From Aurantiacibacter rhizosphaerae (GTDB lineage: Bacteria > Pseudomonadota > Alphaproteobacteria > Sphingomonadales > Sphingomonadaceae): a stretch of 64,000 nucleotides of DNA. A model generated the notes under the pieces. The model was given only the letters and a program-made list of their open reading frames with translations, did not search any database and had not been told where the DNA came from. The position numbers and the translations under genes are program-made. The stretch is taken from the NCBI RefSeq assembly GCF_009807005.1, contig NZ_WUBR01000001.1:186001-250000 (forward strand). Reading direction: 5' to 3'. Below are positions 1 to 64,000 of this stretch, piece by piece; the first letter of the stretch is position 1; the number at the start of each line of letters is the position of its first letter.

Positions 1-81
1 GTTGCAGTGCAACACTGGTGGAAAACGCTCTTGACGCAGCTTGTTACACGATTCGCGCACCTATAACGCGGGAAGTTGATT

Positions 82-747
82 ATGACCCAGCCCCTTATCT
101 CTCCCTCGATCCTTTCTGCCGACTTTGCAAAGTTGGGCGAGGAAGTGCGCGCAATCGATGCAGCCGGTTGCGACTGGGTGCACGTGGACGTGATGGATGG
201 CCACTATGTGCCCAACCTTACCATCGGTCCGGCAGTGGTAAAGGCCCTGCGGCCACATTCCGCAAAGACATTCGATGTGCACCTGATGGTGTCGCCTGTG
301 GATCTGTGGATCGATCAATTCGCCGATGCGGGCGCCGATATTATCACCGTTCACCCAGAGGCCGGTGCCCATGTGCATCGCAGCATTCAGGCGGTCCGCG
401 CCGCTGGTTGCAAGGCGGGCATATCGCTGAACCCTGCCACGCCTGCCAAGATGCTGGATTACCTGCTGGAAGAAATCGATCTTGTGCTGATCATGAGCGT
501 GAACCCCGGTTTCGGTGGGCAGAGCTTCATCCATTCGCAATTGCGCAAGATCGAGGCCGTGCGAAAGATGATCGACAAGGGCGGGCATGACGTCCTGATC
601 GAGGTGGACGGCGGGGTGAATGTCGAGACCGCCCGGCTTTGCGTTGATGCAGGGGCCGATGTACTGGTGGCGGGCTCTGCCACCTTCAAGGGTGGGCCGG
701 ATTGTTACGCTGCCAACATTTCCGCACTTCGGGGAGACGCCAGTTGA
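82..747 (+). CDS. rpe: Ribulose-phosphate 3-epimerase
   Basis: Interconverts D-ribulose 5-phosphate and D-xylulose 5-phosphate in the cytosolic pentose phosphate pathway. The 221-residue product is a complete TIM barrel of normal length, with the N-terminal SPSILSADF motif, the metal-binding segment [12 protein letters not shown], the HLMV strand, the [10 protein letters not shown] loop and a C-terminal EVDGGV phosphate-binding strand. The ATG at 82 is chosen over an in-frame TTG at 76 because GGAAG at 71-75 lies at good Shine-Dalgarno distance from it. The stop codon overlaps the TTG start of the next gene (TTGA), so the two are translationally coupled. The 81 bp upstream contain a small 5-bp inverted repeat at 1-13 and no promoter that I can defend. 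Confidence 0.96.
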
Positions 748-2663
748 ACGCACACTCGGCCGAGCTTGCAGGCAAGGCCCGTCGCCAAGGCGGCACAAAG
801 ATCGGGCGCAGCGACCTGGAAAAGAACGGCCAGTTGGCCATCCCCCTGGGCAGGGAATCGCGCGAGGACCTGATCGCGCAATCGCCTGAAATTCAGCCTG
901 ACACACAGCCTGACCCCGAGCCCACCGGCGACCAGTCTCATACCGATCTGGCCACCGATCGCGCGCTGGTGATCACCGATTTCGCCCCGCCATCCACCAC
1001 CGCATCGGAACGGCTGATGCGGCTGGCCTTCAGCATGGGCGTTTCCCACAGCACCATCGTTGCGCCGTTTCGCAAGCCCCTGCGCCCGCGCCTGCTGGCC
1101 ACGGTAAACACTCCGCTGGAGGGTGATCGCGCTGCCGGAATGGCGCTGCGTGCCGGGCATTTCTACATCTACGGGGTGAAGGCATCCTTCGCCCAGGTGG
1201 ACATGGGGCCACTGGGCAATCTCAGCCCACCGTTCGAACGCGTGGTGCAGGGCTTCACCTGGCTGCGTGATCTCGCCACATCCGGCACTCCGCCGCAATG
1301 CCGCCAGGTTGGCGAACGCCTGCTGGTATCCTGGCTGGATGCCAATCCCGTGATCGGCAAGGGGCCGGCGTGGAAGGTGGAGAATGTCGGACTGCGGCTG
1401 CTGGCGTGGCTGGTGCATGCACCGCTGCTGATTTCCGGCGAAGACCGCGCTTTGCGCCACCGCGCGCTGAACGCCATTTCCGATACCGCGCGCTGGCTGG
1501 ATCGCCATGTCGGCAAGGCGGATGATCGGCTGGGCGAAGTGGCCGGGTGGTGCGCCATCACGGCTGCGGGATTGCTGCTGCCCGAAGGCAAGCCGCGCCG
1601 CCTTTACGGAGAGGCGGGCCTGGCGCGCGCATTGGGTGAAGCCGTTGGCGAGGATGGCGGATTGCTGTCACGCAGTCCCGATGCGCAGATGCAGGCCATC
1701 GCCAATCTGATAGACCTTCGCGCCTGTTACGCGGCTGCCGGGCATGAACCGCCTAAACTGCTGGCCACCATGCTGCACATGCTGGTGCCGCCACTGCTGG
1801 CGCTGACCCACAGCGACGGCGGCTTGGGCAATTGGCAGGGCAGCGGCGCGACAAAGGCATCGCGGCTTGCGCAACTGATCGGCGCAAGCGGCGTGCGTAC
1901 ACGTCCGCTCAAAGAGCCGAGCGGATGGGGCTATCAACGTGTTACCGCGCGCAAGGCCACCTTGCTGATGGATGGATCTCCGCCGCCGCTGGGCCAGCAT
2001 GCCCGCCACGGCTGTGCGTCCACGCTGGCGCTGGAATTCAGCCATGCGGAACATCGCCTGATCGTGAACTGCGGCGGTGCGGCGCTGGCGGGCGGACAGG
2101 TGCCGGTGCGGATCGAGCAGGGCCTGCGCGCCACGGCGGCCCATTCCACCATGGTTCTGGGCGATGCCAACTCCACATCCGTGCTGATCGATGGGAAGCT
2201 GGGCTCCGGCGTTGGCGAAGTGCAGATCGACACGCGGCAGGTGAAGCTGGAAAACGGCTCTGCCACGCGGATCGAGGCCAGCCATGATGGCTATGCCGGC
2301 CGCTTTGGCCTGATCCATCGCCGCATCGTGATGCTGCGCGAGGATGGGCAGGAATTGCGCGGGGAAGATGTGCTGGTGCCATCGGGCCGCAAGGGCAAGC
2401 GCGGCAAGGTGCCCTTCGCTATCCGTTTCCACCTTGGCCGCAATGTCGAGGCGACACTGGCCGAAAGTGGCAAGGGTGCTAGCCTTTCCCTGCCCGACGG
2501 CAGCCTGTGGCAATTCGTCACCGGGGCAGACAGCCTGTCGATCGACGAAAGCATGTGGGTCGATGGCAATGGCAGGCCGCATCCGGTACAGCAGTTGGTG
2601 ATAGAGGGTTTGGCCTCGCGCGGCGGCGGCAATTTTGCCTGGCTGCTCAAACGAATGGGATAG
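744..2663 (+). CDS. Heparinase II/III family protein
   Basis: Polysaccharide-lyase-like protein of 639 residues. The N-terminal two thirds are helical and Trp/Leu-rich, as in an alpha/alpha toroid (about residues 100-370). The C-terminal part (about 390-620) is beta-rich and matches the Hepar_II_III type, with a conserved block around [13 protein letters not shown] and [11 protein letters not shown]. The start is the TTG at 744 overlapping the rpe stop, preceded by GGGGAGAC at 731-738; an in-frame TTG at 702 lies inside rpe and has no ribosome site. No convincing signal peptide is visible. Family members cleave acidic polysaccharides, but this version, set between rpe and purH, has no established substrate; a role in envelope or exopolysaccharide turnover is inference. 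Confidence 0.85.
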
Positions 2664-2673
2664 ATTACACAGC

Positions 2674-4296
2674 ATGACGGACGTTGCGATCAAACGGGCA
2701 CTGCTTTCGGTGTCCGACAAGGCAGGTATTGTGGAATTGGGCGGCAAGCTGGCGAAGGCCGGGGTCCAGCTGGTTTCCACCGGCGGCACGGCGCGCACCC
2801 TGCGCGATGCGGGGCTGGATGTGCTGGACGTATCCGACATCACCGATTTCCCCGAGATGATGGATGGCCGCGTGAAGACGCTGCACCCCATGGTCCACGG
2901 CGGGCTGCTGGCCGTGCGCGATAATGAGGATCATACCGCTGCGATGGACGCGCATGATATCGGCGCAATCGATCTGCTGGTGGTGAACCTCTACCCGTTC
3001 GAGGAAACCGTGGCGCGCGGTGCCAGCCGTGACGAGATCGTCGAGAATATCGACATCGGCGGCCCGGCCATGGTGCGCTCTGCGAGCAAGAACCACCAGT
3101 TCGTGACCATCGTCACCGATCCTTCGGATTATGACGAGCTGACTACGGAGCTGGCAGAGCACGATGGCGCCACCACGCAGGCCTTCCGCACGCGCATGGC
3201 GGCGAAGGCATTCGCCAAGACGGCCAGCTATGATGCGGCAATTGCCAACTGGTTTGCCTTTGGCGATGCCTACACCAACCCGCTGGGGGCAGAGGCGCTG
3301 AAGGCGACGCCGTTCGTAGAGAAGATGCCGCTGGCGTTCTCCAAGAAGGATGAATTGCGCTACGGCGAAAATCCGCATCAGACCGCTGCTGTCTATCTGC
3401 CGCAGAATGCCGGTGTGCAGGGCGTTCCGCAGGCGGTGCAGGTGCAGGGCAAGGAATTGTCCTACAACAATTACAACGATGCCGATGCCGCGCTGGAACT
3501 GGTGGCGGAATTTGCCGGTGGCGATCCGGCGGTGGTGATCGTGAAGCACGCCAATCCTTGCGGCGTTGCGCAAGCCTCAACCTTGCTTGAGGCGTGGCAG
3601 CAGGCACTGGCGTGCGACAGCGTTTCGGCCTTTGGCGGCATCGTGGCGGTGAATCGCCCGCTGGATGGGCCAACGGCGCAGGCGATCTGCGAAATCTTTA
3701 CAGAAGTGGTGATTGCGCCCGGCGCCGATGATGCCGCGCGGGAAGCTTTCGCCGCCAAGAAGAACCTGCGGCTGCTGCTGATCGAGGATTTTCCGCAGGC
3801 GGATCGCGAGGGCTTCCAGATCAAGACCATTGCGGGCGGCATGCTGATGCAATCGCGCGACAATGGCGTGATCGGGGCAGACGATCTGAAAGTCGTGACG
3901 AAGCGCCAGCCCAGCGAGCAGGAAGTGGCCGATGCTCTGTTCGCGTGGAAGGTGGCAAAGCACGTGAAATCCAACGCCATCGTCTATGCCAAGGACGGGG
4001 TAACGGCGGGCATCGGTGCAGGCCAGATGAACCGTCGCGATTCGTCCCGCATCGCCGCCGTGCGCGCTGCCGAGGCTGCTGAGGCGGCAGGGTGGGACGC
4101 GCCGCGCACGAAAGGCAGCGCAGTCGCATCAGACGCCTTCTTCCCCTTTGCCGACGGCTTGCTGAGCGCGGTGGAGGCGGGCGCCACCATGGTGATCCAG
4201 CCCGGCGGCTCCATGCGCGATGACGAGGTGATTGCAGCTGCCGACGAAGCTGGCATCGCCATGGTCTTCACCGGGATGCGCCATTTCCGCCATTAA
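2674..4296 (+). CDS. purH: Bifunctional AICAR formyltransferase / IMP cyclohydrolase
   Basis: Catalyses the last two steps of de novo IMP synthesis: formylation of AICAR with 10-formyl-THF, then cyclisation to IMP. The 540-residue product has the N-terminal MGS-like cyclohydrolase domain (about 1-150, with [13 protein letters not shown] and DGRVKTLHP) and the C-terminal transformylase domain ([38 protein letters not shown]). The start at ATG 2674 gives the canonical N-terminus; an upstream in-frame ATG at 2635 lies inside the heparinase-like gene. It begins 10 bp after the preceding stop, so it probably shares that transcript. Length and motifs are complete. Confidence 0.97.
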
Positions 4297-4307
4297 TTGC
4301 TTGTGAC

Positions 4308-4332
4308 GGGGCGGGCCGCGACCGGCCGCCCC
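4308..4332 (+). terminator. GC-rich hairpin after purH
   Basis: GGGGCGGGCC at 4308-4317 pairs with GGCCGCCCC at 4324-4332 with one bulged G and a six-base loop, 11 bp after the purH stop. There is no T-tract, so it may be an mRNA 3'-stabilising or weak termination structure. The rest of the 4297-4514 gap shows no gene; it is A/T-richer near 4460-4500 and probably holds the promoter for the small ORF and msrA. Confidence 0.5.
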
Positions 4333-4514
4333 TCGCAGCTGGCAAGCTTAAAGCTCAGCCCGTGCCGCCGTTGGCTGGCTGCGGCACGTTGAATCGTGCC
4401 TTAGCTGCGATGGAGCCAGCGCAAATGCCGCCCGAATTCAGCGGCTTGAAAGTAACCTGGTGGTAGGTTCGTGAGGAAATAAGCAATAAACACAGAATTT
4501 CGGGACAGCCCCAC

Positions 4515-4619
4515 ATGGAACTTTTCAACGCCGAACTCTATCGCTCCTTCCTTGCAGGATTTGCAGTAACCGCTGCAGTGCTCGCAGCGAATATCCTTCC
4601 GAACCTCGGAGGAATTTGA
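4515..4619 (+). CDS. Small hydrophobic ORF coupled to msrA
   Basis: A 34-codon ORF starting at ATG 4515. It has a polar amphipathic N-terminus (MELFNAELYRSF) followed by a single hydrophobic segment (about residues 13-30, LAGFAVTAAVLAANILP), consistent with one membrane helix. Its TGA stop overlaps the msrA ATG (TGATG), and GGAGG inside its last codons is the ribosome site for msrA, which is the typical layout of a translationally coupled gene. No clear Shine-Dalgarno precedes it. The family is not recognised. It is either a genuine small membrane protein or a leader ORF controlling msrA translation. Confidence 0.5.
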   Translation: MELFNAELYRSFLAGFAVTAAVLAANILPNLGGI

Positions 4620-5293
4620 TGAATATTAAATCGCTTTTCGCTGCAACCATGCTGAGCCTTTCGGTTTGCGCGCTGCCCGCCACTGCATCTGCCGAAGAGG
4701 TATTTGATGCACCCGTGGCCGCACGCCAGGCGAAGGAAACGGGCTTGCAGACGGCCATTTTCGCTGGCGGTTGTTTCTGGGGTATCGAAGGTATCTTCAG
4801 TCACACGCGCGGCGTGACCAGTGCCGTAGCAGGCTATCACGGCGGCAATTCCGGCACGGCCACGTACAGGCAGGTGTCTTCCGGGATGACGGAGCATGCC
4901 GAGGCCGTGCGTGTAACCTACGATCCGTCGGTCGTGCGCTATGACCAGCTGTTGCAGATCCTGTTCTCCGTTGGTGCGGACCCCACGCTGCACAACCGCC
5001 AAGGCCCGGACCGCGGCCCGCAATATCGCGCCGCCATCGTGCCGGTAACAGCAGAGCAGCGCGCCGTCGCGCAGGCCTATGTGGCGCAGATGGAACGCTC
5101 CGGCGTGTGGGACAAGCCGATGGCCGTAAAAGTTGAGAAGCACCGTCGTTTTTACGAGGCGGAGGCCAACCATCAGGACTACATGCTCAACAATCCCAAC
5201 AGCGGCTATATCCGCCGCTGGGATGCGCCCAAGGTGGAGGCGTTGCAGGAGCATTTCCCGCAGCTTTACCGCGCACGTTTTCGCACCGGCTGA
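4619..5293 (+). CDS. msrA: Exported peptide-methionine (S)-S-oxide reductase
   Basis: Reduces the S-epimer of methionine sulfoxide in proteins. The 224-residue product carries a Sec-type signal peptide (about residues 1-25, cleavage near ATASA-EE), so it should act in the periplasm. The catalytic motif GGCFWG places the nucleophilic cysteine at residue 52, and the downstream blocks VAGYHGG, TYRQVSSGMTEHAEAV, the HNRQGPDRGPQYR segment and a C-terminal EANHQDY stretch are all present. The start is ATG 4619, with GGAGG at 4609-4613. An exported MsrB (33999-34496) is encoded separately, so both stereoisomers can be repaired outside the cytoplasm. Confidence 0.95.
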   Translation: MNIKSLFAATMLSLSVCALPATASAEEVFDAPVAARQAKETGLQTAIFAGGCFWGIEGIFSHTRGVTSAVAGYHGGNSGTATYRQVSSGMTEHAEAVRVTYDPSVVRYDQLLQILFSVGADPTLHNRQGPDRGPQYRAAIVPVTAEQRAVAQAYVAQMERSGVWDKPMAVKVEKHRRFYEAEANHQDYMLNNPNSGYIRRWDAPKVEALQEHFPQLYRARFRTG

Positions 5294-5309
5294 TTGCCGC
5301 GCGGATGCA

Positions 5310-5335
5310 GCCCAACGGCTAGATTGCCGTTGGGC
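5310..5335 (+). terminator. Perfect 10-bp hairpin between msrA and the Fur-family gene
   Basis: GCCCAACGGC at 5310-5319 and GCCGTTGGGC at 5326-5335 form a perfect stem with a six-base loop, 16 bp after the msrA stop. No T-run follows. It also lies just upstream of the Fur-family start, so an operator or 5'-UTR role is possible as well as termination. Confidence 0.5.
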
Positions 5336-5352
5336 ACTTGCGCGCCTATGTA

Positions 5353-5823
5353 ATGCCCATGGCAACACGGCATAATCATTCCGAACATTCCGGCGACCAG
5401 CTTGTTGATGAGGCTGGCAAAGTCCTTTCCGATGCTGGCGAGCAATGGACCGCCATGAGGGAGGACGTGTTCCGCGCGCTGGCCGATCAGCAGCGCCCGG
5501 CATCCGCCTATGACATTGCAGAAGAGGTGGGCAACCGCCGCGGCAAACGCGTGGCCGCGAACAGCGTTTATCGTATTCTGGACCTGTTCGTGCGCACCAA
5601 TCTTGCCAACCGGATCGAGAGCGCCAACGCCTATCTCGCCAATACCCACCCCGGCTGTCGCCATGATTGCGTATTCATGATCTGCGACGATTGCGGGCAG
5701 GCCGATCATTTTGATGACGACAAGCTGACCAATGCCTTGCGGGAGGCCGGCAGGGCGCATGGCTATGCAAATGTCAGCCCGGTGGTGGAACTGCGCGGCC
5801 TGTGCAGCGATTGCGCCGGATGA
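5353..5823 (+). CDS. zur: Fur family transcriptional regulator, Zur-type
   Basis: Metal-responsive DNA-binding repressor of about 155 residues. The winged-helix N-terminal half contains RPASAYDIAEEV and SVYRILDLF, the usual recognition-helix region. The C-terminal half has the cysteine pairs CDDC and CSDC that build the structural zinc site, plus HPGCRHDC. The absence of the classical Fur HHDH stretch and the overall pattern favour a Zur (zinc) assignment, but Fur-family specificity is hard to call by eye. In-frame ATGs occur at 5353 and 5359, neither with a good ribosome site; a TTG at 5338 is the longest alternative. No zinc transporter genes are adjacent. Confidence 0.85.
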   Translation: MPMATRHNHSEHSGDQLVDEAGKVLSDAGEQWTAMREDVFRALADQQRPASAYDIAEEVGNRRGKRVAANSVYRILDLFVRTNLANRIESANAYLANTHPGCRHDCVFMICDDCGQADHFDDDKLTNALREAGRAHGYANVSPVVELRGLCSDCAG

Positions 5824-5908
5824 CACCGGTACGACCTGCGCCAAGCCGTGCAATTTCATCGATGAACCGTTCATCGACAGGCCAGATTTCTGCGTGTAGA
5901 CCCAAGTT

Positions 5909-7840
5909 ATGACAACGCGCCCGCAAACGCCATTGCTCGACACGGTCGACACGCCAGCTGACCTCCGTAAGCTCAAGCCGGAGCAGTTGCGCCAGCTTGC
6001 CGATGAGCTTCGTACAGAGATGATCGACGCCGTGGGTTCCACCGGCGGGCACCTTGGTTCCGGCCTTGGCGTGGTGGAATTGACCACCGCCATTCATTAC
6101 GTTTTCAACACGCCCGAAGATCGCCTTATCTGGGATGTTGGCCACCAGGCCTATCCGCACAAGATCCTGACCGGGCGGCGTGATCGCATCCGCACCCTGC
6201 GCCAGGCGGGCGGGCTGTCCGGCTTTACCAAGCGTAGCGAGAGCGAGTACGATCCGTTCGGCGCCGCGCACAGCTCCACCTCCATCTCGGCAGGCCTTGG
6301 CTTCGCCGTTGCCAACAAGCTGAACAAAAAGCCGGGCAAGGCGATTGCCGTGATCGGCGACGGCGCGATGAGCGCGGGCATGGCCTATGAGGCGATGAAC
6401 AACGCCGAACAGGCGGGCAATCGCCTGATCGTGATCCTGAACGATAACGACATGTCCATCGCCCCGCCGGTGGGGGGCCTGTCCGCCTATCTGGCGCGCA
6501 TGGTCTCCAGCAGCGAATACCTGGGCCTGCGCTCGCTCGCGTCCAAGGTGGCCAACAAGATCGGCCGGCGCGTGTACAATTCGCTGCACAAGGCAGAGGA
6601 ATACACGCGCGGCATGGTGACGGGCGGCACGCTGTTCGAAGAGCTGGGCTTCTACTACGTCGGCCCGATTGACGGGCATAATCTGGATCACCTGATCCCC
6701 GTGCTGGAGAACGTGCGCGATTCCGATCAGGGCCCCGTGCTGGTCCATGTCGTGACCACAAAGGGCAAGGGCTATGCGCCCGCAGAAGACAGCGCCGACA
6801 AGTATCACGGCGTGCCCAAGTTCGACGTGGTGACCGGCGAGAAAGCAAAGTCCAAGGCTGGGCCGCCGGCCTATCAGAACGTGTTTGGCGAAACATTGGC
6901 AAAGCTTGCCGAAACCGATGATCGCATCTGCGCCATCACCGCGGCAATGCCCAGCGGCACCGGGGTGGACAAGTTTGCCAAGGCGCATCCTGATCGCGCC
7001 TTCGACGTCGGCATTGCAGAACAGCATGGCGTCACCTTTGCTGCCGGGCTTGCCGCTCAGGGGATGCGTCCGTTCGCGGCGATCTATTCCACATTCCTGC
7101 AGCGCGCCTATGATCAGGTGGTGCATGACGTGGCGATCCAGAACCTGCCGGTTCGCTTTGCCATAGATCGCGCCGGCCTTGTTGGTGCCGATGGTGCGAC
7201 CCATGCAGGCAGCTTCGATGTGACATATCTCGCCAGCCTGCCCAATTTTGTGGTGATGGCCGCCGCTGACGAGGCGGAACTGGTGCATATGACCTATACC
7301 GCTGCCGAGTATGACGAAGGGCCCATCGCCTTCCGCTATCCGCGCGGGAATGGCGTGGGTGTGGATCTGCCCGAAATCCCGCAGAAGCTGGAAATCGGCA
7401 AGGGCCGCATCGTGCGCGGAGACGAGTCCGGCGGCAAGGTCGCCATCCTGTCTCTGGGCGCGCGACTGGAAGAGGCGCGCAAGGCGGCTGACCAGCTGGA
7501 GGCAAAGGGCCTTGCCACCACGGTTGCCGACATGCGCTTTGCCAAGCCGCTGGACGAAGAAATGATTCGCAAGCTGGCCGCCACGCATGATGTGCTGGTG
7601 ACGGTGGAAGAAGCCTCCATCGGCGGGCTGGGCGCGCATGTGCTGACCATGGCGAGCGACGAGGGTTTGACCGACGGCGGGCTGAAAATCCGCACCATGC
7701 GCCTGCCTGACATGTTCCAGGATCATGACGATCCGGCAAAGCAATATGACGAGGCCGGACTGAACGCACCGCAAATCGTGGACCGGGTGCTCAGCGCACT
7801 GCGGCACAATTCGGCAGGTGTCGAAGAGGCCAGAGCCTGA
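5909..7840 (+). CDS. dxs: 1-deoxy-D-xylulose-5-phosphate synthase
   Basis: Condenses pyruvate and glyceraldehyde 3-phosphate to DXP, the first step of the MEP isoprenoid pathway. The 643-residue product is full length, with the substrate-site [11 protein letters not shown], the thiamine-diphosphate motif beginning [13 protein letters not shown] and ending NDNDMSI, the pyrimidine-domain glutamate in [15 protein letters not shown], and the transketolase C-terminal domain ([12 protein letters not shown]). It starts at ATG 5909, 85 bp after the Fur-family gene, and stands as a single cistron before a convergent terminator. It would feed carotenoid and quinone synthesis, which is typical of pigmented sphingomonads. 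Confidence 0.97.
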
Positions 7841-7883
7841 GGCTCGGCCTCAATCGCTCTTGAGAACAGAAGTCTGAACAGCA

Positions 7884-7913
7884 AAAGGGCGGAACCCGCA
7901 GATCCCGCCCTTT
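7884..7913. terminator. Bidirectional terminator between dxs and the amidohydrolase operon
   Basis: AAAGGGCGG at 7884-7892 pairs with CCGCCCTTT at 7905-7913 around a 12-base loop. The A-rich left arm and T-rich right arm give termination potential on both strands, which fits its place between converging genes. Confidence 0.7.
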
Positions 7914-7935
7914 CCCCCTGTCCAGCGCCTTGAGC

Positions 7936-9309
7936 TTATCGCTCGTAGGCGCGCGGTAACTTGCTTTCATCCAGCGACCTGTAGCGGTCGCGAAGGCGCG
8001 TCTGGTGATTGACAAGCGGCTGTTCCACCCCGTCGATAAACACGCGTACGGGGGCGGAGCTGGTTTCCAGCGGATCGCCATCCCACACCACGATATCGCC
8101 ATGCGCGCCCTGCGCCAGAACGCCCACGCGGCCTTCCAGGCCAGCAATGGCGGCGGGCACGGATGTGATCGCGGCGAAAGCTTCGCCCCAGCTCATGCCG
8201 GTGGCGCCGGGCACGCGGTTCAGCGCAACCATGTTGCCCGCCATCTGCGGCAATCCTCGCGGATGATCTCCGCTGCTGTCATAGCCGCCGATGGCCACGG
8301 TAACGCCCGCGTCCAGCATGCGGCCCACATTGCTTTGCGTGGCGGCCAGTTGCTCGAATGAAACGGGCAGATCGCGCAGCGCGGCGGAGATTACCGGCAC
8401 CCCGGCGGCAGCGATGCGATCCGCCACCATCCAGCCTTCGGCCACGCCCACCAGAACCATGTCGAGCGCGGGAAATTCTTCCTTCAGGGCAAGGATGGAA
8501 AGAATGTCACTGGCGCGTTCCACTCCGACGTAAAGCTTCTGTTCGCCATTCACGACGGGCACCAGCGCGGCAGCATCGAAACGCGTCAGCAATACATCGC
8601 TGGACCGGTCGGCATCGGGCGTGAAGCGCGCATCGAGGCCGATGGTCTGGCCCAGCCTGTTGCCGTCCGTCTTGCGTCCGCCGGTAAGCTGCGCGGCATC
8701 GCCGAAGGATCCGGCTTCCAGCAAGGCATTGCGCAGCAGGGCGTGGGCAGAGGTTCGGCTGCCGCCTGCCAGCCATGCCCCGCGCTCGCCCATTTCCACG
8801 TACTGGAAGGCGCGCGGATGGCGCACGGCATCGTAATCCGCGCCAAGATCCACGATAGCGCCTTGGCCTGCGAAGATGGAGGCACCCGCGCCCGGCATCA
8901 CGCTGGCGCGGGTCACCCCGCCAGCGCGGCTGTAGGCGAAATCCTGCGCATTGGGATTGATCACCGGCGATACGTCCAGCGCCGCGCCGAAGGGCGAATC
9001 GCTGGCGTTCACATCATTGCTTTGCGCAACGGCATCCACATCCACCAGACCGAGATTGGTGATGGAGGCGAAGATGCCGGGCGTCACCCACATCCCGCTG
9101 CCGTCCACGGTCTGCATGCCCGCCGGCACGGCAACGCCGCTGCCTGCGGCCACCACGCGGCCGTTCTGCACCACGACGGTGGCGTTGGTGATCGGATCGC
9201 TGCCATCGCCGGTAGCGACGGTTGCACCGGTGATGGCGATATCCTGCGCGGCGACCGGCGTTGCAGCCAGCGCGAGGGCAAAGGTGGCGAGCGTGAGGAG
9301 GCGCTTCAT
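7936..9309 (-). CDS. Exported amidohydrolase-fold protein lacking the HxH metal motif
   Basis: 457-residue protein with a Sec signal peptide (about residues 1-22, ending PVAAQD) and the overall layout of the metal-dependent amidohydrolase superfamily: an N-terminal beta-sandwich (ITGATVATGDG, VVVQNGRVVAAG), a central barrel, and a C-terminal GDIVVWDGDPLETSS block. The key deviation is at residues 76-90: the usual PGxIDxHxH reads TPGIFASITNLGLVD, with no histidines, and the later barrel histidines are also not evident. A catalytically inactive or non-hydrolytic role is therefore inferred. It overlaps the upstream amidohydrolase gene by 4 bp (ATGA) and is probably made in equal amounts, so a partner or scaffold function for that active enzyme is plausible. 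It is the last gene of the peptide-transport operon. Confidence 0.85.
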   Translation of the reverse strand: MKRLLTLATFALALAATPVAAQDIAITGATVATGDGSDPITNATVVVQNGRVVAAGSGVAVPAGMQTVDGSGMWVTPGIFASITNLGLVDVDAVAQSNDVNASDSPFGAALDVSPVINPNAQDFAYSRAGGVTRASVMPGAGASIFAGQGAIVDLGADYDAVRHPRAFQYVEMGERGAWLAGGSRTSAHALLRNALLEAGSFGDAAQLTGGRKTDGNRLGQTIGLDARFTPDADRSSDVLLTRFDAAALVPVVNGEQKLYVGVERASDILSILALKEEFPALDMVLVGVAEGWMVADRIAAAGVPVISAALRDLPVSFEQLAATQSNVGRMLDAGVTVAIGGYDSSGDHPRGLPQMAGNMVALNRVPGATGMSWGEAFAAITSVPAAIAGLEGRVGVLAQGAHGDIVVWDGDPLETSSAPVRVFIDGVEQPLVNHQTRLRDRYRSLDESKLPRAYER

Positions 9310-10694
9310 TTCACGTCTCCTTCGCCGGGCTGGCCCAGCTCAAAATCGCTGACCGGGCGCATCGCGGAATCGTTCATGTCATACATCATCGCGCCATCGA
9401 TCCACACCATTTCGGGGCGTGAATAGACGGACAGCGGATCGCCGTTCCACAGCACCACGTCGGCCATCTTGCCCGCTTCCAGGCTGCCGGTCATATCGGC
9501 AATGCCCATGGCGCGCGCGGCGTTGAGGGTGATCCACGAAATCACATCGGCATCGGCAATGTCTATGCCCATGCGGCGGCCATCGGCCTGCGCCTTTGCC
9601 GCTTCCTGATTCAGGCGCTGGATGCCGTTCTCGTCATCGGAGTGGATCACCACGCAGGCACCCTGGTTCTGGATCAGGGCGGCGTTTTCCGGGATGGCAT
9701 CGTAGGCTTCCATCTTGAAGCCGTACCAGTCCGCCCACACCGCGCTGCACACGTCATTATCGCGCAGCATATCGGCGATTTTGTAGCTTTCCACCGCGTG
9801 GTGGAAGGCGGCGACCTTGTAGCCGAATTCTTCAGCCATGCTCATCACCAGCGCCATCTCGTCTGCGCGATAGCAGTGGTTCTGGATCATGATATCGCCC
9901 GACAGCACGCCAGACAGCGTTTCCATTGCCAGGTCACGATCGGGATCATCCTCGGCCATGTAATCCTGCGCCTCGATCCAGGTTTCGCGATTGACCGCGA
10001 AATTGCCCATGCGGGTGGAGGGCGCGCGGCCCCTGCCCCCATAGACACGCTTTGGATTTTCGCCGCAGGCCATTTTCATGGAATAGGGCGCGCCGGGAAA
10101 TTTCATGCCCTGCACCGTGCGGCTGGGCACGTTCTTCAGCGTGACGGAGCGGCCACCCATCAGGTTTGCCGAGCCGGGCAGGATCTGCAGGGCGGTGATG
10201 CCGCCATTGGCCAGCGCGCGGCTGAAGCCGGGGTCCTGCGGCCACACGGAATGCTCTGCCCAGACTTCGGGCGTTGTGGGGCTGGTCGCCTCGTTACCGT
10301 CGCTGTGAGCGTCCACGCTGGGGGTGGGATAATCGCCGAGGTGGGAATGGATATCGATGATGCCGGGCGTCACGAAGCGGCCCGTGCCATCCACGCGGGT
10401 ATAGCCCGCCGGAATGGCAAGGCCCGCATCGCCAATGCCGACGACCTTGCCATCGGCAAACAGCACGGTGCCGTTCTCGATCCTGCCGCCTGCCCCATCA
10501 TAGATGGTGGCGCCCACGATGGCCGTGGGCTGGCCGGGATAGGCCTGGTAGGTGGAGGCGTAAGGCTCCTCCCCCGCAACAGGCGCGGCGCCGGTTGCCG
10601 GACGCTCTTCACCCGCGGTGGTACACCCGGCCATGGCCAGCGCCGTTGCGGCCAGCAGGGCGGCGGTGCCGCCCTTGTTAAAGTGACGACCCAT
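9306..10694 (-). CDS. Amidohydrolase lipoprotein (imidazolonepropionase/prolidase-like)
   Basis: 462-residue metal-dependent amidohydrolase with a lipobox (LAMAGC, lipidated Cys24), so it is membrane-anchored and faces the periplasm. The metal site looks complete: TPGIIDIHSHLG (HxH at 116-118), His273 in QNHCYRAD, His298/299 in AAFHHAVES and Asp353 in VIHSDDEN. Characterised relatives in this branch act as Xaa-Pro or Xaa-Arg dipeptidases. With a POT-family peptide transporter 5 bp upstream, cleavage of imported or periplasmic dipeptides is a reasonable inference. The start at ATG 10694 gives a good signal sequence. It is translationally coupled to the degenerate paralogue downstream. Confidence 0.88.
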   Translation of the reverse strand: MGRHFNKGGTAALLAATALAMAGCTTAGEERPATGAAPVAGEEPYASTYQAYPGQPTAIVGATIYDGAGGRIENGTVLFADGKVVGIGDAGLAIPAGYTRVDGTGRFVTPGIIDIHSHLGDYPTPSVDAHSDGNEATSPTTPEVWAEHSVWPQDPGFSRALANGGITALQILPGSANLMGGRSVTLKNVPSRTVQGMKFPGAPYSMKMACGENPKRVYGGRGRAPSTRMGNFAVNRETWIEAQDYMAEDDPDRDLAMETLSGVLSGDIMIQNHCYRADEMALVMSMAEEFGYKVAAFHHAVESYKIADMLRDNDVCSAVWADWYGFKMEAYDAIPENAALIQNQGACVVIHSDDENGIQRLNQEAAKAQADGRRMGIDIADADVISWITLNAARAMGIADMTGSLEAGKMADVVLWNGDPLSVYSRPEMVWIDGAMMYDMNDSAMRPVSDFELGQPGEGDVK

Positions 10695-10699
10695 ATCGC

Positions 10700-12337
10700 T
10701 TATCCCTTCGGACGGGTTGTGGGATGGATGCCGGCGCCCTGCGGCTCACCCGGACCTTCGGACTGGCCTTCAAGGTCGTCGCCCACATCGTCATCCGCAA
10801 GCGTATCGAGATGCATCAGCTTCTTCACCCAGCGGGCGATCAGGATAACAACGATACCCACGGCAATCGCGACCCAGCCGATCTGCTGGTAGATTGCCAT
10901 GGTGCCTTCACGGGTCATCTCGCCATCTTCACCGCCGGTAGCGGCGCCGATCATACCGGCGACGAAGTTGCCGCCAGCCGTGGCGAAGAACCATGCACCC
11001 ATGATCAGCGATGCAAGGTGCCGCGGTGCCAGGTGATTCATTGCGCTCAGCCCGACAGGCGAGAGGCAAAGCTCACCCGTGGTGTGGAACAGGTAGATAC
11101 CGAACAGGAAGATCACCGGGATCAGCTCGTTCGCCCCAACCGATGCCGCGCCCCATACAAGCACGAGGAAGCCGAAACCGAGCTGCACGAGACCAAGGCC
11201 GAACTTGGCAGGCGTGGAAGGCTCCAGCCCGCGGCGGCCAAGCCAAGTCCACAGGCCGGCGAATACAGGTGCCAGCAGGATGATATAGATGGGGTTGATC
11301 GACTGGAAAATCGGGGCAGGAACGCCGCCCAGATCGATGAAGCGATCGGTGAACAGGTTCAGCGAACCGCCGGCCTGCTCGAACAGGCCCCAGAACAGGG
11401 GCTGCAGGGCGATCAGGAAGAGGATGGCGAACATGCGTTCACGCGGATGCTTGTCCAGCTTGAACGCTTCGACCAGGACATAGGCCAGCAGCGCCACGCC
11501 GCAGACCAGCATCAGCCCGCCGACAACGGACTGGTACTGGATCAGCAGCCACATGATGGCAACGCCGATGGCACCGATGCCGTACATCGTCCATTCCGTG
11601 CCCTTGGCCAGCGGCTTTGGCGGTTCGCCCTGGCCCAGCAGCAGCGGCTTGCCGAGGATGAAGACGATGAGGCCCAGCAGCATGCCGATACCCGCAGCGC
11701 CGAAGCCGTAGGCCCAGCCGATGGTAACGCCCAGGTAACCGGCGATGATCGTACCGATCGCGGCACCCACGTTAATGCCCATGTAGAAGATGGTGTAGGC
11801 ACCATCGCGGCGCACGTCCGTGCGCGGATACAGCTGGCCCACGATCACCGAGATATTGGCCTTCAGGAAGCCCGAACCCACGATGATGAAGCTGAGCGCC
11901 AGCCAGAAGATGTTGATCGTGGGGTCGTTCTGTCCGCCCGTCCCCTCAAACGCCATGAAGAAGTGACCCAGCGTCAGCAGAACCGCGCCGAACAGCACGG
12001 CCTTGCGCTGGCCCAGATAGCGGTCTGCCAGCCAACCGCCCAGCACCGGCGTGATATACACCAGGCTGACGTAGGCACCGTAGATGATGTTGGATGCGCT
12101 ATCGTTATAGAGCCAATGCTGCGTGAGGTAGAAAATCAGCAGCGCACGCATGCCGTAGTAGGAGAAACGCTCCCACATCTCGGCGAAAAAGAGGATGTAC
12201 AGGCCCTTGGGATGGCCGCCGACTTCGGGTTGCTTGCGCGTTACCGCCCAGGCGCCGGCTATCAGGAAAAGCGCAAGAACGACTGACGCGATTGCCACGA
12301 TCCAGTCGCCCTCGTTCCACAGGGCCATGTCTTTCAT
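10700..12337 (-). CDS. POT/PTR2 family proton-dependent oligopeptide transporter
   Basis: 545-residue inner-membrane protein of the major facilitator superfamily, with about 12-14 hydrophobic segments. The POT signature is clear near the N-terminus: FAEMWERFSYYGMRALL (ExxERFxYYG, the proton-coupling motif), followed by GGWLADRYLGQR and a second signature FYMGINVGAAIG. It imports di- and tripeptides with protons. The soluble, charged C-terminus (about 500-545) is typical. It is the first gene of a three-gene minus-strand operon with two amidohydrolase-fold proteins, so the unit is a peptide uptake and breakdown module. Start ATG at 12337. Confidence 0.95.
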   Translation of the reverse strand: MKDMALWNEGDWIVAIASVVLALFLIAGAWAVTRKQPEVGGHPKGLYILFFAEMWERFSYYGMRALLIFYLTQHWLYNDSASNIIYGAYVSLVYITPVLGGWLADRYLGQRKAVLFGAVLLTLGHFFMAFEGTGGQNDPTINIFWLALSFIIVGSGFLKANISVIVGQLYPRTDVRRDGAYTIFYMGINVGAAIGTIIAGYLGVTIGWAYGFGAAGIGMLLGLIVFILGKPLLLGQGEPPKPLAKGTEWTMYGIGAIGVAIMWLLIQYQSVVGGLMLVCGVALLAYVLVEAFKLDKHPRERMFAILFLIALQPLFWGLFEQAGGSLNLFTDRFIDLGGVPAPIFQSINPIYIILLAPVFAGLWTWLGRRGLEPSTPAKFGLGLVQLGFGFLVLVWGAASVGANELIPVIFLFGIYLFHTTGELCLSPVGLSAMNHLAPRHLASLIMGAWFFATAGGNFVAGMIGAATGGEDGEMTREGTMAIYQQIGWVAIAVGIVVILIARWVKKLMHLDTLADDDVGDDLEGQSEGPGEPQGAGIHPTTRPKG

Positions 12338-12513
12338 TCGTACGTCCTCAAATGATTCGCGATCCGGCTCTATCCAGACTCGTCGCTAAAAACGGGCACC
12401 CTAACGATAGTTTTGCTCATGTGAAGCCAAGTTGCGATTGAAACCGTCTAAGCCATGCATTTTTCTGGCCATCTGCTTGACCTGACCCGCTGTATTATGG
12501 CACTCACTCACCC
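12338..12513. promoter_or_regulatory. Divergent control region between peptide transporter and GntR gene
   Basis: 176-bp intergenic region with promoters expected on both strands. It contains CTAACGATAGTTTT at 12401-12414, which matches 11 of 14 positions of the perfect palindrome CTAACGATCGTTAG found at 17208 and 29098. Whether this is a functional degenerate site or chance is open. I found no strong sigma-70 hexamer pair with correct spacing. Confidence 0.45.
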
Positions 12514-12852
12514 ATGGCCGATACACGCCCTGTCTACCTGCGGTTGCGAGAGCAGATTGCCGCCGCCATCATCGACGGTAGCTATCCCGAAGGCGAGATG
12601 CTGCCATCGGTGCGCGCCTTTGCGGCGCAGCAGGGGGCCAATCCGCTGACGGTGGCCAAGGCTTATCAGCAATTCCAGTCGGACGGGCTGATCCGCGTGC
12701 AGCGCGGTGTGGGCATGTTCGTGCGCGAAGGCGCGGCCGATCGTTTGCGCCAGGCGGAGCGGGATCTTTTCCTGCAGGAGGAGTGGCCGGAAATCCGCAA
12801 GCGCATGGATCGCCTTGGCCTGAAACCGGCCGATTTGCTGAAGCTTGCCTGA
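12514..12852 (+). CDS. Short GntR family regulator, YtrA type
   Basis: 112-residue transcription factor. Residues 5-70 form a GntR winged helix (PVYLRLREQIAAAI, LPSVRAFAAQQGANPLTVAKAYQQF, GLIRVQRGVGMFV). The remaining roughly 40 residues are a short helical tail without the FCD or UTRA ligand domain, which defines the small YtrA subfamily. These proteins usually repress adjacent transport operons; here the likely target is the divergent peptide transporter operon, and possibly its own promoter. Start ATG 12514 within CCCATGG; no strong ribosome site is seen. Confidence 0.9.
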   Translation: MADTRPVYLRLREQIAAAIIDGSYPEGEMLPSVRAFAAQQGANPLTVAKAYQQFQSDGLIRVQRGVGMFVREGAADRLRQAERDLFLQEEWPEIRKRMDRLGLKPADLLKLA

Positions 12853-13006
12853 TCCCGCTTGATCAGCCCTATGCCCCGCTGCGCATGGCGAATTTGCCGT
12901 TAACAATTATCGCCCATGGCGATTGCGAAACGGACGTCTTTCTGGCAGTTTGATATCAGCAACGCGCTTCGGGTCTGCGCATCCATGCAACAGGGCTGCC
13001 ATTCGT

Positions 13007-13036
13007 ATGCCCAAACCCGTGGGGGAAAATAATTGA
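13007..13036 (+). other. Nine-codon upstream ORF overlapping the ihfB start
   Basis: ATG at 13007 opens a nine-codon frame ending in TGA at 13034-13036, which overlaps the TTG start of ihfB (TTGA). It could couple ribosomes onto the weak TTG start, or be fortuitous. Nothing else is recognised in the 12853-13032 gap. Confidence 0.3.
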
Positions 13037-13317
13037 TACGGTCGGAACTTCTCCAGGCCCTTTGCGCAGACAATCCTGATCTGCGTCCAGAGGAAATCGA
13101 ACAGGTTGTGGATGTCTTCTTCGAAGAGATCACGCAGCGTCTTGCCGAAGGGGGCCGTGTTGAATTGCGCGGCTTCGGCACATTTTCCACCAGAGAGCGC
13201 GAGGCGCGCACGGGCCGTAACCCGCGCACCGGTGCATCGGTGGATGTTCCAGCAAAGCGCGTGCCCTATTTCAAACCGGGCAAGGAAATGCGCGAAAGGC
13301 TGAACCCGGAAAGCTGA
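13033..13317 (+). CDS. ihfB: Integration host factor subunit beta
   Basis: 94-residue HU/IHF-family DNA-bending protein, one half of the IHF heterodimer that organises the nucleoid and assists sigma-54 promoters and recombination. The characteristic beta-arm segment RTGRNPRTGASVDVPAKRVP and the GRVELRGFGTFS motif are intact, and the N-terminus MIRSELLQ is typical of the beta subunit. The start is TTG 13033, preceded by GGGGGAAA at 13021-13028 at good distance; no in-frame ATG exists nearby. It is monocistronic and closed by a strong terminator. Confidence 0.94.
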   Translation: MIRSELLQALCADNPDLRPEEIEQVVDVFFEEITQRLAEGGRVELRGFGTFSTREREARTGRNPRTGASVDVPAKRVPYFKPGKEMRERLNPES

Positions 13318-13341
13318 TCCTTTCCGGCATTGGCTGCACAT

Positions 13342-13379
13342 AAAAGGGGCGCGGACTTGATCAAGTCCGCGCCCCTTTT
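13342..13379. terminator. Perfect 38-bp palindromic bidirectional terminator
   Basis: A perfect inverted repeat with 19-bp arms. The left arm starts AAAAGGGGCGCGGACTTGA at 13342, and the right arm is its exact complement ending CCCCTTTT at 13379, followed by GTTTTGG. The flanking A and T runs serve both strands, matching its position between converging ihfB and the TonB-dependent receptor. Confidence 0.9.
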
Positions 13380-13450
13380 GTTTTGGTATTCACTGCGGAG
13401 AGAAACCTCCGACCCGGCGCTGGCCGGATCGGGGTGTCGTTCTCTCCAGA

Positions 13451-16024
13451 TCAGAAGTCGCGCTGTACCGAGACGGCGAAGGTACGCGGCATGCCGGGCA
13501 CACCGGTCACCACGCCCAGCGAACCCGTCACGTCGCTGACACTGAGGTAGTAATACTTGTCCAGCAGGTTCCGCACTTCCAGCGCGACCGTCCAGTCCTC
13601 GTCAGGCGTGGTGTAGGCCACGCGTGCATTGGCCAGGAAGCGGCTGTCGATACGGCTCCAGATGGAGTTGTTGGCTTCAGTGAAGATCTTGGACTGATAG
13701 GCGCCGTCCAGGCGGGCCATCATCGAACCACCACTGAAATCGTAATCGTACTGGATGCCAAGGCTCCCAGACCATTCCGGCGTGTACGGCGTGATCTCGT
13801 CACCCGTCAGGCCCGACGTACCCGTGTCGGTATACTGGAAGTCGAGATAGGCGATACCGCCGTCAAGCGACAGTCCGTCCACCGGATAGGCGGAGAATTC
13901 CAGCTCGAAACCCTTCACCTCGGCAGAACCGACATTGTTCGGCTGCAGACATGGCGAGCCGGGGCACGCCGTCAGCTGCAGGATGATGTCACTGTAATCA
14001 TTCCAGAACGCGGCACCGTTCAGGCGCAGCGTACGATCCAGAAGGTCAGCCTTGAAGCCGACTTCATAGGTGATGATCGTTTCCGGATTGAACGAGTTGA
14101 TCTGGTTACACGGTGCCGTCGATCCGGGGGGCAGGGCAGAACAATCGCCGGCCGATGGGCCGAAGAACGGACGCGGGTTCACGCCGCCGCCCTTGAAGCC
14201 CGTGGTAACGGAAGCATAGGTCAGGAACTGGTCGGAGAAGCGGTAATCCGCCGCAATGCGCCAGTCCCAACGATCGCCCTTGAATTCACCCGGTACGTCA
14301 AACAGGCCGGTCAGCAGGCAGTTCGGCGTGTTGCCGATGCCGGTTGGACCTGCGGTTGGCGCGCCAAGGAAGAACTCACACGCCGGGATGCCCGGAATGA
14401 ACAAATTGTCTGCTTCGCGGAAGGGCACCGTGCCATCCGGGTTCGACCGGAAGTAGGTGTAGGTCTTCTTATCCTTCGTATAACGGATGCCGCCGGTAAA
14501 GCTGAGCATGTCCGTTGGGCGGACGGTTGCCGTGGCGAACACGGCCTTGGTGGTGCTGGGCGTGGTGTCCGGCCCGTGGATGAAGTCAATCCCGGCGTAG
14601 TTCAGATCCACGCGCGCCGTGTATTCACCATCCTGATCGAGGTAGAAGCCGCCCACCGTGCCTTCGACGAAGCCATCGGCCACTTCGAAGTTGAGGCGCA
14701 CTTCATGGCTCCACGCGCGGTGGTTCAGCTGGTTATCCAGCTGCGCGACCGGAACCGGCGTCGCATCCTGATCCTGGCCCCAGATGGATTCATATTCACG
14801 CCACGAAGCAATCCACACCAGCTGCATGTTGTCGGACACGTCATAGGTCATGTTGCTGTGCACGCCCCAGCCGCTGAAATCCTGGTTCTGCAGGGCGAAA
14901 TAGGGCTTGTAAGGCGCCTGCTGTGTAGGCTCCTTCGCGTCGAGGAAGTTGGAGTAGGCGATGAAGCCCGGATCGCCGTAATCCCCGCTCAGCGTATCAC
15001 AGCTGTAGGGGCCGGTAGGCACGAAGGCGCAGTTTACAGGAACGTTGGTGCCGTCCACGCCCACCAGCCACGGGTTGCCATTGGCATCGGTGGCGGGGTT
15101 GGAGGAGAACGGATCGAACGGGAATGCGCCGCCGGTTGGTTGACCGGCTGCGATCAGGACGGTCGGCCCTGCTTCACCCTGTGTCGAGGTGTAGTCGGCA
15201 GAAATGTTCCATTCGAAGCGATCGCTCGGCTCCCACCGCAGCGCGATACGCCCTGCCGCGGTAGAGCTGCCACCCATGGTGATCCGGTCCGCATTGTCGC
15301 GTCCACGCGCAAGGTTGCTGGGAACGTTGGAGCCGGGGTGGGTGAGGCCGTAATCGAGCTGCGTGACATAACCATCCACGCTGCGACCGAAGCCCGACAC
15401 GCGCACGGCCACATCTTCCGTAACGGCGAAATCGGCCATGCCGCGCATTTCGATGCGATCGAAAGAGCCATAGGTGGCACGCAGGTAGCCCGAACCGTCA
15501 CCCTTGGGGCGCGCGCTGAACAGCTTGATCGAACCACCGATGGAGTTCTTGCCGGCCAGCGTACCCTGCGGGCCGCGCAGGACTTCGATACGGTCAAGGT
15601 CCATCAGTTCCAGCAGAGAAGCGGACAGCGTCGGGATGAAGACATCATCGACATAAACGCCAACGCCCGGATCGAGCGCGTAGTTGAAGTCCACCTGGCC
15701 CACGCCGCGGATAAAGGCGATCAGGCCGGAGCCGCCGTTCTGGGGCTGCGGCGTCAGCGTGACGTTCGGGGCCTGGTTGGCGACCTGCGAGATATCGGTC
15801 TGGCCGCGTGCTTCCAGCATGTCGGCATTGACGGCCGTGATGGCGATTGGCGTGTCCTGCAAATTGGCTTCGCGGAATTCCGCCGTCACCACGATGACGT
15901 TGGTCTGGTTCTGGCGGGTTTGCGAATCTTCCTGCGCTGCCGATTCGTCCTGGGCAAAGGCTGGCGTGCCAATGCACGCGGCAATCGCCAGCGACGACGC
16001 GACGCTGAGCTTCTTAAACTTCAT
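13451..16024 (-). CDS. TonB-dependent outer membrane receptor
   Basis: 857-residue outer-membrane importer. It has a signal peptide (about 1-24, ending TPAFAQD), a TonB-box-like stretch NVIVVTAEFREANL near residues 42-55, a plug domain (about 55-165, with DISQVANQAPNVTL and RIEVLRGPQGTLAGKNSIGG), a 22-strand barrel and a terminal phenylalanine (SVQRDF) for BAM-dependent insertion. GGGAGGA precedes the start. Relatives in sphingomonads take up large or hydrophobic organic ligands. It is divergent from the CmcJ-like gene and the catabolic cluster, so import of that cluster's substrate is a plausible inference, not shown by sequence. Confidence 0.94.
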   Translation of the reverse strand: MKFKKLSVASSLAIAACIGTPAFAQDESAAQEDSQTRQNQTNVIVVTAEFREANLQDTPIAITAVNADMLEARGQTDISQVANQAPNVTLTPQPQNGGSGLIAFIRGVGQVDFNYALDPGVGVYVDDVFIPTLSASLLELMDLDRIEVLRGPQGTLAGKNSIGGSIKLFSARPKGDGSGYLRATYGSFDRIEMRGMADFAVTEDVAVRVSGFGRSVDGYVTQLDYGLTHPGSNVPSNLARGRDNADRITMGGSSTAAGRIALRWEPSDRFEWNISADYTSTQGEAGPTVLIAAGQPTGGAFPFDPFSSNPATDANGNPWLVGVDGTNVPVNCAFVPTGPYSCDTLSGDYGDPGFIAYSNFLDAKEPTQQAPYKPYFALQNQDFSGWGVHSNMTYDVSDNMQLVWIASWREYESIWGQDQDATPVPVAQLDNQLNHRAWSHEVRLNFEVADGFVEGTVGGFYLDQDGEYTARVDLNYAGIDFIHGPDTTPSTTKAVFATATVRPTDMLSFTGGIRYTKDKKTYTYFRSNPDGTVPFREADNLFIPGIPACEFFLGAPTAGPTGIGNTPNCLLTGLFDVPGEFKGDRWDWRIAADYRFSDQFLTYASVTTGFKGGGVNPRPFFGPSAGDCSALPPGSTAPCNQINSFNPETIITYEVGFKADLLDRTLRLNGAAFWNDYSDIILQLTACPGSPCLQPNNVGSAEVKGFELEFSAYPVDGLSLDGGIAYLDFQYTDTGTSGLTGDEITPYTPEWSGSLGIQYDYDFSGGSMMARLDGAYQSKIFTEANNSIWSRIDSRFLANARVAYTTPDEDWTVALEVRNLLDKYYYLSVSDVTGSLGVVTGVPGMPRTFAVSVQRDF

Positions 16025-16352
16025 ATTGCATCCTCCCTAAGGCAAGCCGTTGAAAACGACCTGCAAATGCTATGGCTTCGTTCACCCTATTGGTGGGTGT
16101 TGCGAATTGCTGGAAAGGACGATGCAACAATGCCACGTCCGCATCGCGGGCAGCATGTCTCAAAATTTCCTCTCCAGTCGCCTTTGTACAATCACGACCG
16201 TTACGATCAAGCCCATTGCGCAGGAAAGAAATACGTGGGACAAATTTGTCGCAATCAAGCAACACGCAGTGGCCGCCATCTGAAACGAATGGGTTGCGAC
16301 GGGCTGTCTTTGAAGAATGCTGCTGTTGCGATTCGGAGGAGAGGCCAGGCCC
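16025..16352. promoter_or_regulatory. Intergenic region between TonB receptor and CmcJ-like gene
   Basis: 328 bp without a credible gene. It must hold the divergent promoters of the receptor and of the oxidoreductase. GGGAGGA near 16031-16037 (minus strand) and CGGAGGAGA at 16335-16343 (plus strand) are ribosome sites. No copy of the CTAACGATCGTTAG palindrome is present here, and no riboswitch-like conserved box was recognised. Confidence 0.5.
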
Positions 16353-17165
16353 ATGCAGGCGGACGCAGAAACGATCACTCGCGATGTAGAGGCCGATATC
16401 CGTTATATCGTGCGCGGCGAGAAGGCGACGTTCTACGCAGGTGACAGGGATCGCAGTTACTGGCCGGGCGAAGAGCACACCGTCACCATCCACGATATCC
16501 GCAGCGAAAAGCCGCTGCTGGCATTTGATCGTAACGGCTTTGTCGTGCTGGACGAAGCCGCACCGATCACCGATTTCGATGATCCCGCAAATCTGGAAAC
16601 CTACAGCCGTTATTGCGAGGACACGGTTCAGCGGCTGACCGGCGCATCAAAGGTCGTCAGCTTCGGAGGAATTCGCCGCACCAGTTCCACCGGCACCCAC
16701 GGGCACAACCAGCCCGCCGTAGGCGCACATGTGGATTATGGCGCAAAGACCGTGGCCGATTACACGCGCCAGATCCTTCCTGCCGATGAGGCGGAGGAGC
16801 GGCTGGCGAAGCGGCACATGCTGTTCAACCTCTGGCGCCCGCTTGCCACGGTGGAAAGCGCGCCCTTCACGCTGTGCGATGCCAGCACGGTGCGGCGCGA
16901 GGATCTGTTTCCCAGCGAGATCGTGGGCGGTCTCGGCGGGGTGGATTTCTCGCTCTGGGGTTTCAACCTTGCCTATCGGCCCGATCATCGCTGGTGCTGG
17001 CTGCCGCAGCAGCGACCGGAAGAGATGATGGTGTTCAAGCTGTTCGATACAGATCCGCAAGCGGTGCAGTTCACCGCCCACACCAGCTTTACGCCGCCCG
17101 ATGTGTCCGATGATGCGCCCCCGCGCTCCAGCATGGAGCTGCGCACCATCGCTTATTTCGACTGA
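16353..17165 (+). CDS. CmcJ/NvfI-type oxidoreductase
   Basis: 270-residue protein resembling the CmcJ / AsaB / NvfI group of putative Fe(II)/2-oxoglutarate-type oxygenases known mostly from fungal and actinobacterial secondary metabolism. Supporting features are the HxD pair His126/Asp128 in GAHVDYGA, the family block FNLWRPLATVESAPFTLCDAST (residues 158-179), and the C-terminal sequence around FKLFDTD, FTAHTSF and SMELRTIAYFD. The start at ATG 16353 is preferred over an in-frame TTG/CTG-region start at 16317 because GGAGGAG lies 10 bp upstream. It sits between the TonB receptor and the first operator of the catabolic operon. Substrate unknown; hydroxylation or desaturation of the imported compound is inference. 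Confidence 0.75.
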   Translation: MQADAETITRDVEADIRYIVRGEKATFYAGDRDRSYWPGEEHTVTIHDIRSEKPLLAFDRNGFVVLDEAAPITDFDDPANLETYSRYCEDTVQRLTGASKVVSFGGIRRTSSTGTHGHNQPAVGAHVDYGAKTVADYTRQILPADEAEERLAKRHMLFNLWRPLATVESAPFTLCDASTVRREDLFPSEIVGGLGGVDFSLWGFNLAYRPDHRWCWLPQQRPEEMMVFKLFDTDPQAVQFTAHTSFTPPDVSDDAPPRSSMELRTIAYFD

Positions 17166-17207
17166 ACCGGAGAAGCCGCTTGTCGGCGGGGCACTGCCTC
17201 GCTTACG

Positions 17208-17221
17208 CTAACGATCGTTAG
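17208..17221. promoter_or_regulatory. Palindromic operator, copy 1 (CTAACGATCGTTAG)
   Basis: Perfect 14-bp palindrome centred 41 bp upstream of the TTG start at 17256. The shared sequence with copy 2 extends to 17 bases (CTAACGATCGTTAGAGT, 17208-17224). It fills the space between a possible -35 (TTACGC, 17203-17208) and an A-rich -10-like segment (TCTAAAAA), a position suited to repression. AACG-N2-CGTT spacing resembles sites of TetR-family regulators such as PaaR (from memory). No TetR gene is in the window. Confidence 0.7.
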
Positions 17222-17255
17222 AGTCTAAAAAGACCGGACATAGGGAGAGCGAAGC

Positions 17256-18485
17256 TTGGCGCAGATCGATTTCGCGCAGGACGTAACCGCACGCGGTGCA
17301 ACATTCCCGCTGCACGGCCATGTTGCCGCAGGCTTCGAAGGCGTTGCCGAGGCCTTTGCCACCAACTTCAGGGAAGAAGAGGAGCTGGGCGCCGCCTGCA
17401 GCGTGGTGATCGACGGGCAAACCGTGGTGGACCTGTGGGGCGGATATGCGCGGGCGGATCATTCCGCCCATTGGGACAAGCACTCCACCGTCTGCATGAT
17501 GAGCGTTGCCAAGGGCGTGACCGGCATCGCCTTCAACATGCTGGCCGATCGCGGCCTTGTCGATTTCGATGAACCGGTGGCGACATACTGGCCGGAATTT
17601 GCGGCTGCCGGGAAAGAGGCGATCACCGTACGGATGATCCTGGATCACACGGCCGCGATCCCCGTGCTCACCAACGATGTGATGTATCCCGGCGGCCTGC
17701 TGGATTACGACAATTACATCCGCGCGCTGGAGGTGCAGGAGCCGCTGTGGCAGCCGGGCACCGTGGCGGCCTACCACGTGCATAACCAAGGCTTCCTGCT
17801 GGGTGAGATCATGCGCCGGGTCACGGGCATGACCGTTGGCCCCTTCCTGCGCCAGAATGTTACCGGCCCGCTGGGCGCGGAATATTACATCGGCGGGATG
17901 GACGCAGAAGAGCAATCGCACGTGGCGGAAGTTCTGCCCAACACCAAGGCCCGCCTGTTCGCGGCAAAGGATCAGGCCATGCCGGATAAGCCCACCACGC
18001 CCGAAGGGTGGCAGGATGGCGCGGTTCTGCGCAGCTTTGCCTTTCTGCAGAACGCGAAGGAGCCGTGGTACGACACGATGAATTCCGCCCGCTGGCGCGA
18101 GGTGGAAATCGCCAGTGGATCGGGCCACGGCAATGCCCGCGGCGTGGCCCGCATCTATGGCGCGGCCACGGGCGAGGTGGACGGGGTGGATCTGCTGTCC
18201 GATGCGCAACTGGAAGCCATGATCGAAGAACAGCACAACCAGGTGGAACTGTTGCAGGACCGTCCTTATCACCAGGCGAACAGCGTGCTGCTGAATTCGC
18301 CGGTGGCGGTTTACATGGGGCCGAACATGCGCAGCTTTGGCCATCACGGCCTTGGCGGTTCGATCGGCTTTGGCGATCCCGACGCGAAGCTCGGCTTCTC
18401 TTACTGCTGCAACCAGATGCACGCCGTGGGTGACAACGGCCCGCGCGCGCGCCGATTGATCGATGCCGTTTACGCGGCTGTTTGA
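17256..18485 (+). CDS. Serine hydrolase, beta-lactamase/esterase (EstB-like) family
   Basis: 409-residue cytoplasmic-looking protein of the class C beta-lactamase / carboxylesterase fold. The SxxK nucleophile is Ser83-Val-Ala-Lys86 (MMSVAKGVTG), the second-motif tyrosine is likely in AAYHVHNQG, and HHGLGGSIGFGDP provides the third motif. No signal peptide is present, so a metabolic esterase or lactone/amide hydrolase is more likely than antibiotic resistance. The TTG start at 17256 is supported by AGGGAGAG at 17240-17247. It is the first gene of a tightly packed plus-strand operon preceded by the 14-bp palindrome. Confidence 0.85.
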   Translation: MAQIDFAQDVTARGATFPLHGHVAAGFEGVAEAFATNFREEEELGAACSVVIDGQTVVDLWGGYARADHSAHWDKHSTVCMMSVAKGVTGIAFNMLADRGLVDFDEPVATYWPEFAAAGKEAITVRMILDHTAAIPVLTNDVMYPGGLLDYDNYIRALEVQEPLWQPGTVAAYHVHNQGFLLGEIMRRVTGMTVGPFLRQNVTGPLGAEYYIGGMDAEEQSHVAEVLPNTKARLFAAKDQAMPDKPTTPEGWQDGAVLRSFAFLQNAKEPWYDTMNSARWREVEIASGSGHGNARGVARIYGAATGEVDGVDLLSDAQLEAMIEEQHNQVELLQDRPYHQANSVLLNSPVAVYMGPNMRSFGHHGLGGSIGFGDPDAKLGFSYCCNQMHAVGDNGPRARRLIDAVYAAV

Positions 18486-18496
18486 AAGGATAGACG

Positions 18497-18916
18497 ATGA
18501 GTGATGACAAGCCTGCACCCGATATGACCGGACAGGAAATGTTCGACCGGGGCATGGAAATTCGCCGCAAGGTGCTGGGCGATGAATATGTCGACAAGGC
18601 GCTGGCGAAAAGCGGCCCGTTCAACGAGCCTTTGCAGGAATTGGTCACCACCTATTGCTGGGGCTGGAACTGGGGCCGCGATGGCCTGCCGCTGCGCGAT
18701 CGCAGCCTGATCAACCTCGCCATGATCGCCGTGCTGGGGCGCGAGAACGAGCTGAAGATCCATATTCGCGGCGCGCTGAACAATGGGCTGTCGAAAGAGG
18801 AAATCCGCGAGGTGTTGCTGCAGGTGGGCATTTACGCCGGCATTCCTGCCGCCGTGGACAGTTTCCGCATTGCGAACGAGGCATTCGCCCAGATCGAAAC
18901 GGAGGAAGCCGAGTAA
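18497..18916 (+). CDS. Carboxymuconolactone decarboxylase (CMD) fold protein
   Basis: 139-residue protein of the CMD/AhpD-like family. Supporting blocks are LVTTYCWGWNWGRDGLPLRDRSLINLAMIA and the HIRGALNNGLSKEEIREVLLQVGIYAGIPAAVDSFR stretch, split here for description: the conserved H-x7-G-x7-E pattern and a YAGxP motif. It lacks a CxxC pair, so it is closer to decarboxylase PcaC than to AhpD peroxidase. PcaC acts on gamma-carboxymuconolactone; in this cluster a related ring-opening or decarboxylation step is inferred. It lies 11 bp after the hydrolase and overlaps the next gene by one base (TAATG). Confidence 0.85.
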   Translation: MSDDKPAPDMTGQEMFDRGMEIRRKVLGDEYVDKALAKSGPFNEPLQELVTTYCWGWNWGRDGLPLRDRSLINLAMIAVLGRENELKIHIRGALNNGLSKEEIREVLLQVGIYAGIPAAVDSFRIANEAFAQIETEEAE

Positions 18917-19404
18917 TGGATCCCGGCCAGCGCCTCGCCATAGAGCTCGCCTGCGGCAAGCTGCCGCTCCTGTTTGCGAAATATGCCGACAATGGCGATG
19001 CCGGGGCGCTGGCCCAGCTATTCACCACCGATTGCGAATTTTCGCGCCCGTTTCAGCCCGAATACCCGTTTTATGGCCGCGCGGCGGTGGAGAATGTGTT
19101 CCGCAATCGCCCGCCGATACTGGTGCGCCACATCGTCACCAATGTGCTGGTGGAAGCGGTGACCGAGACGCGTGCGAAGGGCACCAGCTATCTCACCATG
19201 CTTTCCAGCCACGCCAGCACGCAACCGCCGCAGGAGGCGGGCGCGCTGTATGTGGGCGGGTTCGAGGATGAATATGTGCTCGACCAGTCGGAGCCGGGCG
19301 GCGTGTGGCGCTTTGCCAGGCGCGCCGGGATGGTGGCGCTGCACATGGGCGCCGCGATGCCGGATATTCCGCCGCCAAGCGATGAAATGAGAGGGATTTC
19401 CTGA
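18916..19404 (+). CDS. SnoaL/NTF2-fold protein 1
   Basis: 162-residue small cone-fold (nuclear transport factor 2-like) protein. The N-terminal helix with KYADNGDAGALAQLFTTDCEF, the aromatic FYGRAAVENVF segment and the central beta-sheet are typical of SnoaL, steroid-isomerase and hydroxylase small-subunit relatives. The ATG at 18916 follows GGAGGAA at 18901-18907 and overlaps the CMD stop. Such proteins catalyse cyclisation, isomerisation or dehydration, or support another enzyme; the reaction here is not known. The SnoaL-fold gene directly following suggests a pair acting in sequence or as a heteromer. Confidence 0.8.
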   Translation: MDPGQRLAIELACGKLPLLFAKYADNGDAGALAQLFTTDCEFSRPFQPEYPFYGRAAVENVFRNRPPILVRHIVTNVLVEAVTETRAKGTSYLTMLSSHASTQPPQEAGALYVGGFEDEYVLDQSEPGGVWRFARRAGMVALHMGAAMPDIPPPSDEMRGIS

Positions 19405-19814
19405 TGGTAAAAGCCGCGAATGCCAATGAACAGCTGGTGCTGGATTTCTTCGAGGTGTTGTCCTCCGGCGATCTGGAAAAGCTGCGCAGCTTCTATCACG
19501 AAAATTCCGTCTGGGAGCCCAAGGTGAAGGGCATCGCGGGCTCCGGTAAGCATGTGGGCATGGACATCATCGACAAGTTCCTGGCCCCGGTGCGCGGCAT
19601 GTTCGCGCCCGGCGATCCCAAGATCCACGTGCACAACATGTTCTCCACCGGCCCGTGGGTATGCGTGGAAAGCAACTCCACCGGCAGCACGGCGGACGGC
19701 AAGCCTTACGACAATGATTACTGCTGGGTGTTCGAAGTGTCGAACGGCAAGATCGATGCGATGCGCGAATATATGGATTCGCACTACACCGCCAAACTGT
19801 TCGGGATGGAGTGA
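19404..19814 (+). CDS. SnoaL/limonene-epoxide-hydrolase-like protein 2
   Basis: 136-residue NTF2-fold protein. It begins with the typical NEQLVLDFFEVLSSGDLEKLRSFY helix pair and has WEPKVKGIAGSG, a beta-sheet with ESNSTGSTADGKPYDNDYCW and the closing KIDAMREYMDSHY segment, close to the SnoaL-like and limonene-1,2-epoxide hydrolase type. It overlaps both neighbours by a shared base (TGATG at each junction), so translation is coupled. Role in the pathway unknown: isomerase, dehydratase or epoxide hydrolase are all compatible. Confidence 0.82.
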   Translation: MVKAANANEQLVLDFFEVLSSGDLEKLRSFYHENSVWEPKVKGIAGSGKHVGMDIIDKFLAPVRGMFAPGDPKIHVHNMFSTGPWVCVESNSTGSTADGKPYDNDYCWVFEVSNGKIDAMREYMDSHYTAKLFGME

Positions 19815-20581
19815 TGGCCGCACCCGCAACAACCCGTTATGAAGGCCAGCCGATTCTGATCTCCGGCGCCGGGCGCGGGCTGGGTGAAGGCATCGCGCAG
19901 CGCCTCGCCAGCGAGGGCGCGATTATCGGCATCGTCGATATCGACGGAGACACCGCAATGAAGGTGGCGCAAGGGATCGGTTCGGCTGGCGGGCAGGCCT
20001 TCGCTTATGGTGCCGATTGCGGCAGCCGCGCTGCCTTCATGCAGGTGGCGGCCGATTTCGCGAGGGATGCAGGCCCGCTGCGCGCGGTGATCAACAATGC
20101 ATCTGTGCTGGTGTACGAACCCATCGAGCAGGTGACGGAGGACACGCTGGACCAGATGCTGTCCGCTGGCCTCAAAAGCGTGTTCTGGGGCGTGCAGGCC
20201 TTCCTTGCCCACCGGGACGACAGCGCGCCCGGCAATATCCTCAACTACTCCTCCCCCGTCGCCTATCGCGGGCGGCCAAACACGGGGGCCTACACCACCA
20301 TCAAGGCAGGGATCGCGGGGCTGACGAAGGTGCTGGCGGGCGAGCTTGGCCCGCGCGGCATTCGCGTGAACGCGATGGCGCCGGGCAGCGTGCCGACGCC
20401 TGCGACCGAGGGGTTCGTGACGCCCGAGCAATATGAGCAGCGGGCGAAGTACATCCCCTTGCGCCGCAACGGCACGGTCGAGGATGTCGCCAGCGCAGCG
20501 GCCTATCTGCTGAGCGACGAGGCGAGTTTCATCAATGGAGCGATGCTGGCCGTGGACGGCGGCATCATTGCGGCGGGGTAG
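19814..20581 (+). CDS. Short-chain dehydrogenase/reductase 1
   Basis: 255-residue classical SDR that oxidises or reduces an alcohol/carbonyl with NAD(P). The cofactor motif is GAGRGLG (residues 18-24), with Asp42 in IVDIDG at the end of beta-2 favouring NAD. NNAS is at 94-97, the catalytic serine is at 146 or 147 (NYSSPVAYRG), and Tyr160/Lys164 form YTTIK. The C-terminal block DEASFINGAMLAVDGG is typical. The ATG at 19814 overlaps the previous stop; an in-frame GTG at 19811 is the alternative. One of two SDRs in the cluster. Confidence 0.92.
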   Translation: MAAPATTRYEGQPILISGAGRGLGEGIAQRLASEGAIIGIVDIDGDTAMKVAQGIGSAGGQAFAYGADCGSRAAFMQVAADFARDAGPLRAVINNASVLVYEPIEQVTEDTLDQMLSAGLKSVFWGVQAFLAHRDDSAPGNILNYSSPVAYRGRPNTGAYTTIKAGIAGLTKVLAGELGPRGIRVNAMAPGSVPTPATEGFVTPEQYEQRAKYIPLRRNGTVEDVASAAAYLLSDEASFINGAMLAVDGGIIAAG

Positions 20582-20585
20582 TGGC

Positions 20586-21731
20586 ATGACGGCAATGTGG
20601 CAGGAACGGCTCGATCAATTGAAGGCCGTTATCGAGGCGGACATAAAGCGCGGCGATTACTTCGGTGCGGTGGTGAAGATCGGGCGCGGCGGCGAAGTGG
20701 TGTTCGACGAGGCTATCGGCCACGCCTATGACGGCGGCGAGCGTTCGCTGAAGCGCGACGATGTGTTCTCGCTGTTCTCCGTCACCAAGGCCTTCACCAA
20801 TGTGCTGATGATGAAGGCGATAGAGGAAGGCCGCTTCCAGCTCACCACCAAGGTGCGCGACATGTTGCCCGAATTCACCGGAAAACCGCGCGAGGATGCG
20901 ACCTTCTACCATCTCCTCACCCACCAGGCCGGGATGCCGGGGGTGTGGAGCCCGAAGCCTGGCATGTATCTGGACCGGTTGCAGGAACTGTTCGAGGAAA
21001 GCATCGCCAACGTCCACGGCGCAACCCCGCCGGGGGAGCGCTGCGATTATTCCCCGCTGGTGAATCATGTGCTGATGGGCACCGCGCTGGTGCGCACCGA
21101 TCCCAAGGGTCGAAATTTCCAGACTCTACTGGCCGAAGACCTGTTCCAGCCGCTGCAAATGCACGACACCAGCATGGGCCTGCGCGCCGATCTGAACGAG
21201 CGCCATGTGCGCCCCGACATGCGCGGCACGGTGCCGATCAAGCACCTCAGCCGCAATTTGGAGGGCGACCATGCTTTGTTCGAGGATCCGGACGTGGAAG
21301 CACCGCATGTCGGGTGCGCATCCACCACCGGCGACCTGTGGCGCTTTGCCGAAATGCTGCGGCGCGAGGGCGAACTGGACGGGGTGCGCATCCTCTCCCC
21401 ACGCATGGTGCGGCTGGCGCGGCGCGTGCATTCGGGTGACAAGCCCAACGAACTCTATCGCAGCGTGGCCCTGCGCGCTGGGTGGGAGGTACCGCCGGCC
21501 AACCAGGGCATCGGCTTCCAGGTGCGCGGGACGGGCGTGTTCCAGCACCTGTTCGGACAACTCTCCAGCCCGGAAACTTTCGGCAATTATGGCGCCGGAT
21601 CCACGATGTTCATGGTCGACCCGGAGGCAGACCTGTCGTTCAGCTTCCTCAGTGCGGGCGTAATGGCGCAGGGGCCGAATATCGAACGCATGGGCAAGCT
21701 TTCCGACATCGCACTTTCCGCCTGTTTATAA
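20586..21731 (+). CDS. Serine hydrolase 2, class C beta-lactamase fold
   Basis: 381-residue penicillin-binding-protein-like hydrolase without signal peptide. The SxxK motif is Ser65-Val-Thr-Lys68 (SLFSVTKAFTNVL), the tyrosine motif is CDYSPLVNHVLMG, and the last part holds FGNYGAGSTMFMVDPE. Its sequence differs clearly from the first serine hydrolase (17256-18485), so the two are not a recent duplication and probably act on different esters or lactones. ATG at 20586 lies 4 bp after the SDR stop. Substrate unknown. Confidence 0.85.
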   Translation: MTAMWQERLDQLKAVIEADIKRGDYFGAVVKIGRGGEVVFDEAIGHAYDGGERSLKRDDVFSLFSVTKAFTNVLMMKAIEEGRFQLTTKVRDMLPEFTGKPREDATFYHLLTHQAGMPGVWSPKPGMYLDRLQELFEESIANVHGATPPGERCDYSPLVNHVLMGTALVRTDPKGRNFQTLLAEDLFQPLQMHDTSMGLRADLNERHVRPDMRGTVPIKHLSRNLEGDHALFEDPDVEAPHVGCASTTGDLWRFAEMLRREGELDGVRILSPRMVRLARRVHSGDKPNELYRSVALRAGWEVPPANQGIGFQVRGTGVFQHLFGQLSSPETFGNYGAGSTMFMVDPEADLSFSFLSAGVMAQGPNIERMGKLSDIALSACL

Positions 21732-21744
21732 AGGTTTACCGCAT

Positions 21745-23322
21745 ATGGCAGACGCAGATATCATCATCATCGGATCGGGGCACAATGGCCTTGTCGCAGG
21801 CGCATATCTGGCTGTGGCGGGCAAGAGCGTGCTGGTGCTGGAACGCAATGAATGGCACGGCGGCGGTGTGGTGACGCGCGAACTGACGCGGCCCGGCTTT
21901 CTTCACGATCAGCACGCCATGAGCCACATCTTCATCCAGGGCAATCCGCTGCTGGCGAATGACGATCTTGGCCTGCTATCGAAATACGGCCTGCAATATA
22001 TCTTCCCCGATGTGCCGATGATGAGCGTGTGGGAAGACGGCACCACCCTGCCGCTGCATCGCGACGCGGCGAAATCGGCGGCGGCTATCGCGCGTTTCAG
22101 CGAAAAGGATGCGCAGACTTTCCTCGAAATGAGCCGACAGGCCGCAGAATGGCTGCCGATGATCCAGGCGGGCCTCTATTCCCCGCCCATGCCGCAGGGC
22201 GCGCAGGCCGCGATGATGGACCAGTCCCCCGAAGGCCGCGAGATGTGGCGCACGACGCAGGTCTCCACCTTCGACCTGATGGAAGAGCTGTTCGAGCATG
22301 AAAAGGTGCGCGCGCATTTTGGCCGCGTGGCGGGCGAAAACCTCGTCTCTCCCGACGAAAAGGCCACTGGCATCGGTGCCTATGTCTTCCTGGCGTTTCT
22401 GGAGAAATACGGCTTCGGCGTGCCCGTGGGCGGATCGGGCAGTCTCACCAACGCACTGATCGCCTGTATCGACGATCACGGCGGCAGCGTGCGTGCCAGC
22501 GCCAGCGTGCGCGAGGTTACCAGCGAAGGCGGCCGCGCCAGCGGCGTGGTGCTGGACGATGGCGAGCGACTGACGGCGGGCGATTGTATTATCGGCGCGC
22601 TGCACCCGCATATCCTGCCCGACATGGTGGACGGTCTGCCGACAGACGTAGGCCACCGCGCCAAGCGCACCCACATTACCGATGCCGCCTGCTTCACCGT
22701 ACACGCCGCGCTGGATGCACCGCTGAAGTTCAAGGCGAAGACGCATGACGGGCAGGACCTGTCTGCAGTCATGTACGAGCTTATGCCCGCAGGATATGAG
22801 GAGATGCGCCGCGCTTTTGACGAGCTGCGCTATGGCAATATGAGCCCCACCCCGCTGGTGGGCGTGGGCCAACTGACGCAGCATGATCCAACGCGCGCTC
22901 CCGATGACAAGGCGATCTTCCACGCCTGGGACTACGTGCCCTACACCCGCGAGGATGGCCGCAGCTGGGACGAGGCGAAGGGCGAGTTCGCGGAAAAGAT
23001 GATCGCGCAGATGGGCAAATATATCGAGAATGTGCCCGATGTTTTGCTGGACTATCACTGCGACAGCCCTGTCGATATGGAGCGGACCAGCCCCAGCTTC
23101 TATCGCGGCGACCTGCACGGCATTGCCACCACCACCTACCAATCCGGCAGCCATCGCCCCACGCCTGACCTTGGGCAATATCGCGTGCCGGGCGTGGACC
23201 GTCTCTACCTTGTCGGCCCGTTCCAGCATCCTGGCGGCGGTGTGTTCGGCGCAGGGCGTGCCACGGCGATGGTGGCGGCAGACGACCTCGGCATCGATTT
23301 CGACGAAGTGCGCGTCGCATGA
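21745..23322 (+). CDS. Phytoene-desaturase-like FAD oxidoreductase
   Basis: 525-residue flavoprotein of the COG1233 / PYROXD2-like type. It has the FAD dinucleotide motif IIIIGSGHNGLVAGAYLA (residues 6-23), the acidic end of beta-2 in VLERNEWHGGG, and the C-terminal FAD block GPFQHPGGGVFGAGRATAMVAADD. Relatives desaturate or oxidise hydrophobic substrates; it is not placed with carotenoid genes. Given its cluster, oxidation of a CH-CH or CH-OH group in the catabolic substrate is inferred. ATG 21745 lies 13 bp after the hydrolase stop; the stop overlaps the next start (ATGA). Confidence 0.88.
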   Translation: MADADIIIIGSGHNGLVAGAYLAVAGKSVLVLERNEWHGGGVVTRELTRPGFLHDQHAMSHIFIQGNPLLANDDLGLLSKYGLQYIFPDVPMMSVWEDGTTLPLHRDAAKSAAAIARFSEKDAQTFLEMSRQAAEWLPMIQAGLYSPPMPQGAQAAMMDQSPEGREMWRTTQVSTFDLMEELFEHEKVRAHFGRVAGENLVSPDEKATGIGAYVFLAFLEKYGFGVPVGGSGSLTNALIACIDDHGGSVRASASVREVTSEGGRASGVVLDDGERLTAGDCIIGALHPHILPDMVDGLPTDVGHRAKRTHITDAACFTVHAALDAPLKFKAKTHDGQDLSAVMYELMPAGYEEMRRAFDELRYGNMSPTPLVGVGQLTQHDPTRAPDDKAIFHAWDYVPYTREDGRSWDEAKGEFAEKMIAQMGKYIENVPDVLLDYHCDSPVDMERTSPSFYRGDLHGIATTTYQSGSHRPTPDLGQYRVPGVDRLYLVGPFQHPGGGVFGAGRATAMVAADDLGIDFDEVRVA

Positions 23323-23531
23323 AAATCCACGCCGCCGACAAGTCCGAACTGATGCAGGTTTCGAAGATAGAGCGGAAGGGCAACGACCTTGTCCTGAAAG
23401 GCAAGGTCTATGGCACCATGCCGATGACGGCCACGCTGACGCCGGAGGAGGCGAAGAACTTCCTCAAGCTGATGACGCCAAAACTCGCATTCTTCCTCCT
23501 CACCCTGCCATTCCGCAAATCGAAAGGCTGA
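23319..23531 (+). CDS. 70-residue conserved-looking protein of unknown function
   Basis: Small basic protein that overlaps the FAD oxidoreductase stop by 4 bp (ATGA) and ends 5 bp before the next SDR, so it is a real part of the operon by context. The N-terminal half looks beta-rich (KIERKGNDLVLKGKVYGTMP). The C-terminal half contains an amphipathic to hydrophobic stretch LMTPKLAFFLLTLPF ending in RKSKG, suggesting membrane or protein contact. The family is not recognised; an accessory subunit of the flavoprotein is one possibility. Confidence 0.7.
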   Translation: MKIHAADKSELMQVSKIERKGNDLVLKGKVYGTMPMTATLTPEEAKNFLKLMTPKLAFFLLTLPFRKSKG

Positions 23532-23536
23532 CCGTC

Positions 23537-24328
23537 ATGGCGCAACGTCACGAAGGCAATTCCATCATCGTAACCGGGGCCGCAGGCTCCATCGGATTTG
23601 CCACCTGCGAGATTCTCGCCCGCGAAGGCGCGCAATTGCTGATGGTTGATATCGACGGTGATCGGCTGGAGGAGCGCGTTTCGCAGCTTTCCGCCAAGGG
23701 CCACACGGCCATCGGCCACGTGGCAGACTGCGCGGACGAGGATGCCGTGGCAGGCTACGCCAAGGAAGCGATTACCGCGTTCGGCAAAGTGGACGGCTTC
23801 TTCAACAATGCCGGGATCGAAGGCGACCTTGCCCCGACGCATGAATACGACATCGCCATGTTCGACAACATCATCCGCGTAAACCTGCGCTCCATGTTTC
23901 TCGGCCTGCGTTTCGTCATCCCGCACATGGTCGCCGCGGGAAAGGGCGCGGTGGTGAACACCGCCAGCATTGGCTCCGAACGCGGGCTGGCAGGGGCCTG
24001 CGCCTACAATGCGGCAAAGCACGGCGCCGTCGGCCTTACGCGGACGGCGGCGAGCGAGGTGGCACAAAAGGGCGTGCGCGTGAACTGCGTGATGCCCGGT
24101 GTGATCGAGACGCCGCTGCTGGTGGGCATGCTGGAACAGATGTTCGATGGCGATGTGCAGGCGGGCATGGACAAGCTGGGGCAGACGGCCACGCTGAACC
24201 GCGTTGGCCAGCCGCGCGAAGTGGGCGATGTCGTCAGCTTCCTACTTTCGGACGAGGCCAGCTACGTTAACGGCGCGAAATGGGAGATAGACGGCGGCGC
24301 GCTGGCGACCATTCGCAACGATATCTAA
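23537..24328 (+). CDS. Short-chain dehydrogenase/reductase 2
   Basis: 263-residue classical SDR. The cofactor motif is TGAAGSIG (13-20), Asp38 in VDIDGDR favours NAD, NNAG is at 90-93, and the catalytic Ser144, Tyr157 and Lys161 are in NTASIG and YNAAK. The C-terminal block is DEASYVNGAKWEIDGG. The ATG at 23537 begins 5 bp after the 70-residue gene. It is the last plus-strand gene of the operon; its TAA overlaps by 3 bp the end of the converging gene at 24325. Together with SDR 1 it could oxidise successive alcohols. Confidence 0.92.
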   Translation: MAQRHEGNSIIVTGAAGSIGFATCEILAREGAQLLMVDIDGDRLEERVSQLSAKGHTAIGHVADCADEDAVAGYAKEAITAFGKVDGFFNNAGIEGDLAPTHEYDIAMFDNIIRVNLRSMFLGLRFVIPHMVAAGKGAVVNTASIGSERGLAGACAYNAAKHGAVGLTRTAASEVAQKGVRVNCVMPGVIETPLLVGMLEQMFDGDVQAGMDKLGQTATLNRVGQPREVGDVVSFLLSDEASYVNGAKWEIDGGALATIRNDI

Positions 24329-24720
24329 AGCCGCGACACCACGAAATTTGCAGCAATCGCGCCGCGGTTCGATGATGCTGTGCAGGCGACTGTGGAAACC
24401 GCATCGTTGGAGAAATACACTTCGCACACGCCGCGTACATCCACGTTCCGGCCATTGGGCAGAGTGACAGTATCCACCGTCAGCCGTGTGCCCTCGAAAG
24501 TGCCGTTGAAGCGGGTGCGCGTTTCCCAGCCGCGCCTGCCGAAGCTGATGGAACCATCGGTAATGCGCACCTGGTTGCAGGAGACAAGCTCACCCGGCGC
24601 AGCGCGCAATTCCACCGCTTCTGGATAAAGACAGGTGCCACTATAGGTGCCGGTGGGCAGGACATCGGCGGCGAATTGCGCGGCGAAGATGAAGGCGAGA
24701 CTCAGCATGTGACTGAACAT
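24325..24720 (-). CDS. Exported hypothetical protein
   Basis: 131-residue protein when started at ATG 24720 (a TTG at 24744 is possible). It has a hydrophobic N-terminus (MLSLAFIFAAQFAADV) that looks like a signal peptide, followed by a beta-rich body starting LPTGTYSGTCLYPEAVEL and four cysteines that could pair in the periplasm (TGTYSGTC, LVSCNQV, GVCEVYF, VACTASS). The family is not recognised. It converges on and slightly overlaps SDR 2 and is separated by 48 bp from the minus-strand dehydrogenase, whose operon may read into it only after its own stop; it is more likely independently expressed. Confidence 0.6.
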   Translation of the reverse strand: MFSHMLSLAFIFAAQFAADVLPTGTYSGTCLYPEAVELRAAPGELVSCNQVRITDGSISFGRRGWETRTRFNGTFEGTRLTVDTVTLPNGRNVDVRGVCEVYFSNDAVSTVACTASSNRGAIAANFVVSRL

Positions 24721-24768
24721 GCGCCCAAATTGTGCCGCCCGCAATCGCGGTAAGCATGATTCGTGCGG

Positions 24769-25650
24769 CTAGCGATCCGGGTCCAGCCCGGCGGCTTCCT
24801 CCACCACCTTTGCGATGGCGGTGAAATCCGCATCCGCGCCCTCGCGTTCCAGCGTTCGCTGGAGGTAATCGGCCACGATCTGGCCCAATGGCAGCGGCAC
24901 CTCTGCTGCCTCAGCCTCGCTCAACAGCAGCTTCGTGTCCTTCAGGCTGAGTGCGGCGGCGAAGCCGAAGTCGAAGGTGCGCGGCAGAACGCTGCGCGGC
25001 CATTTGTCGCGCGTGGCGGAATTGACGCCGGTGGACTGGTTGAGGACGTCAATCATCTTTGCAGGGTCCAGCCCCTGCTTGATGCCGAAGGCCATGCCTT
25101 CCGCCGTCACCCCGATGGCGACCGCGCCCAGCAGGTTGTTCACCAGCTTCATGGTCTGCCCTGCGCCGGGTGTTTCGCCCATATGCGTGGGCTTTCCCAT
25201 CGCCTCCAGCATGGGGCGAACCTCGTCGAAAGCAGCCTCCGGCCCGCCGACCATGATGCTGATCGTGCCAGCCTTAGCCCCGGCAATGCCGCCCGATACC
25301 GGCGCATCGAGGCAGGCGGTCTTGCCCGCCAGCGCTTCGGCCAGTTCGGCGGCAAGTTGCGGGCCGCTGGTTGAAAGGTCGCAGATGATTCGCGGGGCAG
25401 CCTCTGCGGTGACGCCGTCTGCCCCCAGCACAGCCTCCCGCACGATTTGTGGAGTGGGCAGGCTGGTGAACACGACATCGCACCGCTCACCCAGTGCCGC
25501 TGCACTGCACGCAGCCTCTGCCCCCTTGGCCACCAGCGCGGCCACGGCTTCTTCCGACACATCGTGAACCAGCAACCGGCCGGTATGCGCCAGCAGATTT
25601 TCGGCCATCGGGCCACCCATGCGGCCAAGTCCCAAGAAACCGACAATCAT
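24769..25650 (-). CDS. NAD(P)-dependent 3-hydroxyisobutyrate dehydrogenase family enzyme
   Basis: 293-residue beta-hydroxyacid dehydrogenase. The Rossmann motif GFLGLGRMGGPMAENL opens the protein at residues 4-19, DAPVSGGIAGAKAGT is the substrate-binding block, and the catalytic lysine is in GAGQTMKLVNNLL (KxxxN). The C-terminal all-helical dimerisation domain with SLKDTKLLL follows. It oxidises a short 3-hydroxy acid to a semialdehyde or ketone. The ATG at 25650 overlaps the stop of the upstream lactonase-like gene (ATGA). It is the last gene of the minus-strand half of the catabolic cluster. Confidence 0.92.
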   Translation of the reverse strand: MIVGFLGLGRMGGPMAENLLAHTGRLLVHDVSEEAVAALVAKGAEAACSAAALGERCDVVFTSLPTPQIVREAVLGADGVTAEAAPRIICDLSTSGPQLAAELAEALAGKTACLDAPVSGGIAGAKAGTISIMVGGPEAAFDEVRPMLEAMGKPTHMGETPGAGQTMKLVNNLLGAVAIGVTAEGMAFGIKQGLDPAKMIDVLNQSTGVNSATRDKWPRSVLPRTFDFGFAAALSLKDTKLLLSEAEAAEVPLPLGQIVADYLQRTLEREGADADFTAIAKVVEEAAGLDPDR

Positions 25651-26471
25651 AGCATCTCCGCAACAGGGGTGTGCGGGGCGAGATCGACCCGCGCGATATT
25701 GTTTTCGGTGGGGAAGCAGGCCAGCACCAGTGGATCGTGACCGGGGATCAGGTGGTCCAGCGAACCGCCCGCCAACTCCATGACGCGGTTCTGTGCGCGG
25801 GCATACTCGCCCTCGTCGATGAAGATGGGGAAGGGCAGCTTGCGCGTAATATTGGCATAGAGATGCGCGGCATCGCTGGCGAGGACCACGGCCCCGCGCG
25901 CCGTATCGCACACCACCGCCTGCAACCCTGCCGTGTGGCCGGGCACCAGGCGCAAGCCGATGCCGGGGGCGAATTCCGCATCGCCATCGTGAAACACCAC
26001 CTGGTCTGCATAGAGGCGGCGCACCAGTTCGGCGACGGGTTCGCCATCGAAGGGCGCGCGGGTCGGCGCGTCGCAAACATGGCGGCTGGTGGCGAAGGCC
26101 ATTTCGGCGTCCTGCACGTGGAAGCGGGCGTTGGGAAAATCGCCGAGCCCGCCGGCGTGGTCATAATGCAGATGCGTCAGGATCACGTCGGTCACGCCCA
26201 GCCTGTCGATACCTGCATCGCGCAGGCTCTTGCGGATGGGGCGAGTAATCTCGCGCCCGCGTGCGGCGGCGGCCGCTGCGCCAAAGCCGGTATCCACGAT
26301 GACGGGGGGATGCCCCTCGCGGTGGATCGCCCAGACGAAGTAATCCAGCGGCATCGGCAGATCGTGATCGTCCGCCTGGGCGGCAAAGTTCTCCGCCGCA
26401 TTGCGATCGTGCCGGGCGTAACGAATGGCCTGGATCGCCGTGACAGGTGCAGGATTCGCGGGAGCAGCCAC
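25647..26471 (-). CDS. Metallo-beta-lactamase-fold hydrolase, AHL-lactonase-like
   Basis: 274-residue hydrolase with the zinc motif H100-x-H102-x-D104-H105 (LTHLHYDHAGGLGDFP). Further metal ligands are expected from LVPGHTAG, LASDAAH and PGHDP. The order and the string HYDHAGGL-DFPNA-F-VQ resemble AiiA-type N-acyl-homoserine lactonases, so opening of a lactone ring is a fair inference; quorum quenching itself cannot be claimed. It has no signal peptide. It lies 43 bp after the second MBL gene (26515-27417) and is coupled to the dehydrogenase downstream. A lactonase followed by a hydroxy-acid dehydrogenase is a sensible catabolic order. Confidence 0.88.
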   Translation of the reverse strand: MAAPANPAPVTAIQAIRYARHDRNAAENFAAQADDHDLPMPLDYFVWAIHREGHPPVIVDTGFGAAAAAARGREITRPIRKSLRDAGIDRLGVTDVILTHLHYDHAGGLGDFPNARFHVQDAEMAFATSRHVCDAPTRAPFDGEPVAELVRRLYADQVVFHDGDAEFAPGIGLRLVPGHTAGLQAVVCDTARGAVVLASDAAHLYANITRKLPFPIFIDEGEYARAQNRVMELAGGSLDHLIPGHDPLVLACFPTENNIARVDLAPHTPVAEML

Positions 26472-26514
26472 GGTTAACTCAGCTTCGCTTGAGGTATCGG
26501 GGCAAGCTGCTGCG

Positions 26515-27417
26515 TCACCTGTCGGCCACGCCTAGCCCGCGAAACCATGTCTCGCCATCGCTGCCGGTGACGAAGTGGCCCGCAGTCGGCTCAAAGAAAT
26601 GCATGCCCACCACCAGCGTGTCTGTATCCCTGTGCTTGTCGACAAAGGCCTGCCGCGTCTTGCTGCCGGTTTCGCGGTCCATGTCGAAAGTGGCGTGGCG
26701 ATGCGGCATGGCGCATTGCATGGGGTGATGCATCAGGTCGCCCGTGATGACGGCGCGCTCGCCCCGGCTTTCGATCATCACGTGGATGTGGCCGGGCGTG
26801 TGGCCGTGGCTGGGTTCTGCCCGGATGCCGGGCGCGATTTCGTGGTCCGTGTCGATGAATGCCACCAGCCCTGCCGCAATGATGGGGTCCACGCTTTCCA
26901 CCATGTGCTTGTCATCATGGTGATCGTCATGCCGCAGATCGTTCTGCCATGCTTCGTATTCGGTCTTGCCGAACAGGTATCGGGCATTGGGGAAGGTGGG
27001 CTTGAACTCGCCTGTCTCGGAATCCCGATAGGTGTTCCAGCCAACGTGGTCGAAATGCAGGTGGGTGCAGAACACCGTGTCCACATCCTCGCGCGCAATG
27101 CCGAGCGATGCGATGTCTTCGACGAATCCTTCGGGCAAATCGGTGAACACCTCATATTCGCGCTCTCTCCCGGCGCCGATGCAGGTGTCGATCATGATAT
27201 TGCGATCGGGGGTCTGGAGCACGATGGCCTGAAAGTTCATCCGCATGCGCCCCTCCGGCGTGGCATAGTGCGGGTGCAGCCAGTCCAGCGCCTTCACCTC
27301 GTCCGGCGTGGCGTTGGGCATGGCCATGTGGATGTCGTCCTGGAAATCCCAGATCTCCACGATGCGGCTGATCCTCACATCGCCCACCTGCCAGCTCTTG
27401 ATATGTTCCTTGGCCAT
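26515..27417 (-). CDS. Metallo-beta-lactamase-fold hydrolase 2
   Basis: 300-residue hydrolase from ATG 27417, which is preceded by AAAGAGGG on the minus strand; a longer frame reaching 27516 lacks support. The zinc site is H119-x-H121-x-D123-H124 (CTHLHFDHVGWNT), with PSHGHTPGHIH and TGDLMHHP providing the remaining ligands. An insertion rich in His and Asp (LRHDDHHDDKH) lies between the metal motifs. It is only distantly similar to the neighbouring MBL protein, so two different esters, lactones or thioesters are probably hydrolysed. Lies 13 bp after the GMC gene. Confidence 0.86.
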   Translation of the reverse strand: MAKEHIKSWQVGDVRISRIVEIWDFQDDIHMAMPNATPDEVKALDWLHPHYATPEGRMRMNFQAIVLQTPDRNIMIDTCIGAGREREYEVFTDLPEGFVEDIASLGIAREDVDTVFCTHLHFDHVGWNTYRDSETGEFKPTFPNARYLFGKTEYEAWQNDLRHDDHHDDKHMVESVDPIIAAGLVAFIDTDHEIAPGIRAEPSHGHTPGHIHVMIESRGERAVITGDLMHHPMQCAMPHRHATFDMDRETGSKTRQAFVDKHRDTDTLVVGMHFFEPTAGHFVTGSDGETWFRGLGVADR

Positions 27418-27430
27418 GGTCCCTCTTTCC

Positions 27431-29080
27431 CTATTTATACCGCGCGACGCTTTCCGGCGGCAGTTGCGCGGGTTCCAGCGGTGGCTTGCCGAGGATGAAA
27501 TCGGCGCATCGTTCACCGATCATCACGCTGGGCGCATTGGTGTTGCCGCCGATCACGCGGGGCATCACGCTGGCATCGGCCACGCGCAGACCCTTGATGC
27601 CCTTCACCCTCAGCTGCGGATCGACCACGGTGGCGGCATCGGCAGGGTCGCCCATGCGGCACGTGCCCACGGGGTGGTGCACGGTATAGCCTGTCTCGCG
27701 GATATAGGCGTCCCACTGCGCATCGCTCTCAACATCCGGGCCCGGCGCAACTTCGGTGCCCTCATATCGGGCGAACGGCTGGCTGGCGAAGGCTGCGCGC
27801 GATATCTTCAGCGCGCGGATCAGCGGCTTGATATCGTCGGGATGCTCCAGCAGATGGGGATCGATCACCGGCGCTGCGGCGGGGTCCGCCGATCCCAGTC
27901 GCACCGTGCCGCGGCTCTTGGGATAGAGGGCCACCGGGCTGATGGCGTAACCATGGCCCAGCGGGAAGGGCACCTTGGGATTGGTGAGGCGCCGGGCCGG
28001 CTGAAACACGAATTGCACATCGGGCCTTTTCAGCGCGGGATCGGTGCGCAGAAAGGCCACGCTTTCAAACACATTGCCCGCCAGCGGGCCCTTGCGCGTC
28101 AGCAAGTACTGGATGCCGTGCAAAATATCGCGCGGCAGCACCTTCCAGCTGATGCCATAGCTGGTGGTGTCGTCCGTCTCCATATGCATCGGGCTGGCGA
28201 CGTGATCCTGATAATTGCCGCCCACGCCTTCCAGATCGTGCAGCACATCGATGCCGTGATCCTGCAAATGCGCCGCGGGGCCGATGCCTGACAGCATGAG
28301 GATCTGCGGCGTCTGCACCGTGCCTGCGCTAATCACCACTTCGCGGCGGGCGCGGATGATGCTGCCATCCACCAGTTCCACGCCCGTTGCCCGGCCATCC
28401 TCCACGATAATGCGGGCGACCCGCGCACCGGTTTGCATATGCACCTGCCCGCCCGCGATGGCCGGTTTCAGCATGCTGGTGGCGGTGCTTTCGCGCCGTC
28501 CGTCGCGGATCAGGCCCTGCCGCCTGCCATAGCCTTCGGGATCAGGCCCGTTAAAATCCCCGCAGGCGGGATATTGCAGCGATGCCAGCGCATCCATGAA
28601 GGCGTAATTCAGCGGGTTGGGGTTCTCCACCAGCTTGACGTTGATCGGCCCCTGCTTGCCGTGAAACACGCTTTCGGGAAGATCCTCATTATGCTCAGTC
28701 CGGGTGAAATAGGGCAGCACTTCGCGGTAGGACCAGCCTGCGCACCCTGCATCTGCCCAATCATCGTAATCGGTGGGGTGGCCGCGAAAATACACCATCC
28801 CGTTGATCGCGCCCGATCCGCCCACCACGCGCCCGCGCGGCACAGGGATTTCCCTGCCCGCCATGCTCGCCTGCGGCACTGTGGCAAAGCGCCAGTTGGT
28901 TTCCTCCCGCCCGATGGCGGCGGCCACGAAACTGGGAATGTGGATGAAGGGGTGACTGTCAGGCCCGCCTGCTTCCAGCACGCATGTGGTGGAGGTTTCA
29001 TCCTCCCCCAAACGCGCGGCAAGCGCAGCACCGGCGGAACCGGCGCCGATGACGACGAAATCGAACTCTCCTGCGCTCAT
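27431..29080 (-). CDS. GMC-family FAD oxidoreductase (choline-dehydrogenase-like)
   Basis: 549-residue alcohol dehydrogenase/oxidase. FAD binding is shown by FVVIGAGSAGAALAARL (residues 8-24) and the GMC signatures PRGRVVGGSGAINGMVYFRG and VISAGTVQTPQILMLSGIG. The active-site pair lies in TVHHPVGTCRMG and GGNTNAPSVMIGERCAD. The choline-dehydrogenase-like branch oxidises many primary alcohols, so choline should not be assumed. It is the first gene of the minus-strand operon; GGGAGAGG sits 10 bp before the ATG, and the 14-bp palindrome lies directly upstream. Confidence 0.93.
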   Translation of the reverse strand: MSAGEFDFVVIGAGSAGAALAARLGEDETSTTCVLEAGGPDSHPFIHIPSFVAAAIGREETNWRFATVPQASMAGREIPVPRGRVVGGSGAINGMVYFRGHPTDYDDWADAGCAGWSYREVLPYFTRTEHNEDLPESVFHGKQGPINVKLVENPNPLNYAFMDALASLQYPACGDFNGPDPEGYGRRQGLIRDGRRESTATSMLKPAIAGGQVHMQTGARVARIIVEDGRATGVELVDGSIIRARREVVISAGTVQTPQILMLSGIGPAAHLQDHGIDVLHDLEGVGGNYQDHVASPMHMETDDTTSYGISWKVLPRDILHGIQYLLTRKGPLAGNVFESVAFLRTDPALKRPDVQFVFQPARRLTNPKVPFPLGHGYAISPVALYPKSRGTVRLGSADPAAAPVIDPHLLEHPDDIKPLIRALKISRAAFASQPFARYEGTEVAPGPDVESDAQWDAYIRETGYTVHHPVGTCRMGDPADAATVVDPQLRVKGIKGLRVADASVMPRVIGGNTNAPSVMIGERCADFILGKPPLEPAQLPPESVARYK

Positions 29081-29097
29081 ATATCCGGCGCCTCTCC

Positions 29098-29111
29098 CTA
29101 ACGATCGTTAG
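29098..29111. promoter_or_regulatory. Palindromic operator, copy 2 (CTAACGATCGTTAG)
   Basis: Exact second copy of the palindrome at 17208-17221, centred 24 bp upstream of the GMC gene start on the minus strand. Identity with copy 1 continues for AGT on the same side (17 bases in total). The two copies precede the first genes of the two halves of the catabolic cluster, which read toward each other, so both operons probably answer to one trans-encoded regulator. Confidence 0.72.
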
Positions 29112-29198
29112 AGTGCGCGAGGTGGGGGGTGAAACGCAAGAGCCAATTGGCAATTGATACACGCAAGGCTAGGCAGCGCGTGGTTGTTACCGTGGAAA

Positions 29199-29284
29199 GC
29201 GGGCGTGGCGGAATGGTAGACGCCGGGGACTTAAAATCCCCTGTCCTTTGTGACGTGCGGGTTCGAGTCCCGCCGCCCGCACCA
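29199..29284 (+). tRNA. tRNA-Leu (anticodon UAA)
   Basis: 86-nt gene including the encoded CCA (29282-29284). The acceptor arms GCGGGCG and CGCCCGC pair perfectly. The anticodon stem GGGGA/TCCCC encloses the loop CTTAAAA (anticodon TAA), a long class II variable arm follows, and the T arm is GCGGGTTCGAGTCCCGC. The long variable arm and anticodon establish leucine. Confidence 0.96.
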
Positions 29285-29332
29285 GGCATGAATTACAAAT
29301 TACACGTATCTGCTGCATCGCTGGATCAGCTG

Positions 29333-29370
29333 AAACCTGCCAGTTGGTTAACCAACTGGTGCAGGGTTTT
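29333..29370 (+). terminator. Terminator of tRNA-Leu
   Basis: CAGTTGG-TTAA-CCAACTG (29341-29358) extended by AAACCTGC / GCAGG with a two-base bulge, followed by GTTTT at 29366-29370, about 50 bp after the tRNA. The core is a perfect 18-bp palindrome. The remaining 29371-29475 holds the promoter region of the PilZ gene; no other feature seen. Confidence 0.8.
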
Positions 29371-29475
29371 GCGCATATCCATCTCATACTTCCCGCAAGG
29401 ACACAGCGATAGGACTTAGGCTTGTTACACAAGGGTTTGGCCGTGGTGGGCCAGTCTTGCAGTTTGGGGAGTCGT

Positions 29476-30105
29476 ATGCAGAACGCCTTGAAATTCGGTG
29501 CAGCGCCTCGACGGGCTGTCGGCGCGCCTTACGGCGAAGTCGAACAGCGCATTGCAGAGCGTTTCACACTGCTGATCCGCGCGGCAAAGCTGGTGACCGA
29601 CAGCGGCGAATTTCTGTGCGTCATTCGCGACGTATCCGAAACCGGCATCAGCGTGCGCATCTTTCACAGGCTGCCCGATACCCATCGCATCTTCGTGGAA
29701 TTGCAGAACGGGGATGGATATGAAGTCGATCTGGTGTGGCAGGATGAAGACCGCGCAGGCTTCCGCTTTGCCGATGATGTGAACATCATGCGGATCATCG
29801 AGATGCCCAGCAGTTTCACCAAGCGCGCGATTCGTCTCAACCTTGCGGCGCGGGCATCGGTGGTGACGCTGGAAGGCCGTAGCGAGATCGTGGAGATTAC
29901 CGATCTTTCGCAGCAGGGCGCGAAGATCACCTGTTCCTGCCAGTTCGCGATAGACGAGCGGGTGAAGATTTCGGCAGATGGCCTGCCCGAAACCTATGCC
30001 AAGGTGCGCTGGCGCAAGGATGGCAGCTGCGGCCTGATATTCGAAGATACCTATCAATATGGCGATCTGGCCCGGATTGCAGAGCATTTGCAGCGCGCCG
30101 GATAA
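29476..30105 (+). CDS. Tandem PilZ domain protein
   Basis: 209-residue protein with two successive PilZ-like halves. The first is about residues 20-105 (AERFTLLIRAA, VIRDVSETGISVRI, GFRFADD). The second is about 115-205 (KRAIRLNLAARASVV, EITDLSQQGAKIT, CGLIFED). Both keep the D-x-S-x-x-G element of the c-di-GMP site, but only the second keeps a clear RxxxR-like arginine pair, so one half may be a structural or degenerate copy. It would relay cyclic-di-GMP to surface or motility functions. ATG 29476 is preceded by GGGGAG at 29466-29471; an in-frame TTG at 29422 is less likely. It stands just upstream of envelope-glycan genes. Confidence 0.85.
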   Translation: MQNALKFGAAPRRAVGAPYGEVEQRIAERFTLLIRAAKLVTDSGEFLCVIRDVSETGISVRIFHRLPDTHRIFVELQNGDGYEVDLVWQDEDRAGFRFADDVNIMRIIEMPSSFTKRAIRLNLAARASVVTLEGRSEIVEITDLSQQGAKITCSCQFAIDERVKISADGLPETYAKVRWRKDGSCGLIFEDTYQYGDLARIAEHLQRAG

Positions 30106-30196
30106 TCGCTTCCGGCTGGCCTGCGGGCATGGCGCGTTAACCACCCCATAACCATTTTCCTTCACTCCCGGTCAGGACGGAAAGCCGGGGGCACGA

Positions 30197-31810
30197 ATGC
30201 GAAATTCCACAGCAGGCAACGCGCAAGAGATCACGGTAGACGTGGCGATCATCGGGGCCGGTCCTGCGGGATTGACGGCGGGATACCTGCTGACGAAGCA
30301 GGGCAAGAGCGTTGCCATCATCGAGAAGGACAAGACCTATGTCGGCGGCATCAGCCGCACGGTGGAACACGATGGCTATCGCTTCGATATCGGCGGCCAC
30401 CGCTTCTTTTCCAAAAGCGCCGCCGTGGTGGACTTGTGGAACGAGATCCTGCCCGACGATTTCATCCAGCGCCCGCGCATGAGCCGCATCTATTACGAGG
30501 GCAAGTTCTACTCCTATCCCCTGCGCGCGTTCGAGGCGTTGTGGAACCTGGGCCTGTGGCGCAGCGCCATGTGCATGTTGAGCTATGCCAAGGCCAAGGT
30601 TCTGCCCAAGCGCGAAATCCGCAGTTTCGAGGATTGGACCAGCAACCAGTTCGGCAAGAAGCTGTATTCCATTTTCTTCAAGACCTACACCGAGAAGGTG
30701 TGGGGCATGCCCTGTGACGAGATGAGCGCCGACTGGGCCGCGCAGCGGATCAAGGGCCTTTCGCTGTGGGGCGCGGTGGTTGACGGGCTGAAGCGTTCGC
30801 TGGGTCTCAACAAGCTGAACGATGGCAGCGGTTCGCAGGCAAAGACGCTGCTGGAAACCTTCCGCTATCCGCGCCTTGGCCCCGGCATGATGTGGGAAGC
30901 CGCGCGTGACAAGATCGAGGCGACGGGCAAGGGGCAGGTCATCATGGGCCATGCGCTGGAACAGCTTGCTGCCGATGGGCAAGGCGGCTGGCGGATGACG
31001 GCCAGCGCCGAAGACGGCGGCAAGGTGGTGATCCGTGCGAAGGATGCCATCAGCAGCGCGCCCATGCGCCAGCTGGCCGCCCGCATGCACCCGCTGCCCG
31101 AAACGACGCTGGAAGCCAGCAATCTGAAATACCGCGATTTCCTGACCGTGGCCCTGATGATCAAGTCGGAAGACCTGTTCCCCGACAATTGGATCTACAT
31201 CCACGACAGCAAGGTGCAGGTTGGCCGCGTGCAGAACTTCCGCAGCTGGTCGCCCGAAATGGTGCCCGATGCCGATGTTGCCTGCGTGGGCCTCGAATAC
31301 TTCTGCTTTGAAGGCGACGGGCTGTGGTCGATGGCGGATGATGATCTGGTGGAACTGGCGAAGAAGGAGATGGATATCCTCGGCCTCGTCAGCCCGGACA
31401 AGGTTATCGGCGGCGCCGTGGTGCGGCAGGAAAAGGCCTATCCCGTTTATGACGAGGATTATGCCGCCAATGTCGATGCCATGCGCGCCGAACTGGAAGA
31501 GAAATACCCGACGCTGCACCTGGTGGGCCGCAACGGCATGCACCGTTACAACAACCAGGATCACGCCATGATGACCGCCATGCTGACGGTGGAGAACATC
31601 ATCGCCGGCACACGCGTTTACGACACCTGGTGCGTCAATGAAGACGCAGAATATCACGAGGCCGGAGACGAGGGCGCGCAGAAGAGCCTGCCCGATGGCC
31701 GCAAACAGGTTTCGGCAGATCAGGCCGCAGCGCTATCCTCCGTCCGCGATGTGCCAGAGCGCGTTTCGGGCAGTACGCCTGACGATAAGCCTGCTCGCGA
31801 AGCTGCCTAA
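30197..31810 (+). CDS. FAD-dependent oxidoreductase, UDP-galactopyranose-mutase/HemY-like
   Basis: 537-residue flavoprotein. The N-terminal FAD motif is VAIIGAGPAGLTAGYLL (about residues 16-32), with IIEKDKTYVGGISRT and YRFDIGGHRFFSKS as in the amine-oxidase / UDP-galactopyranose mutase-like group, and a C-terminal sequence including GRNGMHRYNNQDHAM. The branch occurs with glycosyltransferases and GtrA proteins in polysaccharide loci, as here. The substrate is unknown; conversion of a nucleotide- or lipid-linked sugar is inferred from context only. It is followed after 3 bp by GtrA. The last 40 residues are low-complexity and charged. Confidence 0.82.
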   Translation: MRNSTAGNAQEITVDVAIIGAGPAGLTAGYLLTKQGKSVAIIEKDKTYVGGISRTVEHDGYRFDIGGHRFFSKSAAVVDLWNEILPDDFIQRPRMSRIYYEGKFYSYPLRAFEALWNLGLWRSAMCMLSYAKAKVLPKREIRSFEDWTSNQFGKKLYSIFFKTYTEKVWGMPCDEMSADWAAQRIKGLSLWGAVVDGLKRSLGLNKLNDGSGSQAKTLLETFRYPRLGPGMMWEAARDKIEATGKGQVIMGHALEQLAADGQGGWRMTASAEDGGKVVIRAKDAISSAPMRQLAARMHPLPETTLEASNLKYRDFLTVALMIKSEDLFPDNWIYIHDSKVQVGRVQNFRSWSPEMVPDADVACVGLEYFCFEGDGLWSMADDDLVELAKKEMDILGLVSPDKVIGGAVVRQEKAYPVYDEDYAANVDAMRAELEEKYPTLHLVGRNGMHRYNNQDHAMMTAMLTVENIIAGTRVYDTWCVNEDAEYHEAGDEGAQKSLPDGRKQVSADQAAALSSVRDVPERVSGSTPDDKPAREAA

Positions 31811-31813
31811 TAG

Positions 31814-32215
31814 ATGACGGCGCTGATCTCCCGGCTGACGGATATCCGGCTTATCCGCTATGTGCTGGCCAGCATTGGCGCACTGGCGGTGGATGTCGGC
31901 ACCTTTCTGGCGCTGCTATCGGTGGGCATGTGGGCCACCGGCGCCTCCGCCATCGGATACTGCCTGGGCATCGCTGCGCATTGGCTGATGAGCAGCCGCG
32001 CGGTTTTCATCGGCAATGTCGCCGCACCCGGCGCCGCGCGCACCCGGCAAAAGGCGCTGTTCGTCATATCCGCCCTTATTGGCCTGGCCATCACCACTGC
32101 CATCGTGTGGACGGGCGACAACAGCGGCATCGACCCGCGCATTGCCAAGGTCATCGCCATCGCCATAAGCTTTTTCGCCACATGGATCCTGCGCAGCCGC
32201 GTGGTATTCCGCTAG
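31814..32215 (+). CDS. GtrA family membrane protein
   Basis: 133-residue protein with four hydrophobic segments in the GtrA pattern. It opens with LIRYVLASIGALAVDVGTFLALL and ends IAKVIAIAISFFATWILRSRVVFR, the usual C-terminal FxxxxxxRxxVF arrangement. GtrA proteins help move polyprenyl-phosphate-linked sugars across the inner membrane for glycan modification. It lies 3 bp after the FAD oxidoreductase and 12 bp before the polytopic glycosyltransferase-like gene, forming one transcription unit. Confidence 0.92.
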   Translation: MTALISRLTDIRLIRYVLASIGALAVDVGTFLALLSVGMWATGASAIGYCLGIAAHWLMSSRAVFIGNVAAPGAARTRQKALFVISALIGLAITTAIVWTGDNSGIDPRIAKVIAIAISFFATWILRSRVVFR

Positions 32216-32227
32216 GGACTGCTCCCC

Positions 32228-33976
32228 ATGGGTGAGCGCATTTTTCACTGGCACCACTTTGTGCGCACGGTGTGGGCCGTGCTGGCCGTGTGGCTGGCCT
32301 ATGGCCTGATCCGTTTGGCGATACAGCCCATGCTGGGGTGGGAGCCTGTCGGCCCCGATGACTGGACCCGGCTGCTGCAAGTGCGCAACTGGCTGGATGG
32401 GCAGGGCTTTTGGGACGTCACCCAATATCGCATGAACCCGCCCGAGGGGTTCTCCATGCACTGGTCGCGGCTGGTGGATATGCCGCTGGCGCTGCTTGCG
32501 CTGATGTTTGGAGAGACGGCGGCCATGGCCCTGGTGCCGCTGGTGTGGCTGCTGCCCGCCCTGCTGGCCCTGCGCGCCATCATGCTGCGGCTGCAATTTA
32601 CCCCGCTGGCCATGGCTTTCGGCCTTGTCATCCTGCCGCTGTTCCCCCTGCTGCCGGGCAATTTCGCACCGATGCGAATAGACCATCACGCGCCACAAGC
32701 CGTGCTGGCACTGGTGTGCGCGGCGCTGCTGATCCGCACCAGCCGATGGAGCGCGGTGGTGTGCGGCATTTGCGCCGCGGCCTGGGTGGTGATCTCTCTG
32801 GAAGGGTTGCCGCTGGTGGCCGTGCTGGCCGGGTTGTACGGCCTGCGATACTGGCTGAACCGGCAGAGCCTGCTGCCGTGGTTCCTTGGGTCGCTGGCGA
32901 TTGCCTCTGCCGCATTGTCTCTCACCACGCGCGGACCGGTGGAGGCGTTGTACTGCGACATCCTGCTGCCCGGCCACATGATCACCTTTGCCGCCGCTGC
33001 CGTGATTTCAGCGATCATTCCATTCTTGCCGTGGCAGGACAGGGCGCCAGTGCGCCTTGCTGCATTGGCAGGCATGGGGGCGGTGTGCCTGATCATGGCT
33101 GCCAGCCTGCTTGGCCCCTGCGCCACCAATCCGATGGCAGAGCTGGAGCCGGTGCTGCAGACATACTGGCATGGCTATATCGCGGAAGGCCTGCCGATCT
33201 GGCGGCAGCCCGTCTCCGTCGCGCTGATGCTGCTGTGGACCGTGGCGATCATCGCTTTCGGCTGGTGGCGGGCGCGTGGCAGCGGCCTCTTCCGGCCACA
33301 GGGCGCAGAACCTGCTGTCAGCACGCTATATGCCCTGTTTGCTCTGGCCGCAGGCGGATATTCGCTGCTGGTGATGCGCGAAGGGGTGGTTGCGCAATTG
33401 CTGGCCATTCCCTTTGCCGCACTACTGCTGGCTGAATTTCTGCCAAGGGCGCGCGCAATCACAGCGCCATTGCCGCGCATCCTGGCAACGCTGGCGGCCG
33501 TGGGGTTGACGACGCCCCTGTTCGCCAGCGCCTTTGCAAAACCGCTGGACCAGAAATTTCCCGTGGCCACCATGGCACCCGATGTCATTGCCCTCAGGCA
33601 GCCGGGGGAATGCCGGTATGACAGTCTGGCCGATCTACCCGCCGGACTGGTGCTGGCCCCGCTGGACGCCGGGCCGGAGATCTTGGGGAAGAGCAACCAT
33701 ACGATCGTCGCCGCAAGCTATCATCGCAACCAGCGGCCCATGGCCGATGTGCTGTCCGCGCTGATCGGGCCTGTCGAAAACGCACGTGCCACCATAGCGC
33801 TCTATGATGCGGAATATGTCGTCATCTGCGGCGCGGCGCCCGATGTTGCGCTCTATCGCACGGCCAATGCCGATAATTTCGCCAATGCGCTGGTATCGGG
33901 CAAGGTGCCGCGCTGGCTGGAACGGCTTGACGCAGCGAGCGAAGGCCCGCTGCAGGTCTACCGCGTTATCCGTTAG
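32228..33976 (+). CDS. Polytopic GT-C-like glycosyltransferase (putative)
   Basis: 582-residue inner-membrane protein with about a dozen hydrophobic segments in the first 430 residues and a soluble C-terminal region. An acidic pair Asp44-Asp45 in VGPDDWTRLL lies in the first external loop, followed by YRMNPPEGFSMHWSRLVDMP, and a second motif RIDHHAPQ (151-158) fits the DxD/DHH-like signatures of GT-C enzymes that use polyprenyl-phosphate sugars. No close family name can be given by eye. With GtrA and an FAD oxidoreductase in the same unit, transfer of a lipid-linked sugar to an envelope acceptor is inferred. Confidence 0.7.
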   Translation: MGERIFHWHHFVRTVWAVLAVWLAYGLIRLAIQPMLGWEPVGPDDWTRLLQVRNWLDGQGFWDVTQYRMNPPEGFSMHWSRLVDMPLALLALMFGETAAMALVPLVWLLPALLALRAIMLRLQFTPLAMAFGLVILPLFPLLPGNFAPMRIDHHAPQAVLALVCAALLIRTSRWSAVVCGICAAAWVVISLEGLPLVAVLAGLYGLRYWLNRQSLLPWFLGSLAIASAALSLTTRGPVEALYCDILLPGHMITFAAAAVISAIIPFLPWQDRAPVRLAALAGMGAVCLIMAASLLGPCATNPMAELEPVLQTYWHGYIAEGLPIWRQPVSVALMLLWTVAIIAFGWWRARGSGLFRPQGAEPAVSTLYALFALAAGGYSLLVMREGVVAQLLAIPFAALLLAEFLPRARAITAPLPRILATLAAVGLTTPLFASAFAKPLDQKFPVATMAPDVIALRQPGECRYDSLADLPAGLVLAPLDAGPEILGKSNHTIVAASYHRNQRPMADVLSALIGPVENARATIALYDAEYVVICGAAPDVALYRTANADNFANALVSGKVPRWLERLDAASEGPLQVYRVIR

Positions 33977-33998
33977 GGGTGTGAACCCGGCCCCTGCG

Positions 33999-34496
33999 TC
34001 AGGCAGGGCGGAATTTCATCGCCACGCCGTTGATGCAGTGGCGCTTCCCCGTGGGCTGCGGGCCATCGTCGAACACATGGCCCAAATGCCCGCCGCAATC
34101 GGCGCAGTGCACTTCGCGGCGTGTGTAACCCAGCTTGCGATCCGTGGAATAGCCCACGGCACCGCTGCCGATCGGCTGCCAGAAACTGGGCCAGCCGGTG
34201 CCGCTGTCGTATTTCTGGCGGCTGGAATACACTTCGTTATCGCAGCCGGCGCAAAGATAGGTGCCGGTGCGCTTTTCCTTGTTCAAAGGAGAGGTGTATG
34301 CCCGTTCCGTGCCTTCCTCGCGCAGGATGCGAAACTGCTGGGGGGTCAGGCGCTTGCGCCATTCGGCCTCGCTAAGCGAAACGCGAAAATCCTGCGCTTT
34401 GGCTTCCGTGCCGCCACAGGCAGCCAGAATGGGAACGGATGCTCCGGCACCAAGCCATGCGAGGGCGGAGCGGCGGGTGGAATTGGCTTTGATCAT
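33999..34496 (-). CDS. msrB: Exported peptide-methionine (R)-S-oxide reductase
   Basis: 165-residue MsrB. The catalytic cysteine is Cys154 in KRHCINGVAM and the structural zinc is bound by Cys82/Cys85 (CAGC) and Cys131/Cys134 (CADC); the block DSGTGWPSFWQP is conserved. The N-terminus has a twin-arginine (STRRSALAWLGAG) followed by a lipobox-like ILAAC (Cys27), suggesting a Tat-exported, possibly lipidated enzyme. It complements the Sec-exported MsrA at 4619. It ends 22 bp from the convergent glycosyltransferase gene. Confidence 0.94.
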   Translation of the reverse strand: MIKANSTRRSALAWLGAGASVPILAACGGTEAKAQDFRVSLSEAEWRKRLTPQQFRILREEGTERAYTSPLNKEKRTGTYLCAGCDNEVYSSRQKYDSGTGWPSFWQPIGSGAVGYSTDRKLGYTRREVHCADCGGHLGHVFDDGPQPTGKRHCINGVAMKFRPA

Positions 34497-34506
34497 GACA
34501 ATACTT

Positions 34507-35772
34507 CTATCCTGCAGAAGACGAACTGTTCCTGAACATCCCGCCCACCAGCTTCGTCAGCGAACGCCTGCCCTTCTTGCCGCGCGGGCCCGATTGCATC
34601 ACGCGCCTGCGGAACAGGCTGGCGCCTGCCTTCACGAACACCGCCACGCACAGGGCCTGCCACGCCAAGGCCACGATGTGCGGCCAGATGGCATCATCCA
34701 TCGCGGCACGCGCAACCATCGCAAAAGGAGAGCTGAGGGGGAATGCCATGGCCGTGTATTCGAGCCAGCCCCCGCGATCGGTTACAGCCAGGCTGGCGAA
34801 GAAGAACACCAGGATCTGGAACATGGTGGCCGGCATGGACAATGTCTGCACTTCGCGCACCGTCGCTGCCAGCGAACCCACCGCCAGGAAGATGGAGCCC
34901 AGCAGCAGGTAACCCATGCCGAAATAAGCCGCGAACAGCAGGAAGAACATCGGCCAGCCAACGCCCGGATTGGCATAGTCGGACAGCGATACGCCGCCCG
35001 CCGTCAGAATGGCAAAGCCGGTGCTGCCCCACACCGCGATGCCCACAACGGATATGCCCAGCATGGCAAACAGCTTGCCCAGGAAAACCGCATCCATGGG
35101 AATGGCGGCGGCCAGGATCTCGATGATCTTGTTGCCCTTCTCCTCCACCAGGTTGGACAATACCATGCTGGCCAGCAGCATGATCAGCAGGAACAGCAGC
35201 AATTGCCCGCCCTGCGCTGTGCGCATGCGCCCGGTATTTTCAGACGCGCCGCTGGTTTCCACCAGTGTGGTGCCGACCGCTGGATAGCTTTGCGCGCCGG
35301 GGCTGTTGGCATGGGCCGCCACCAGCGCGACCATGCCCTGCCAGCGGGCAAGCCTGCCTTGGGTAGCGGTGAGTTCGGGCTGCTGCGGCGTGCCGGTGAC
35401 AATCGCGGCAAGTCCGCTTTCCTCGTCAGCCAGATGGGCCGCTGCATCGAATGTTTCGCCGGGCGCCAGCCGCTTCAGCTCCACCATGCGCGGCAATGAC
35501 GGGCCGACAAGGCTGCCCACCTCCTCGCGCGCGGCCAGCATCGCATCGACGTGCTGCGCTTCCATGGCGATGCCGACATCGGCGGCAGAGGCTTCGGATT
35601 GCACCTGCGCGCCCACGCTGCCCGCCAGCGCCATCACCGCCACCGGGAACAGGGGGCCAAGCAGGAAGAAGATAAAGGCGCGGCTGAACAGGATCGCGGT
35701 GAAATCGCGCCGCGCCACCACATAGGCCGCGCGCCAGATGGACAGGCGGCTGCCGTTTTTTGCGCCCCTCAT
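34507..35772 (-). CDS. ABC-2 type transporter permease (NatB-like)
   Basis: 421-residue membrane subunit. It has one hydrophobic segment near the N-terminus (FIFFLLGPLFPVAVMALAG), a large extracytoplasmic domain (about 60-190), then a cluster of five or six helices (LLLFLLIMLLASMVLSNLVEEKGNKIIEIL and onward), the NatB/YhaP layout. The EEKGNK motif after the second helix is typical. It overlaps the ATPase gene by 4 bp (ATGA) and forms an exporter with it. The substrate is not known; NatAB-type systems have been linked to sodium or peptide export. Confidence 0.88.
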   Translation of the reverse strand: MRGAKNGSRLSIWRAAYVVARRDFTAILFSRAFIFFLLGPLFPVAVMALAGSVGAQVQSEASAADVGIAMEAQHVDAMLAAREEVGSLVGPSLPRMVELKRLAPGETFDAAAHLADEESGLAAIVTGTPQQPELTATQGRLARWQGMVALVAAHANSPGAQSYPAVGTTLVETSGASENTGRMRTAQGGQLLLFLLIMLLASMVLSNLVEEKGNKIIEILAAAIPMDAVFLGKLFAMLGISVVGIAVWGSTGFAILTAGGVSLSDYANPGVGWPMFFLLFAAYFGMGYLLLGSIFLAVGSLAATVREVQTLSMPATMFQILVFFFASLAVTDRGGWLEYTAMAFPLSSPFAMVARAAMDDAIWPHIVALAWQALCVAVFVKAGASLFRRRVMQSGPRGKKGRRSLTKLVGGMFRNSSSSAG

Positions 35773-36743
35773 GCCGCGTCTCCTGCGCCTTGCGTCACCA
35801 TGTCTCGCGCCGCCGCTTCTCCGGCAATGGCGACGAAGGCATCGTGCAGGCCGGCCCGCTCTATAGAAAGGGACTGGATGCCAGCATCGCCTTCGATCAG
35901 GGCCTTCAGCAATGGCTCCACCCCGCTATCGGGCAGGGGGAAATCCCAGAATGCGCCGTTGCGGCGCGCGCTGCTTGGCAGGGCAGAGCGCCAAGGGCCT
36001 TCGCTGTTGCGGGTTTCCAGTCGCACCTGCGCGGGGATGCGGTCGCGCGCTTCCTCCACGCTGCCGGCATAGGGAACCTTGCCACCGGCGATGATGGCGA
36101 TGTTTTCGCACAACCGTTCTGCATGGGCGATCACGTGGGTGGAGAAGATCACCGTCGTCCCCTTTTCCGCCAGCCCGCGGATCAGGCCTTCCAGCTTGCC
36201 CTGATTGATCGCGTCCAGCCCGCTGAAAGGCTCGTCAAACACCACCAGCTTCGGCTCATGCACCAGCGTGCCCAGCAATTGTACGGTCTGCGCCATGCCC
36301 TTGGATAGCTGGCGGATCTGCTTGTCCACCGCGTGGCCAAGGCCGTGTTCTTCCATCAATATCTTGCCCCGCGCGCGCCCCTGTTTCAGCGGCAAGCCGC
36401 GCAGCGCGCCCATGAAGCCGATCGCTTCATAGGCTTTCATGGATGGATAAAGACCGCGTTCTTCGGGCAAATAGCCGATGCGCCGCGCCACGTGCTGCGG
36501 ATTCTCCGCGCCCAGCACGCGGCGATACCCCTCGTCAGGGTCAATAATGCCCAGCAGCATGCGCAATGACGTGGTCTTGCCTGCACCATTGGGGCCAAGG
36601 ATGCCGTAGATCGCCCCTTCGGGCACGGCGATATCCACGCCGTCCACCGCCAGAACGCCGTCGAACCTCTTCACAAGGCCGCGCGCCTCGATTGCCAGAT
36701 TGCGTGTGCTTTCCACGGGGGTTGAAAATTCGCCTGTCGCCAT
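35769..36743 (-). CDS. ABC transporter ATP-binding protein (NatA-like)
   Basis: 324-residue ATPase. The Walker A motif is GPNGAGKTTSLRMLLG, the signature is QLSKGMAQTVQLLG, Walker B is KLVVFDEPFSGLD, and the switch histidine is in IFSTHVIAHAE. The C-terminal 100 residues are the extension typical of DrrA/NatA-type exporters (DUF4162-like). The start at ATG 36743 has AGGGG at suitable distance; ATG 36749 is too close to it. The pair is preceded by the divergent queG gene only 51 bp away. Confidence 0.92.
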   Translation of the reverse strand: MATGEFSTPVESTRNLAIEARGLVKRFDGVLAVDGVDIAVPEGAIYGILGPNGAGKTTSLRMLLGIIDPDEGYRRVLGAENPQHVARRIGYLPEERGLYPSMKAYEAIGFMGALRGLPLKQGRARGKILMEEHGLGHAVDKQIRQLSKGMAQTVQLLGTLVHEPKLVVFDEPFSGLDAINQGKLEGLIRGLAEKGTTVIFSTHVIAHAERLCENIAIIAGGKVPYAGSVEEARDRIPAQVRLETRNSEGPWRSALPSSARRNGAFWDFPLPDSGVEPLLKALIEGDAGIQSLSIERAGLHDAFVAIAGEAAARDMVTQGAGDAA

Positions 36744-36794
36744 ATCCATCCCCTATCAGCTAATGCCGATGAATGAACGAGGGCAACCCGCATA

Positions 36795-37844
36795 ATGGTT
36801 AACAAGGCCGAAACCCATTCGATTGAGAATGCGCTGAAGGCCAAGGCGCGCGAGCTGGGTTTTGCCGCCGTCGGCATCGCGCCCGCAGCCGATGATCCGC
36901 AGCAGGCGCGGCGGCTGCATGAATGGCTGGATGCAGGCTTTCACGGCGATATGGGCTGGATGCAGGACCGTGCCGATGTGCGCCAGGGGCCGCAAAGCAT
37001 GTGGCCAGAGGCCCGCAGCGTGATCGCGCTGGGAATGAGCTACGCCCCCGATGCCGATCCGCTGGCGGATGGAGAGGCGAAGATTTCCGTCTATGCGCAG
37101 GGGCGCGATTATCACGACGTTGTGAAGAAGGCTCTGAAGGCGCTTGCCCGCTGGCTGGTGGAACAGCGGCCCGATACGCAGCTGAAAGTGTTCGTGGATA
37201 CGGCGCCCGTGATGGAAAAGCCGCTGGGCGAACAGGCCGGGGTCGGCTGGCAGGGGAAGCACACCAATCTGGTTAGCCGCGATCACGGCAGCTGGCTGTT
37301 CCTCGGCGCCATATACACCACGCTGGAACTGGCGGCTGATGCGCCGCACGACGATCGCTGCGGATCATGCCGGGCGTGTCAGGATGCTTGCCCCACGAAT
37401 GCCTTTCCCGAACCATACAGGTTAGATGCGCGGCGCTGCATTTCCTATCTTACCATCGAGCACAAGGGCCCGATACCGGAGGAGTTTCGCGAAGCCATCG
37501 GCACCCGCATCTATGGCTGTGACGATTGCCTGGCCGTGTGCCCGTGGAACAAGTTTGCGCAAACCGCCGCGCGCCATGCGAAATTCGCCCCGCGTGATGA
37601 TCTGGTTGCGCCCCGGCTGAGAGAACTCCTGGCGCTGGACGATGCGGCATTCCGCGCCAAATTCTCCGGTTCGCCCATAAAAAGGGTGGGCCGGGATCGC
37701 TTCGTGCGAAATTGCCTGATCGCGGCGGGGAACAGCGGCGATGCGGCGCTGGTGCCGCAGGTAAAGGCTTTGGCCGAAGACCCCGATCCGGTGGTGGCAG
37801 AAGCGGCGCGCTGGGCGCTGACGCGGCTCAGCGCATCTCCTTGA
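36795..37844 (+). CDS. queG: Epoxyqueuosine reductase
   Basis: Catalyses the last step of queuosine synthesis, reducing epoxyqueuosine to queuosine in tRNA with a cobalamin and two [4Fe-4S] clusters. The 349-residue product has the cobalamin-binding N-terminal domain with the catalytic aspartate in [24 protein letters not shown] (split motif: FVDTAPV and GVGWQGK), cluster cysteines in [13 protein letters not shown] and [11 protein letters not shown], and a short HEAT-like C-terminus (about 300-345). Length is normal. The last 17 bp overlap the 3' end of the converging flavoprotein gene. Confidence 0.96.
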
Positions 37845-39051
37845 GCGGGACCTCTTCGTTCATCAACAGCTCCGGGTCCACCTGCGCGCGGGCTTTCACC
37901 AGCTTGCCGCCCTGCACGTAATCCTTGGTGCGGTTCACCGCATCCACCGCGATCACCACGCCATCGCGCAAATAAATCACGGAAAAGCTCCGCTCTGCCG
38001 GATCGCCGCGCAGCACGGTGGTATCATGATCGACATTCAGCCCCGCGGTCTGCAATTTCAGGTCATACTGGTTGGACCAGAACCACGGCATCGCATCGTA
38101 GGGCTGCGGATCGCCGCAGATGGCCTTGGCCACGGTATTCGCCATGTCATTGGCGTTCTGCACGCTTTCCAGCCGCACCACCGCGCCATTGGCGTATGGA
38201 TTGGCGTGGGCGGCACAATCGCCGATGGCGTAGACCTTCTCCAGGCTGGTGCGGCAAATGTCGGATACATCCACACCGTTTGCGCCCGCAGCACCTGCGG
38301 CCATCAGCGGGCCGACGGATGGCACGATGCCAATGCCCGCCACCACCGCATCGCAGGGGATCGTCTCTCCATTTGCCAGCGTTACGCCGGTAACGCGGGT
38401 TTCGCCTTCCAGCCGTTCGACATTGCAGCCCAGGCGCACGTCCACGCCCTGCCGCCGATGTTCCTCTGCAAAGAAGGTGGAAAGATCTTCCCCCGCAACG
38501 CGCGACAGCAGGCGATCCATCGATTCCACCAGCGTGACTTCGCAGCCCAGCTTGCGCAGCACCGCGGCGGCTTCCAGCCCGATATAGCCGCCGCCGATCA
38601 CCACGAATTTCTTCGCGCCGCTTTCCAGATCGGCCATCAATTGCTTCACATCGCGCTGATCGCGCACGGCGTGAACGCCCTCCAGATGGGAGCCGGGGCA
38701 GGACATGCGCCGCGCATCGCCGCCGGCAGACCAGATCAGCCTGCCGTATCCAATGCGCTCTCCTGATGCCAGGTGCACTTCCTTGGCCTCTGGGTCGATC
38801 TTGCTGACCGTTTCGCCCAGCGTAAGGCCGATATTCTTGTCTTCCCAGAACTGCACCGGGCGGATCATGATGCGTTCGAAGGGCTTGTCTCCGGCCAGAT
38901 ATTCCTTCGACAGCGGGGGGCGCTCGTAGGGAGGCTTTGGATCGCGGCCGATCATCTGGATCGACCCTTCAAAGCCATTCTGGCGCAGGGCAATGGCCGC
39001 CTGCGCGCCTCCATGCCCCGTGCCCACGATCACTACATCATAGTTGCTCAT
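37828..39051 (-). CDS. Ferredoxin/rubredoxin reductase-like FAD oxidoreductase
   Basis: 407-residue NADH-dependent flavoprotein. It has two dinucleotide motifs, [17 protein letters not shown] (near residue 5) and [17 protein letters not shown] (about 145-160), the FAD block [12 protein letters not shown], and a C-terminal reductase domain with [13 protein letters not shown]. The pattern is that of oxygenase-coupled ferredoxin reductases (ThcD, CamA, RhoCoA type). No ferredoxin or cytochrome P450 gene is next to it. Start at ATG 39051; an in-frame ATG at 39072 is less likely. Converges on and overlaps queG by 17 bp. Confidence 0.9.
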
Positions 39052-39108
39052 ACTGCGGAGCGATGACCACAATACCCCTATGCGTCAAGCGCAAGGCGAC
39101 CGCGCGCA

Positions 39109-42100
39109 TCACCCCTGCAGCAGGTTGCGCGCCTGACTGGCCACTTGTGCCAACATCGCAGGCGCGACGGGCGTTGCCGCCTGTGCACGCGCGATCATCC
39201 GGCGGAATTGCTTCACCGGCATCGCGTTTGCCTCTGCCCAATCATCGATCAGCGCCATTGGATCGCCAGCCGATTTGCCCCGCTTGCGAGCGAGGCCACG
39301 CAGGAATTCAAAGCGCATCGCCTGGAAATCGCGGGCAAGGCCAGCCACCAGCAGCCGTTCCCACGGATCCGATGGAGACATAATGGCCGCGCGCGATTGC
39401 GCCCAGTCGATGCCCAGCAGCGATCCCAGCTTGATGAAGGCATTGGCCAGTTCGATCGGCTGGGTATCCGTTTCCGCAGCAAGGCGAGCGATCCCGATGG
39501 CCCCGTCGATAGCGAACAATTGCGCCACCCTTGTGGCCAGCTTTTCCGGCGCGCCTTTTTCCACCATGCGCGCAGCGATGCCTTCCACGTGCCTGCGGGC
39601 CTCTTCACCCAGCAGCGTATCGACTTTGGCCGTAAGTTCTTCCACTGTGTCGCCCACTTCTTCGCGCAGGGCAGAAGGCGACATTGCGCCGCCGCCTGCA
39701 CGCAGCAGGTCTGCGATATGGCCACGCAGCGCCAGTGCAGCCTGATCGAAGAGCATCAGGCGGGCCGTTTCCGGCATCTTCGTGGTATCCAGCGCGGCCC
39801 AGATTTCCTCCATGCCCAGAAGCTTGCTGGCAGCGACGAAGCCGCTGCCCACGGTATCCAGCCCGGCACCCTCTTCCTCAGCCAGTTCGAAGGGGTGCAG
39901 CATGCCCATGCGGTTCACGATCTGGTTGGCCACCACGGTGCCCACGATCTCGTTACGCAGGCGGTGATCCAGCAATTGGTTGCGGAAGTTTTCCTGCATC
40001 TGCGGCGGGAAATCGCCCAGCACCAGCTGGTCTGCCGCCTCGTCCTTCGCCAGCGGGCTGTCTTCAACGGCATCCTGCAACACCAGCTTGGAATGCGACA
40101 GCAGCACGGCGAGTTCGGGGCGGGTCAGGCCGCGCTCGTCTCCGGCGCGGCGCTTCAGGTCCTCGGCATCGCCAAGCCCTTCGTTATCGCGATCGAGGCC
40201 GCCCAACTCTTCCAGTGTTTCAATCAATCGCGCCTGCGCGCCAACCGTGCGGCTGCCGCCCTGCTCCGCGATGGACAGCGCCAGCGCCTGGAGCCGGTTA
40301 TCCTCCAGCACCAGCTCGGCAACTTCCTCTGTCATGTCTTTCAGCAGGGCATTGCGCCGCTCTTCCGAAAGGCGACCGGCCTGCCGCGCGGCGGCCAGCG
40401 CGATCTTGATGTTCACCTCGTTATCAGAGCAATCGACACCGGCGGAATTGTCGATGAAATCGGTGTTGATCCGCCCGCCTGCCAGCGCAAATTCGATGCG
40501 CCCGGCCTGCGTCACGCCCAGATTGGCGCCTTCGCCCACCACCTTTGCGCGCAAATCCTCACCGTTTACGCGAAGCCCGTCATTCGCCGGGTCGCCCACA
40601 TCTGCGTGGCTTTCGTTCGAAGATTTAATGTAGGTGCCGATGCCGCCAAACCAGATAAGGTCATTGGGGCTTTTCAGGATTGCGGAGATCAGGCTCTCGG
40701 GGTCCAGCCCGCCATCCTTCACATCGTCTTCCGCAATTCCCAGCGCGGTGAGAGCAGCCTTGGAAAGCGAAATCCGCTTCATGGTGCGCGGGAATACGCC
40801 GCCGCCCTTGGAAATCAGTTTCTCGTTATATTCGGCCCAGTTGGACCGTTCCATCTCGAACAATCGCTTGCGCTCTTTCCAGCTGGCGGCCGGATCGGGA
40901 TCGGGATCGATGAAGATGTGGCGATGATCGAATGCGGCGATCAGCTTTATGGATTTGGACAGCAGCATGCCGTTGCCGAACACATCGCCCGACATATCGC
41001 CGCAGCCCACCACGCGCACGGGATCGGTCTGCACGTCCACGCCCATTTCCAGGAAGTGGCGCTGCACGGAAATCCACGCGCCCTTGGCGGTGATGCCCAT
41101 TTCCTTGTGGTCGTATCCGTTGGAGCCGCCGCTGGCGAAGGCATCGCCCAGCCAGAAATCCTGCTCCATTGCGATGGCATTCGCCGTGTCGGAGAAGGTG
41201 GCCGTGCCCTTGTCCGCGGCAACCACGAAATAGGGATCGTCGCCATCGTGGATCACCACGTCCTGCGGGTGGATCACCTTGTCACCTTCGTAATTGTCGG
41301 TGATGGACAGCAGGCTGCGGATATAGAGCTTGTAGCTTTCCTTGCCTTCCGTGAACCACGCATCGCGGTCCACCGCGGGGTTGGGCAGGCGCTTGGGATA
41401 AAAGCCGCCCTTCGCGCCGGTTGGCACGATCACGGCGTTCTTCACCTTCTGCGCTTTCATCAGGCCCAGCACTTCGGTGCGGAAATCATCGCGACGGTCT
41501 GACCAGCGGATGCCGCCGCGCGCCACCGGTCCGGCGCGCAGGTGCACGCCTTCCACGCGGCGCGAATAGACGAAGATCTCGCGCCACGGCACGGGCTTTG
41601 GCAGGCCGGGCACCTGCGAAGAATCGAATTTGAAGGCCAGAGCCTCTGCCGCGAAGGGTGCAAAGGCGTTGGTGCGCAGGATGGCGCGCATGGTGATCCA
41701 ATAGAGGCGCAGGATACGGTCATCATTGATGGCCGTCACTTCACCAAGACCGGCGCGGATTGCATCGTCCAGCGCCTTGGTCGCCTTGTCACGGTCACCC
41801 TTGGCGGCGGGATCGTGCAGCGCGGTGAACAGGTCGATCAGGCCGCGCGTCACCTTGGGCGCACCGGCCAGCGCATCGACAACGGTATAGATGGTGAAGG
41901 CGATATTGGCCTGCCGCAAATAGCGGTAGAAGGCGCGCAGCCAGTCCGTTTCCTTGGCCACCAGGCCGGACACGATCACCAGCCGGTTAAACACATCGTC
42001 CTCCGCCCGCTCGTTCAGCACGGCGGAGATGGCTTCCTCGATCTCGGTCGCGCGTTGCAGCACCTCGTCATGCATCATGCCCGTGGGCAGGGCGACGGTG

Positions 42101-43851
42101 AAATCGTGGATCGTGCCGGCGTCCTCCCCCTGCAGGCGGGATGGAATTTCGGACAAAACGCGGAAGCCGAAGTTTTCCAGCGCGGGCACCGCGTCAGAAA
42201 GCGGCAGGCTGCCGTGGTGCTGATACACCTTCAGCCGCAGCAGATCGTCGCCATCGGCATCGGAGTGATACAGGCGAACGTCGCGGCCTTCCTCGCTGTC
42301 TTCCGCATTGGCGGCAAGCTGGCGCAGGCGGGCGATATCGGCGGCTGCTTCGCTTGCGCTGTAGGTGTTGCGATAGAAAGTGGGGAAGCTATCGGCATAG
42401 CGCACGGCCAGCGCGGCGGCGCGGCTTGGCTCCTCGCTCTGCAACAGGGCATCCTCCACCGCATCGGGCCAGCCGCGCAACATTTCGCCAAGGGCTGCAT
42501 CCACGGCGGCGGAATCGGCGGTGGTGCTCTTGCCGCGGAAATCCATGACATAGCGCAGCAGGGCAAGGTTGCCGCCCTCCACCATCAGGCTCCAGTCCAA
42601 GGTGGTGGCGCCGGTCTGCGTCTCCAGCATGTCCTGCACCTGCAGGCGCACGGCGGTGGAGAGCATATCGCGCGGCAGCCAGACGAAGCCGAACACATGG
42701 CGGCCAAGCGGCGCTGTTACCAATGTGGCGCGCGGGCGCGGACGGTCCGCCAGCCCCATCATGGCGGTGGCGACGCGGGTGATATCATCGTCGGAAAAGC
42801 TGATGATCACATCATGCGGCAGCGCGGTAAGCGCATGGACCAAAGATTTGTAATCATGGCTGCCGGGTTCGAAATCCAGCCGATCCATGATAATCTTCAA
42901 CTGCTGGCGCAGCACGGGCACGCTGTCGGGCGAGGCGACCAGTGCCGCGCTTGTCCAGATGCCGGCATGCACGCTGAGCGCCTCGACGCGGCCCTTCTCC
43001 ACCAGTGGCACGATGAAGATATCCAGCGGCACGCGGCGATGCACCTTGGACAGGCGATTGGCCTTGATGATCAGCGGCGCGCGGCCCTTGTGGCTCCCCG
43101 TGCCTTCGCCATCACCATCGAACCAGGCGAAGGCCTTGTCGAAGGCATCGTCTGCCAGCAGATCAGGCGTGGAGCGGCGGCAGATGCCGAGCGCGTCGGT
43201 CGTCTTGCCATCGCGGGTGCGGGTGACATGGCCCAGCAGGGTCATCATGCCATCGCCCAGCCAGCGCAGCAGCGCCGCGCCTTCGGCATCGGGCAGGCGA
43301 TCCGCATCGGCGGCCATCGTATCGCGCATGTGGGACCAATCGGCCACGGTGGCGCGCACATCCAGGATGGCGGCCCTTAGTTCAGCCTCAAGCTCGCGGC
43401 GTTCCTTGGCATCGACGCGCGCGGTCTCGATATAGACCCAGCTTTCCTTCTTTTCGCCGGTGGCGTCGCCCTCCGGCACGTCCACCAGCGCATCGTCGCG
43501 TCGGCGCACGGGCAGGATGGGATGAACCAACACATCGATTGCCAGCCCGCGCGCGGCCATGGCAGCGGCAATGGAATCCACCAGGAAAGACATGTCCTTA
43601 TTGATGATGGCGATGCGCATGTAACGCCTGCCATCCGCTTCGGAGCGGATCAGGATGGCCGGATTGCCGTCTTCCCGCGTGCGCGCGGCTTCCACCACGA
43701 AGGCAGCCGCTTCATCCAGGCGGGCCCCGTCCAGCAGCTTTTCACCGGGCAACAGGGAATCGCTGATCCTGTCTTTCAGCACGGCGGCGAAGCCCTGCTC
43801 CTGCTTGGTCAGTTCCTTGAAAGCCGCGGATTTGCTGCCAGTTTTCGCCAT
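39109..43851 (-). CDS. gdhB: NAD-specific glutamate dehydrogenase, large 180-kDa class
   Basis: 1580-residue enzyme that deaminates L-glutamate to 2-oxoglutarate with NAD. It matches the large L_GDH class: a long N-terminal region with ACT-like regulatory modules (about 1-700), the catalytic domain (about 750-1250, with VPTGAKGGFYPKRLP near residue 810, GGIRWSDRR, GCGDMSGDVFGNGML and GEGANLGVTQAGR) and a long helical C-terminus. The ATG at 43851 is set by AGAGGAGAA just upstream on the minus strand; the frame stays open to 44205 through the hairpin-rich region but that part is not protein-like. This catabolic enzyme would connect amino-acid and peptide use to the TCA cycle. Confidence 0.95.
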   Translation of the reverse strand: MAKTGSKSAAFKELTKQEQGFAAVLKDRISDSLLPGEKLLDGARLDEAAAFVVEAARTREDGNPAILIRSEADGRRYMRIAIINKDMSFLVDSIAAAMAARGLAIDVLVHPILPVRRRDDALVDVPEGDATGEKKESWVYIETARVDAKERRELEAELRAAILDVRATVADWSHMRDTMAADADRLPDAEGAALLRWLGDGMMTLLGHVTRTRDGKTTDALGICRRSTPDLLADDAFDKAFAWFDGDGEGTGSHKGRAPLIIKANRLSKVHRRVPLDIFIVPLVEKGRVEALSVHAGIWTSAALVASPDSVPVLRQQLKIIMDRLDFEPGSHDYKSLVHALTALPHDVIISFSDDDITRVATAMMGLADRPRPRATLVTAPLGRHVFGFVWLPRDMLSTAVRLQVQDMLETQTGATTLDWSLMVEGGNLALLRYVMDFRGKSTTADSAAVDAALGEMLRGWPDAVEDALLQSEEPSRAAALAVRYADSFPTFYRNTYSASEAAADIARLRQLAANAEDSEEGRDVRLYHSDADGDDLLRLKVYQHHGSLPLSDAVPALENFGFRVLSEIPSRLQGEDAGTIHDFTVALPTGMMHDEVLQRATEIEEAISAVLNERAEDDVFNRLVIVSGLVAKETDWLRAFYRYLRQANIAFTIYTVVDALAGAPKVTRGLIDLFTALHDPAAKGDRDKATKALDDAIRAGLGEVTAINDDRILRLYWITMRAILRTNAFAPFAAEALAFKFDSSQVPGLPKPVPWREIFVYSRRVEGVHLRAGPVARGGIRWSDRRDDFRTEVLGLMKAQKVKNAVIVPTGAKGGFYPKRLPNPAVDRDAWFTEGKESYKLYIRSLLSITDNYEGDKVIHPQDVVIHDGDDPYFVVAADKGTATFSDTANAIAMEQDFWLGDAFASGGSNGYDHKEMGITAKGAWISVQRHFLEMGVDVQTDPVRVVGCGDMSGDVFGNGMLLSKSIKLIAAFDHRHIFIDPDPDPAASWKERKRLFEMERSNWAEYNEKLISKGGGVFPRTMKRISLSKAALTALGIAEDDVKDGGLDPESLISAILKSPNDLIWFGGIGTYIKSSNESHADVGDPANDGLRVNGEDLRAKVVGEGANLGVTQAGRIEFALAGGRINTDFIDNSAGVDCSDNEVNIKIALAAARQAGRLSEERRNALLKDMTEEVAELVLEDNRLQALALSIAEQGGSRTVGAQARLIETLEELGGLDRDNEGLGDAEDLKRRAGDERGLTRPELAVLLSHSKLVLQDAVEDSPLAKDEAADQLVLGDFPPQMQENFRNQLLDHRLRNEIVGTVVANQIVNRMGMLHPFELAEEEGAGLDTVGSGFVAASKLLGMEEIWAALDTTKMPETARLMLFDQAALALRGHIADLLRAGGGAMSPSALREEVGDTVEELTAKVDTLLGEEARRHVEGIAARMVEKGAPEKLATRVAQLFAIDGAIGIARLAAETDTQPIELANAFIKLGSLLGIDWAQSRAAIMSPSDPWERLLVAGLARDFQAMRFEFLRGLARKRGKSAGDPMALIDDWAEANAMPVKQFRRMIARAQAATPVAPAMLAQVASQARNLLQG

Positions 43852-44003
43852 GCTTGTATTCTCCTCTAGAGCAGCGGTCCCACACCTGGCCCCGCGACTC
43901 CCTCTTCCAGCGTTATCGCATACCGGAAGTTCCCGCGCGCCTCTAACCTTGTGAATGCGGGGATGGAAGAATTTTGTTACATCGGTAACTATTTGTGTTT
44001 CAT

Positions 44004-44237
44004 GCGCCGACCTCCGTCGGCGCGTCCTCGGTGCTGTTCGCTCCGCTTCGCTGCGCGGCACCTGCGGGCTGCGCATTCGCGCGCTGTCGGTCGCTGGTCG
44101 CGACCGATATGCTGCCGAATTTAACACACCGCGCAGGACACGGTCCGCGCCTAGCGGACCGCAAGGCCGACTGGCCGCCCGCAGCGGGCGCAGCTTGCTG
44201 CGCATCTAGCGAGGACGAAGCCGCGGAGGCGGCTTCG
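44004..44237. repeat. Hairpin-dense GC-rich non-coding element
   Basis: Within the 397-bp gap before the glutamate dehydrogenase, at least six short perfect hairpins follow one another. GCGCCGAC/GTCGGCGC (44004-44023); palindrome GGTCGCGACC (44096-44105); GGTCCGC/GCGGACC (44142-44160); CGCCC/GGGCG (44176-44190); GCGCAGC/GCTGCGC (44188-44203); CGAAGCCGC/GCGGCTTCG (44216-44237). Loops are 2-5 bases. The stretch is open in several frames but the encoded sequence is low-complexity and lacks a ribosome site, so I take it as non-coding. It may act as a transcript-processing or termination element downstream of the LLM oxidoreductase gene, or be a mobile REP-like repeat. Confidence 0.55.
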
Positions 44238-44248
44238 CAAAACAAACA

Positions 44249-45232
44249 TTACCCCGCCACCGCCTCTGCAACCAACTTCAACGATTCCCGCCGTGCTGCC
44301 GGATCATGCGTTGCGCCTGACACGATAATCTCGTCCGCTTTCGTGCGATCGACGAAGCGCCCGATGGCCTCGCGCACGGTGGCGGGCGAGCCGACGGCCT
44401 TGGCCACGTCCAGGCTTTCCATCATGGCGCGGGCCTGCGGCGGCAGCGTGTCGCGGTAATTGGGAATGGGCGGCGGCAGCTTGCCCGGATCGCCGCTGCG
44501 CAGGCGCACGAAGGCTTGCTCCTGACTGCTGGCGAGGGTCTTCGCCTCCTCGTCCGTCTCGGCGCACATCACGCTCATCGCGGCCATGACATGCGGCTTT
44601 TCCAGCGCGGCGGAGGGGCGGAAATCCTGTCGGTAGATGCGCAGCGCCTCGTCCAGATGCATGGGCGCGAAATGGCTGGCGAAGGCGTAGGGCAGGCCCA
44701 GCTTTGCCGCCAGCTGCGCGCCGAACAGGCTGGAGCCCAGCATCCACATCTCCACATTCGCACCCAGGCCCGGCGTGGCGGTAATCGGCAGGTCCACATC
44801 GCCGGTCAGCAATGCGCGCAGTTCCACCACGTCCTGCGGGAAATATTCCGCCGCGCGCTGCAAATCCTTGCGTAGGGCCTGCGCGATAATCGGTGCCGAA
44901 CCGGGCGCGCGGCCAAGGCCCAGGTCCACGCGGCCCGGAAAGAGTGCATCCAACGCGCCGAACTGTTCGGCGATCACGAAGGGGTTGTGATTGGGCAGCA
45001 TGATGCCGCCCGAACCGATGCGGATGGTGCTGGTGACATGGCCGATATGGCTGATGATCACGGCAGCCGGGCCGCCCGCGATGCCTTCGCTGGCGTGATG
45101 CTCTGCCACCCAGAACCGCTTGTAGCCTGCTGCTTCTGCCGCCTGCGCCAGCTGGCCGGCCTCTGCAATCGCTTCTGAAACATTGCTGCCTTCGCGGATG
45201 GGCACAAGGTCGAGTACGGACAGGTCTATCAT
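44249..45232 (-). CDS. LLM class flavin-dependent oxidoreductase (luciferase-like)
   Basis: 327-residue TIM-barrel monooxygenase of the bacterial luciferase family, MsnO8/YhbW-like branch. Diagnostic parts are LSVLDLVPIREGSN at the N-terminus, FWVAEHHASEGIAGGPAAVIISHIG, IRIGSGGIMLPNHNPFVIAEQFGALDALFPGRVDLGLGRAPG and AKAVGSPATVREAIGRFVDRT. It would use reduced FMN supplied by a separate reductase. The substrate is unknown. The start overlaps the stop of the alpha/beta hydrolase by 4 bp (ATGA), so both are expressed together. Confidence 0.93.
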   Translation of the reverse strand: MIDLSVLDLVPIREGSNVSEAIAEAGQLAQAAEAAGYKRFWVAEHHASEGIAGGPAAVIISHIGHVTSTIRIGSGGIMLPNHNPFVIAEQFGALDALFPGRVDLGLGRAPGSAPIIAQALRKDLQRAAEYFPQDVVELRALLTGDVDLPITATPGLGANVEMWMLGSSLFGAQLAAKLGLPYAFASHFAPMHLDEALRIYRQDFRPSAALEKPHVMAAMSVMCAETDEEAKTLASSQEQAFVRLRSGDPGKLPPPIPNYRDTLPPQARAMMESLDVAKAVGSPATVREAIGRFVDRTKADEIIVSGATHDPAARRESLKLVAEAVAG

Positions 45233-45957
45233 AGAATTTCCATCGTTTGCAGGAGCAGGGCAATATCGCCCTCGCGGCTAAGCCTGTGATCGCCGCCCTT
45301 GATCAGCGTTACCTGCACATCCGTGCTGGTGAGCGCGCGGGCAAGGCGCAGGGATGTTTCGGGCGGCACATCGGTATCATCCTGCCCGTGTATCAGGCGC
45401 ACCGGCGCATCGATGCCAATTGCGCCATCCAGCAGCCTGTTCGCCTCCGCATCCTTCCAGAACAGGGCGTGAGTGGGCGTTGGATCATAGCCGTAATTGT
45501 TTTCACGATAGATGGTGGTGCCCGCGCGCAGGCTTTCCTTTTGCGTATCGGTGAAGCCCCAGTCGGAAAAATCGGGAGCAGAGGCGATGCCGATCAGCGC
45601 GTGCAGCCTTTCACCCAGCGCCATGCCCACCAGCAGCATCAGCCATCCACCCATGGAGGAGCCGATGATCAGCACCTTGTCGCTCGTCACCTTCGCATCA
45701 ATCAGGGACAGCACTTCGTCCCGCCACTGGCTGAGCGAGCCATCGGCAAAATCGCCGTCGCTCTCACCGCAGCCCGAATAATCCAGCAGCAGGCATTCGC
45801 GCCCCTGTTCCACGCATCGGTCGAACACGGCGGTCGCCTTGCCACCTGCCATGTCCGACATGTAGCCGGGCAGGAAGATTACCGCCGGCCCGCTGCCTGC
45901 ATTGTGGCGATAGGCGATCCGCTGGCCGCCCGTTTCGTGAAACTGCGTGGTCATCAT
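45229..45957 (-). CDS. Alpha/beta hydrolase, ABHD10-like
   Basis: 242-residue cytosolic hydrolase. The catalytic triad is visible: the nucleophile serine in IIGSSMGGWLML (GxSxGG), the acid in LIHGQDDTDVPPETS and the histidine in IKGGDHRLSRE. The oxyanion part is VIFLPGYMSDMAGGKA. The sequence resembles ABHD10, a depalmitoylase/thioesterase or carboxyl-esterase; a bacterial substrate is not established. The start is ATG 45957 or 45954 (tandem ATGATG). It is coupled to the LLM oxidoreductase downstream. Confidence 0.88.
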   Translation of the reverse strand: MMTTQFHETGGQRIAYRHNAGSGPAVIFLPGYMSDMAGGKATAVFDRCVEQGRECLLLDYSGCGESDGDFADGSLSQWRDEVLSLIDAKVTSDKVLIIGSSMGGWLMLLVGMALGERLHALIGIASAPDFSDWGFTDTQKESLRAGTTIYRENNYGYDPTPTHALFWKDAEANRLLDGAIGIDAPVRLIHGQDDTDVPPETSLRLARALTSTDVQVTLIKGGDHRLSREGDIALLLQTMEIL

Positions 45958-46039
45958 CTAAGAATGGGCGCGAAAAGCGTCGCTACAAGGTGCATTGCAG
46001 ACTTGGCGCACGGCCCCATCCGCACTAGGTGGCATTGCC

Positions 46040-48055
46040 ATGACCGAATTAGTCCAGATCAGCCTTCCCGATGGTTCCAAGCGCGCGATGGAGCCGGGCA
46101 GCACACCCGGCGATGTTGCCGCCGCCATCGGCCCCGGCCTTGCCAAGGCCGCCCTCGCCGCGCGCGTGAACGGAGAGGTGCGCGACCTCAACCGCCCGTT
46201 CGATTGCGACAGCGAGCTGGAACTCATCACCGCGCGTGACGAGGATGATGCGCTGGAACTGGCGCGCCACGATTATGCGCACGTGCTGGCAGAGGCGGTG
46301 CAGTCGCTGTGGCCGGGCACGCAGATCACCTTCGGCCCGGCAACGGACGATGGCTTTTATTATGATGTGAAAGCGCCCGACAATCGCCCCCCCTTCTCCA
46401 TGGACGACCTGCCCCAGATCGAGGAGCGGATGCGCGAGATCATCAAGGCGGACAAGCCCTTGGTGCGCGAGGCGTGGAGCCGCGAGCAGCTGATCGAAAA
46501 ATGGGAAGCCGAGGGCGAGAGCTTCAAGGCCGAATGGGCGAAGGAACTGCCAGAGGACGAGGAACTGACCGTCTACTGGTCGGGCGAACCCAATTCCGAC
46601 GGCGCGTGGCTGGATATGTGCCGCGGCCCGCATCTGCCCAGCACCGGCAGGCTGGACCCGCAGGCTTTCAAGCTGATGCGCGTTGCAGGCGCATACTGGC
46701 GCGGTGACCAGAACAACGCGCAGCTGACGCGCATTTACGGCACTGGCTGGCTGAACAAGAAGCAGCTGAACGCTCACCTCACCCGGCTGGAGGAAGCCGC
46801 CAAGCGCGATCATCGCAAGCTGGGCCGCGAGATGGACCTGTTCCACCTGCAGGAAGAGGCGCACGGCAGCGTGTTCTGGCATCCCAATGGCTACAAGATC
46901 TGGCGCGAGCTGGAAGCCTACATGCGCCGCAAGATGGATGGCGCGGAATATCGCGAGATCAAGACGCCGCAGGTGATGGACGCGCGCCAGTGGGAGCAGA
47001 GCGGCCACTGGGGCAAGTACCGCGAAAACATGTTCGTGATCCCTGACGAGACTCCGAACACCGAGGACGAGGGCGAGCTGGTGTCCAAGGATGCCGACTG
47101 GATGGCGCTGAAGCCGATGAACTGCCCGGCGCATGTGCTGGTGTTCAAACAGGGCATCACGTCCTACCGCGACCTGCCGATCCGCCTTGGCGAGATGGGC
47201 TGCTGCCACCGCAACGAACCCCACGGCGCGCTGCACGGACTGATGCGCGTGCGCCAGTTCACCCAGGACGACGCGCACATCTTCTGCACCGAGAAACAGG
47301 TGGTGGAGGAAGTGCGGTCCTTCATCGAACTGGCCGACAGCGTCTACAAGGATTTCGGCTTCACCTATGCCATCAAGCTGGCGCTGCGCCCCGAACAGCG
47401 ATTCGGCAGCGATTCCGACTGGGACAAGGCCGAGCAGGAAATGCGCGACGCCGTGGCCGAGGCCGGGATGATGAACGAGGAATACGGCTGGGAAGAACTG
47501 CCCGGCGAAGGCGCATTCTACGCGCCCAAGCTGGAATGGCACCTGACCGATGCCATCGGCCGCACCTGGCAGGTGGGCACGATCCAGGGTGATCGCGTGC
47601 TGCCCGAACGCCTCGATGCGACATATATCGGCGAGGATGGCGACAAGCACCGCCCCGTGATGCTGCACCGCGCGATTTTCGGCTCGTACGAACGCTTTAT
47701 CGGCATCCTGATCGAGCATTTCGCCGGGCGCCTGCCTGTGTGGCTGGCCCCGGTGCAGGCGGTGGTGGCCACCATCACCTCCGATGCGGATGGGTATGGC
47801 GAGGACGTGATCGCCAAGCTGAAAGCAGCGGGCATTCGCGTGGAAGGCGATCTTCGCAACGAGAAGATCAACTACAAGGTGCGCGAACATTCGCTGGCCA
47901 AGGTTCCGCATATGCTGGTGGTGGGCAAGCGGGAGGCCGAGGAAGGCACCGTTGCCATGCGCACGCTGGGTGAGAAGGAGCAGAAGTTCCTCTCTCTGGA
48001 TGAAGCTATCGCGTTCCTGAAATCCGAGGCGACGCCGCCGGATTTGCGCGACTAG
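46040..48055 (+). CDS. thrS: Threonine--tRNA ligase
   Basis: 671-residue class II aminoacyl-tRNA synthetase. It has an N-terminal TGS domain (about 1-65), the editing/SAD domain (about 75-225, with [12 protein letters not shown] and [12 protein letters not shown]), the catalytic core with zinc-site MNCPAH, motif 2 around [18 protein letters not shown] and motif 3 [17 protein letters not shown] (variant), and the anticodon-binding domain (about 565-665). ATG 46040 is preferred; an in-frame ATG at 45995 would add 15 unlikely residues. All regions are intact, including the editing domain. Confidence 0.97.
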
Positions 48056-48074
48056 GCGCGGGCGCGGCTGGCTC

Positions 48075-48818
48075 TTGGAATTTCTCGCCGGATTCAGCGC
48101 GCTCCAGATTACGGTCGCCGCCATCGCCACGCTGGGAGCGGCCTTCATTCGCGGGCTGACCGGCTTTGGCTTTGGCATATTGCTGGTGCCGGTTCTGGCG
48201 CTGGCAATTACGCCGGTGGAGGCGGTGCTGGCGCTGAACATCATGGCCGGGCTGCTGGCCCTGAGCGAGATCCGTTATGTGCTGCGGGAGGCGGAACGAT
48301 CCGCGCTGACGATTGGCGCGCTGGTGTTGCTGGCCACTTTGCCGGGGTTCATGCTGCTGGATGCAACGCCGCCCGCCATCGCCCGCCTGCTGATCGCGCT
48401 GGTTGCATTGTCCGCCTTCGTCGCCGTGCTGCTGCCGCGCCGCGGTGCGCATCTGCCGGGGCGGCTGACGACCGGGCTGACGGGTATCTCCGCCGGATTG
48501 CTGACGGGCTTTGCCGCCATGCCGGGGCCGCCCGTGGTCCCCTATTACGTGGGCCGCGATATCCCGCGCACCACGGCCAAGGCGAGCATGATCGGCATTT
48601 TCGGCGTGGCGGCGATGGCCGGTATCGGTTCAGGCGCGGTGGTGGGCGTGCTGCAATGGCGGATCGTAATCCTTGGCCTTGCGCTGTTTCCGCTGGTGAT
48701 GCTGGGCAACTGGCTGGGTTCGCTGGCCTTTGGCAGGGTGGGTGACAAGGCGTGGCGCATATTCGTGGGCGTGGTGCTTGCGGCAGCGGCCGGTGCCGCG
48801 CTTTTCAAATTGTTGTAG
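48075..48818 (+). CDS. TSUP (TauE/SafE) family permease 1
   Basis: 247-residue inner-membrane protein with about eight hydrophobic segments in two homologous halves. FIRGLTGFGFGILLVPVLAL in the first half and GISAGLLTGFAAMPGPPVVPYY in the second are typical of the TauE/SafE sulfite and organic-anion exporter family. The start is TTG 48075, 19 bp after thrS, with no convincing ribosome site. Substrate unknown; it differs from the second TSUP gene at 50068. Confidence 0.87.
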   Translation: MEFLAGFSALQITVAAIATLGAAFIRGLTGFGFGILLVPVLALAITPVEAVLALNIMAGLLALSEIRYVLREAERSALTIGALVLLATLPGFMLLDATPPAIARLLIALVALSAFVAVLLPRRGAHLPGRLTTGLTGISAGLLTGFAAMPGPPVVPYYVGRDIPRTTAKASMIGIFGVAAMAGIGSGAVVGVLQWRIVILGLALFPLVMLGNWLGSLAFGRVGDKAWRIFVGVVLAAAAGAALFKLL

Positions 48819-48869
48819 CCCGGTTCGATCAGGCTGGCTGGCACCCTGGCTGGCACGTTGGCGTGGAGC

Positions 48870-49898
48870 CTACTGGTTTTCGGCCCCCGGCAATTTCCCC
48901 ACCTTTCGCGCACCATCCATTGTGGTGACGAGAATATCGTCACCGTCTACCACGATCACCACATCCTTCAGGCCGATGGCGGAAACCCTTGGCCCATCGC
49001 TGTCGACATACACGTTCTCGCAATCCACAAGATCGGCATCGCCGCGCACGAGATTTCCGGCATGATCGGCTTCCTGCTCATCATACAGCGCCTTCCAGTT
49101 GCCGATGTCAGACCAGCCCATGTCGGCGGTGACCGTGGCGGCCTTCTGAGTTTTTTCCATCACGGCGTAATCGATCGAATCGCCTTCGATCTTCAGAAAG
49201 GGTTCGGCAGCCGGGTAGAAAAGATTTCCATCTTCGCGCCCTTCGGAAACGGCCTGTTCCACCAGGCTGACGATGTCTGGCCGGAACCGACGCAATTCAT
49301 CCATGTAGGCGCCGGCTTTGAAAACGAAGATCCCGCCATTCCAGCTGAAATCGCCTTCAGCCAGAAAGGCCTTCGCCCGTTCAAGATCCGGCTTCTCGAC
49401 AAAGCGTTTCACCTTATGGCCATGCGCAATTTCATTACCGTGCTGGATATAGCCAAAGCCTGTTTCCGGCGCAGTGGGGCGGATCCCTATGGCCACGAGT
49501 TGACCCTCGCCGGCGATCTTCGCTGCCGAGACGATTGCCGCGCGAAAAGCTTCTGTATCCTGGATATGATGGTCGCTTGAGCAGATAAGCATCATCGCAT
49601 CTTCAGGCTGGCGCGCAGCCGCCAGGGCGATCGCAGGGGCGGTGTTCCTGGCACCAGGTTCCACGATAACTGATCCGCCATCGGACAATTGCGCGCGGAT
49701 GTGCTCGATATGCGCCTCCCCCGCCACAACTAGCGGCGGCGCAAACATGGCTTTGTCAGCACAACGGGCCAGCGTGGCCTTGAACAGGGTGCTGTCACCC
49801 AGAAGAGGCAGGAACGGCTTGGGCTTTGCCTTGCGGCTGCGTGGCCACAGGCGGGTGCCATTCCCCCCGCACATTACCATCGGAACAATCTTTGTCAT
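48870..49898 (-). CDS. manC: Mannose-1-phosphate guanylyltransferase
   Basis: 342-residue nucleotidyltransferase that makes GDP-mannose from mannose 1-phosphate and GTP for surface polysaccharides. The signature MCGGNGTRLWPRSRKAKPKPF (residues 9-29) is split here as MCGGNGTRLWP and KPKPF; EPGARNTAPAIALAA and FVEKPD are also conserved. It has only the transferase domain plus a short beta-helix; the C-terminal isomerase domain of AlgA-type bifunctional enzymes is absent. ATG 49898 follows GGAGAG on the minus strand. Monocistronic. Confidence 0.93.
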   Translation of the reverse strand: MTKIVPMVMCGGNGTRLWPRSRKAKPKPFLPLLGDSTLFKATLARCADKAMFAPPLVVAGEAHIEHIRAQLSDGGSVIVEPGARNTAPAIALAAARQPEDAMMLICSSDHHIQDTEAFRAAIVSAAKIAGEGQLVAIGIRPTAPETGFGYIQHGNEIAHGHKVKRFVEKPDLERAKAFLAEGDFSWNGGIFVFKAGAYMDELRRFRPDIVSLVEQAVSEGREDGNLFYPAAEPFLKIEGDSIDYAVMEKTQKAATVTADMGWSDIGNWKALYDEQEADHAGNLVRGDADLVDCENVYVDSDGPRVSAIGLKDVVIVVDGDDILVTTMDGARKVGKLPGAENQ

Positions 49899-50067
49899 GG
49901 CTGCTCTCCATCCATGTGACGTCCGGCCACTAGGCAGACCGATCCTGCCTGAAAACCAATTTCGTCGATATTGGCTGCCAAAGCGCACTCGCCCGGCATA
50001 ATCGTGTTTCCATTAACTTGTATGAATCCATTCGCCGCGCCGGGTGCATTTCAGATGGATTCCAGAA

Positions 50068-50862
50068 CTAGGAACTCAGCATCTTGATGGCGGATACAGC
50101 CAGCATTGCGGCCAGGGCATAGCGCACGAGATTTTCGTTTATGAAACCACCAACCAGGGAGCCGACGACAATTCCCGGGATGGAACCGATCAACAGGCTT
50201 GCCAGAAGCCAACCATCCACATTGCCCAGAAAACTGTGCCCGGTGGCGGCGACAATCGTAAGCGGCACGGCATGCATGATATCGGTGCCGACGATCGACT
50301 TGGTGCTCAATCGTAGCGGATAAAGCATCGCCAGCAACACCGCCACCAGCGCCCCTGCACCGACGGAGGTGAGCGTCACCAGCCCGCCGATCACCGCGCC
50401 GCCCGCCACTGTCAGAACAAGCTGTTGCGATCGCATTCCCGGACCAATCCGATCTTTCAGCCTGCGCAGACCGGGCTGAATATGCGGTTTCAGCAGCATG
50501 AGGACGGACGTCAGCAGCAATGCCGCGCCCAAAAGATGCAGCAGGAAGGCGCTTTCCAGCCTTCCGTCCTGCATCAGCCACAGCCACAGCAAGGTGAGAA
50601 CGGCAACCGGGATACTGCCTGCGGCCAGCCTGCGGACCAGGTGCCAGTCCACGGATCCGAGGCGATGATGAACGCCGCCGCCTATCGATTTCGTGATGGC
50701 GGCAAACCAGAGATCCGTGCCCACCGCAACGGCGGGATTGATGCCAAACAGCAGGATCAGGATGGGGGACATCAGCGACCCGCCGCCCACGCCGGTAAGG
50801 CCGACCAGAAAACTGACCAGGAGCCCCGCCAGGGAGTAGCCCAGGTCTATACCGCCCAGCAT
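50068..50862 (-). CDS. TSUP (TauE/SafE) family permease 2, sulfur-linked
   Basis: 264-residue permease with about eight hydrophobic segments. The paired motifs are SFLVGLTGVGGGSLMSPILILLFG and GAVIGGLVTLTSVGAGALVAVLLAML. It lies 4 bp after cysQ at the end of the cysD-cysNC-cysQ row, so it most likely moves sulfate, sulfite or a related sulfur anion in assimilation (inference from context). The 169-bp gap 49899-50067 downstream of it shows no gene. Confidence 0.88.
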   Translation of the reverse strand: MLGGIDLGYSLAGLLVSFLVGLTGVGGGSLMSPILILLFGINPAVAVGTDLWFAAITKSIGGGVHHRLGSVDWHLVRRLAAGSIPVAVLTLLWLWLMQDGRLESAFLLHLLGAALLLTSVLMLLKPHIQPGLRRLKDRIGPGMRSQQLVLTVAGGAVIGGLVTLTSVGAGALVAVLLAMLYPLRLSTKSIVGTDIMHAVPLTIVAATGHSFLGNVDGWLLASLLIGSIPGIVVGSLVGGFINENLVRYALAAMLAVSAIKMLSS

Positions 50863-50866
50863 TGGG

Positions 50867-51604
50867 TCAGCCCGTGGCCAGATCCTTCACTTCGGCCAGC
50901 ACCTTTTCCGCCCATTCGGGGCGGCAGATCAGCAGATCGGGCATATAGGTATCGCGCTGGTTGTAGATGAGCGGCGAGCCATCGATACGCGAGCAGTGCA
51001 GGCCGTGTGCGGCCGCGACTGCGGCGGGCGCGCAGCTATCCCATTCGAACTGGCCGCCCGAATGCAGATAGATTTCCGCTTCGCCCCGCACCACGGCCAT
51101 GGCCTTGGCCCCCGCACTGCCCATGCCCACCAGCTCTCCGCCGATGCGTTCTGCGACGGCCACGGCTTCGGCAGCGGGCCGCGTGCGGCTGACGACGAGG
51201 CGGGGTTTTTCTGCCGCAGCGCCCAGCGGGCCGGGCTGATCCGTGCGCAACACCTTGCCAAGGCCCGGCAGCGCGACAGCGCCGATTTCGGGCTTGCCGT
51301 CGATTGCCAGCGCGACATGCACGGCCCAGTCGCTGCGCTCCTCGCCATATTCGCGCGTGCCATCCACGGGATCGACGATCCACACACGCTCCTTCGACAG
51401 GCGTTCTTCGGTGTCCTTGCTTTCCTCGCTCAGCAACCCGTCATCGGGGCGCTGCGCGCGGATGGCGTGGACCAGGAACTGGTTCGCAGTCTCGTCCCCC
51501 GCCTTGCCCAGTGCTTTCCCCTCGAACATGCCGGAGGCGCGCACTTCAAGCAGGATACGACCGGCACATTCGGCCAGATGGGCGGCAAGTTCGGCGTCTG
51601 TCAT
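50867..51604 (-). CDS. cysQ: 3'(2'),5'-bisphosphate nucleotidase
   Basis: Removes 3'-phosphate from PAP, the by-product of PAPS reduction, and may control PAPS level. About 245 residues of the inositol-phosphatase fold, with LLSEESKDT, the metal motif VDPVDGTREYGE and EWDSCAPAAV (WDxxA/P). Three starts are possible: GTG 51631 overlapping the cysNC stop (GTGA), ATG 51616 and ATG 51604; the last fits the usual N-terminus TDAELAAHLAE. It is transcribed with cysNC and the TSUP permease. Confidence 0.92.
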   Translation of the reverse strand: MTDAELAAHLAECAGRILLEVRASGMFEGKALGKAGDETANQFLVHAIRAQRPDDGLLSEESKDTEERLSKERVWIVDPVDGTREYGEERSDWAVHVALAIDGKPEIGAVALPGLGKVLRTDQPGPLGAAAEKPRLVVSRTRPAAEAVAVAERIGGELVGMGSAGAKAMAVVRGEAEIYLHSGGQFEWDSCAPAAVAAAHGLHCSRIDGSPLIYNQRDTYMPDLLICRPEWAEKVLAEVKDLATG

Positions 51605-51627
51605 TGCAGATGTCATGGGTGCAATAC

Positions 51628-53550
51628 TCACTTAAGGGGCAGGATTTGCTGAATGATGTAATCGGCGGCCTCTTCCGGCGTCATCTCCACCGTGTTGACG
51701 GTGATTTCCGGGTTTTCGGGCGCCTCATAAGGACTGTCGATGCCGGTGAAGTTCTTCAGCTGTCCGCTGCGCGCCTTTTTATAGAGGCCCTTCACATCGC
51801 GTTCTTCCGCCACTTCCAGCGGCGTATCCACGAACACCTCGATGAATTCGTGATCCTCCAGCATGGATCGCACCATCTGCCGCTCGGCACGGAAGGGGCT
51901 GATGAAGGCGGTGAGGACGATCAGGCCGGCATCGGTCATCAACCGGGCCACCTCGCCCACGCGGCGGATATTCTCGATCCGGTCCGCCTCGGTAAAGCCA
52001 AGGTCCTTGTTCAGGCCGTGGCGCACATTGTCGCCATCCAGCAGGAAGGTGTGGCGGTTCATCAAGGCCAGCTTTTTCTCCACCTCGTTGGCGATGGTGG
52101 ATTTGCCAGAGCCGGAGAGGCCGGTGAACCAAAGCACGCGCGGCGTCTGGTTCTTCATGCCCGCGTGATGTTCGCGGGTGATGTCCGTCGCCTGCCAATG
52201 CACGTTCTGGCTGCGGCGCAGGCTGAAGTTCAGCATGCCTGCGGCGACGGTAGCATTGGTGATCTTGTCCACCAGGATGAAGCCGCCCATGGTGCGGTTA
52301 TCGGCATAGGGTTCGAACACCAGCGGCTTGTCCGAATAGACTTCCGCCACGCCGATATCATTCAGCGACAGGGTCTTTGCCGCCAGCTCGTCCATGGTGT
52401 TCACATCGACGCGGTACTTGGGCTGCTGCACCGTGGCAGACACGGTCTGCGTGCCCAGCTTCAGCCAGTAGCCACGGCCGACATGCATGTCCTCGTCATT
52501 CAGCCAGACCAGCGTGGCCTCGAACTGGTCGGCGGTTTCTGGCGGATTGTCGGCCACGCACAGCACATCGCCGCGCGAGCAATCGATCTCGTCTTCCAGC
52601 GTGATAGTGACGGACTGTCCCGCCTGCGCCTCGTCCAGTTCGCCATCGAAGGTGACGATGCTCTTCACCGTGCTCGTCTTGCCAGATGGCAGCGCGCGCA
52701 CTGTATCGCCGGGCTTTACCTGCCCGCTGGCGATCAGGCCGGAGAAGCCACGGAAATCCAGGTTCGGGCGGTTCACCCACTGCACCGGCATGCGGAACGG
52801 CTTGTCCGCCGCCACGTCAGACAGCACTTCCACGCCTTCCAGGTGATCGACAAGGCTTGGCCCGTCATACCACGGGGTATTCTCGCTGGAGGCGGCGGTG
52901 ATGTTGTCGCCCTTGAACCCGCTGATGGGCATGGCGGTGAAGCTCTCGATGCCGATTTCCTCGGCAAAGGCGGAATATTCGGCCACGATCTTGTCAAACG
53001 TGGCCTGATCGTAATCCACCAGGTCCATCTTGTTCACGGCCAGCACGATATTCTTGATGCCGATGAGGTGGCACAGATACGAATGGCGGCGCGTCTGCAC
53101 CAGCACGCCCTTGCGCGCATCCACCAGGATCACGGCGAGATCGGCGGTGGAGGCGCCTGTCACCATGTTGCGGGTGTATTGTTCGTGGCCGGGGCAATCG
53201 GCGACGATGAACTTGCGCTTTTCAGTGTTGAAGAAGCGATAGGCCACATCGATGGTGATGCCCTGTTCGCGTTCTGCGGCCAAGCCATCCACCAGCAGGG
53301 CGAAGTCGATTTCCTGCCCCTGAGTGCCCACCTTCTTGCTGTCGCTGCTCAGCGCTTCCAACTGATCTTCGAAGATCATCTTGGAATCGTACAGCAAGCG
53401 CCCGATCAGCGTGCTCTTGCCATCGTCCACGCTGCCGCAGGTGATGAAGCGCAGCATGGTCTTGTGCTGGTGGGTTTCCAGATAGCTATCGATATCCTCT
53501 GCGATCAGGGCATCGGTCCGGTAGACGGAATCGGTCGTTTGTTCGGTCAT
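51628..53550 (-). CDS. cysNC: Bifunctional sulfate adenylyltransferase subunit 1 / adenylylsulfate kinase
   Basis: 640-residue fusion. The N-terminal GTPase CysN (about 1-440) has [32 protein letters not shown] and NKMDLVD. The C-terminal APS kinase CysC (about 460-640) has the P-loop [15 protein letters not shown] and [15 protein letters not shown]. With CysD it makes APS and then PAPS from sulfate, the activation step of assimilatory sulfate reduction. Its ATG overlaps the cysD stop by one base (TGATG). All motifs are intact and length is normal for the NodQ/CysNC type. Confidence 0.97.
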
Positions 53551-54464
53551 CAGAAATACCCCTCCTGCTTCTTCTTCTCCATGCCAGCGCCGCCGGCATC
53601 CTTGTCGATCACGCGGCCCTGGCGTTCGCTGGTGGTGGTGAGCAGGGTTTCCTGGATCACTTCGGAAAGGGTGGACGCCTCGCTTTCAACAGCGCCCGTC
53701 AGCGGGAAGCAGCCCAGCGTGCGGAAGCGAACGGAGCGGGTGGTGATTTCGGGCTTCTCGCCCATCACCTCTTCCAGCCGCTCGATATCGTCGGCCATGA
53801 ACAATCCGCCTTCGTAGATGAAGGTGGGACGCGGCGCGGAGAAATAGAGGGGGACGATCTCGATATTCTCAAGCTGGATATATTGCCACACGTCCAGCTC
53901 GGTCCAGTTGGAGATGGGGAAGACGCGGATGCTCTCCCCCTTCTTCTTTTTCGCGTTGTAGAGGTTCCACAGTTCCGGGCGCTGGTTCTTCGGGTCCCAC
54001 CCGTGGCTGGCCGTGCGGAAGGAGAACACGCGCTCCTTCGCGCGGCTCTTTTCCTCGTCACGCCGCGCGCCGCCGAATGCTGCATCGAAGCCGTAATGGT
54101 TTAGCGCCTGCTTCAGCCCTTCGGTCTTCCACATATCGGTGTGCAGCGGGCCGTGATCGAAGGGGTTGATGCCGCGCTCTTTCGCCTCAGGGTTCTGGTA
54201 GACCAGCAGTTCCATGCCCGCATCCTGCGCGGCCTTTTCGCGCAGCTCGTACATCGCCTTGAACTTCCAGGTGGTGTCGACATGCAGCAGCGGGAATGGC
54301 GGGGGCGAGGGGTAGAATGCCTTCTTGGCAAGGTGCAGCATCACCGCGCTGTCCTTCCCCACGGAATACAGCATCACGGGCTTTTCAGCCTCTGCCGCCA
54401 CTTCGCGGATGATATGGATCGCCTCTGCTTCAAGGCGCTGGAGATGGGTGAGCGTCGCGGTCAT
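53550..54464 (-). CDS. cysD: Sulfate adenylyltransferase subunit 2
   Basis: 304-residue ATP-sulfurylase catalytic subunit of the PAPS-reductase-like fold. The PP-loop is [20 protein letters not shown] (residues about 31-50), with [24 protein letters not shown] and [14 protein letters not shown] following. First gene of the minus-strand sulfate operon. The 89 bp to the divergent LuxR-type gene carry a palindromic operator. No strong ribosome site is seen before ATG 54464. Confidence 0.97.
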
Positions 54465-54517
54465 TTGGCAAACTTTCGTATTTCTTCGACTCGCCTCATA
54501 GGCAGATCTACGGGGCT

Positions 54518-54543
54518 TTGACTTCCCATATGGGAGGTATAAA
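54518..54543 (+). promoter_or_regulatory. Promoter with palindromic operator in the spacer
   Basis: TTGACT (54518-54523) and TATAAA (54538-54543) resemble sigma-70 hexamers but are only 14 bp apart. The near-perfect palindrome ACTTCCCATATGGGAGGT at 54521-54538 (12-bp perfect core TCCCATATGGGA) fills that space. It lies 57 bp from cysD and 16 bp from the likely start of the LuxR-type regulator, so it could control either or both. Confidence 0.6.
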
Positions 54544-54553
54544 CAAAGTAGTC

Positions 54554-55708
54554 ATGCGAGTACCCAATCTTGGTGAGACGGAATTGTTGGTCCCCCTGCA
54601 CGAAGGCATGTTCGAAATGCCCATGTGGGACACGTTCCTCAAAAGGCTGAAGCAGGTAACCGCCTGCGACAGCGCCAGCCTGCTGATCCACGCGCCCGAT
54701 GCCGTTTCCGCTATCCAGCTTTCCGCAGGCTCCGCCACGCCCGCGCCAGGCTTGCAACAGCTGTTCGATGCGCGCCTCGATTCGGGACGGGATTCGGGAC
54801 GGGATTCGGGACAAGATGCGGGACGGGGTGGGGCAGAACCGATGCGCGCGCGATCCATGCGCGAAGGGCGCGTCTATAGCCTGGCGGAGCTGCTGGACTT
54901 GGGGGAGGAGCAGCGCGATTTTGCGCGCAAGGTGCTGGATCCGCTGGACCTGCGGCATATGCGATCGGTGCGGCTGGGCGATCCCAGCGGCCTTGATGCC
55001 TGGCTGGTGCTGACATCGGCGGAGGAGATTGCCCCGTCCGCCAGCGCATTGCTGACCGCGCTCCTGCCGCATATGCGGGTGGCGCTGCGCGTGCTGGCCC
55101 GGCTGGAGCAGGAGAAGGCGCGCGCATCGATGACGGCGGGCGCGTTCAGCCACATCGATTTCGGCTGGATCGCGGTGGACCGGCGGTGCCGCGTGGTGGA
55201 TATGGATGAACAGGCGCAGCGCTTCCTCAGCCGGTCCGCCGCGCTGCGGCAGGGGCCCTATGGCAGGCTGACCCCGCTATCGCCCGCGATTGACCGGCAA
55301 TTGACGATACTGGTGAAATCCTTTGCGGAAAAGCCCGACGCCCGGCCGCGCGCGGTCAACCTCAGTCAGGACCCGTGGATCGACATTCTCGTCTCACCCG
55401 TGCGGGTCACGTCGCTGTCAGTCGGGGGGAAGGCGGTGGCCGTGGTGTATTTCCGCGGCGATCAAAGCTCTTCGGCAGACAGGTGCCAGCAATTGATCGA
55501 CATGTTCAAGCTGACGCAGAGCGAGGCGCGCTTTGCATGGTCCATCGCGCAGGGCATCTCGATTGCCGACGCCGCCGAAAAACACGGCCTGACGATCGAG
55601 ACCGCGCGCAATTATTCAAAGAAGATCTACGCCAAGACGGGTGCGCGCGGCCAGGTGGATTTCATGCGCCGCGTGCTGACCAGCGTGGTGGCCATCACGG
55701 TGCACTAA
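54554..55708 (+). CDS. LuxR-type helix-turn-helix regulator
   Basis: 384-residue protein from ATG 54554 (alternatives TTG 54518 and ATG 54530 fall inside the promoter/operator). The C-terminal 60 residues are a LuxR-like HTH: FKLTQSEARFAWSIAQGIS, DAAEKHGLTIETARNYSKKIYAKTGARGQVDFMRRV. The N-terminal part (about 10-200) is a sensory region with LLVPLHEGMFEMPMWDTFLKRL; it is not the acyl-homoserine-lactone domain. A short 4-residue repeat (SGRD type, near residues 76-92) interrupts the N-terminal domain. Divergent from cysD, so sulfur assimilation is a candidate target. The start codon, if 54554, would be close to the transcription start (leaderless or short leader). Confidence 0.8.
   Translation: MRVPNLGETELLVPLHEGMFEMPMWDTFLKRLKQVTACDSASLLIHAPDAVSAIQLSAGSATPAPGLQQLFDARLDSGRDSGRDSGQDAGRGGAEPMRARSMREGRVYSLAELLDLGEEQRDFARKVLDPLDLRHMRSVRLGDPSGLDAWLVLTSAEEIAPSASALLTALLPHMRVALRVLARLEQEKARASMTAGAFSHIDFGWIAVDRRCRVVDMDEQAQRFLSRSAALRQGPYGRLTPLSPAIDRQLTILVKSFAEKPDARPRAVNLSQDPWIDILVSPVRVTSLSVGGKAVAVVYFRGDQSSSADRCQQLIDMFKLTQSEARFAWSIAQGISIADAAEKHGLTIETARNYSKKIYAKTGARGQVDFMRRVLTSVVAITVH
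54781..54828 (+). repeat. 12-bp in-frame tandem repeat in the LuxR-type gene
   Basis: Four consecutive 12-bp units: TTCGGGACGGGA twice (54781-54804), then TTCGGGACAAGA and TGCGGGACGGGG. Each unit encodes four residues (SGRD or a variant), so copy-number change keeps the frame and alters a linker length. Confidence 0.85.
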
Positions 55709-55722
55709 ATTGTAAGCAAACC

Positions 55723-55830
55723 TCAGGCGGCGAGGATAAGGGCCAGCCCGCAGCCGCACACGATAATGCTGCGCATCAGATCCATCGGATCGGAGAGCGT
55801 TTCGCGTGTCAGGGCAAATGCGTGGGCCAT
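55723..55830 (-). CDS. Possible 35-residue membrane peptide
   Basis: ATG 55830 to TGA 55723. The N-terminal half is polar (MAHAFALTRETLSDPMDLM) and the C-terminal half is a hydrophobic stretch (SIIVCGCGLALILAA) compatible with one membrane helix. It fills the 161-bp gap between the LuxR-type gene and the agmatine deiminase gene, on the same strand as the latter. No clear ribosome site. The family is not recognised; it could be a chance frame. Confidence 0.35.
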   Translation of the reverse strand: MAHAFALTRETLSDPMDLMRSIIVCGCGLALILAA

Positions 55831-55869
55831 GTTCAGCAGACTAGGCGCCAAATCCTAACAAATTGTTAA

Positions 55870-56850
55870 TTAAGCCATAGGGACATGCTGGCTGGCGCAA
55901 TGGAAGCTGCCGCCGCCCGTCAGCACGGCATCCGCACGCAGGCCCACTGCTACGCGTCCGGGGAAGAGATCGCTCACGGCGGCCACGGCATCATCATCAT
56001 GCGTGCTGCCATAGGTGGGCACTACCACCACATCATTGCAAATGGCAAAGTTCATGTAGCTGGCAGGCTCTGCCTCGTCGCCTTCGCCCATCCAGCCGGG
56101 GGAGGGGATGTCACGCACCTCCAGCCCGAAATCCTGCGCGCGGGCGCGAGCGTCTTCATATACGGAAGTGTTGGGATCGTCAGCCGAAGTGGCGCGGGGA
56201 ATGGCGATAACCCCTTCGCCCACCATGCGCGCCAGATTATCGACATGGCCATCGGTGTGATCGCCCGCCAGCCCATCACCCAGCCACAAGATACGATCGA
56301 AGCCGAGATCGCGCTGCAAATTGGCCCAGATATCCTCGCGGGTAAGCGAGGGGTTGCGATTGGGGTTCAGCAGGCATTGCTCCGTCGTCACCACCAGCCC
56401 GGTGCCGTCGCTCTCCACCGCGCCGCCTTCCAGTATCCAGTCGGCGCGTGAATAGGACAGGCCGCCCGCTTCGGCCAGCGAAGGTCCGGTATCCTGGTCC
56501 CCCTCCAGCAGGTACTTGCCGCCCCAGCCGTTGAAGCCGAAGCCCTGCGCGCGGCGCTGGCCATCGGGGCCGAGCACGGTCAGCGGGCCGGTGTCGCGGA
56601 TCCAGATGTCGCCATAGGGGTGTCGCTCAAATTTCACCGCACCCGAAACAAGGTCTTTCGCGCGCATTTCGGCGGTCGCATCGCGCACCACCAGCCGCAC
56701 CTGCTGCCCGGTTTCGGCAACGGCATTGGCGAAGGCTGCCATCTGCTCCTGCGCAGGGGAGAGGTTCTCCTCCCACAAGTCGCCATGGGCGGGGAAGCCG
56801 ATCCAGATCCAGTCCTGCTTCGCCCATTCGGCGGGCATACGAAATGTCAT
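55870..56850 (-). CDS. aguA: Agmatine deiminase
   Basis: Hydrolyses agmatine to N-carbamoylputrescine and ammonia, on the route from arginine to putrescine. The 326-residue guanidino-group-modifying enzyme keeps MPAEWAKQDWIWIGFP at the start, the RDTGPLTV block (in DIWIRDTGPLTV), the catalytic His in GDHTDGHVDNLARMV and the nucleophilic cysteine in GGGSFHCASQHVPMA near the C-terminus. ATG 56850 lies 4 bp after the peptidase stop; an upstream in-frame ATG at 56913 would be inside that gene. No N-carbamoylputrescine amidase gene is adjacent. Confidence 0.93.
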   Translation of the reverse strand: MTFRMPAEWAKQDWIWIGFPAHGDLWEENLSPAQEQMAAFANAVAETGQQVRLVVRDATAEMRAKDLVSGAVKFERHPYGDIWIRDTGPLTVLGPDGQRRAQGFGFNGWGGKYLLEGDQDTGPSLAEAGGLSYSRADWILEGGAVESDGTGLVVTTEQCLLNPNRNPSLTREDIWANLQRDLGFDRILWLGDGLAGDHTDGHVDNLARMVGEGVIAIPRATSADDPNTSVYEDARARAQDFGLEVRDIPSPGWMGEGDEAEPASYMNFAICNDVVVVPTYGSTHDDDAVAAVSDLFPGRVAVGLRADAVLTGGGSFHCASQHVPMA

Positions 56851-56854
56851 GTGG

Positions 56855-58498
56855 TCAGCAGCCTTCTTCACTTGCAGCACAGCTTGCCTGACGCACGGCG
56901 CGGAATTCGTCACCCTCGTTCCATTCGGGCCAGTCGGTGGTGCTGCCCAACGCGCGGGCGAGGCGGTAATAGAGGTCCAGATCCTGCATCAGGCCGGACC
57001 AGTCCCAGTTCTCGTCATATTCATCGTCGGGCGCGTGATAGGCGCTGGCGCGGTATTCGGCTTCCAGGGCCTCCCCGCGCGCAGTGCCGCCGTCCACGAG
57101 GTCCAGCCCCGATTTCACATAGAACATCGGCACGCCGCGCTTCACCAGCGGGAAGTGGTCGGATCGGTAGTAATAGCCAGCTTCGGGTGCGGGATCGGGC
57201 GAGGCGGTGCGCCCCTGTGCCGCCAATGCGGCAGCGAGGTAATCGTCAAGCTCGCTTTTGCCGCCGCCGCGCACGTTTACATCGCGCGTCTCGCCGCGAA
57301 CGGCGATGCCATCCATGTTGATGCCGCCCACCGTCTGGCTGAGCGGGTAGACCGGGTTGGCGGCATAATATTCCGCGCCCAGCAGGCCCGATTCCTCCGC
57401 CGTCACGGCCAGGAACACCAGGCTGCGATCCAGCGGAGGCGATTGGTGCTGCGCCTGCGCCAGGGCGACCAGCGCAGCGGTGCCCGTCGCGTTGTCGACC
57501 GCGCCGTTGCAGATATCATCGCCCGCATCATTGGGAATGCAGCGGCCAAGGTGATCCCAATGCGCGGTGTGCAGCACGATCTCGTCAGGCCGCGTGGCCC
57601 CCGGCAGAATGCCGATCACATTGTTGGAGGTGTAGCGGCGGGATGAATTGGTGAAGCTGGTGGCAACGGGCATACCGAGCGAAACCGCCTTGAAACCGGG
57701 CTGGCTGGCGGCTTGCACCATTGCGCCAAGGTCCATGCCTGCCGCCTGGAATATCGCGGCGGCGGTGTCGTTCGATACCCAGCCGTTCATCGCCGTCTGG
57801 TCCGATCCGTCGCCGCCGGTATCGGTATAGGCCTGCGCGCCGGTCCAGCTGCCTTCCACCACGTTCCAGCCGTAGCTGGCGGCGAAATCCTCATGCACGA
57901 TCAGCGCGGCGGTGGCGCCCTGCCGCGCGGCTTCCTCGTATTTGTAGGTCCAGCGTCCGTAATAGGTCATCGCGCGGCCGTTGAAGGGGCCTTCCAGCGT
58001 GTCCTCCGCGAAATCCGCGTCGTTGATGAGGATCAGCGCGGTCTTGCCCGTCATGTCCACGCCGGCATAATCGTTCCAGCCGCGTTCGGGCGCGTTGATG
58101 CCGTATCCCACGAACACCAGCTCACTATCCGCGATGGTGGTGGCGGGTACCTGCCGATAGCTTACGCCGACCCAGTCCTTGCCATGCTCGAACGAAAGAT
58201 CGCCCACGGTCAGCGGGGCGAAATCGCTGCCGGTGATTTCCACCAGCGGCACCTTTTGCAAATAGCTGTCGCCATTGCCCGGCTGCAGGCCTGCGGCGGC
58301 GAATTGCTGCACCAGATAGTCTACCGTCTTCTGTCCGCCGGGTGTGCCTGGCTTGCGCCCTTCGAACGCATCGGAAGACAGGGTGCGCACGTTTTCCTGC
58401 ACGGTTTCCAGCGATATCGGGGCTGTCGGCGTGCCGGCAGGAACGGTGGCGCATGCGGCCAGCGAGAGCACTGCAAGCGGGCTTGTGAAACGGAGCAT
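56855..58498 (-). CDS. M28 family metallopeptidase lipoprotein
   Basis: 547-residue zinc aminopeptidase. A lipobox SLAACATVP (Cys16) indicates a lipoprotein acting in the periplasm or at the outer membrane. A protease-associated domain (about 120-270) is inserted before the catalytic part. The M28 ligands are visible in LHTAHWDHLG, NGAVDNATGTAALV, VTAEESGLLGAEYY and YRSDHFPLVKRGVP. The C-terminus has a Cys pair (SCAASEEGC). It probably trims peptides for uptake. It is 4 bp upstream of the agmatine deiminase gene and may share its transcript. Confidence 0.92.
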   Translation of the reverse strand: MLRFTSPLAVLSLAACATVPAGTPTAPISLETVQENVRTLSSDAFEGRKPGTPGGQKTVDYLVQQFAAAGLQPGNGDSYLQKVPLVEITGSDFAPLTVGDLSFEHGKDWVGVSYRQVPATTIADSELVFVGYGINAPERGWNDYAGVDMTGKTALILINDADFAEDTLEGPFNGRAMTYYGRWTYKYEEAARQGATAALIVHEDFAASYGWNVVEGSWTGAQAYTDTGGDGSDQTAMNGWVSNDTAAAIFQAAGMDLGAMVQAASQPGFKAVSLGMPVATSFTNSSRRYTSNNVIGILPGATRPDEIVLHTAHWDHLGRCIPNDAGDDICNGAVDNATGTAALVALAQAQHQSPPLDRSLVFLAVTAEESGLLGAEYYAANPVYPLSQTVGGINMDGIAVRGETRDVNVRGGGKSELDDYLAAALAAQGRTASPDPAPEAGYYYRSDHFPLVKRGVPMFYVKSGLDLVDGGTARGEALEAEYRASAYHAPDDEYDENWDWSGLMQDLDLYYRLARALGSTTDWPEWNEGDEFRAVRQASCAASEEGC

Positions 58499-58604
58499 CT
58501 ATTTCCTTTCAGGCGAAATCATTGCCCATGTGGCATTGGCGCAGCGCCGGAGCAAGCATCACGGGGCTTGAAGCAGGCAAGGCACGAGGGCAGGAGCCGT
58601 AGCG

Positions 58605-61268
58605 ATGACATTTGACTGGCAATCCGCCCTGAATCGCGCCCGCGCGCACTCGCCCTTTCTGAAACGCGCGATGGAAAGCCGCGCCGAACTCGTATCGCTG
58701 ATGGGCGATGGCAAGGGGGCAGAGGCGCTGGCGCTGGCAAAGGGCGCGGGGGAGGGGATCGAGGATACCGGCGTGGCCCTGCGGCGCGAGCGGCTGTCGC
58801 TGGCATTGGTGCTGGCGGTGGGCGATCTTGCCGGGGCGTTTGACCTCGACATGGTGATGGCAGAGCTTTCCGGCTTTGCCGACCGCGCGCTGGATGCAGC
58901 GATGCTGGCCGTGGTGCAGCGCCGGGTGGAGGGCGCGGACACCAGCGGCTTTTCCGCGCTGGCGCTGGGCAAGCAGGGCGCGGGCGAGCTCAATTATTCG
59001 TCCGACATCGATCCCATCCTGCTGTTCGATCCCGCACGGCTGGCCCGGCGGGAGCGGGACGAGCCGGCGGAGGCCGCGCAGCGCTATGCCCGGCAATTGG
59101 TGGAGCTGCTGGGGCAGCGCACGGGAGAGGGTTATGTGCTGCGGGTTGACCTGCGCCTGCGCCCGGCCAGCGAGGTGTCGCCGCTCGCCATCCCATTCAA
59201 CGCGGCCATCTCTCATTACGAAAGCAGCGCGCTGGCGTGGGAACGGGCCGCCTTCATCCGCGCGCGCGCTGCGGCGGGTGATGTGGCGGCGGGGGAGCAT
59301 TTCCTCGATGAAATCCGGTCCTTCGTGTGGCGCAAGAGCCTGGATTTCACCGCTATCGAGGAAGTGCGCCGCCTGACCATGCGCATCCGCGAGGCTTACG
59401 AGGGCACGCGCGAGGTTGGCCCCGGCTTCGATATCAAGAAGGGTCGCGGCGGCATTCGCGAGATCGAGTTCTTCGCCCAGACGCACCAGCTGATCTACGG
59501 CGGCCGCAATCCCGCCCTGCGGCGGCGCGGCACGCGTGCGGCGCTGGATGCCTTGGCCGAGGCGGAGATTATCGCCAGCGAGGATGCCCGCGTGCTGGGT
59601 GAAAGCTACGATGCCCTGCGCATCATCGAACACCGCCTGCAAATGGTGGACGACCGGCAGACCCATTCCCTGCCCGACACCGCGGAAAAGCTGGACAATG
59701 TCGCGCAATTGCACGGCCTGCCCGATGGGCCTGCGCTGGTGCAGCATGTGCACGCCATTTGCGAACGCGTGGCCGCGCGATACGACGATTTGCTGGGAGA
59801 GGACGAGGAGCAGACCTCCACCAGCGTCACCGTGCCGGCCGAGCTGCGCGAACGCTTCGATGCGCGCACACAGCATTGGCGCGGTTCGCTGCGGGCGCTG
59901 CGTTCGGAAGAGGCGCGCATGGCTTTCGATGCGATCAGCGACGATCTACTGTCGGCGCTGGCCGGGGCGCCCGATCCAGATCACGCGATGACGCGGTGGG
60001 AAACGCTGCTGGAACGCCTGCCCACCGCCATCAACCTGTTCCGCCTGTTCGAACAGCGCCCCGGCCTGCTGGACCGGGTGCTGCGCATTCTCACGCTGGC
60101 GCGCCCGCTGGCCGATGCGCTGGCGCGGCGTCCTGAACTGCTGGATGCGCTGATCGATCCCAATGCGCTGGACCTGCCCGGCCCGGTGGGCACGCTGGCC
60201 CAGCGCATGCAGGCGAGCGAGGACAGCGATTACGAATCGCGGCTGGACCGGCTGCGGCAGGTGGTGGGGGAGGAACGCTTCGCCCTTGGCGCGCAGATGG
60301 TGGAATGCCGCCACGATCCGCTGAACATCGCCGAAGGCCTGTGCCGCGTGGCGGAGGCTGCGGTGCAGACAGGCGCAGATGCCGCCATCGCCGATTTTCG
60401 CGCCAAGCACGGAGAGATCCCCGGCAGCGAGCTGGTGATCCTGGGCCTTGGCCGATTGGGCGGCGGTGCGCTGACCCATGCGTCAGACCTCGACGTGGTG
60501 TTCCTGTTTACCGATCCTGAGAAGAGCGGCGTTGAATCGGACGGCGATCGCCCCTTGTCGGTGACGCTGTATTACAATCGCCTCGCCACCCGCGTCACCG
60601 CCGCGCTCAGCGTGCCCACGGCAGAAGGAGCCTTGTATGAGATCGATACGCGGCTGCGCCCGCAGGGGAAGCAGGGTCCGCTGGCGGTGGGGTTTGAATC
60701 CTTCCAGCGTTACCAGCGCGAATCGGCCTGGACGTGGGAGCATATGGCGCTGGCCAGAGCCCGCCCGATTTACGGCAGCGATGAAGCGCGCGACAGATTG
60801 TCCGGCCTGATCCGCGATGTCCTGTGCGAAACGCGCGATCCGCAGGTGCTGAAGCAGGACGTGCTGCATATGCGCGGAGAGATGCTGAAGGCAAAGCCGC
60901 CGCGCGGCCCGCTGGATGTAAAGCTGATGCGCGGCGGATTGGTGGATTCCGAATTTCTCGTCCACTACCTGCAATTGCGGGAAGGGCTGGGCTTCAACCC
61001 CGCGATGGAAAAGGCGATTGCCACGCTGGCAGAACACGATCTGCTGCCGCAGGATTATGCCGGCCACCACCTTGCCATCACCCGCTACCTTGTGGCCGTG
61101 CGCCTGTTCGCGCCCGATGGTACGGAACCCGCGCCCGCCACGCGCGCCGTGCTGGCGCAGGCCTGCGGAGAAGACAGTTACGAGGCCCTGTTGCAATCGC
61201 TGGCGCAGGCACGCCAGGGCATTGCCGCGCAATGGGCCAGGCATCTTGGCGAAACACTGGAGATTTAA
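58605..61268 (+). CDS. glnE: Bifunctional glutamine synthetase adenylyltransferase / adenylyl-removing enzyme
   Basis: 887-residue regulator of glutamine synthetase activity. It has two nucleotidyltransferase domains: the N-terminal deadenylylation domain with GAGELNYSSDIDPILLFD (about residues 125-142) and the C-terminal adenylylation domain with GGGALTHASDLDVVFLFTD (about 617-635). Linker helices with KKGRGGIREIEFFAQTHQL and its C-terminal counterpart VKLMRGGLVDSEFLVHYLQL follow each. It is slightly shorter than the enterobacterial protein, as usual in sphingomonads. Followed after 3 bp by the peroxiredoxin gene. Confidence 0.96.
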   Translation: MTFDWQSALNRARAHSPFLKRAMESRAELVSLMGDGKGAEALALAKGAGEGIEDTGVALRRERLSLALVLAVGDLAGAFDLDMVMAELSGFADRALDAAMLAVVQRRVEGADTSGFSALALGKQGAGELNYSSDIDPILLFDPARLARRERDEPAEAAQRYARQLVELLGQRTGEGYVLRVDLRLRPASEVSPLAIPFNAAISHYESSALAWERAAFIRARAAAGDVAAGEHFLDEIRSFVWRKSLDFTAIEEVRRLTMRIREAYEGTREVGPGFDIKKGRGGIREIEFFAQTHQLIYGGRNPALRRRGTRAALDALAEAEIIASEDARVLGESYDALRIIEHRLQMVDDRQTHSLPDTAEKLDNVAQLHGLPDGPALVQHVHAICERVAARYDDLLGEDEEQTSTSVTVPAELRERFDARTQHWRGSLRALRSEEARMAFDAISDDLLSALAGAPDPDHAMTRWETLLERLPTAINLFRLFEQRPGLLDRVLRILTLARPLADALARRPELLDALIDPNALDLPGPVGTLAQRMQASEDSDYESRLDRLRQVVGEERFALGAQMVECRHDPLNIAEGLCRVAEAAVQTGADAAIADFRAKHGEIPGSELVILGLGRLGGGALTHASDLDVVFLFTDPEKSGVESDGDRPLSVTLYYNRLATRVTAALSVPTAEGALYEIDTRLRPQGKQGPLAVGFESFQRYQRESAWTWEHMALARARPIYGSDEARDRLSGLIRDVLCETRDPQVLKQDVLHMRGEMLKAKPPRGPLDVKLMRGGLVDSEFLVHYLQLREGLGFNPAMEKAIATLAEHDLLPQDYAGHHLAITRYLVAVRLFAPDGTEPAPATRAVLAQACGEDSYEALLQSLAQARQGIAAQWARHLGETLEI

Positions 61269-61271
61269 GAC

Positions 61272-61751
61272 ATGAGCGAGCAGCAATTACCGGGCGAAGG
61301 CGACATGATGCCGGACGTGGCGATGGAAGGCGCCGATGGCGCGGCCATCAAACCGTCGGACTATCGCGGGCAGAAACTGGTGCTGTTCTTCTACCCCAAG
61401 GACATGACGCCGGGCTGCACCACCGAAAGCGTGGAATTCAGCGCGGCAAAACCGGAGTTCGAGGCGGCAGGCACCGCCGTGGTGGGCGTATCCAAAGACC
61501 CCTACGCCCGGCATGAGAAGTTCATCGCCAAGCACGACCTTGCCGTGCCCCTTGCTTCAGACCCGCAGGAGGATGGGCTGGCCGATGCGCTGGGCATCTG
61601 GACCGAAAAGAAGATGTACGGAAAAACCTTCATGGGCATGGTGCGCACCACGTTTCTGGTGGATACCGAAGGCCGCATCGCGCGCGTCTGGCGCAAGGTG
61701 AAGGTGAAGGGGCACGTGGACGAAGTGCTGGCAGCCGCCCAAGCTTTGTAG
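61272..61751 (+). CDS. bcp: Bcp-type thioredoxin-dependent peroxiredoxin (1-Cys)
   Basis: 159-residue peroxidase that reduces H2O2 and organic peroxides. The peroxidatic cysteine is Cys49 in KDMTPGCTTES; VLFFYPKD and VRTTFLVDTEGRIARVW are also conserved. The resolving cysteine found five residues later in E. coli Bcp is absent, and no other cysteine exists, so it must rely on an external thiol. The gene lies 3 bp after glnE and 11 bp before the DUF455 gene, so all three form one unit. Confidence 0.94.
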   Translation: MSEQQLPGEGDMMPDVAMEGADGAAIKPSDYRGQKLVLFFYPKDMTPGCTTESVEFSAAKPEFEAAGTAVVGVSKDPYARHEKFIAKHDLAVPLASDPQEDGLADALGIWTEKKMYGKTFMGMVRTTFLVDTEGRIARVWRKVKVKGHVDEVLAAAQAL

Positions 61752-61762
61752 AGCCCACCCGC

Positions 61763-62551
61763 GTGGCTGACCTTTCTGAGGCAATCCGTACTGCCCTGCT
61801 GACAGGCGACAAGCGCGCCAAGGTAATGGCCACGCGCGCGCTGGTGCGTGACTGGCGCAAGGGCAGGCTGCCCGGCGGCTTTACCGTCAGTATGCCTGAT
61901 AGCCCGGCATGGCCGGATGGGCTGGAGGTGTTGCCGCCGGGCCGGATGCCAAAACGCGGGAAGGGCGGCAATGCGCGCAATCGCATCGCCTTGTGGCACA
62001 GCCTTGCGCATATAGAATTCGTCGCCATCGATCTGGCGCTGGATATCGTGGGCCGCTTTGGCGCCGAGATGGGCGATGCCTTCATCGCCGATTTTCTTGG
62101 CGTTGCGGCGGATGAGGCGATGCATTTCGCGCTGATCGATCGCCACCTTGCCACCATGGGGGCAGGCTATGGCGATCTGCCGGTGCATGACGGGCTTTGG
62201 CAATCGGCGATGGATACAGCGCATGATGCAGCGGCGCGGCTGGCCATCGTGCCCATGGTGCTGGAAGCGCGCGGACTGGACGTAACGCCCGCCACGCTGA
62301 ACCGGGTACGATCGCAGGGCGATTCGCGCGGTGCGGCGATTCTCCAGCGAGTCCTTGACGACGAAATCCGCCACGTTTCTGCGGGCGCAAGCCATTTTAC
62401 GAAGGTGTGCGTGCAGCGCGGCATAGAGCCGAAAAACCACTGGAAAAGGTTAGTAAAAACTTACTTTCGGGGGGTGCTGAAACCACCGTTCAACGACTCG
62501 GCGCGTCTTGCAGCCGGTCTGTCGCGCGATCTCTACGCTGGTATTGCGTAG
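61763..62551 (+). CDS. DUF455 ferritin-like protein
   Basis: 262-residue four-helix-bundle protein of the DUF455 group. The putative di-metal ligands lie in LAHIEFVAIDLALD, AADEAMHFALIDRH, MVLEARGLD and LDDEIRHVSAGA, the ExxH pattern shared with MiaE-like and other non-haem di-iron enzymes. The start is GTG 61763. The function is not established; as a guess it is an oxidative or tRNA-hydroxylase-like enzyme. It follows a peroxiredoxin, which is compatible with oxygen chemistry. Confidence 0.88.
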   Translation: MADLSEAIRTALLTGDKRAKVMATRALVRDWRKGRLPGGFTVSMPDSPAWPDGLEVLPPGRMPKRGKGGNARNRIALWHSLAHIEFVAIDLALDIVGRFGAEMGDAFIADFLGVAADEAMHFALIDRHLATMGAGYGDLPVHDGLWQSAMDTAHDAAARLAIVPMVLEARGLDVTPATLNRVRSQGDSRGAAILQRVLDDEIRHVSAGASHFTKVCVQRGIEPKNHWKRLVKTYFRGVLKPPFNDSARLAAGLSRDLYAGIA

Positions 62552-62700
62552 TTAAGGAATCCCATCATACCTCACAATTATCGAGACGGCGGATGGTTCC
62601 GGGGGTCTCGGCAAAAAACAGATGCGAAGCGCCATTTGGGCCAGCTCGCCGCAAAATTGTAGGGCGCTTGAACAGCGCCTGACGAAGCAAAAGGGATCGT

Positions 62701-63363
62701 ATGCTCGTCAAGATAGCAACCATTCTCGCCCTGGGCACTGCGGCTGTCGCCAGCCCTGCCATGGCTGAAGAAACAGGCGTGATCAACGCGGCAATCGTGG
62801 CTCAGACCCCTTTGGGTGATGCCAGCGAATTCAACGAACTTTTCGCCAGCTGGGAACAGCTTGAAGATGGTGGCCGCGTTACCGCCACCGGTGAAATCAT
62901 CGCAGCGCCGCGCACCGCCGTTTCGGTTCCCTCGCGGATGCCGGTTGACGGTGTGAAGCTCACCAGCTCCTTCGGCATGCGTAACCACCCGATCCTGCGC
63001 CAGCGCCGCCAGCACAACGGCGTCGATCTCGCCGCCCCGCGCGGCACGCCGGTGTATGCCACGGCTGATGGCATGGTTGAAATGGCCCAGTACTATGGCT
63101 CTTACGGCAATTATGTGCAGATCGGCCACGGCGGCGACGTGGAAACGCGTTATGCCCACCTGTCCAGCTACACCGTTCAGGATGGTGAGCAGGTCCGCAA
63201 GGGTGACCTCATTGGCTATGTCGGTTCCACCGGCCGCTCCACCGGCCCGCACCTGCATTATGAAGTCCGCGTCTCCAGCGAGCCTGTGAACCCCATCCCC
63301 TACATGGTGGCTCACATCGAAACTTCGGATGACGAACAGGCTGCACGCGGCGGTCCTGAATAA
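62701..63363 (+). CDS. M23 family metallopeptidase (LytM-like)
   Basis: 220-residue exported endopeptidase that would cleave peptidoglycan peptides. A signal peptide covers about residues 1-22 (ASPAMAEE). The LytM domain (about 80-195) keeps the zinc ligands His105 and Asp109 in HNGVDLAAP, and His184/His186 in GPHLHYEVR, plus His153, so it should be an active enzyme and not a degenerate EnvC-like activator. ATG 62701 follows AAAGGGA. The 149-bp gap before it contains a small hairpin GGCGCT/AGCGCC (62663-62679). Confidence 0.93.
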   Translation: MLVKIATILALGTAAVASPAMAEETGVINAAIVAQTPLGDASEFNELFASWEQLEDGGRVTATGEIIAAPRTAVSVPSRMPVDGVKLTSSFGMRNHPILRQRRQHNGVDLAAPRGTPVYATADGMVEMAQYYGSYGNYVQIGHGGDVETRYAHLSSYTVQDGEQVRKGDLIGYVGSTGRSTGPHLHYEVRVSSEPVNPIPYMVAHIETSDDEQAARGGPE

Positions 63364-63420
63364 GACCCACGCCAGAAGCGGCGCCTGTTACGGCGCACTC
63401 GACAATCTGAATTCGTGAAG

Positions 63421-63448
63421 CGGCTGCTAGTTTTCTAGCAGCCGTTTT
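63421..63448 (+). terminator. Rho-independent terminator after the M23 gene
   Basis: CGGCTGCTAG (63421-63430), a TTTT loop, CTAGCAGCCG (63435-63444) and TTTT (63445-63448). The 10-bp stem is perfect. It overlaps the stop codon of the converging galU (63427-63429). A weaker hairpin GCGCC/GGCGC lies at 63381-63396. Confidence 0.88.
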
Positions 63449-64000
63449 GCCATGGCGCGTACATCCGCGCCCATATCCTCACGCTCCAGCGCCAGCGCCA
63501 GCGTGGCTTCCACGAAGCCCAGCTTGCTGCCGCAATCGAAGCGGCGGCCTTCGAATGTCACGGCGTTGAAGGGCTGCGTGCCGATCATCTTCGCCATCGC
63601 ATCCGTCAGCTGGATTTCACCGCCGGCACCCTTGCCCTGGTTCTCCAGCGTACGCATCACTTCAGGTTGCAGGATATAGCGGCCCGATACGATCTTGTTC
63701 GAAGGTGCCTCGTCCACGGGCGGCTTTTCCACCAGCCCCTTCACCTCGGTCAGAGCGCCATTCGTTTCGCCGGGATCGATCACGCCATAGCTGGACACAT
63801 CTTCATGCGGCACTTCCAGCACGGAGATCAGGTTTCCGCCAACCTCGTTATAGGCCTCTACCATCTGCGCCATGCATCCCGGTTCACCCACCATCATCTC
63901 GTCCGGCAACAGGATGGCGAAGGGTTCATCGCCCACGATGGCGCGGGCGCACCAGATCGCGTGGCCCAGGCCCAGCGGAACCTGCTGGCGAACGGTGATG
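63427..64000 (-). CDS. galU: UTP--glucose-1-phosphate uridylyltransferase, 5' end outside the window
   Basis: The C-terminal 190 residues of GalU, which makes UDP-glucose for polysaccharides and glycolipids. Visible parts are VRQQVPLGLGHAIWCARAIVGDEPFAILLPDE, split as LGLGHAIWCA and FAILLPDEM, then GLVEKPP, SGRYILQPEV, GGEIQLTDAM and RRFDCGSKLGFVEA. Reading continues open to position 64000, so the start lies beyond the window. It converges on the M23 gene and its stop lies in the shared terminator stem. Confidence 0.96.
   Translation of the reverse strand, partial: ITVRQQVPLGLGHAIWCARAIVGDEPFAILLPDEMMVGEPGCMAQMVEAYNEVGGNLISVLEVPHEDVSSYGVIDPGETNGALTEVKGLVEKPPVDEAPSNKIVSGRYILQPEVMRTLENQGKGAGGEIQLTDAMAKMIGTQPFNAVTFEGRRFDCGSKLGFVEATLALALEREDMGADVRAMAKRLLEN

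Follow-up and report, generated by a model that had tools for sequence, protein, structure and literature searches.

A colinear gene block in Aurantiacibacter rhizosphaerae that looks like an undescribed breakdown pathway for an oxygen-rich compound

The window, that is the whole stretch of 64,000 nucleotides of Aurantiacibacter rhizosphaerae DNA analysed here, contains a block of ten plus-strand genes converging on five minus-strand open reading frames (ORFs), with a TonB receptor alongside:

13451..16024, minus strand: TonB-dependent receptor (Pfam Plug plus barrel; 14 of the 42 fetched loci have a relative)
16353..17165, plus strand: CmcJ/NvfI-family non-haem iron oxygenase (NF041278, 228 bits, cut-off 80)
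17256..18485, plus strand: BlaA, class-VIII-type serine esterase of beta-lactamase fold (PF00144, 182 bits)
18497..18916 (alternative start 18524), plus strand: CMD, PcaC-like decarboxylase (TIGR02425)
18916..19404, plus strand: Sno4, SnoaL_4/NTF2-fold protein (PF13577, 57 bits)
19404..19814, plus strand: Sno2, SnoaL_2/NTF2-fold protein (PF12680, 57.8 bits)
19814..20581, plus strand: SDR1, short-chain dehydrogenase (PF13561)
20595..21731, plus strand: BlaB, second beta-lactamase-fold serine hydrolase (PF00144, 157 bits)
21745..23322, plus strand: CrtO-like FAD flavoprotein (NF045689, 216.4 bits)
23319..23531, plus strand: h70, conserved, 70 aa, its first 4 bp shared with the flavoprotein gene
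23537..24328, plus strand: SDR2, short-chain dehydrogenase (PF13561, 197 bits)
24325..24720, minus strand: h131, 131 aa, hydrophobic N-terminus, variably present
24769..25650, minus strand: HIBD, beta-hydroxyacid dehydrogenase (PF03446 and PF14833)
25647..26471, minus strand: MBL1, AHL-lactonase-family metallo-hydrolase (PF00753, scanned from the shorter start 26354)
26472..26514: gap of 43 bp between MBL1 and MBL2, site of a P450 gene in most relatives
26515..27417, minus strand: MBL2, metallo-hydrolase of the dihydrocoumarin-hydrolase/MPH kind (PF00753)
27431..29080, minus strand: GMC alcohol oxidase/dehydrogenase (PF00732 and PF05199)
29199..29284, plus strand: tRNA-Leu(TAA), right border of the block

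Profile scans recovered every gene family named in the first-pass annotation, in the orientations given there; some details of the layout had to be corrected. The eight plus-strand genes counted after the CmcJ-like gene are in fact nine, a 70-codon ORF (23319-23531) having been overlooked, and the four facing minus-strand genes are accompanied by a fifth ORF on that strand (24325-24720, 131 aa), which had gone unmentioned. Junctions in this nine-gene run, described as 1-13 bp, range from an overlap of 4 bp to a spacing of 13 bp for a CMD start at 18497; if CMD instead begins at 18524, one of them measures 38 bp. The CmcJ-like gene and BlaA are spaced by 90 bp. A block end at 29111 could not be reproduced, the longest ORF of the GMC gene (translation table 11) beginning at 29080 on the minus strand. 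The tRNA-Leu(TAA) is present in seven of 26 scanned loci; a genomic-island test found its 3'-terminal 18-20 bases nowhere else in the window at up to two mismatches, and the fetched stretch of 19 of the 26 loci held no tRNA.

Judged by its sequence, the CmcJ-like gene has both the family score of CmcJ/NvfI and the H-x-D motif predicted to bind iron (H138-V-D140, near-invariant in 28 sequences, numbered from an alternative in-frame ATG at 16317); its product matches NvfI in the PDB (7emz, E 1.7e-21), and the three relatives inspected are 269-270 aa long. BlaA and BlaB keep S-x-x-K (S83/K86 and S62/K65, respectively), are predicted to be class VIII esterase-like and, with 24 and 46.6 bits, stay under the class C beta-lactamase cut-off of 415 (NF033085); nearest to BlaA in the PDB are a carboxylesterase (5gmx) and a fenoxaprop-P-ethyl hydrolase (7y3z). 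The genome has two PF02627 matches, of which CMD scores higher. Sno4 is a candidate dehydratase, its sole, weak PDB match being a putative scytalone dehydratase (E 0.0043), and Sno2 a candidate epoxide hydrolase or isomerase with limonene-epoxide hydrolases as best PDB matches (E from 1.4e-5). That an NTF2-fold protein can act as a dehydratase is stated for Hsh2 in the accessible part of a paper on bile-salt dehydratases (PMC12175502). Sno2 accompanies CrtO in six of eight loci labelled Gammaproteobacteria, Steroidobacteraceae or Caulobacterales. SDR1 retains Y160-x3-K164 and an acidic residue after strand 2, and in SDR2 162 of 263 positions are near-invariant across 34 sequences; an acidic residue typical of NAD use suggests that SDR1, SDR2 and HIBD are NAD-type enzymes.

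On the minus arm, the top PDB match of HIBD is a 2-hydroxymethylglutarate dehydrogenase (3cky). Relatives of h131, a protein matching no Pfam family, occur in seven fetched loci according to gene-call families (eight sequences with the window). A start of MBL1 near 26471 (274 aa) agrees with its relatives and thus leaves 43 bp between MBL1 and MBL2. Both enzymes keep the metal motif H-x-H-x-D-H (HLHYDH in MBL1, HLHFDH in MBL2), and the structure nearest to MBL2 is a reconstructed lactonase/dihydrocoumarin-hydrolase ancestor (5hif).

The CrtO-like flavoprotein is likely a desaturase or dehydrogenase, its structural model (pLDDT 78.1) matching gamma-carotenoid desaturase 4rep (TM 0.76 by query length). 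Immediately 3' of it, h70 is found in 37 of 42 loci (not in L019, L022, L043, L045 and L050) and, in the six plasmid records examined, after each of seven copies of CrtO. No Pfam family matches h70, and the confidence of its predicted structure (mean pLDDT 61.8, pTM 0.22) was insufficient to support a fold search. Together, CrtO and h70 are candidates for a new two-component flavoprotein family.

With the CrtO-like protein as query, 42 loci were retrieved and 14 genes scored in each (the fetched stretches of L031 and L038 do not include the minus arm). All 14 genes are colinear in 21 loci and 13 in five more; that 26 of 42 loci share one order and orientation for 13 or more of the 14 genes is far from chance. 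BlaB and MBL2, one from each arm, occur in the identical 23 of 40 same-genus genomes. A gammaproteobacterial contig (L046) contains 11 of the 14 genes in rearranged order, and a phylum-wide search for BlaB found it in four genomes out of 398, namely the window's own and three others of its family, with no new contexts. At the distant locus L043 all ten neighbours scanned seem unrelated to the block, as do most of the ten at L040, L045, L047 and L048 (histidine kinase, Dyp peroxidase, CAP protein, secretion ATPase, TPP enzyme; exceptions are an MFS, a flavoprotein and another MBL). Conservation of the genes as a block, which the first-pass annotation had named as support for its reading, is confirmed by their colinearity in relatives, and by conserved linkage and co-occurrence, observed as directly as the gene content and the catalytic motifs, the block appears to be a single functional unit. 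Its earlier reading as one, probably catabolic, unit with ester- and lactone-type enzymes is supported by block conservation and gene families; the statement that it matches no known pathway agrees with a literature search by gene set, which found no paper describing it.

The absence of P450 and CoA enzymes cannot serve as an argument, because most relatives (22 of the 27 holding both lactonase genes) have a P450 gene between these two and a pair of CaiB CoA-transferase and citryl-CoA-lyase-like (CitL) genes is situated 1.2 Mb from the block in the window's genome. The P450 is absent from this site in L009, L010, L011, L036 and L041, all among the window's nearest relatives, and the window's genome has no match to the block P450 at E <= 1e-30. 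A CaiB/CitL-type pair adjoins the block in some relatives, and a CitL-like gene (E <= 1e-30) was found in 20 of 23 block carriers versus three of 17 non-carriers; CaiB and CitL may also have another role. Further neighbours in relatives are an aromatic-acid-type MFS transporter and an MhpA-like monooxygenase (each in 15 of 42 loci).

Plasmid pEP1 of Sphingobium sp. EP60837 carries 12 homologues (CrtO, h70, MBL1, MBL2, Sno2, SDR1, GMC, HIBD, CMD, BlaB, Sno4 and CmcJ) with 34-69% identity to the block, arranged in small runs across about 47 kb, among them MBL2-Sno2-SDR1-GMC, and intermixed with genes of O-demethylation, intradiol-dioxygenase and beta-ketoadipate type. BlaA was not found on pEP1, and SDR2 has only distant SDRs as counterparts. 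In 72,556 plasmid records pEP1 ranks first for CrtO, MBL2, Sno2 and GMC and second for BlaB, and is not among the matches listed for CMD, MBL1 or HIBD. It also harbours aminomethyltransferase, folD/folB, intradiol-type dioxygenase and maleylacetate-reductase genes, as well as a P450 with only 33% identity to the block P450. The plasmid bearing most of the gene set is typed as conjugative; a literature search under the strain name EP60837 found no paper. MBL1 is joined by HIBD and CMD homologues in ten of 11 plasmid loci examined, a raw count, and L091 has neither. Two module-like groups recur: GMC with SDR and lactonase, and lactonase with HIBADH-type dehydrogenase and PcaC-like decarboxylase. 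CrtO-h70 is a third unit. In view of the size of the SDR, GMC, MBL and HIBADH families, linkage seen at 27-50% identity is weaker evidence than synteny between close relatives.

The block combines known enzyme families in a new way and is probably an uncharacterised catabolic pathway; it looks like an undescribed route by which an oxygen-rich compound is degraded, probably via lactones. We give roughly even weight to the more specific reading that its sequences suggest: a catabolic pathway core, apparently put together from exchangeable modules, for an oxygenated plant-derived or plant-like substrate, probably a phenylpropanoid-type ether, ester or lactone. Our best guess for the substrate is a plant-derived phenylpropanoid-type oxygen heterocycle. 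This leaning is owed to the MFS and MhpA-like neighbours in relatives, to the aromatic-type genes of pEP1 and to the window's genome, which encodes LigAB, an intradiol dioxygenase beside pcaIJF-like genes and four RPE65-family dioxygenases. These aromatic genes elsewhere in the genome may serve other compounds; profile scans detected no ring-cleavage gene among the block genes.

As to the order of steps and the individual reactions, we infer that the substrate, possibly taken up by the flanking TonB-dependent receptor, would be activated by the iron oxygenase, in relatives also by the P450 and a flavin monooxygenase. BlaA and BlaB would cut ester bonds, GMC would convert a primary alcohol to an aldehyde or lactol, SDR1 would oxidise this to a lactone and MBL2 would open it. 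The CrtO-h70 flavoprotein would desaturate the carbon skeleton, and the NTF2-fold proteins would hydrate, dehydrate or isomerise it. A second, carboxylated lactone could be opened, oxidised as the hydroxyacid and decarboxylated by SDR2, MBL1, HIBD and CMD, and the final acid would be activated by CaiB and cleaved by the citryl-CoA-lyase-like enzyme encoded elsewhere in the genome. More tentatively, and with some doubt, we suggest a new Pseudomonadota route in which a pair of exchangeable modules for lactones (GMC-SDR-MBL and MBL-HIBADH-CMD), linked by CrtO-h70 as a new flavoenzyme of two proteins, would turn an unrecognised class of plant-derived compounds into a citrate-like acid split as its CoA ester.

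The same catabolic unit could act on a non-aromatic natural product, a terpenoid, apocarotenoid or polyketide lactone, a possible if rather unlikely alternative. It is favoured by the lack of a ring-cleavage gene in the block, the CrtO and SnoaL families and the P450 of relatives, the limonene-epoxide hydrolases matched by Sno2 and the citryl-CoA-lyase-like and CoA-transferase partners, and opposed by the aromatic-acid-type transporter and MhpA-like monooxygenase recurring beside the block as well as by the lignin-type genes on pEP1 and in the window's genome. A known lignin-dimer pathway (pinoresinol, beta-5 or beta-1) in unrecognised form might be suspected, which we consider improbable: the accessible parts of two papers offer precedents in the GMC enzymes PhcC/PhcD, serving the beta-5 dimer (a reference in PMC12607616), and in the gamma-formaldehyde lyases PcfL/LdpA, acting on lignin dimers (PMC11323797), but the pathways there centre on PinZ and PinU or on PcfL and LsdD, respectively, whereas the block genes have no lignostilbene-dioxygenase family match. 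The four RPE65-family dioxygenases of the genome would fit such a pathway, but one of them is encoded in a separate cluster with two GMC-type genes (L093, C1:603-621 kb). CmcJ/NvfI, SnoaL, P450 and CrtO families have biosynthetic roles, and their presence in the block (the P450 in relatives) might indicate a locus making or tailoring a secondary metabolite; this is very unlikely given that the block genes include no scaffold-forming enzyme, that the TonB receptor and MFS transporters adjoin it, that SDR1, SDR2 and HIBD appear to be NAD-type and that the plasmid homologues lie among catabolic-type genes. Just as improbable is that MBL1 and MBL2 are quorum-quenching AHL lactonases and the other genes incidental: their top NCBIfam matches are AidB and YtnP, and AHL quenching is reported for Altererythrobacter in the accessible part of PMC6479171, but MBL1, scanned from its shorter start, scores 72.0 bits against a cut-off of 360 for AidB (68.9 against 375 for AiiA) and MBL2 75.6 against 425 for YtnP, both genes lie within the 14-gene colinear block, and MBL2 tracks BlaB exactly across the 40 genomes.

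Because block genes occur in 23 of 40 sampled genomes of the genus and a plasmid typed as conjugative carries the larger part of the set, the substrate of the proposed catabolic pathway is perhaps common in nature, yet the block is absent from the literature found. The modules suggest a reading for unannotated clusters of AHL-lactonase-family, HIBADH-type and CMD genes, which now are labelled singly as homoserine lactonases or PcaC, and the lack of the P450 only in the window's lineage provides a natural comparison for its role.

Comparing the block with known systems, the lignin-dimer pathways described in the accessible parts of PMC12607616 and PMC11323797 were rejected since their gene sets differ, though some other dimer may yet be the substrate, and no family match to a lignostilbene-dioxygenase-type PinU of the pinoresinol (pin) pathway was found among the block genes. 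The flavonoid (fde) pathway, considered for the MhpA-like monooxygenase of relatives, was dropped because naringenin is degraded by hydroxylation and meta-cleavage (accessible part of PMC11303751) and the block has no ring-cleavage dioxygenase. CMD falls just under the equivalog cut-off of PcaC from protocatechuate ortho-cleavage (TIGR02425, 150.4 versus 155.7 bits, scanned from 18524), but the block genes have no pcaB, pcaD or pcaHG family match, CMD instead having lactonase and HIBADH genes as its neighbours. Pyridoxine degradation pathway I (pyridoxine 4-oxidase, pyridoxal 4-dehydrogenase, 4-pyridoxolactonase) shares the GMC, SDR and MBL superfamilies with the block and proceeds from alcohol to aldehyde/lactol, lactone and hydroxyacid, a logic that, by analogy, would fit the MBL2-SDR1-GMC group; SDR1 (143.5) and MBL2 (49.5) stay far below the equivalog cut-offs of 325 each, and GMC, with 235.7 bits to pyridoxine 4-oxidase (4ha6) versus 365.4 to its nearest PDB entry, a chloramphenicol-inactivating oxidoreductase (8b7s), is closer to other oxidases. 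The BlcABC/AttM gamma-butyrolactone operon pairs a lactonase with a hydroxyacid dehydrogenase, as the block does, but MBL1 scores 59.1 against the AttM cut-off of 390, and in the block the dehydrogenase is of HIBADH type and joined by a PcaC-like decarboxylase. With CrtO beta-carotene ketolase and the CrtI-CrtD desaturases, finally, the block flavoprotein has its fold and FAD-binding domain in common, but it scores far under the ketolase cut-off of 1000 (NF045689) with its 216.4 bits, is followed by h70 and has catabolic-type genes as its neighbours.

The genome to which the window's contig (C1) belongs comprises 3.42 Mb, and the gene set (the block) together with its neighbouring receptor gene is arranged as follows:

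within 13.4-29.1 kb, minus strand, TonB-dependent receptor
within 13.4-29.1 kb, plus strand, ten genes: CmcJ-like, BlaA (serine hydrolase), CMD (PcaC-like), Sno4 and Sno2 (NTF2-fold), SDR1, BlaB (serine hydrolase), CrtO-like (flavoprotein), h70 (small ORF), SDR2
within 13.4-29.1 kb, minus strand, five ORFs convergent on the plus-strand genes: h131 (small ORF), HIBD (beta-hydroxyacid dehydrogenase), MBL1 and MBL2 (lactonase-like metallo-hydrolases), GMC

The 70-codon gene h70, absent from the first-pass annotation, shares 4 bp with the end of the flavoprotein gene, and comparison with relatives places the MBL1 start at about 26471, leaving a gap of 43 bp between the MBL1 and MBL2 genes. No decay is visible in the block, since the catalytic motifs are conserved family-wide: BlaA and BlaB keep S-x-x-K, MBL1 and MBL2 H-x-H-x-D-H, SDR1 and SDR2 Y-x3-K, the CmcJ-like protein H-x-D, and GMC HPVGT.

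Scanning a genome collection with the CrtO-like protein yielded 42 loci, the closest relatives among them being from Aurantiacibacter and an uncultured Sphingomonadaceae bacterium. Most carry one of the genus labels Aurantiacibacter, Altererythrobacter, Alteraurantiacibacter, Croceibacterium and Erythrobacter; some are assigned no further than Alphaproteobacteria or Sphingomonadales, and the labels of eight are Gammaproteobacteria, Steroidobacteraceae or Caulobacterales. The catabolic locus proposed in the first-pass annotation proved to be a real unit: at an identity of at least 40%, all 14 scored genes keep the order and orientation of the window in 21 loci (13 genes in five more), and BlaB and MBL2, one from each arm, mark the identical 23 of 40 same-genus genomes, the window's included (Fisher p about 1e-11, uncorrected for phylogeny). 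Several of the remaining loci are contigs shorter than needed to display the whole block; the minus arm was not found in L031 and L038, with about 10 kb on the right side examined. A CrtO relative at E <= 1e-120 occurs in 26 of 298 sampled genomes of the family, and a close BlaB in only 4 of 398 of the phylum, the window's own among them.

The block also survives rearrangement, in L046, L048, other distant loci and the plasmid pEP1. L046, from a gammaproteobacterial MAG whose name refers to a bog, holds 11 of the 14 genes inside 21.5 kb in changed order, together with a P450 and an MFS gene; L048 holds six. Sno2 accompanies CrtO in six of eight distant loci, in five of them adjacent or one gene apart. 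Typed as conjugative, pEP1 (Sphingobium sp. EP60837) carries homologues of CrtO (60% identity), h70 (69%), the run MBL2-Sno2-SDR1-GMC (48-53%) and CMD-BlaB (55%, 49%), as well as of HIBD, MBL1, Sno4 and CmcJ. Of 72,556 plasmid records it is the top-ranking one for each of CrtO, MBL2, Sno2 and GMC, and for BlaB it comes second; it is not among the matches listed for CMD, MBL1 or HIBD.

A near-constant neighbour of CrtO is h70, which directly follows it in 37 of the 42 loci (not found in L019, L022, L043, L045 and L050) and after all seven CrtO copies across six plasmid records, even those 36-38% identical to CrtO. It matches no Pfam family and its structure prediction alone is of low confidence; the CrtO-like model resembles gamma-carotenoid desaturase, and we infer that the two form a putative two-protein dehydrogenase. 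Another catabolic-type setting of the pair is L056 (plasmid of Diaphorobacter sp. HDW4B), where two pairs have genes for a ring-hydroxylating dioxygenase and enoyl-CoA hydratase next to them.

Within the operon, CMD (18497-18916) looks mosaic. Its protein is 95% identical to those of L009 and L012 and 76-77% to near relatives (L010, L011, L041), whereas for its neighbours the relation is reversed (BlaA 92% and Sno4 90% to L010 vs 78% and 65% to L012); at the DNA level, 18606-18755 matches L012 at 95% and L010 at 79% identity. These identities suggest single-gene recombination.

Outside the block, just past tRNA-Leu and a PilZ gene, 30197-31810 encodes a second amine-oxidase/NAD_binding_8-type flavoprotein, a relative of which follows in L009, L010, L011 and L041. 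Left of the TonB receptor, 7936-12337 (minus strand) is a run in which a gene for a POT-family peptide transporter accompanies two genes of amidohydrolase type; POT occurs in L009, L011 and L022, and GntR in L009, L010, L011, L022 and L041.

The first-pass annotation had also set the locus apart by its lack of P450 and CoA markers, an argument which does not hold: a P450 lies between MBL1 and MBL2 in 22 of the 27 loci containing both. All five loci that lack it (L009, L010, L011, L036, L041) belong to the window's nearest relatives, and in the genome of the window itself nothing matches this P450 at E <= 1e-30. At E < 1e-200 it occurs in 15 of the 23 same-genus carriers of the block and in none of 17 non-carriers. 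Accessory genes (identity and coverage of at least 50%) adjoining the block in the 42 loci encode an aromatic-acid-type MFS (15), another MFS (17), an MhpA-like FAD monooxygenase (15), a citryl-CoA-lyase-like protein (12) and a CaiB CoA-transferase (10). The last two are present in the window's genome:

C1:1438531-1440526, divergent pair, citryl-CoA-lyase-like and CaiB CoA-transferase genes

They are 77% (lyase) and 92% (CoA-transferase, against a partial copy) identical to block-adjacent versions, and the lyase-like gene tracks the block (20/23 carriers vs 3/17 non-carriers). The block is more solid than could initially be shown, and it is less odd because relatives have the missing markers. 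We regard it as a conserved, probably catabolic and uncharacterised unit that brings known enzyme families together in a new way; a literature search, with most subscription journals outside its coverage, found no paper on this gene set.

Whether the substrate is a phenylpropanoid-type compound seems to us evenly balanced. This reading draws on the aromatic-acid-type transporter and MhpA-like monooxygenase in relatives, on folD, folB and genes for an aminomethyltransferase, an intradiol-type dioxygenase and maleylacetate reductase on pEP1, and, in the window's genome, on a LigAB run, pcaIJF-like genes with an intradiol dioxygenase next to them, and four RPE65-family (carotenoid/lignostilbene) dioxygenases:

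C3:197273 (C3, another contig), RPE65-family gene
C1:611348, RPE65-family gene
C3:340545, RPE65-family gene
C3:319071, RPE65-family gene

Two facts count against it: the block contains no ring-cleavage gene, and elsewhere the genome holds one or more separate clusters of lignin-dimer type, so that its aromatic genes may serve other compounds. A non-aromatic lactone is a less likely alternative substrate. Around the aromatic-type loci, the run with LigA and LigB (protocatechuate 4,5-dioxygenase type; L079:4923-11331, corresponding to C1:480.9-487.3 kb) includes a CmcJ-like protein 29% identical to one from pEP1; near C1:611348 lie two genes 42-43% identical to the GMC of pEP1 and one 37% identical to its succinate-semialdehyde dehydrogenase.

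Two groups of the block's genes resemble modules. Of the best 12 plasmid matches to MBL1, 11 were inspected, and HIBD and CMD homologues lie nearby in ten (a raw count), seven of which additionally have an MmgE/PrpD gene; three share one gene order, two one species and two one strain, making the independent cases fewer. L087 also holds BlaA (51%) and SDR1 (49%), and five of the eight best plasmid matches listed for HIBD are records already found via MBL1. Tripartite-tricarboxylate transporter genes adjoin the group in three loci, two of Variovorax SRS16 and one of Paracoccaceae, hinting at a carboxylated small acid; such genes likewise flank MBL1 in L091, where neither HIBD nor CMD is present. 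In the second group, MBL2, Sno2, SDR1 and GMC make up one run on pEP1, and SDR1, GMC and MBL2 are consecutive in L046. In pyridoxine degradation pathway I, GMC, SDR and MBL enzymes act in series, a logic that would fit the MBL2-SDR1-GMC group; SDR1 and MBL2 score far under the family cut-offs of that pathway, which makes this a likeness rather than membership.
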